Virus record (IMG/VR): IMGVR_UViG_3300032304_001803 | Span: 1-21,150 of that record | Strand: one strand, 5' to 3' | Origin: a virus | DNA: 21,150 nucleotides | Shown here: in pieces, positions 1 to 21,150 of the stretch | Position numbering within the stretch: the first letter of the stretch is position 1 | How the letters are laid out: each line of letters opens with the position of its first letter | Translations under genes and position numbers: made by a program | The notes under the pieces: model-generated | Seen by the model: only the letters and a program-made list of their open reading frames with translations | Database searches by the model: none | Told to the model about the DNA's origin: nothing

Positions 1-345
1 GCCACTAGTTAAAGTAGCAATAGAAGCTACATCAGCATTAGCATAAGTAGAAACACCTGCACTTCCACTAATTACTTTAGTAACCAATAATGTTTGACCA
101 CCATTGTTAAAATAATCTTTAGCTGCTAATGAAGTTAAATATTCGTAGTAATAACTACCACTTTTAAAAGTTTCACCAAACTTGGATATGAACTCGCTAT
201 ACGAGGTAACATAAGTTGGAACTAATGGTTGGCCTAATACTGTAGGACCAACGATTGCTGTTGATGTCCCTTGAATACCCCTTTGAACTAACGATTGGTC
301 AGACTCATTTTGGAATACACCGGGAGATAGAATTTTTTCTGCCAT
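1..345 (-). CDS. Tail sheath protein, N-terminal part (cut by window edge)
   Basis: An open frame starts at ATG 345 and runs off the left edge after 115 codons with no stop. The protein begins MAEKILSPGVFQNESDQS and continues with AIVGPTVLGQP and VTSYSEFISKFGET, then a YYYEYLTSLAAKDYF segment and GGQTLLVTKV. This order (SPGV start, 'GPT..GP' turn, 'SY.EF...FG', aromatic/Ala helix, 'GG..l.v.RV') is typical of the N-terminal domain of T4 gp18-like contractile tail sheaths, which polymerise around the tail tube and contract at injection. The C-terminal domains lie outside the window. No Shine-Dalgarno is seen; the leader is A-rich. A small hairpin (373-387) and a candidate promoter motif (390-397) lie upstream. 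The family call is from recognition of motifs, not from a search. Confidence 0.85.
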   Translation of the reverse strand, partial: MAEKILSPGVFQNESDQSLVQRGIQGTSTAIVGPTVLGQPLVPTYVTSYSEFISKFGETFKSGSYYYEYLTSLAAKDYFNNGGQTLLVTKVISGSAGVSTYANADVASIATLTSG

Positions 346-371
346 TTTGTATAATTGTTTTTAAAAAATTT

Positions 372-388
372 AATAGGATTGACCTATC
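372..388 (-). terminator. Weak hairpin before the sheath gene, possible terminator
   Basis: Perfect 5-bp inverted repeat ATAGG / CCTAT (373-377 and 383-387) with a 5-base loop, extendable by one G-U pair. Read on the minus strand it is followed after three bases by a run of T. It lies between the stop of the 88-residue gene and the sheath start. The stem is short, so termination is uncertain. Confidence 0.25.
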
Positions 389-389
389 G

Positions 390-397
390 ATAAATAT
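390..397 (-). promoter_or_regulatory. Candidate promoter motif ATATTTAT upstream of sheath gene
   Basis: Minus-strand ATATTTAT about 45 bases upstream of the sheath start. The same octamer occurs in five other intergenic leaders of this window (2256, 2663, 6262, 20188, 20981). The promoter role is inferred from recurrence only. Confidence 0.3.
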
Positions 398-424
398 CTG
401 AAAACAGTTATAAACCGCAGACTA

Positions 425-691
425 CTATTGGGCAGGTGTTATTTCTCCAGTTTCTGGGTTAATAGCGCCATTTCCGTATTTGGTTTGGAGCGATGTTACT
501 AGATCTGATTCTTGCTTTTCAATTGTAGCAAGATCATTTACTAATTCTACTTTAGTGCTTTGAAGTTTTTCGATTTGCTCATTCAAGGCAATACGTTGCG
601 CTTCAGCTACACCAATTTCAAATATAGTTTGGTTGTATTTGGATTGGAGGTCTTTAATTGACTTTAATTCTTCGGGAGTTAATTGTGCCAT
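425..691 (-). CDS. Small coiled-coil protein, probably virion or tail-assembly related
   Basis: An 88-residue protein starting at ATG 691. Residues 5 to about 70 are strongly helical with heptad-like spacing (TPEELKSIKDLQSKYNQ, then IALNEQIEKLQSTKVELVNDL), predicting a coiled coil. The tail reads KYGNGAINPETGEITP, a turn-rich ending that I recall from small proteins next to structural genes in marine T4-like phages. It lies directly upstream of the tail sheath gene and 14 bases downstream of a homing endonuclease gene. Its helix-then-KYG layout resembles the 153-residue protein at 1495-1956. No catalytic motif, signal peptide or membrane segment is visible. The function is not known to me. 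Confidence 0.7.
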   Translation of the reverse strand: MAQLTPEELKSIKDLQSKYNQTIFEIGVAEAQRIALNEQIEKLQSTKVELVNDLATIEKQESDLVTSLQTKYGNGAINPETGEITPAQ

Positions 692-705
692 AACATTAAT
701 TTATT

Positions 706-1284
706 TTATTTTTTCTTATTTGGAGATACGCGACCTTTTAATTTTTCTGATATTGCGCGTTTTGCTTCTTCTGATTTAGTTTTACCTTTATTTGGTGATA
801 CTCGGCCTTTATTTATGCTACTTATGAAAGCACCATACCATTCAGGCATTTTGCTGTGATTAGTATGTTTTATTCCTATTCGATTTTGACTAATTTTTTG
901 TTTGGTCTCTTCAGAAAGTTTCATTCCTATTCTTGCTTTAGATAAATTTTGTTTATGTTTATCTGTTTTAGATTTACCCAACATTGATTTTGATATTTTA
1001 TATCTAACATCATCTGTTTGATATTCAGGACCACTTCCGCCCTTTTTACGAATATTTACTACTTCAAAACCCCACTGCCTAAACTGTTCAATCCAGTATG
1101 TTTCTAAAGGTTCCCAATCATTATGATTTAATGAATTTATTTCATCAATATAAGTATATTTAATATGAGGTCCAAAATGTCTTTTATGAGCATTTTCTCT
1201 ACTAACCTTAGTTTTCCCAATATAAACTTTATTGGTACCAGGTTCTATATTTTCAATTAAATATATTTTAGTTATTTCTTCCAT
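706..1284 (-). CDS. GIY-YIG homing endonuclease with NUMOD3 repeats
   Basis: A 192-residue free-standing homing endonuclease, which cuts a DNA site lacking its own gene so that repair copies the gene in. The GIY-YIG nuclease fold is at the N-terminus: IY at residues 7-8, VYIG at 20-23, a conserved basic R35 and the likely metal-binding catalytic Glu in LETYWI (E61). It is followed by at least three NUMOD3-type DNA-binding motifs (about residues 103-120, 121-137 and 167-184; for example SEETKQKISQNRIG), ending in a Lys-rich tail. The gene sits between two small phage genes and overlaps the upstream zinc-ribbon gene by 13 bases. It therefore looks like an insertion that uses its neighbour's transcript. 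No group I intron structure was noticed around it. It shares the GSGP linker motif with the second endonuclease at 20202-20957. Confidence 0.9.
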   Translation of the reverse strand: MEEITKIYLIENIEPGTNKVYIGKTKVSRENAHKRHFGPHIKYTYIDEINSLNHNDWEPLETYWIEQFRQWGFEVVNIRKKGGSGPEYQTDDVRYKISKSMLGKSKTDKHKQNLSKARIGMKLSEETKQKISQNRIGIKHTNHSKMPEWYGAFISSINKGRVSPNKGKTKSEEAKRAISEKLKGRVSPNKKK

Positions 1285-1502
1285 TTGCTACCATGACAGG
1301 CTTCTTTACCTTTAGGTGAAAATACAAGTTTTGAAAGAGGACACCCACATAAACCACAATAATATATATTTAAAACATTATTATGTTTTTTATTAGGACA
1401 TGAATCACAAACGTTAGCCCTATATTGGGCTATCGTTTGTTCTTCAGGGGTTGGATTAGCCGCAGTTGCCCACGACTTAAATATTTCGGATATTTTATTC
1501 AC
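1272..1502 (-). CDS. Small Cys-rich zinc-ribbon-like protein
   Basis: A 76-residue protein. The start codon is GTG (1500-1502), overlapping the end of the upstream gene by eight bases; no in-frame ATG lies nearby. Cysteines are arranged as CDSC (32, 35), CGLCGC (49, 52, 54) and C69, with GSKW at the end. This matches the pattern of short phage and bacterial proteins with CxxC...CGxCGCP...CP.GKW, probably a structural zinc-binding knuckle. It lies in a run of small genes upstream of the sheath and its 3' end overlaps the homing endonuclease gene. A role in tail assembly or in binding nucleic acid is possible, but nothing visible decides it. Confidence 0.7.
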   Translation of the reverse strand: MNKISEIFKSWATAANPTPEEQTIAQYRANVCDSCPNKKHNNVLNIYYCGLCGCPLSKLVFSPKGKEACHGSKWKK

Positions 1503-1956
1503 CTACTTGGACTAATTTGAAAAATGTAACATAGACACCGTCAGTTTCTACGTTTTCAAATTCTTCTAATTTGAATGGATGATATTCTAATTCGCGTTCT
1601 TCTTGAAGCAATGAATTAAAATCATTTTGAAATGAAACGAAATTAGGGTTTACTTCACGAGAAACTACTTCCTTGGTTTCATCATCAACTACTTCATTAA
1701 TGTAGATAGGAATACTAATACTTCCATTTTCTTCTACACCGTACTTTTTAACGAGCTCTTCTCTAAGTTTATCGATTGATTCTTTTTCAGTTGCTATTTT
1801 TTTAACTAAATCAGTTAACCAATATTTTGTAGTTAATTTGATTTTTTCACTCAATAAACCTTTAGCTAGTACTTCACCAGTTTGTTGGTTAGTAACGCCG
1901 TTTAATTCAGCTTCAAGCTGATAAAATTCTTGTAACTTTAATGTAATGTTTCCCAT
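1495..1956 (-). CDS. Helical protein of unknown function, tail-chaperone-like layout
   Basis: A 153-residue protein with ATG at 1956. The first 70 residues are helical and Lys/Glu-rich, with LREELVKKYGVEENGS at about 65-80. An Asp/Glu-rich beta segment and a second helical part (VSFQNDFNSLLQEERELEYHPFKLEEFENV) follow. The layout 'helix, KKYG..eNG, F...fn.Ll..E.E.....l.lee' recalls the DUF1617 family of small phage proteins near tail genes; this is an impression from pattern, not a search. It begins four bases after the stop of the membrane-protein gene and overlaps the zinc-ribbon gene by eight bases, so the three are probably co-transcribed. No membrane segment is seen. Confidence 0.65.
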   Translation of the reverse strand: MGNITLKLQEFYQLEAELNGVTNQQTGEVLAKGLLSEKIKLTTKYWLTDLVKKIATEKESIDKLREELVKKYGVEENGSISIPIYINEVVDDETKEVVSREVNPNFVSFQNDFNSLLQEERELEYHPFKLEEFENVETDGVYVTFFKLVQVGE

Positions 1957-1960
1957 ATTA

Positions 1961-2230
1961 TTATTTGCTCTTTTTTACTGGTGTCTTGCTAGCAGATGGT
2001 TTTGAAGCATCCATTTTAGCAACTGGTTTTGGTGCTTCTGCTTTTTTAGGTTTAGACACCTTTTTAACGATTTCTTCAACCTTTTCAACTACTTCTTTAA
2101 CCGCTTCTACTTTATCTTCGATAGCGTCAGGAATGTTGTTGTTGTTTGCATCAGCAATTTTGCCTTTTTTCATAAGAATAAATGTAAGGACAGCTGAGGC
2201 TACTAATAATGCAATAATCAATGTTAACAT
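1961..2230 (-). CDS. Single-pass membrane protein with Ca-loop-like motif and Lys/Ala/Pro tail
   Basis: An 89-residue protein. Residues 1-20 form one hydrophobic helix (LTLIIALLVASAVLTFILM) followed by KKGK, so the N-terminus is probably outside or buried and the rest cytoplasmic. Residues 27-39 read DANNNNIPDAIED, like an EF-hand or thrombospondin-type-3 calcium loop (D.N.NNIPD..ED). A Val/Glu/Lys coiled-coil stretch and a disordered K/P/A/S tail ending PVKKSK follow. I recall similar short 'hydrophobic helix plus DxNxNxIPD' proteins in phage genomes, with no assigned function. It might be a membrane anchor or lysis accessory, but no holin-type features prove that. The leader is A/T-rich with no Shine-Dalgarno, and a candidate promoter motif sits 26 bases upstream. 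Confidence 0.7.
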   Translation of the reverse strand: MLTLIIALLVASAVLTFILMKKGKIADANNNNIPDAIEDKVEAVKEVVEKVEEIVKKVSKPKKAEAPKPVAKMDASKPSASKTPVKKSK

Positions 2231-2255
2231 AATTTATTTTATTTGGTTTATATAT

Positions 2256-2263
2256 ATAAATAT
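2256..2263 (-). promoter_or_regulatory. Candidate promoter motif ATATTTAT
   Basis: Minus-strand ATATTTAT 26 bases upstream of the 89-residue membrane-protein start; one of six intergenic copies. It is embedded in a TA-rich tract (2247-2263), which weakens the case for this copy. Confidence 0.28.
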
Positions 2264-2294
2264 ACAGTAGAGTTTAAAGACAACCAAATTTATT

Positions 2295-2648
2295 TTATTC
2301 TGCAGGTGTTGGATTTAACCAAGGTGCCTGTTGAACTAATATTGGTGGATTGATTTGATTTTCAATTTGTTGTTCTAATGAAGCATACATTGCTTCAATA
2401 CTGCCAGAAGCCATAGATGAAGTAACCCAACCATATACTATGTCTTTGGTTAATTCATTAAATGGAATAAATGTGGATCCAGATTCTAAAGCAGCAATAG
2501 TTTGAGTACCTATAGCAGAGGCACCATATGATCCTGTATTAGCATATAGTTGCCAGTGTACTAAAAATACTACATCTGTTTCTCCAGATGATGTTGGGTA
2601 TGATTCTAATGGATTAAAATTCCAATTGTAAGTGATGTCTAGTGCCAT
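2295..2648 (-). CDS. Conserved phage protein, DUF7936-like
   Basis: A 117-residue, mostly beta-strand protein. It begins MALDITYNWNFNPLESYP, with DVVFLVHWQLYA (about 24-35), a GTQTIAAL strand and then STFIPFNELTKDIVYGWV. It ends in a helix with QIENQINPPI and a Pro-rich tail. The pattern 'W.f.pLe..p...g..DVVf.vHWq....... fipf.elT...v.gWv' recurs in proteins of marine T4-like phages that I associate with DUF7936, near structural genes. The molecular role is unknown; a small virion or tail-fibre-associated part is plausible. The leader is A-rich without a Shine-Dalgarno, and a TATAAATA octamer (minus strand, 2655-2662) sits only six bases before the ATG. Confidence 0.7.
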   Translation of the reverse strand: MALDITYNWNFNPLESYPTSSGETDVVFLVHWQLYANTGSYGASAIGTQTIAALESGSTFIPFNELTKDIVYGWVTSSMASGSIEAMYASLEQQIENQINPPILVQQAPWLNPTPAE

Positions 2649-2662
2649 TTTATTTATTTATA

Positions 2663-2670
2663 ATAAATAT
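2663..2670 (-). promoter_or_regulatory. Candidate promoter motif ATATTTAT
   Basis: Minus-strand ATATTTAT 15 bases upstream of the start at 2648, in the same sequence context (TTAAATATTTATTA) as the copy at 6262. A T4-late-like TATAAATA lies between it and the ATG (2655-2662), but that is too near the ATG to leave a normal leader. Confidence 0.3.
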
Positions 2671-2684
2671 TTAAAAATACTTAT

Positions 2685-2900
2685 TTATTTTTTATCTTGT
2701 AAACCAAATCTAATCCATCTATACCATACACGTTCATGAATATAATATTGAATTGGTTTATATAGTAGTTCAGCAACGCCAAAAGCGGTACTTATTTTAA
2801 CAGACCCCGATATAATCCATATAGTAATAAAACCAATAAGGCTACTAACAACGCGATAGCTAATAGTTTTAGCTATATGTCGTTTTTTACTTACATGCAT
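2685..2900 (-). CDS. DUF2061 small membrane protein
   Basis: A 71-residue protein with the features of DUF2061: an N-terminal KKRHIAKTISYRVVSS, a hydrophobic helix (about 17-32, LIGFITIWIISG), a short second hydrophobic stretch (about 37-52, with the conserved E44 of AELLYKP), and the hallmark YYIHERVWYR at 52-61. DUF2061 proteins are small inner-membrane proteins of unknown function found in bacteria and in many phages. In bacteria some stand next to sulfate-assimilation genes, which is notable because an APS-kinase-like gene lies nearby at 3623-4042. The gene overlaps the end of the HAD phosphatase gene by ten bases and is probably the last gene of the cassette. Confidence 0.85.
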   Translation of the reverse strand: MHVSKKRHIAKTISYRVVSSLIGFITIWIISGSVKISTAFGVAELLYKPIQYYIHERVWYRWIRFGLQDKK

Positions 2901-3238
2901 AATCCTTCATTTCTATTTAAATTGATTCCAACTGCTCTATCAACTTCAGGTGCCTCTGGATCTTTATCATTAATGATATATCTTGTACCTCGCCCGATTC
3001 CCATTACTAGTTGGTGATATTTAATTCCAATTTTTTCTAGTTCTTGTTTTGTAAATAATTCAAGTTCTACAGGGCGGGCAGTTGTAATAACAACATGAGC
3101 ACCATTATTATATTCGTTATTTACTTTATCAATAACGCTTTGTATAGGTGTAGGCGGTACTTCATTTATTTCAGTAAATTTTCTATACTTAATTAGTGTA
3201 CCATCAATATCTACAAAGTAGGTAGGGTGCTTTATCAT
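2891..3238 (-). CDS. HAD-superfamily phosphatase
   Basis: A 115-residue minimal HAD hydrolase. Motif I is DIDGTL at 10-15 (nucleophile D10, general acid/base D12). Motif II is ITTARP at 51-56. The C-terminal motif is GRGTRYIINDKDP (about 82-94), followed by AVGINLNRNEGL. The 'RG.RyiIND..p....AvginL.RneGl' ending recalls small HAD proteins found with capsule and sugar genes in bacteria and phages. The substrate is unknown; a sugar phosphate or a nucleotide phosphate fits the neighbours. The start codon overlaps the stop of the nucleotidyltransferase gene by four bases (ATGA-type), which suggests translational coupling. There is no cap domain. Confidence 0.85.
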   Translation of the reverse strand: MIKHPTYFVDIDGTLIKYRKFTEINEVPPTPIQSVIDKVNNEYNNGAHVVITTARPVELELFTKQELEKIGIKYHQLVMGIGRGTRYIINDKDPEAPEVDRAVGINLNRNEGLCM

Positions 3239-3633
3239 AATTTACCCTCTGCTTTCATTTGTTCACGAATTTTAGTTGCCGATATTTCAGCTACTTCTGC
3301 TGGTGGTATATGTTCTATAATATCATATCCAACTCCGCGTCCAAACTCAACACTGCATATGTCTGGGATGATGATGACTTTTAATGTACCTGCTTCTATT
3401 TCAGCTTGCATTTCATCAAAGATGTTATCCATTACTTGAAGAGGACTAAATGGATTCTTTTCATTAGTTTCTCCATCTCTAATAGCTACACAAACTTTAC
3501 CACCTTCATTGATTACTTGTCTGAATAACTCTTTATGTCCAGTGTGAAGTGGTTGCCAACGTCCAATAAATAATGACCACTGACTGTCTTTACGCTCCAT
3601 TGAGCTTTTAACATGTATTTTTTTATCCCACAT
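3235..3633 (-). CDS. HxGH nucleotidyltransferase (cytidylyltransferase-like)
   Basis: A 132-residue nucleotidyltransferase of the HIGH/cytidylyltransferase-like superfamily, which transfers an NMP from an NTP. Signature elements are FIGRWQPLHTGHKELF at 22-37 (HTGH at 30-33) and ISATKIRE at 117-124, the C-terminal 'ISxTxIR' nucleotide-binding motif. The protein lacks the QxRNPxHxxH form of true ATP sulfurylase and looks closer to NMN, FAD or glycerol-phosphate nucleotidyltransferases. The acceptor is unknown. The start at 3633 overlaps the upstream kinase gene by 11 bases; a second ATG at codon 12 (3600) would leave a 22-base gap and would lose nothing conserved. Pairing with the APS-kinase-like gene and HAD gene suggests one small pathway. 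Confidence 0.82.
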   Translation of the reverse strand: MWDKKIHVKSSMERKDSQWSLFIGRWQPLHTGHKELFRQVINEGGKVCVAIRDGETNEKNPFSPLQVMDNIFDEMQAEIEAGTLKVIIIPDICSVEFGRGVGYDIIEHIPPAEVAEISATKIREQMKAEGKL

Positions 3634-4042
3634 ATTCTTTAATTTGTTTTATACAATTTTCTTCATCTATCCATTCTGTGTTTAGATATAGAGCTTCATC
3701 GTCTGCTGGGTATTCAAAATCAGCTACGTGAAATTGTTCTCTACCCCTATCTAGTTCATAAGTTAAATAAATCCATTTAACATCAGGTACTAAACTATTT
3801 AAGTAGTTTCTTGTTTCTTGATATGGATAAACAAGAGATAAAACTATATTTCTGCCACTGTAGTGAAGGTAAGTAGCAATATCACTAGCTCTATTTAAGT
3901 TATTAATTCTACCTTGCCTGCTATAATCTTTGTTTTGAAACATAGTTCTTAGATGATCTCCATCTATGTAGTAGTCTGCTTCTAACTTATTAGCTAATGT
4001 TGTTTTACCTGAATGTGGTTGTCCGAATAGTACTGTTATCAT
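3623..4042 (-). CDS. Adenylylsulfate (APS) kinase-like P-loop kinase
   Basis: A 139-residue P-loop kinase. Walker A is GQPHSGKTT at 7-15. DGDHLR at 27-32 matches the DGDN(V/I)R motif of APS kinase (CysC). GRINNLNRASDIATYL at 44-59 matches the '(D)REENIRRIaEVA' helix, and NIVLSLVYPYQETRN (65-79) matches 'vi.sfISPyRaeRd'. The later FEYPADDEALYLNTE matches the 'YEaPe.peihl.t' substrate-side segment. APS kinase makes PAPS, the donor for sulfotransferases, and a sulfotransferase gene lies two genes upstream. It is shorter than usual (about 175-200 residues in CysC), and the DP.GLYKKAR lid is largely missing. The true substrate could therefore be another adenylylated or sugar compound. Its start overlaps the glycosyltransferase stop by four bases. 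Confidence 0.8.
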   Translation of the reverse strand: MITVLFGQPHSGKTTLANKLEADYYIDGDHLRTMFQNKDYSRQGRINNLNRASDIATYLHYSGRNIVLSLVYPYQETRNYLNSLVPDVKWIYLTYELDRGREQFHVADFEYPADDEALYLNTEWIDEENCIKQIKEYVG

Positions 4043-5001
4043 TGTTTGTCTATTGATTTAAAAATATCATTAATATCAAACATTTCATTAGCATCCATAT
4101 AAGGACATTCATGAGCAACACCGTCAAATGAATAATCAAATAAATATGAATCAATCATTTTAACATTACCTTTTGGTGGTTTTGCTACTACATTTGAATG
4201 TAAATCGTATCCAAAATTCTTAGGTGAAGTACCAATCCACAATACAGTTGATTTTAGATTCATTGCAGCTGCAGCATGTTGTAAACTTGAATCAATCAAT
4301 ACACGTTTATCTGACAGTACTAATGTACTAAATAATTCGTGATTAGTCATCGGTGCATTTACAAATTCAGTACCTGGGATAGCATGACCTGGGTCTCTAC
4401 CTATTTGGATAATGTGGTATTTGTTGGAATATTTTTCAACAATTGCTTGAGCAATACCATAAGGCATATCTCGCGTCCAGGAATATAGTGTATTTTGTTG
4501 TAGTGGTCCTCCATTAGTATGGAGAATCATAGTTGGCCTATCACGTTTCCAATTAAATATGATATCTTTTTGTATCATATTTGGATATAAAATAGGTTGT
4601 TGTTTTTCATACTTAACATCTAACAAATCACACCAATTTTCAATCAAATGTTTTTTCTTTGTAATATGAGCTGATTGAAAATAGGGTTCATGTTTGAATA
4701 TGATAGTATCTTTATCTTTAATATAATCATCATAGAAGTAAGATACCATTCCTACTCTATATACTCTGTGAATGTCAGGATGGTTTAAGAATACTTCAGG
4801 ATAAGATACTACAAGTATTAATTTCCTGTCTTTGTATTTTTGTTTTACTGCTGAAATAAGAGATGTTGCTGCAATATTTTTTCCGAGTCCACCTTCAACA
4901 TGCCAAACGACATATTTAGTGCTATTATTTGATTTGTCTTCCAAAACCGCTATTTTTTCTTCTTTTAATAAATCTGTTTCTGTTTTATAACCTACATTCA
5001 T
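4039..5001 (-). CDS. GT9-like (heptosyltransferase-type) glycosyltransferase
   Basis: A 320-residue GT-B fold protein. The N-terminal WHVEGGLGKNIAATSLISAV (33-52) is the GT9 'GGlGD.i.a.p.l..l' loop with KN in place of GD. ILVVSYPEVFLNHPDI follows, like the heptosyltransferase second strand. The C-terminal half has MILHTNGGP (158-166), IIQIGRD (197-203) and DSSLQHAAAAMNLKSTVLWIGTSP (237-260), matching the GT9 'DSg..HlAaAlg.p.v.lfG.t.p' nucleotide-sugar site. It probably adds a sugar to a lipid- or protein-linked glycan in the cytoplasm; donor and acceptor are not readable. It starts five bases after the sulfotransferase stop and is coupled to the kinase gene by a 4-base overlap. Confidence 0.78.
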   Translation of the reverse strand: MNVGYKTETDLLKEEKIAVLEDKSNNSTKYVVWHVEGGLGKNIAATSLISAVKQKYKDRKLILVVSYPEVFLNHPDIHRVYRVGMVSYFYDDYIKDKDTIIFKHEPYFQSAHITKKKHLIENWCDLLDVKYEKQQPILYPNMIQKDIIFNWKRDRPTMILHTNGGPLQQNTLYSWTRDMPYGIAQAIVEKYSNKYHIIQIGRDPGHAIPGTEFVNAPMTNHELFSTLVLSDKRVLIDSSLQHAAAAMNLKSTVLWIGTSPKNFGYDLHSNVVAKPPKGNVKMIDSYLFDYSFDGVAHECPYMDANEMFDINDIFKSIDKQ

Positions 5002-5006
5002 TTCAT

Positions 5007-5831
5007 TTATATTTGGTATCCAAAATCATTAAAGAACCATTTGTAACTGTCCTCCAATATACGACAGGCATTTGGCCCTAACACCTCATAAAAATCATTT
5101 TTTACGGGTTTTAGTTTTCCTCTAATCATATGGTCACCGAATATACCATACCACTTATCATCTTCTTTTGTGTATTGTGGTATGTTATCAAAATCGTGTT
5201 TGTAATAAGGTAATTCTAAATACTCATAAATGCGACGCATTTGAGCATCAGGATCTATACATAACTCCTCAAATTTAATAAATAAAATATGTTGATGTAT
5301 ACCTTGAACTAAAATTTGGTATAATCTATCCATTGCAGGACCAATAGGAGGATTTGCAGACCATACTTGCATTCTTTTATCTGTAGTTGTGCCTGTTAAA
5401 TTTCCCCAATTCGCAATGTGGTGATCTGTAAGTGGATTTTGTCTGTATTTTTTCTCTAAAGATGAATAAATTGCTCTAACGTCCCTAATCATGCATATGA
5501 TTTTGGGTTTAGAATCAAAAGCATTGATAAATTCATACTCTGATCCCCAACCTCTGCATTTATCAACAACATAAGGTCTGTCAGTTAAATTTTCATAGAA
5601 ACCATACAAACCGTTTTTTAAAAACGATTTAAAACCAGTTTCCATTTCAGATGTGTCTTGTGCTTTAAACTCTAATCCATCTGTGTAGATAGTTCTACAA
5701 GCAGACAACATTTCATACAACCCCGAAGTTGGGGTCGTATGAATTGTTGGATTTTGTCCTAATATATTTTGAATTAACGTAGAACCTGCACGCGGCAGTG
5801 AACTATTATAAAATACCTTCTTTATGGCCAT
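5007..5831 (-). CDS. PAPS-dependent sulfotransferase
   Basis: A 274-residue sulfotransferase, which moves a sulfuryl group from PAPS to a hydroxyl or amine, here most likely on a glycan. The 5'-phosphosulfate-binding loop is SSLPRAGSTL at 10-19. The 3'-phosphate-binding motif is MIRDVRAIYSSLEKK at about 114-128, with the conserved R and S. FIKFEELCIDPDAQMRRIYEYLELPY is the usual 'yE.L..dP......i..FlgL' segment. The length is close to the family norm, and no signal peptide is seen, so it is cytosolic. It is the first gene after the 114-residue protein, from which it is separated by a hairpin (5861-5887). The A-rich leader has no Shine-Dalgarno. A nearby APS-kinase-like gene could supply PAPS. 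The acceptor is unknown. Confidence 0.88.
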   Translation of the reverse strand: MAIKKVFYNSSLPRAGSTLIQNILGQNPTIHTTPTSGLYEMLSACRTIYTDGLEFKAQDTSEMETGFKSFLKNGLYGFYENLTDRPYVVDKCRGWGSEYEFINAFDSKPKIICMIRDVRAIYSSLEKKYRQNPLTDHHIANWGNLTGTTTDKRMQVWSANPPIGPAMDRLYQILVQGIHQHILFIKFEELCIDPDAQMRRIYEYLELPYYKHDFDNIPQYTKEDDKWYGIFGDHMIRGKLKPVKNDFYEVLGPNACRILEDSYKWFFNDFGYQI

Positions 5832-5860
5832 AACTAAATTTTACAAAACTAATTAAATAA

Positions 5861-5887
5861 GGAATGGATCTCTTAGAATCCCATTCC
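5861..5887 (-). terminator. Hairpin at the end of the 114-residue gene, possible terminator
   Basis: Inverted repeat GGAATGGAT (5861-5869) and ATCCCATTCC (5878-5887): nine pairs with one bulged base and an 8-base loop. It overlaps the stop codon of the 114-residue gene. On the minus strand it is followed by a T-rich but not continuous T tract. It may end or slow transcription before the sulfotransferase gene. Confidence 0.4.
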
Positions 5888-6217
5888 ATTAGTACTTCCA
5901 GATACAACAGTAATAACTGAAGTACCTTGTTCATCTGCAATAGCATCTAAGATAACAGAATCATCTTCTCCCCAAGTAGTAATGGTACTTCCTGAAAGTA
6001 CTACATTGTCTTGATGTACTACATTGAACTTAACTACGCTACCGCTTTCAAATTCGCAGTTACCATATGATACGCGAAAGTTAACTTGATTAGCACCAAG
6101 AGCATAATTGTTTGCCACCGCTGTTATATATGAACCGGTGATAAATTCTGGAGATGGGTTAAACAAGGAATTTTGTGTGGCGATACTAAGTACTGGGCTG
6201 ATTTTACCGAAAATCAT
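5873..6217 (-). CDS. Small beta-rich phage protein, probably structural
   Basis: A 114-residue protein without membrane segments or a catalytic motif. It reads as a run of beta strands: FITGSYITAVAN, QVNFRVSYGNCEFESGSVVKF (about 45-65), VVLSGSTITTWGEDDSVILDAIADEQG (about 72-98) and a final VITVVSGS. The segment 'V.FRVsYGnc.Fe.g.vvkf......vvLsG..i.tWG.DDsvI...IA..qG' recalls small proteins beside tail and fibre genes in marine T4-like phages. It stands alone among enzymes of the cassette, with its own leader, a candidate promoter motif 45 bases upstream and a hairpin at its end, which suggests its own late expression. The function is unknown. Confidence 0.7.
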   Translation of the reverse strand: MIFGKISPVLSIATQNSLFNPSPEFITGSYITAVANNYALGANQVNFRVSYGNCEFESGSVVKFNVVHQDNVVLSGSTITTWGEDDSVILDAIADEQGTSVITVVSGSTNGMGF

Positions 6218-6261
6218 GTTATTTATTTTTTGTTATGTTAATATATATTTTTATTGCGCTA

Positions 6262-6269
6262 ATAAATAT
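6262..6269 (-). promoter_or_regulatory. Candidate promoter motif ATATTTAT
   Basis: Minus-strand ATATTTAT 45 bases upstream of the start at 6217, in the context TTAAATATTTATTA that also occurs at 2663. It starts just beyond the FkbM gene's 3' end, in the only gap between the enzymes and this structural-type gene. Confidence 0.33.
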
Positions 6270-6881
6270 TTAAAATCTTTTAAAAATGATATCTATTTGG
6301 AAGATAAGTTTATTATACAAATGTGGAAATTGGTGATATTCTACAATATCTAACATATAGAACCCATATTCCTTCATTTTATCTATAATTTTATCTATTA
6401 AAGGAGCTCCTTGATTATATTCAACCAATGACACCTCAATCAATACATGCTCTGTATTTTTAATAGTTTTTTTACCGCCGTTTAATATATCTAATTCAGC
6501 ACCCTGTACATCTAATTTAATAAAATCAATAGGGACTCCATCGAAACAATTATAACTATCTAATGTTTTAGTTGGTACAGTTATGGTTTCATATTTACCT
6601 TCTCCATACCAATCTGTATTTTCTTTATATAAGGAAGCACCTGTTGCTACTGGGTTTATTTTTTCAATATATAGATCAGCATAGCCTTCTTTATCAGATA
6701 ATGCTACTATTTCATATGGTTTTCCTAATAATCGTAAATAAGGTTCGCAATTAGGATTGGCTTCAACCATTATAGTCCTACATTCTGGGTATCTGTAGCT
6801 GAGTTGTTTGGTGAAGTTTCCGATGTTTGCTCCGATGTCGATTGCGCGTTTTGGATTAATATACTTAAAAAGTTTGTCCAT
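6270..6881 (-). CDS. FkbM-family SAM-dependent methyltransferase
   Basis: A 203-residue class I methyltransferase of the FkbM type, which O-methylates sugars and other small hydroxyls. Motif I is DIGANIG at 15-21, the acidic end of strand 2 is VEANP at 39-43, ALSDKEG (60-66) follows, and the family hallmark KLDVQGAELDIL is at 122-133. LIEVSL (about 147-152) follows. The full methyltransferase core is present, though the protein lacks the longer N-terminus some members carry. The start must be at or very near ATG 6881, because motif I begins 14 residues in. Its first 112 bases therefore overlap the 3' end of the GT4 gene in another frame. Methylation would cap or vary a glycan made by the adjacent glycosyltransferases. 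Confidence 0.88.
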   Translation of the reverse strand: MDKLFKYINPKRAIDIGANIGNFTKQLSYRYPECRTIMVEANPNCEPYLRLLGKPYEIVALSDKEGYADLYIEKINPVATGASLYKENTDWYGEGKYETITVPTKTLDSYNCFDGVPIDFIKLDVQGAELDILNGGKKTIKNTEHVLIEVSLVEYNQGAPLIDKIIDKMKEYGFYMLDIVEYHQFPHLYNKLIFQIDIIFKRF

Positions 6882-7759
6882 TCATTTATTCTTTGATCCC
6901 AACTCCATCTTGGAGCATATACTTGTTTTTGTAATTCTAAATGTGAATCTAATTCACCATTCCTTATTTTACTAATTTCTTCATCCAATATATCAGCAAA
7001 TCTTTTAGCGTGTAGTTTTTTACTTGCTAAATAAGGATACATACGAGCCCACCCCTCTGTTGTTTCAGGTAGAGCACCTAAATTAGATGTTACTACTCTT
7101 AATCCTGCAGATAATGCCTCTATTACAGTAATGCACGATGTTTCTTCAAACGTATTAGGATAGGCTAAAATATCAAATGTATGAAGTTCTTTACGTAGTT
7201 GCTCATTAGATACATTACCTCTATACATAACATCATCTAATGCTTCACATTTATCGTATAGATCTTGATAATAGTTTTCATTATTAATAGCGAAGTCTTT
7301 GCCGTATATTTTTGTGCTGGAGAATATATGTAATTCAACATTTTCTGATTTAAGTAATTCCCAAGCAGCTAGCAATATATCTAAGCCTCTCCACGGTGTT
7401 GAGGTATAACATAATTTTACTTTATCTCGTTTTCCGGGTTGTCTTTGTTCTACACCAATACAAGCGTTTTTGATTACATGTGTTTTATATCCTGGAATGT
7501 TAAATGTTTTTCTAAATTGTTCTGACTGCCAGTGTGATACAAACACAAACTGATTAATATCATCCACGTTTTCTTGGTTTTGTAGAAGTTGAACTGCATT
7601 TTGATCATACGATAACTGATTCCAATATATTGTTGGTTTAGTTATGTCTGCATATGCAGGATAATTGAATATAGAGAATTTATCTTTATATTCTTGTGGA
7701 AGGCGTCTCATTAGTTCCTCATACATTAATTCAGTGCCGCCCATTGGTTTGTCAAGCAT
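6770..7759 (-). CDS. GT4-type glycosyltransferase with overprinted C-terminal tail
   Basis: A 329-residue GT-B glycosyltransferase. It begins MLDKPMGGTELMYEELMRRL (donor-side GG loop near 7-8), then FVFVSHWQSEQF (71-82) and LCYTSTPWRGLDILLAAW (116-133), the start of the second Rossmann domain. MYRGNVSNEQL (178-188) follows. The GT4 signature E-x7-E is in EETSCITVIEAL (E206 and E214), with GLRVVTSNLGALPE after it. Residues from about 301 onward are a low-complexity Ser/Thr/Gln/Asn tail. The last 37 codons overlap the FkbM gene in another frame, so this tail is probably overprinted or acquired by stop-codon loss. The start overlaps the GT-A gene by eight bases. The substrate is unknown. Confidence 0.85.
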   Translation of the reverse strand: MLDKPMGGTELMYEELMRRLPQEYKDKFSIFNYPAYADITKPTIYWNQLSYDQNAVQLLQNQENVDDINQFVFVSHWQSEQFRKTFNIPGYKTHVIKNACIGVEQRQPGKRDKVKLCYTSTPWRGLDILLAAWELLKSENVELHIFSSTKIYGKDFAINNENYYQDLYDKCEALDDVMYRGNVSNEQLRKELHTFDILAYPNTFEETSCITVIEALSAGLRVVTSNLGALPETTEGWARMYPYLASKKLHAKRFADILDEEISKIRNGELDSHLELQKQVYAPRWSWDQRINEWTNFLSILIQNAQSTSEQTSETSPNNSATDTQNVGL

Positions 7760-8408
7760 ATCCTAGTTTTTTGATAAAGTTAGCAAAATCGCCTTTAAAT
7801 TTTTTAGTTCCAATATGATTTATAGTAATTGTAGGATCAAGCCATATTTTATAACCTAACCCTCTCCACTTATTTGCTATTACGTAATCCTCTGAAATTA
7901 GATCTCCGTTCTCTACCTTAATATCACAGATCATTCTGTGTTCTTCTCCTTCAGAGGTATATGGATCGGATATTTCCCATAGCTTCTCTAAAGCGAATCT
8001 TGATACCTTCATAAATCCAGTACCAACACCGTCTACCTCTATTATTTTTTTATCTTGAGAATATTTAAGTTCTTTATCAATTAGTTTTACTGTATATCCT
8101 TCTTTCTCTGATTTTTTAATCAATGCACCACCAACAATCGGTTCTGGTCTATCAAGTAGGTTAAAGAACCATTCTGGTTCCCATTCACAATCAGAATCGA
8201 TAAAGAATAGATCGTCATATCCGCCTGTTAAGGCAAGGCGAAATAGACTATTTCGTGCACGCTGTATTAATGAATCGTATGATGTGTAGATAGCATGAAC
8301 AAAAATACCTTTTTTTTCAGCTATTTTTACTGTTTGTACTAATGAATTTGCAAACCATACATCAATTCTTCCATCATAGGATGGAGTACCTATTAAAACT
8401 CTTCGCAT
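7752..8408 (-). CDS. GT-A fold glycosyltransferase (GT2/Anp1-like)
   Basis: A 218-residue GT-A glycosyltransferase. The N-terminus is VLIGTPSYDGRIDVWFANSL (4-23), then SYDSLIQRARNSLFRLAL (43-60) with the conserved ARN, and DDLFFIDSDCEWEPEWF (65-81), in which D71-S-D73 is the metal- and donor-binding DxD. PIVGGALIKK, GVGTGFMKVSR (acceptor side) and a final HIGTKKF complete the fold. Such 'GTPsyDgr..v.....l' enzymes are frequent in T4-like phage genomes and are usually annotated as family 2 or Anp1-like. It starts 27 bases after the shorter fibre gene ends and begins the enzyme cassette. The A/T-rich leader has no Shine-Dalgarno. Confidence 0.87.
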   Translation of the reverse strand: MRRVLIGTPSYDGRIDVWFANSLVQTVKIAEKKGIFVHAIYTSYDSLIQRARNSLFRLALTGGYDDLFFIDSDCEWEPEWFFNLLDRPEPIVGGALIKKSEKEGYTVKLIDKELKYSQDKKIIEVDGVGTGFMKVSRFALEKLWEISDPYTSEGEEHRMICDIKVENGDLISEDYVIANKWRGLGYKIWLDPTITINHIGTKKFKGDFANFIKKLGYA

Positions 8409-8435
8409 AACTTAAATATAATATATTTTTTTTAA

Positions 8436-11400
8436 TTATCCAATTTTTTCTTCTACTATCTCTAATCTGTCGTTTAGTTCTTGAACAGCTTTAATTAACG
8501 GAGCAATCAATTCCTCATATGTAAGGCGGTATGCATCTTTTTCATCATCATGACCTAAACCGTCAAACTTAACATCCAATTCATCCAATGCAGATTTAAG
8601 TTCTTGAGCGATAAGACCATAATGTTCTTTTTCACCAGCAAGAGTACCATCTTTCTGTCCGTATTCGTATTTACACTCACGTACATAAGACTCGCGATGA
8701 TCCCAATTGAATGCTACTGGGCGTAGCTTCTTGATCAAGGCTAGACCGTATTTGCTGCCTAATGTCTTAACATTAGCTTTATCGCGGCAATCTGAAACGT
8801 TAGACCAAGCAGCATATACGCAGTTACAAACATTATTACATGAGTTACCCCATACTGTATGGCCAGTTACTCCAGAAGTTACAGCGTTATGTCCAACAGC
8901 AATGGTATAATCTATACCAGCATATAGATTACCAGAAGAACTATTACCAATTGCAATATTATATCTACCGTTGCTATTAAATTGCATTGCAAACTGTCCA
9001 ATGGCTACATTCGCTTTACCTACATTATTAGACTTTAAAGCTTGCTGTCCAATTGCTGTATTCCAAAGACCTGTAGTATTGAGATTTAAAGTATAGCTAC
9101 CTACTGCAGTATTTCCTGCACCTGTTGTGTTACAGCGTAATGCACAGAATCCAATTGCTGTGTTACCATAACCAATAGTATTACAAGAGAGCGCTAGGTT
9201 TCCATTAGCAGTGTTTTGACATCCAGTAGTATTAGCTTTTAATGCATAGAAACCTACTGCTGTATTGTCTGATGCTGTATTAAGTGATAATGAAAAATCT
9301 CCAAGAGCAGTATTAGAATTACCTACTGTATTAAGTGCTAAAGTATCTCTACCAACAGCAACATTATTTGTACCTGTTGTATTTGCATTTAATGCTGCTC
9401 TACCGATTGCTGTATTACTACAACCTCTAGTATTTACTGCTAAAGCACCAACACCTATTGCAGTGTTGAAGGAACCAGTGCTATTACTACTTAATGCACA
9501 AAATCCTACTGCTACATTCTCTATACCAGTAGTATTATCCCTTAAAGCACAGAAACCTACTGCTGTATTGTTTGTACCAATAGTATTACTTCTTAATGCA
9601 TAGAAACCGACTGCTGTATTGTTTGATGCTGTGTTACAACGTAATGCGTTTGTTCCTAACGCTGTGTTATTTGATCCAACGAGGTTATATGCTAAAGACT
9701 GATTACCTACAGCAACGTTGTTTTCACCAGTAGTGTTGTTCCTCAATGTATAATATCCAACAGCCGTATTAAGTCTTCCTGTTGTGTTCAGTCTTAGTGA
9801 GAAGTGGCCTATACCTACATTTCTAGTACCAATAGTGTTAGAACATAGAGCATTAACACCAACTGCTGTGTTTGTTGTTCCTGTGGTATTACTTCTTAAT
9901 GCACAGAATCCAACTGCTGTATTATCGGATGCTGTATTCGCTTGTAGAGAATAAAAACCTACAGCAGTATTACTACCACCTGTAACGTTTTGTTGAAGTG
10001 ATGAATATCCAACAGCAGTGTTATTTATTCCTGTTGTATTAGTAAATAGAGCTGTTCTACCAAATGCAGAGTTTCCTGTGCCTGATGTGTTTGAATATAA
10101 TGTTCTATCACCTACTGCTGTTAAATACCTGCCTGTATTTACTCTTAGAGCACTTCTACCTATTGCTACGTTATTACAGCCTGTTGTGTTACATCTAAGA
10201 GCTTCAACACCTATAGCTATATTATTGGTTGCAGTTGTATTTTTTTCTGAAGCAAGTCTACCAATAGCTATATTGAGAGTTCCTGTAGTATTACTTGCTA
10301 ATGCTAAAGAACCAATAGCAGTATTGTCACTTCCTATTGTATTACTATTTAATGCACAGACTCCTACTGCTACGTTGTCTATACCAGTAGTATTACTTCT
10401 CAATGAACAAAATCCAACTGCTGTGTTGTTTGATGCTTGATTTAAATATAAAGTCTGTGAACCAACAGCTACGTTGTTTGCTCCTGTACTATTAGTTAAC
10501 AGAGCAGCATTACCAATACCTACGTTATGGCTTGCTGTAGTGTTATCTCTTAAAGCTAATCTACCTACTGCTGTGTTTAGGGTTCCTATTGAATTACCTA
10601 ATAATGAACATAAACCTAAAGCTGTGTTGTATACTCCTGTTGTATTAGAAATTAAAGATTGATATCCAACAGCAGTATTTGAGCCACCTGTTGTGTTTGA
10701 TTGTAAAGCACTTCTGCCTAAAGCAGTGTTAAAAGAACCTACTGTGTTACTCCTTAAAGAACAAAATCCTACTGCTGTGTTGTTTGATGCTGTATTATCT
10801 TCTAATGCTCTAAAACCAAGTGCTGTATTATTCGCGCCTACTGCATTAGCATTTAAGCTGTTAAATCCTACTGCTGTATTAGAATTACCTGTTGTATTTG
10901 AAAATAATGAACCCCTACCAACGGCTACATTGTACTGTCCTATTGTATTAGATCCTAAAGCACTATTACCTAATCCTGTGTTACAACCACCTGTAGTATT
11001 ATTTGTTAATACTTCAAAACCAACTGCTGTATTGTTTGATGCTGTATTAGATAATAATGCAGCGCATCCTACAGCAGTATTATTATTACCTGCTGTATTG
11101 CACCTTAATGCACTTCTACCGATTGCTGTATTAGCACACCCTACTGTGTTTGCTGTCATAGCAAGAACACCTATGGCTGTATTATTTACACCGGTTGTAT
11201 TAGAACATAGAGCAATAGAACCTATTGCCGTGTTATAGTTACCTGTATTTGCTCTTAAAGCACCAAATCCTATAGCAGTTGTATTTGTAGTTGCAACACC
11301 GGCGCAAGCAGTATCAGTACCTATTGCTGTATTGTATGTACCTGTAGTATTACCTCTTAGCGCATTAAGACCAACTGCTATGTTGTTTGATACTGTGTTT

Positions 11401-12530
11401 GATAATAGAGCACTTCTACCAATTGCTGTATTACTACTTCCTGTAGAATTATCCTGTAATGCAAAAGCACCTACAGCTATGTTATCTCCACCTGTTAAGT
11501 TTGTAACAAGAGAATTTACACCCATTGCGACGTTGTAAGTACCTGTTGAGTTTGTCGCTAAGGCGTATCTACCGACGGCTGTATTACAGCCCCCTGTCGT
11601 GTTGTTTCTTAGAGCACCACACCCTACTGCTGTATTTAAAGCACCTATAGTATTACTTCTTAATGCACAGAAACCTACTGCTGTATTATTCGATGCTGTA
11701 TTGCTATATAAAGCATTAGTACCAACTGCTACGTTGTTAGCACCAGTAGTATTACTTTGTAAAGCACTTTTACCAACAGCTGTATTGAAATTACCTGTAG
11801 TATTTGCATTTAATGCTGCCCTACCTACAGCTGTATTATAACAACCAATAGTGTTAGATCCTAATACACTTCTACCTATACCGACATTTCCTACACCTGT
11901 AGTATTATTAGATAATACATATGCACCTATACCTACATTATCTGTTGCTATTGTATTAGCAGCTAATGTGTTTAAACCTATTGCTATATTAAATGCCCCT
12001 GTAGTATTTTGGCTAAGTGCACTGTTACCTACAGCTATGTTACTATTACCTATTGTATTTGCTATTAAAGCACTATTACCTACTGCTACGTTATTAGCAC
12101 CAGTAGTATTACTACCTAATGCATTAGTACCGATTCTAGTATTAGTTGAAACACTTCCCTCACCTCTACCTATATTTACAGAATTAACTGTAATATCACG
12201 ATCAAATGTAGTAGGGCCGTTTACATTTAAACTACCAGTTATACTAACAGATCCTGTGAATTGATGTGTGTTTGACAATGAACTACCAAATACGGTAGAT
12301 CCTGTCATATAACTTATAGAAGACGTTATAGTCTGTACTACAAGTGTTTGAGCAGTAATTGTACCTCCGACATTTAAACTTCCTGAGATATTGATAGATC
12401 CTGTAACTGAGTGTACATCGGTAATAACACTACCAATTTTTACTCCAGTTTGTAAGACTTCAAATTCAGTTGTACTCCCCGTGATAACTGATAACGATCC
12501 TGTAATTACTGTACTTTGTAATTGAGCCAT
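8436..12530 (-). CDS. Giant tail-fibre protein 1 (1364 aa): beta-roll repeats and S74 chaperone
   Basis: Residues 1-129 are a TGS-rich beta adaptor (TGSLSV, ISGSLNVGG, FTGSVSITGSLNVNG), probably trimeric and fixing the fibre to the tail. Residues 130-1190 are 63 tandem 17-residue units (ten of them one residue short), typified by NTAVGFCALRSNTTGxx and akin to the YadA-head/Hep_Hag beta-roll. Residues 1191-1245 are an irregular neck with Cys 1231, 1235 and 1237. An intramolecular S74 chaperone starts at S1246 (SDCRDK, Ser/Lys dyad S1246-K1251), with RPVAFNW, GLIAQEL and a final coiled coil. Self-cleavage before S1246 would release 119 residues. The family is known from phage endosialidases; the receptor is unknown. 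It follows fibre gene 2 after one base. Confidence 0.9.
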   Translation of the reverse strand: MAQLQSTVITGSLSVITGSTTEFEVLQTGVKIGSVITDVHSVTGSINISGSLNVGGTITAQTLVVQTITSSISYMTGSTVFGSSLSNTHQFTGSVSITGSLNVNGPTTFDRDITVNSVNIGRGEGSVSTNTRIGTNALGSNTTGANNVAVGNSALIANTIGNSNIAVGNSALSQNTTGAFNIAIGLNTLAANTIATDNVGIGAYVLSNNTTGVGNVGIGRSVLGSNTIGCYNTAVGRAALNANTTGNFNTAVGKSALQSNTTGANNVAVGTNALYSNTASNNTAVGFCALRSNTIGALNTAVGCGALRNNTTGGCNTAVGRYALATNSTGTYNVAMGVNSLVTNLTGGDNIAVGAFALQDNSTGSSNTAIGRSALLSNTVSNNIAVGLNALRGNTTGTYNTAIGTDTACAGVATTNTTAIGFGALRANTGNYNTAIGSIALCSNTTGVNNTAIGVLAMTANTVGCANTAIGRSALRCNTAGNNNTAVGCAALLSNTASNNTAVGFEVLTNNTTGGCNTGLGNSALGSNTIGQYNVAVGRGSLFSNTTGNSNTAVGFNSLNANAVGANNTALGFRALEDNTASNNTAVGFCSLRSNTVGSFNTALGRSALQSNTTGGSNTAVGYQSLISNTTGVYNTALGLCSLLGNSIGTLNTAVGRLALRDNTTASHNVGIGNAALLTNSTGANNVAVGSQTLYLNQASNNTAVGFCSLRSNTTGIDNVAVGVCALNSNTIGSDNTAIGSLALASNTTGTLNIAIGRLASEKNTTATNNIAIGVEALRCNTTGCNNVAIGRSALRVNTGRYLTAVGDRTLYSNTSGTGNSAFGRTALFTNTTGINNTAVGYSSLQQNVTGGSNTAVGFYSLQANTASDNTAVGFCALRSNTTGTTNTAVGVNALCSNTIGTRNVGIGHFSLRLNTTGRLNTAVGYYTLRNNTTGENNVAVGNQSLAYNLVGSNNTALGTNALRCNTASNNTAVGFYALRSNTIGTNNTAVGFCALRDNTTGIENVAVGFCALSSNSTGSFNTAIGVGALAVNTRGCSNTAIGRAALNANTTGTNNVAVGRDTLALNTVGNSNTALGDFSLSLNTASDNTAVGFYALKANTTGCQNTANGNLALSCNTIGYGNTAIGFCALRCNTTGAGNTAVGSYTLNLNTTGLWNTAIGQQALKSNNVGKANVAIGQFAMQFNSNGRYNIAIGNSSSGNLYAGIDYTIAVGHNAVTSGVTGHTVWGNSCNNVCNCVYAAWSNVSDCRDKANVKTLGSKYGLALIKKLRPVAFNWDHRESYVRECKYEYGQKDGTLAGEKEHYGLIAQELKSALDELDVKFDGLGHDDEKDAYRLTYEELIAPLIKAVQELNDRLEIVEEKIG
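8961..12143 (-). repeat. 63 tandem 51-bp (48-bp) coding repeats, fibre 1
   Basis: Each unit encodes N-[TIV]-[AGS]-[VIL]-G-x-x-[AS]-L-x-x-N-T-T-G-x-x. Units 9, 15, 22, 27, 34, 44, 50 and 57 end NTASN, NTASD, NTVSN or NQASN and are 16 residues long, giving a higher-order spacing of about 5-10 units. Units 18 and 40 are also 16 long. The following unit most often begins NTAVGFCALRSN. Confidence 0.9.
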
Positions 12531-12531
12531 T

Positions 12532-15500
12532 TTACTGTGTTAGTTTTTTTACTTCTTCCTTTAAAACCTCTATCTGCGACTGTTGATACTTCAACACATT
12601 AATAAATATTGTCGAAAGCTTGCTATAGTTTATACCCGTTATTTCTTCCGAGCTATCTTTTGATACGAATTCAGGAAATATATTATAAACATCTTCCGCC
12701 AAAAGACCAACATCTTTATTTCTAGTATCTTTCCAAGTGAAAGAAATTGGTTGTAATTTGAGGAAATCCTCAATGTTTGTTGTGTATGGTTTAATGTTTT
12801 CTTTTAATTTTCCTGTTGATGTTTCGATAATGGAAACGAATCTACCAGTACCATTTACATCTAGTGTATATGCTGGGGTTGTAGTATTTATACCAACATT
12901 CCCCCCACTTGTGATGCGGAGGCGTTCGGCACCATTAAAATCAAATTTCAAATTATTTCCTGAATCTTGATACAATGCCCAATCAAAAGTGTTTGCAGGA
13001 TTCCTTAAAAATAAACTGCCACCGCTATAAATTAAGTTATTTAAGTTTGATACAGTCCCACTAAATGTTGCTGCTCCTGTGGAGGAAAGTGTTAACACAT
13101 CTTCGTTCCATACATTGTTAGATGCTCTTGTGCTAAACCTTAAATCACCACCATAACCTGAGCCACCACCTGTACCTACTGCTCTTATTTTACCTCTTGC
13201 ATTATTACCTACGGTGTATGTTGAATGAAAGTAAAAATATTCTTCTGATGCTTCAATTCCTGCATTACCTTGAATTGATAGTTTATATCCCGGCGATGTA
13301 GTACCTATACCTAACCCTGTGGAGGTTAGACGCATACCTTCAGTTCCCGAAACACTAAATATATTATTCGTAGTTCCGTTGAATGATGTTGCAGTTACAG
13401 TTGAACTAAATGTTGCTGCACCTGATTCTGCTATTGTTAATCTTGTAGTGCCATTTGCATTAAATAACAAAGAAGAATCAGATAGAGTAGTCATTCCTAT
13501 TCTCCATTCTGTTACGCCTGCATAAAGTAAGTTAAGGAATGGTTGAGTAGTTGCAATACTTACTATACCTCCTACCAACAATCCATTTGCAGGAGCAGCA
13601 GTTGTTGTTCCGATTGATAACCCACTATTTGTTCCAAGCGTCATCGCTTGGGTGAAGGAGATTGCGTTACCTGCGGTGCCGGATGGGGCGGACATCCACA
13701 AATGTTCACCACTATTGTTTTGAATATACGCAGTTGATAAACCATTATTGAGATATCTTGCATCTCCTGTTTGATATGCACCACCAACAACATACGAGTT
13801 ATTGGTTAATACAGTATAATTTGAACCAGATTTATATGCAAACAAACTACCTGCTTGTCCAAATTGTTGAGCAGACCATAATGAACTCCACGCACTCGGT
13901 GTAACTCCAAGACCGAGGTTGCCTGATGCGTCAATACGAACTCTAAAGGTAGAATTTGTATAGAAATCCATTACGTTAAGACCACCTGTTCCTCCGTAAA
14001 TTAATTGAGAGCCTGCTGCATTTGTTAAAGTTAAAGCAGCAACCCCACCATTAGAATTTATAGTTAAATTAGTATTTGTATTACTATTAAATAAACCATC
14101 ACCAACAACTTGAAGTTTTACTGATGGTGATGTAGTACCTATACCAACATTGCCTGCTGAAGTGATACGTAGGCGTTCGGTGTTGTTAACTACTGCTCTA
14201 ATAAGTTGATTGCTTGAATCTCCGTCAATATATGTGCTACCATCACCCCAAGCAAAATCGCCTCCATTTGACGCTATGAATGATGTTGCTCTTACACTGC
14301 CAGATACATCTAATTTATCTGTTGGTGATGTATTACCTATACCAACATTTCCTGTAGACCCAGTTACAAACATCCTTATATTTCCAGCACCATCAGAAAG
14401 TATGATGTTGCAATTTGAGGTTGCGATGTCTGTACCTGAATTAGAACCTAATATTACGTTGCAGGCACCGGTTGTAATGGAGCAACCTGAATTGGTGCCT
14501 AGGGCTATGTTGTTGGCGCCAGTGGTATTTGCTCTTAACGAACAGAGACCTACTGCTGTATTATTTGATGCTGTGTTACATGTTAAAGCTGAATGTCCTA
14601 CTGCTGTATTACCATTACCAACAGAACACTGTAAAGCGCCATGACCTAAAGCAGCATTTTGGTAACCATTAACATTACCTAGCATTGAGTTAGTACCTAC
14701 GGAAACATTAAATGTACCACCCACATTAGCTGCTAAAGCAGAAGTTCCTACTGCTGTATTAAATGTACCTATAGTATTATTTGCTAAAGCACTAACTCCA
14801 AGGGCAGTATTTACATATCCTGTTGTATTAGAAGCTAAAGCACTTACACCCACTGCTACGTTATTTGTACCAGTGGTATTAACTCTCAATGCACTAGCAC
14901 CTACAGCTGTGTTGCTTGATGCTGTGTTACACCTTAATGCTTGTGTTCCCACAGCGGTATTACTGCCGCCTGTTATATTTGAGAAAAGAGAATACCAGCC
15001 TAAAGCTGAGTTACTTCCACCTGTTGTGTTTTCTTGTAGAGCACCTCTACCTAAAGCAGCGTTGAAATCACCTGTAGTATTACACCTTAATGAAGATAAA
15101 CCAACTGCTGTATTAGCTGTACCGGTTGTATTTGCACTTAAAGCACTAGCACCGACAGCAGTATTACCTGCTCCAGTAGTATTAGCATTTAAAGAACAAT
15201 AACCTACTGCAGTGTTATTAGACGCTATGTTACTATTTAAAGCATTCTGACCTATAGCTACGTTGTTATTCCCTACTGTATTATTTTGAAGAGCTAAAGC
15301 ACCTACTGCTACGTTAGCACCACCGGTTGTATTATTTCTTAATGCATAGAAACCTAAAGCGGAATTTCTATCTCCTGATGTATTAGAGAACAATGCTAAA
15401 CTTCCAAAGGCTGCATTACATGAACCACCAATATTGGCTGTAAGTGAATTATAACCAACAGATGTATTTTTAAATCCTACTGTGTTAGCGTTTAAAGAAC

Positions 15501-18500
15501 TCCAACCAACAGCTGTGTTGCTATTACCTGTTGTATTACACCTTAATGAAGAAAAACCTAAACCTGTATTTCTGTAACCTGTTGTGTTAGCAGATAAAGC
15601 ACTTGCACCTAAAGCTGTATTATAACATCCTGTTGTATTAGATGTTAGAGCACTATTACCTATAGCAGTATTATCTATACCTATAGTGCTTAAATTTAAT
15701 GCTGCAAAACCAACTGCTGTGTTACATCTACCTGATGTATTACATTGTAGTGAATTAACACCTAAAGCAGTATTATTATAACCGACAGTGTTTGTTCTTA
15801 GTGAGTATCTACCAATAGCTGTATTATTAGCGCCTGTAGTATTACTTCTTAATGAACAGAATCCTACAGCGGTGTTATTTGAGGCTGTGTTGCAATACAG
15901 GCTATATGCACCTAAAGCTACGTTACTATTTCCAACTGTGTTTGCAAACATAGCATTAGTACCTATTGCTGTGTTTCTTGTTCCTGTAGTATTAGAGAAT
16001 AAACTATTAGTACCTATTGCTATATTACTACCACCTGCTGTATTATTAAGTAAAGCTTGAGATCCTAAAGCTGTGTTTTGTGTACCGGTTGTATTACCTT
16101 GTAAAGCATAAATACCAACTGCTATATTTCTAATACCTGTTGTATTAGTACATAAAGCATTTCTACCAACAGCTGTGTTACATGTACCTGTTGTATTACA
16201 TCCTAAGGCGCTGAAGCCTATAGCTGTGTTACTTGATACTGTATTTACACGTAAAGCTTGGTCACCTATAGCTGTATTAAAACATCCTGTTGTATTTGAC
16301 TCTAATGCTCTAGAACCTAAAGCTGTATTACAACATCCTGTTGTATTAGCATATAATGTCCTATGACCAACAGATGTATTATTATTTGCTGTACTAAATA
16401 CTTGAGAGTATTGTCCTATAGCAACGTTATTAGTTACTGTTGTTCCATCTCTTAATGTAGCGTGTCCTAAAGCTACGTTTGATAATCCTGTAATATTAGC
16501 TCTTAAAGCACAGAAACCTACTGCTGTATTATTTACACCAGTAGTATTACTCCTTAAAGCATAGAAACCTACTGCTGTGTTGTTTGATGCTGTATTACAT
16601 AGCAATGAAAGATTACCAATAGCTACGTTATTACATCCATTTATATTGTTTTGTAAAGCACTTGAACCTAAAGCAACATTACAGCTTCCTCCGCAGTTAC
16701 TGTATAGTGTATTTCTACCAACTGATGTATTATTACTACCTGTAGTGTTATTCCTTAATGCACAACTACCGACTGCTAAGTTATCTGTACCAGCAGTATT
16801 AGCTCTTAGAGCAGAAAAACCTACAGCCGTGTTGTTTGAGGCTGTATTTGAAAATAAAGCATTATGTCCTACAGCTATGTTACTTGTGCCAACTACATTT
16901 GAATATAAAGTGGCACCGCCTATTGCTACGTTTGTTGTACCTGTTGTATTATTTTCTAACGCACTAGATCCTATAGCTATATTAGAACAAGCAGTAGTGT
17001 TTTTTCTTAATGCGTAAGGGCCTAATGCTACGTTACTGTTTCCAGTAGTATTACTTCTTAACGCACAGAATCCAACTGCTGTGTTATTTGATGCTGTGTT
17101 ACAGAATAGTGACTGATAGCCTATAGCTACGTTACTACATCCTGTAACATTAGCAAATAATGAATACTTACCTAATGCTGCATTGCAATTTCCTGTAGTA
17201 TTACTTTCTAATGATCTACGACCAATAGCTGTATTATCTCCTCCACTAGTATTACTAAATAAAGCATTATGTCCTATCGCGGTATTGTTGTTACCTGTTG
17301 TATTACTTGCTAATGCTTTATACCCTAAAGAAGAGTTATTTGTTCCTACTGTATTACTTCTTAAAGAACAGAAACCAATTGCTGTATTGTTTGATGCTGT
17401 GTTTGTATAGAGTGATTGGAATCCTATAGCGGTATTATTAGCACCTACGGTGTTGCATCTTAAAGCACTACTACCTAGAACAGCATTATACCCTCCTGTT
17501 GTATTCCCAAGTCCAGCAGCCCACCCAATAACGGTGTTTTGATTACCGGTGGTGTTGGCAGTTAGAGCACAGTTACCCATAGCTACATTATATCTACCAG
17601 TAGTATTATTTCTTAATGCGCTAGCACCTACTGCTGTGTTGTATGAGGCTGTGTTTGAAAATAAACTACATAAACCTAAAGCAGTATTATTTACTCCTGT
17701 TAGGTTATTATATAGTGATTGATACCCAACAGCAACATTATTCTGTCCTGTAGTGGTTGAGGCCATGGATTGACGACCTATAGCTGTGTTACGAGAACCT
17801 CCTGTATTAGCCTTTAAAGCTATACCTCCTACGGCAGTATTATTAACTCCTGTTGTATTATTTCTTAATGCACAGAAACCAACTGCGGTATTGTTGGAGG
17901 CTGTGTTACAACGTAAACTTTCATTACCTATTGCTACGTTATAGTTACCTGCAACGTTAGCTCCTAATGCACTATTACCAATAGCTATGTTACATCTTCC
18001 TGTTGTATTACTGGCTAATGCACTTGCTCCAATTGCATTATTATATCCTCCTGTTGTATTGTTGGCTAATGCACTTCTACCGAAAGCTGAGTTATAGTTA
18101 CCGGTTGTGCTACAGCATAAAGCAGCAAGACCTAAAGCTGAATTGCCTGCGCCTGTTGTATTATTTCTTAAAGCATAAAAACCAACACCTGTATTATTTA
18201 CACCAGTTGTATTTGATAGTAATGCTCTGGATCCAATAGCTACATTATAGCTTGCGGTATTTCCTTCAAGAGCCTGCCAACCTATTGCTACGTTATTGTT
18301 ACCAGTAACATTAGTAACTAGAGCTCTTACACCGACAGCTGTATTTTGTGTACCAGTAGTATTATTTGTTAATGCACAGAATCCAACAGCGGTGTTGTTT
18401 GATGCTGTGTTTAGAAATAAAGAACACAAACCAATAGCTACATTGTTAGTACCTACTATATTATATCTTAAGGTATAGTTACCTACTGCTATATTACTTG

Positions 18501-20142
18501 TACCTGTGGTATTAACTCTTAAGGAATAAAATCCAATTGCTGTATTATTTGCACCTGTTGTGTTAGCTGCTAAACTACTTCCTCCAAGGGCTGTATTAAA
18601 TGTACCAATTGTATTTAATCTTAATGCATTAACACCAATTGCTACGTTAACATTACCTGTTGTATTTGAGAATAAGGCACAACGTCCTACAGCTGTGTTG
18701 TAATTACCTATTGTATTACACCTCATTGCTAAATACCCAACAGATGTATTATATCCGCCTGCCGTATTTGCACCAAGTGAATTTACACCTACAGATACGT
18801 TAGATGTACCAGTAGTATTATTTCTTAATGCACAGAAACCTATACCTGTATTATTTGATGCTGTGTTAGAACGTAGGGCAAAAAATCCTATTCCTACGTT
18901 ATTGCAAGCTGATATATTAGAATACAATGAATCTGTACCTATTGCAATATTACAACCTCCGGAAGCATTATAATTTAAGGCGTTTCTACCTATAGCTGTA
19001 TTATTACTACCTACTGTGTTAAATACTAGAGAATTTACACCAACAGCAACGTTATTGTCTGCGGTGGTGTTTCTGTATAAAGAGTTATTACCGACAGCTA
19101 CGTTACCTTGACCTATTGTGTTAAGTCCTAGAGCAATTCTTCCTATCGCGGTATTATTTATACCAGTAGTATTACTTCTTAATGCACAGAAACCTACTGC
19201 TGTGTTGTTTGATGCTGTATTGCAAAATAAAGAACGATAACCAACAGCCACATTATTAGCACCTACTGTGTTATAATTTAGAGACTGAGCACCTACTGCA
19301 GTATTAGCTACTCCTGTTGTATTGCATATTGCAGCATTTCTTCCAAAAGCAGAGTTAGCTCCGCCTGTATTACATAGTAGTGATTGAAAACCAACAGCAG
19401 TGTTGTCACTACCTCCTATATTTGCATATAAACTTCTATTTCCAATTGCTGTATTTTGGGTTCCTGTAGTATTATTAAATAAAGCACTAAGACCAACAGC
19501 AACACCATTACCTGTTGTATTGCAATATAACGCTCTAGTACCTACTGCTACGTTACTGCATGCTACGTTATATCTTAAAGCACCTCTACCCACTGCTATA
19601 TTTCCTGTACCTACTGAATTAATTAATAAAGCATAGTTACCTACAGCTATATTATCATTACCTGTTGTATTAGAGGTTAAAGCACTAGCACCTATAGAAA
19701 CGTTTCTAGTACCTATTGTATTATTCCTTAGTGCACAGAATCCTACTGCTGTATTGTTTGATGCTGTGTTTGAAAGTAAAGCGCCTCTACCAAGTGCTGT
19801 GTTATTACTTCCTACTATATTATTAAATAAAGCATAATATCCAACAGCAGTATTAGCTGTACCGGTTGTATTATAGAAAGATGCATTTCTACCTATTGCT
19901 GTGTTTTGTACACCACTTGTATTAAGTATTAAAGCATTTGTACCAACAGCTACGTTATTAGCACCAGTAGTATTTGATGATAGAGCATTAGCGCCTACTC
20001 TAGTATTAGTGACTACACTACCTCCTCCTTCACCTACACAAACTCCATTAAATATAGAATCACAAGTAGTAGACAATGATCCTGTCACTTGTGAATTCTG
20101 TAGTGCTATTATTCCTAACCGGGCTACGAATTCATTTGGCAT
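12532..20142 (-). CDS. Giant tail-fibre protein 2 (2536 aa): beta-roll repeats, GNVGIGTTSP region and S74 chaperone
   Basis: Residues 1-45 are a short N-terminus unlike that of fibre 1 except for GEGGGSVVTNTRVG at the join. Residues 46-1910 are 111 tandem units of 17 or 16 residues of the same family. Residues 1911-2441 are a different beta-rich shaft with recurring GNVGIGTTSP..KLDV(s)G, RLRITS and AATFSGTV motifs, common in metagenomic phage tail proteins. An S74 chaperone begins at S2442 (STGKLK, dyad S2442-K2447; the usual Asp after Ser is Thr), with FTWK, VGLLAEDV and a C-terminal coiled coil, so cleavage would free 95 residues. The start at 20142 has an A/T-rich leader with a perfect 7-bp hairpin. 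It is one of two tandem paralogues; it may form a distal or alternative fibre. No receptor domain is recognised. Confidence 0.9.
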   Translation of the reverse strand: MPNEFVARLGIIALQNSQVTGSLSTTCDSIFNGVCVGEGGGSVVTNTRVGANALSSNTTGANNVAVGTNALILNTSGVQNTAIGRNASFYNTTGTANTAVGYYALFNNIVGSNNTALGRGALLSNTASNNTAVGFCALRNNTIGTRNVSIGASALTSNTTGNDNIAVGNYALLINSVGTGNIAVGRGALRYNVACSNVAVGTRALYCNTTGNGVAVGLSALFNNTTGTQNTAIGNRSLYANIGGSDNTAVGFQSLLCNTGGANSAFGRNAAICNTTGVANTAVGAQSLNYNTVGANNVAVGYRSLFCNTASNNTAVGFCALRSNTTGINNTAIGRIALGLNTIGQGNVAVGNNSLYRNTTADNNVAVGVNSLVFNTVGSNNTAIGRNALNYNASGGCNIAIGTDSLYSNISACNNVGIGFFALRSNTASNNTGIGFCALRNNTTGTSNVSVGVNSLGANTAGGYNTSVGYLAMRCNTIGNYNTAVGRCALFSNTTGNVNVAIGVNALRLNTIGTFNTALGGSSLAANTTGANNTAIGFYSLRVNTTGTSNIAVGNYTLRYNIVGTNNVAIGLCSLFLNTASNNTAVGFCALTNNTTGTQNTAVGVRALVTNVTGNNNVAIGWQALEGNTASYNVAIGSRALLSNTTGVNNTGVGFYALRNNTTGAGNSALGLAALCCSTTGNYNSAFGRSALANNTTGGYNNAIGASALASNTTGRCNIAIGNSALGANVAGNYNVAIGNESLRCNTASNNTAVGFCALRNNTTGVNNTAVGGIALKANTGGSRNTAIGRQSMASTTTGQNNVAVGYQSLYNNLTGVNNTALGLCSLFSNTASYNTAVGASALRNNTTGRYNVAMGNCALTANTTGNQNTVIGWAAGLGNTTGGYNAVLGSSALRCNTVGANNTAIGFQSLYTNTASNNTAIGFCSLRSNTVGTNNSSLGYKALASNTTGNNNTAIGHNALFSNTSGGDNTAIGRRSLESNTTGNCNAALGKYSLFANVTGCSNVAIGYQSLFCNTASNNTAVGFCALRSNTTGNSNVALGPYALRKNTTACSNIAIGSSALENNTTGTTNVAIGGATLYSNVVGTSNIAVGHNALFSNTASNNTAVGFSALRANTAGTDNLAVGSCALRNNTTGSNNTSVGRNTLYSNCGGSCNVALGSSALQNNINGCNNVAIGNLSLLCNTASNNTAVGFYALRSNTTGVNNTAVGFCALRANITGLSNVALGHATLRDGTTVTNNVAIGQYSQVFSTANNNTSVGHRTLYANTTGCCNTALGSRALESNTTGCFNTAIGDQALRVNTVSSNTAIGFSALGCNTTGTCNTAVGRNALCTNTTGIRNIAVGIYALQGNTTGTQNTALGSQALLNNTAGGSNIAIGTNSLFSNTTGTRNTAIGTNAMFANTVGNSNVALGAYSLYCNTASNNTAVGFCSLRSNTTGANNTAIGRYSLRTNTVGYNNTALGVNSLQCNTSGRCNTAVGFAALNLSTIGIDNTAIGNSALTSNTTGCYNTALGASALSANTTGYRNTGLGFSSLRCNTTGNSNTAVGWSSLNANTVGFKNTSVGYNSLTANIGGSCNAAFGSLALFSNTSGDRNSALGFYALRNNTTGGANVAVGALALQNNTVGNNNVAIGQNALNSNIASNNTAVGYCSLNANTTGAGNTAVGASALSANTTGTANTAVGLSSLRCNTTGDFNAALGRGALQENTTGGSNSALGWYSLFSNITGGSNTAVGTQALRCNTASSNTAVGASALRVNTTGTNNVAVGVSALASNTTGYVNTALGVSALANNTIGTFNTAVGTSALAANVGGTFNVSVGTNSMLGNVNGYQNAALGHGALQCSVGNGNTAVGHSALTCNTASNNTAVGLCSLRANTTGANNIALGTNSGCSITTGACNVILGSNSGTDIATSNCNIILSDGAGNIRMFVTGSTGNVGIGNTSPTDKLDVSGSVRATSFIASNGGDFAWGDGSTYIDGDSSNQLIRAVVNNTERLRITSAGNVGIGTTSPSVKLQVVGDGLFNSNTNTNLTINSNGGVAALTLTNAAGSQLIYGGTGGLNVMDFYTNSTFRVRIDASGNLGLGVTPSAWSSLWSAQQFGQAGSLFAYKSGSNYTVLTNNSYVVGGAYQTGDARYLNNGLSTAYIQNNSGEHLWMSAPSGTAGNAISFTQAMTLGTNSGLSIGTTTAAPANGLLVGGIVSIATTQPFLNLLYAGVTEWRIGMTTLSDSSLLFNANGTTRLTIAESGAATFSSTVTATSFNGTTNNIFSVSGTEGMRLTSTGLGIGTTSPGYKLSIQGNAGIEASEEYFYFHSTYTVGNNARGKIRAVGTGGGSGYGGDLRFSTRASNNVWNEDVLTLSSTGAATFSGTVSNLNNLIYSGGSLFLRNPANTFDWALYQDSGNNLKFDFNGAERLRITSGGNVGINTTTPAYTLDVNGTGRFVSIIETSTGKLKENIKPYTTNIEDFLKLQPISFTWKDTRNKDVGLLAEDVYNIFPEFVSKDSSEEITGINYSKLSTIFINVLKYQQSQIEVLKEEVKKLTQ
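14413..20007 (-). repeat. 111 tandem 51-bp (48-bp) coding repeats, fibre 2
   Basis: Same repeat family as in fibre 1. About 22 units are 16 residues instead of 17, most ending NTASN (units 5, 16, 23, 32, 42, 52, 58, 63, 68, 82, 108, and NIASN at 95). In the middle the spacing is regular at five or six units (47, 52, 58, 63, 68). Cys occurs mainly at unit positions 7, 11 and 16-17. Confidence 0.9.
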
Positions 20143-20151
20143 ATATCTTGT

Positions 20152-20175
20152 GTTCTAGTTCACTTTCCCTAGAAC
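20152..20175 (-). promoter_or_regulatory. Leader hairpin upstream of fibre gene 2
   Basis: Perfect 7-bp inverted repeat GTTCTAG (20152-20158) and CTAGAAC (20169-20175) with a 10-base loop, ten bases upstream of the fibre 2 ATG and flanked on one side by a run of five G (plus strand 20176-20180). No T tract follows on the minus strand, so it is more likely an mRNA leader structure or protein site than a terminator. Confidence 0.4.
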
Positions 20176-20187
20176 GGGGGTTTACGT

Positions 20188-20195
20188 ATAAATAT
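20188..20195 (-). promoter_or_regulatory. Candidate promoter motif ATATTTAT upstream of fibre gene 2
   Basis: Minus-strand ATATTTAT 46 bases before the fibre 2 start and between the endonuclease stop and the leader hairpin. The spacing to the ATG matches the copies before the sheath (45) and before the gene at 6217 (45). Confidence 0.35.
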
Positions 20196-20201
20196 AGCTA
20201 A

Positions 20202-20957
20202 TTATACAAATAACCATTTATATTTACCTGCAGTTTTTCCTTTTCCTTGACAACATCTAGATATGTTTCCATCACATATTCCTGTTGATTCTGATGCTAT
20301 TTTTAAACTAGGATAAGTTGCTATTATACTATTATCTATTGGTGATATTTGATGTACCGCTTTAGGTAAACGTCCTGTTAGATGTGCACCAAATCCTGGT
20401 GGTTTTGGTTTTTTATTTTTTAGGTTAGGTATACCTTTTCGGCATTCGGACATACGTTTTTTTGTGTCTTCTGATCTAGTTTTGCCAGTTAAGGCTTGTT
20501 TTAATTTTTCTTTATATCCTTCTGGTTTAGGTCTGCCTTTTTGGAATTGGCTAATTTTTCTTTTACATTCTATAGAGCGTTTTTTACCTGTATTTCCCTG
20601 TCTTATTTTTTCTATAATATGTTTTGATCTAGGTCCACTACCCCTATCGTGTAGCTCACAAAATAATACTTTACTCCAATCTCCATTGACTTTATTTAAT
20701 TCTATTTGTTTATAATAAGTCTCACGTTCATTAAGTTGTTCAATAGAACAATTTTCAATAATCTCAAATATATGGTTTTCTGGTTTATATTTTTTTAGGG
20801 AACGAAGTAAGTAAGGACCTACTGCACTATTATGTAACCATTTATAATTATTCCAACGTTTTTTTATATTAATAGACTGTCCAATATATACTTTACCCGA
20901 AGGAGAAATAATTTTATAAATTCCTATTATAGGAATAGAAGAAGTAATATTTATCAT
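20202..20957 (-). CDS. GIY-YIG homing endonuclease with NUMOD3 and NUMOD1 motifs
   Basis: A 251-residue free-standing homing endonuclease. The nuclease domain has GIYKI at 12-16, KVYIGQS at 22-28, a basic R34 in KKRW and the likely catalytic Glu E79 in ERETYY. NUMOD3-type DNA-binding motifs follow (about 124-141 and 158-174: GKKRSIECKRKISQFQKG and GKTRSEDTKKRMSECRKG). A C-terminal NUMOD1 helix-turn-helix spans about 203-250 (YPSLKIASESTGICDGNISRCCQG...YKW). It is placed between the right-edge gene and fibre gene 2. It shares the GSGP linker with the endonuclease at 706-1284, so both belong to one lineage of mobile genes in this phage group. It probably cuts fibre-less or endonuclease-less relatives nearby; the exact target is unknown. 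Confidence 0.9.
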   Translation of the reverse strand: MINITSSIPIIGIYKIISPSGKVYIGQSINIKKRWNNYKWLHNSAVGPYLLRSLKKYKPENHIFEIIENCSIEQLNERETYYKQIELNKVNGDWSKVLFCELHDRGSGPRSKHIIEKIRQGNTGKKRSIECKRKISQFQKGRPKPEGYKEKLKQALTGKTRSEDTKKRMSECRKGIPNLKNKKPKPPGFGAHLTGRLPKAVHQISPIDNSIIATYPSLKIASESTGICDGNISRCCQGKGKTAGKYKWLFV

Positions 20958-20980
20958 TGATATTTTTATTTTAGTCGATA

Positions 20981-20988
20981 ATAAATAT
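20981..20988 (-). promoter_or_regulatory. Candidate promoter motif ATATTTAT upstream of homing endonuclease
   Basis: Minus-strand ATATTTAT 24 bases before the endonuclease start at 20957 and just after the hairpin that closes the right-edge gene; one of six intergenic copies. Confidence 0.3.
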
Positions 20989-20996
20989 TAAACTTT

Positions 20997-21024
20997 AAAA
21001 CCTTCTATTAATTTAGGAGGTTTT
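20997..21024 (-). terminator. Hairpin terminator after the right-edge gene
   Basis: Ten-pair stem AAAACCTTCT (20997-21006) and AGGAGGTTTT (21015-21024), with one G-U pair and an 8-base loop. The stop codon of the right-edge gene (21013-21015) lies at the loop edge. A-tract and T-tract flank the stem, so it could work in both directions. The better T run (six) is on the plus strand, where no gene is seen, but the minus-strand gene ends exactly here. Confidence 0.5.
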
Positions 21025-21150
21025 TTGTTGCTCTACACATATTACTCTATAAGCACGATCAGGATCTGCTGCCTGCAACTCATCAGCCTTAGCTTGTGCT
21101 TCAGGCTCATTATCGTATTCATAAATTGGATCTGATGGGGTGAGTTGTAC
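21013..21150 (-). CDS. C-terminal end of an unknown protein (cut by window edge)
   Basis: The minus-strand frame from the right edge to TAA at 21013-21015 gives 45 residues. They include SDPIYEYDNEPEAQAKADEL and then ADPDRAYRVICVEQ before the C-terminus QKTS. The acidic 'YEYDnEpEAqakAdeLqaaDPdRaYRV' pattern looks like a small folded domain seen in short phage proteins, in which a residue-by-residue helix is followed by a closing strand. The N-terminus is outside the window, so neither length nor function can be given. The frame is credible because it has a codon pattern like its neighbours and ends at a hairpin. Confidence 0.6.
   Translation of the reverse strand, partial: VQLTPSDPIYEYDNEPEAQAKADELQAADPDRAYRVICVEQQKTS

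Follow-up and report, generated by a model that had tools for sequence, protein, structure and literature searches.

Does a stretch of DNA that two enzyme genes share in different frames truly encode both proteins, or is it the trace of a stop codon lost from the upstream gene? The question is raised by a phage locus in which a glycosyltransferase gene (GT4) runs 112 nt into an FkbM-type methyltransferase gene. The locus lies in a virus record of 21,150 bases, here called the window. A sequence-only reading of this DNA had put forward the two answers as alternatives; we find that they are compatible and that each has support.

The gene pair and its setting

The argument turns on the following features of the window.

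6270-6881, minus strand: FkbM-type methyltransferase gene, 203 aa (Pfam PF05050 over residues 15-174; 21 viral loci)
6770-7759, minus strand: glycosyltransferase gene (Glycos_transf_1 / Glyco_trans_1_4), named GT4 in the sequence-only reading, 329 aa (Pfam, PHROG 2170, 47 viral loci)
6770-6881, minus strand: out-of-frame overlap of the two genes, 112 nt, with FkbM codon position 3 on GT4 codon position 2
6879-6881, minus strand: FkbM ATG, spanning GT4 codons 293-294 (E-W, GAATGG)
6842-6844, minus strand: site of the GT4 stop in relatives with a 40-nt overlap; sense codon 306 in the GT4 of the window
6771-6842, minus strand: exclusive part of the overlap, past the stop position of the 40-nt relatives (FkbM codons 14-37; codes for GT4 residues 307-329 plus the larger part of the stop)
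6819-6839, minus strand: FkbM residues 15-21, DIGANIG, called motif I in the sequence-only reading
6770-6772, minus strand: GT4 TAA stop, formed by FkbM codons 37-38 (ATA ATG)

Both genes have Pfam matches above the cut-offs and are therefore real by homology. The Glycos_transf_1 match in GT4 scores 46.6 bits against a cut-off of 26.4 and ends at residue 237, well upstream of the overlap; the Methyltransf_21 match in FkbM scores 90.9 bits against 22.7 and extends from residue 15 over profile positions 1-171 of 173. The latter bears out the earlier claim that FkbM needs the shared stretch, and it means that FkbM, were its start placed at codon 14, would still share 73 nt with GT4. The GT4 stop is the first in its frame, and neither start nor stop can be moved out of the overlap, as is required of a real one. 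The coordinates first given for the overlap are exact. Its length was also right, but the 37 codons by which GT4 was said to pass the FkbM ATG are 36 sense codons followed by the TAA stop. The remaining overlaps between neighbouring genes of the window measure 4, 11, 4 and 8 nt.

The surroundings have a character of their own. Two adjoining minus-strand genes (8436-12530 and 12532-20142) encode long repetitive proteins of 1364 and 2536 aa, with repeats like NTAVGFCALRSNTTG and a Peptidase_S74 chaperone domain near the end of each; judged by these traits, the products are probably tail fibres. The minus-strand genes at 706-1284 and 20202-20957 carry NUMOD3 motifs, the second also a GIY-YIG nuclease domain, and are likely homing endonucleases flanking the cluster. 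The minus-strand genes from 2891 to 5831, some of which overlap by 4-11 nt, give cytidylyltransferase-like, APS-kinase-like and sulfotransferase matches and a weak HAD hydrolase match below the cut-off; perhaps they make up a small set for sugar or sulfate modification, close to the fibre-like genes.

Overlap classes among relatives and the history of the long tail

Searches of viral contigs returned 47, 25 and 8 loci for GT4 and, for FkbM, 21 loci and then the best 80 of 521, with many contigs repeated between searches; some relatives may therefore be absent from the set. The comparison set comprises 41 GT4 genes of more than 50% identity, identical junctions removed and the window included. 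The 112-nt overlap occurs in 12 of these 41 junctions, with FkbM identity to the window as low as 69%, so that we are dealing with a real overlap, conserved in a family of uncultured phages. A GT4 stop in the same phase is found at 40 nt in five junctions and at 43 nt in four. The overlap measures 4-41 nt in 14 others, 13 of them in the other phase and one (L033) in the same phase. No FkbM match lies beside GT4 in L013, L017, L024 and L030, and the long tail is absent from all four. In the last two of the 41, both Pfam domains lie in a single frame:

L132: fused GT4-FkbM ORF of 509 aa, its stop ending at 3603
L091: fused GT4-FkbM ORF of 522 aa, its stop ending at 4569

The FkbM part scores 50.7 bits in L091 and 63.2 bits in L132; the L132 record also holds an additional, separate FkbM match. 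All overlap lengths were measured from the ATG nearest to the domain, some rows having more in-frame ATGs upstream (in L002, L003, L004, L008 and L014 another lies 27 nt upstream).

That the tail was created by loss of an earlier GT4 stop, as first proposed, is likely in view of where the homologues stop: 12 of the 41 at 112 nt and nine, all in the same phase, at 40 or 43 nt, positions that a sense codon occupies in the 112-nt group. GT4 length is nearly constant in that group, at 329-330 aa where complete (L016 is cut by the contig end), and differs from that of the 40/43-nt relatives; the length difference between orthologues, due to frameshift, error or stop mutation, that marks a mispredicted 3' extension (category iii in PMC2478687) is not found within the 112-nt group. 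One row counted at 40 nt, L012, has an FkbM gene without the motif I region, and apparent FkbM remnants follow the GT4 stop directly in L013 and L024. From these three cases it seems that FkbM may be dispensable in some phages. Farther afield, a nucleotide search in named phages gave a single weak match and a protein search 20 phage records at no more than 36.3% identity, in two of which the glycosyltransferase overlaps an annotated 'hypothetical protein' by 14 and 17 nt. A bacterial genome scan found two distant rhizobial loci, and sequence searches of the PDB with two alignments found no match at E 0.001 for either.

For the codon analyses, the 112-nt set consists of 13 open frames, namely the 12 members and L055, covered only from 14 nt upstream of the FkbM start, without its GT4 body. 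Seven of the nine 40/43-nt relatives served as controls, leaving aside L010 (a near copy of L009) and L012 (FkbM deletion); the near copies L005/L006 and L027/L028 were kept in the counts.

Both ends of the overlap are anchored. The GT4 Trp codon TGG at the FkbM start is invariant and ATGG is constant in 10 aligned junctions, L007 reading Q-W (CAATGG) at this point. A stop falls at the column of FkbM codons 37-38 in all 13 frames of the 112-nt set and in four of the seven controls; it has the form xTA ATG or ATG ATG and is thus made by the conserved [IVM]-M codons of FkbM. With a fixed ATG and a fixed stop, the same length could arise more than once: a frame losing its intermediate stops would often run on to codons 37-38, and the 112-nt state could have appeared repeatedly. 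The GT4 tree (39 rows) requires four changes of this state, at least two of them forced by well supported branches, and groups L034 and L018 (112 nt) with L009, L010 and L012 (40 nt) and L013. As 40-nt and 112-nt rows intermix in the tree, GT4 may have regained stops as well as lost them, or segments may have been exchanged. FkbM itself is a mosaic, L034 and L009 being 0.63-0.77 identical over the first 240 nt and 0.88-0.98 beyond; such sharp shifts of identity inside the gene, seen also between the window and L004, mark exchange points.

Codon choice, hydropathy and synonymous change in the shared stretch

The overlap had been described as visibly richer in G and C than its surroundings. It is so, mildly (0.384, where stretches of this length across the two genes average 0.320), but 9% of such stretches are as rich and one outside the overlap reaches 0.411. 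The stronger fact is found at the codon level. Codons 14-36 of FkbM in the window end in C 12 times and in T twice, against 13 and 63 times downstream. Over 12 rows, L055 not being counted here, C makes up 108 of the 175 third-position pyrimidines in codons 14-36 (62%) against 239 of 947 downstream (25%); the same measure gives 40/96 against 170/538 in eight same-phase relatives with short overlaps, L010 included. A general bias of early codons was rejected as the source of the C excess, 12 other genes of the window giving 24/127 and 179/849. At single codons, FkbM G21 is GGA in 13/13 members and 2/7 controls, and A18 is GCC in 10/13 and 0/7. In all 12 members the codon fit of FkbM is worse in the overlap than in its own downstream part (-0.47 against +0.35 in the window); in three of the 12 (L005, L006 and L015), FkbM nevertheless fits the phage's codon usage better than GT4 does in the overlap, which is the contrary direction.

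The peptide read in the GT4 frame is correspondingly hydrophilic. When FkbM was recoded with its own codon usage, the real tail was more hydrophilic than the open recodings in 13/13 members (z -2.2 to -4.5) and clearly so in 2/7 controls (L087 and L009). Under a stricter shuffle within the gene, the tail was more hydrophilic at p<0.05 in 11/13 members and 1/7 controls (L087); the two weak members are L018 and L034 (p 0.062 and 0.24), for which open frames had also made up only about 0.1% of the 20,000 draws in the recoding with FkbM's own usage. In a scan along FkbM, the group mean z of hydropathy is -2.5 at the overlap, and the 13 other segments range from -0.3 to 0.6. Reading the same bases in the third frame also gives a hydrophilic peptide (z -1.0 to -3.9 in the 13 members, 0.0 to -2.7 in the controls), so that part of the hydropathy signal is plain C-richness. 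An open frame is not improbable in a single sequence either, since shuffling synonymous codons within the window's FkbM leaves the shifted frame free of stops in 16% of trials (0.4% to 44% over the 13 members); the weight comes from the relatives.

The rate of silent change differs in the same place. Among codons for the same residue, third positions of the 112-nt set differ at 0.241 (313/1297) in codons 14-37 against 0.404 (3394/8401) downstream, and those of the controls at 0.567 (173/305) against 0.500 (775/1550). The ratio of overlap to downstream is thus 0.60 (0.38-0.83) in the 112-nt set and 1.13 (0.96-1.31) in the controls, an answer to the synonymous-constraint test suggested by the sequence-only reading, and none of 134 contiguous downstream windows has a ratio as low. 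Codons 2-13 fall within the overlap in either group and change slowly in each (0.301 and 0.320); as codons 14-37 are slow in the 112-nt set only, the slowness is tied to the overlap. It is concentrated in codons for A, G, P, T, V, L, R, S and I (0.208 against 0.478) and slight in those for N, D, C, H, Y and F (0.290 against 0.352) and for K, E and Q (0.270 against 0.292). The close pair L018/L034 shows the opposite, with 3/23 differences in the tail and 10/144 downstream. The rows are related, which makes probabilities inexact, and the controls are fewer and more diverged; with this reservation, parsimony on columns of invariant residue (9 in the tail, 61 elsewhere) gave p=0.014 for the 112-nt set and p=0.84 for the controls, two- and three-fold columns alone not being significant (p=0.22).

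Two simpler causes were rejected. Stop avoidance alone lowers the expected differences by just 4-9% or so (six members simulated), which is too small. Recent homogenisation was dismissed because FkbM residues differ as often inside (0.266, codons 14-37) as outside (0.261, downstream), which would not be expected of a stretch that was merely young or lately exchanged. No third-position difference in the 112-nt set creates a stop in the GT4 frame (0/256, against 21/121 in the controls); the set having been chosen for open frames, this count is true by construction and we do not use it as evidence. An OLGenie-like ratio, after an idea presented in part of PMC7531306, is 0.44 (0.24-0.78) in the tail and 0.70 (0.56-0.88) downstream, outside any known second gene; the intervals overlap, and the ratio is only suggestive of selection on a second frame. 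Judged by sequence comparison, purifying selection appears to act on the second frame. The conserved overlap, the codon bias, the hydropathy and the lowered synonymous change together make it probable that the stretch is dual-coding, the second of the two original proposals.

Competing explanations and biological meaning

The interpretation that we favour, with moderate confidence, is that the 36 shared codons are dual-coding and that selection keeps the GT4 tail open and hydrophilic by way of the silent positions of FkbM. The GT4 frame runs on past the folded domain, enters the beginning of FkbM and ends where the [IVM]-M codons make a stop, the shared codons presumably being translated in both frames. 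The known domain belongs to the FkbM frame, whose free third positions serve as second positions of the GT4 tail codons. C is favoured there and reads as Ser, Thr, Pro or Ala for GT4, T is shunned and would read as Leu, Ile, Val or Phe, and A is avoided in -TA codons, which can give a GT4-frame stop; C or A at those positions would render the extension harmless. Kept open, hydrophilic and probably disordered, the extension may leave GT4 soluble and stable, and a specific binding role of the tail would not be required. A structure model of GT4 places the last predicted helix at residues 287-307, followed by the tail; residues 304-329 have pLDDT <50 and are predicted to be disordered, a hint only in a model whose mean is 60. 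The tail may have originated by accident. FkbM probably starts on its own, independently of the GT4 stop: in one study, cited in a passage of a review (PMC12548453), a 25-nt overlap no longer gave coupling. Among the relatives, too, many shorter overlaps exceed 25 nt.

Work on other systems touches on such a tail. An excerpt on random peptides in Escherichia coli describes small, disorder-promoting residues as the benign ones (PMC9210321), and a passage on overlapping genes describes their proteins as rich in disorder (PMC8227390). In a Mycoplasma library, as far as the excerpt goes, expression was lower with hydrophobic and aromatic residues at the two C-terminal positions, and Thr was rarer at C-termini (PMC7246954). 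This fits the GT4 tail only in part, given the scarcity of Thr at C-termini there and the Leu that ends the tail in all 13 frames (...GL or ...EL); a hydrophobic last residue argues against the end of the tail being tuned for stability.

One could also envision a tail with a specific job, which we hold to be rather unlikely: an acidic, Ser/Thr-rich arm (T-S-E-P-x-x-x-E-like) that would contact FkbM or the acceptor and so pair the two enzymes. GT4 E310 and E314 are kept through FkbM glycine codons with room to vary, GGA being found in 13/13 at both against 5/7 and 2/7 in the controls, and the two fused ORFs, L132 and L091, suggest that the two activities go together. It is tempting to extend this to an equally doubtful proposal, in which selection would have recoded FkbM to write a disordered arm into GT4, short overlap, long overlap and fusion being ways by which the phage family ties its enzymes. 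Many tail positions, however, exchange S/L, T/I or P/Q between relatives, the nine 40/43-nt relatives have no tail, and the predicted disorder also speaks against a specific role.

A neutral history, in which a C-rich origin of the FkbM 5' end left the GT4 frame open by chance with no selection on the tail, strikes us as improbable. The mosaic structure of FkbM (identity windows of the window/L004 and L034/L009), the fact that an open frame is not rare in any one sequence and the hydrophilic third frame would accord with it; yet C-endings have persisted in the overlap of an otherwise T-rich FkbM, despite a mean residue difference of about 26%, and synonymous change there is slow. Local conservation of third positions and the shifted base composition could reflect a constraint on the nucleic acid (an RNA structure or a regulatory site) instead of on the tail peptide. 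This we judge very unlikely: RNAalifold on 10 of the 12 junctions found no supported structure (covariation +0.29, two-sided change in 1 of 17 pairs), and the slowness follows the length of the overlap. That the overlap is an artefact of sequencing error or of a wrong start or stop is hardly credible, even though a passage of a survey of cellular prokaryotes ascribes to misprediction those same-strand overlaps >60 bp that were examined (PMC2478687), as the same two frames recur in twelve junctions from different contigs, which would need one error common to twelve assemblies, and the FkbM domain match begins at residue 15. The sequence-only reading had named earlier-ending GT4 homologues together with a sequencing error as grounds for rejecting its claim; such homologues exist, at 40 and 43 nt, but the error is contradicted by the 12 junctions and was set aside.

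Phages with nested or longer overlapping genes exist, and phiX174 is named among phages with overlapping genes in an excerpt of PMC8227390. Same-strand terminal overlap is a known kind, described in passages of Fonseca et al. 2013 (PMC3887535), where elongation of the upstream gene at its 3' end likewise continues until it meets the first in-frame stop that the downstream gene supplies; such elongation would be a plausible origin of the GT4/FkbM overlap. Its phase is that of the 1- and 4-nt overlaps (phase 2) treated there. According to the same passages, however, phase 2 overlaps that persist are mostly short, and phase 1 is preferred among long ones, so that both the length and the phase of the present case are unusual. 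Similarly, an excerpt on virus reference genomes (PMC8903798) gives the +2 same-strand shift, which is also that of GT4/FkbM, as the commonest but nearly all such overlaps as 1 or 4 nt. The holD-rimI overlap of Enterobacteria, in a passage of Palleja et al. 2008 (PMC2478687), is also a conserved same-strand overlap of two unrelated genes; it measures up to 56 bp, the longest real one that the authors identified, whereas the GT4/FkbM overlap measures 112 nt, is found in phages and has a tail that is absent from close relatives. The fused ORFs share the GT4 body followed by the FkbM domain, but in one frame and one protein. Among the literature matches listed, titles and abstract openings do not name a GT4-FkbM overlap.

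The available part of a survey of 338 prokaryote genomes reports no real same-strand overlap >60 bp (PMC2478687), and the GT4/FkbM pair is a well supported 112-nt candidate. The same two enzymes are seen with a short overlap, with a long overlap and fused among relatives. With the tail-less relatives as controls, what a C-terminal extension costs and how it is tamed can be studied in a single gene pair, where selection seems to work through the silent positions of the downstream gene.
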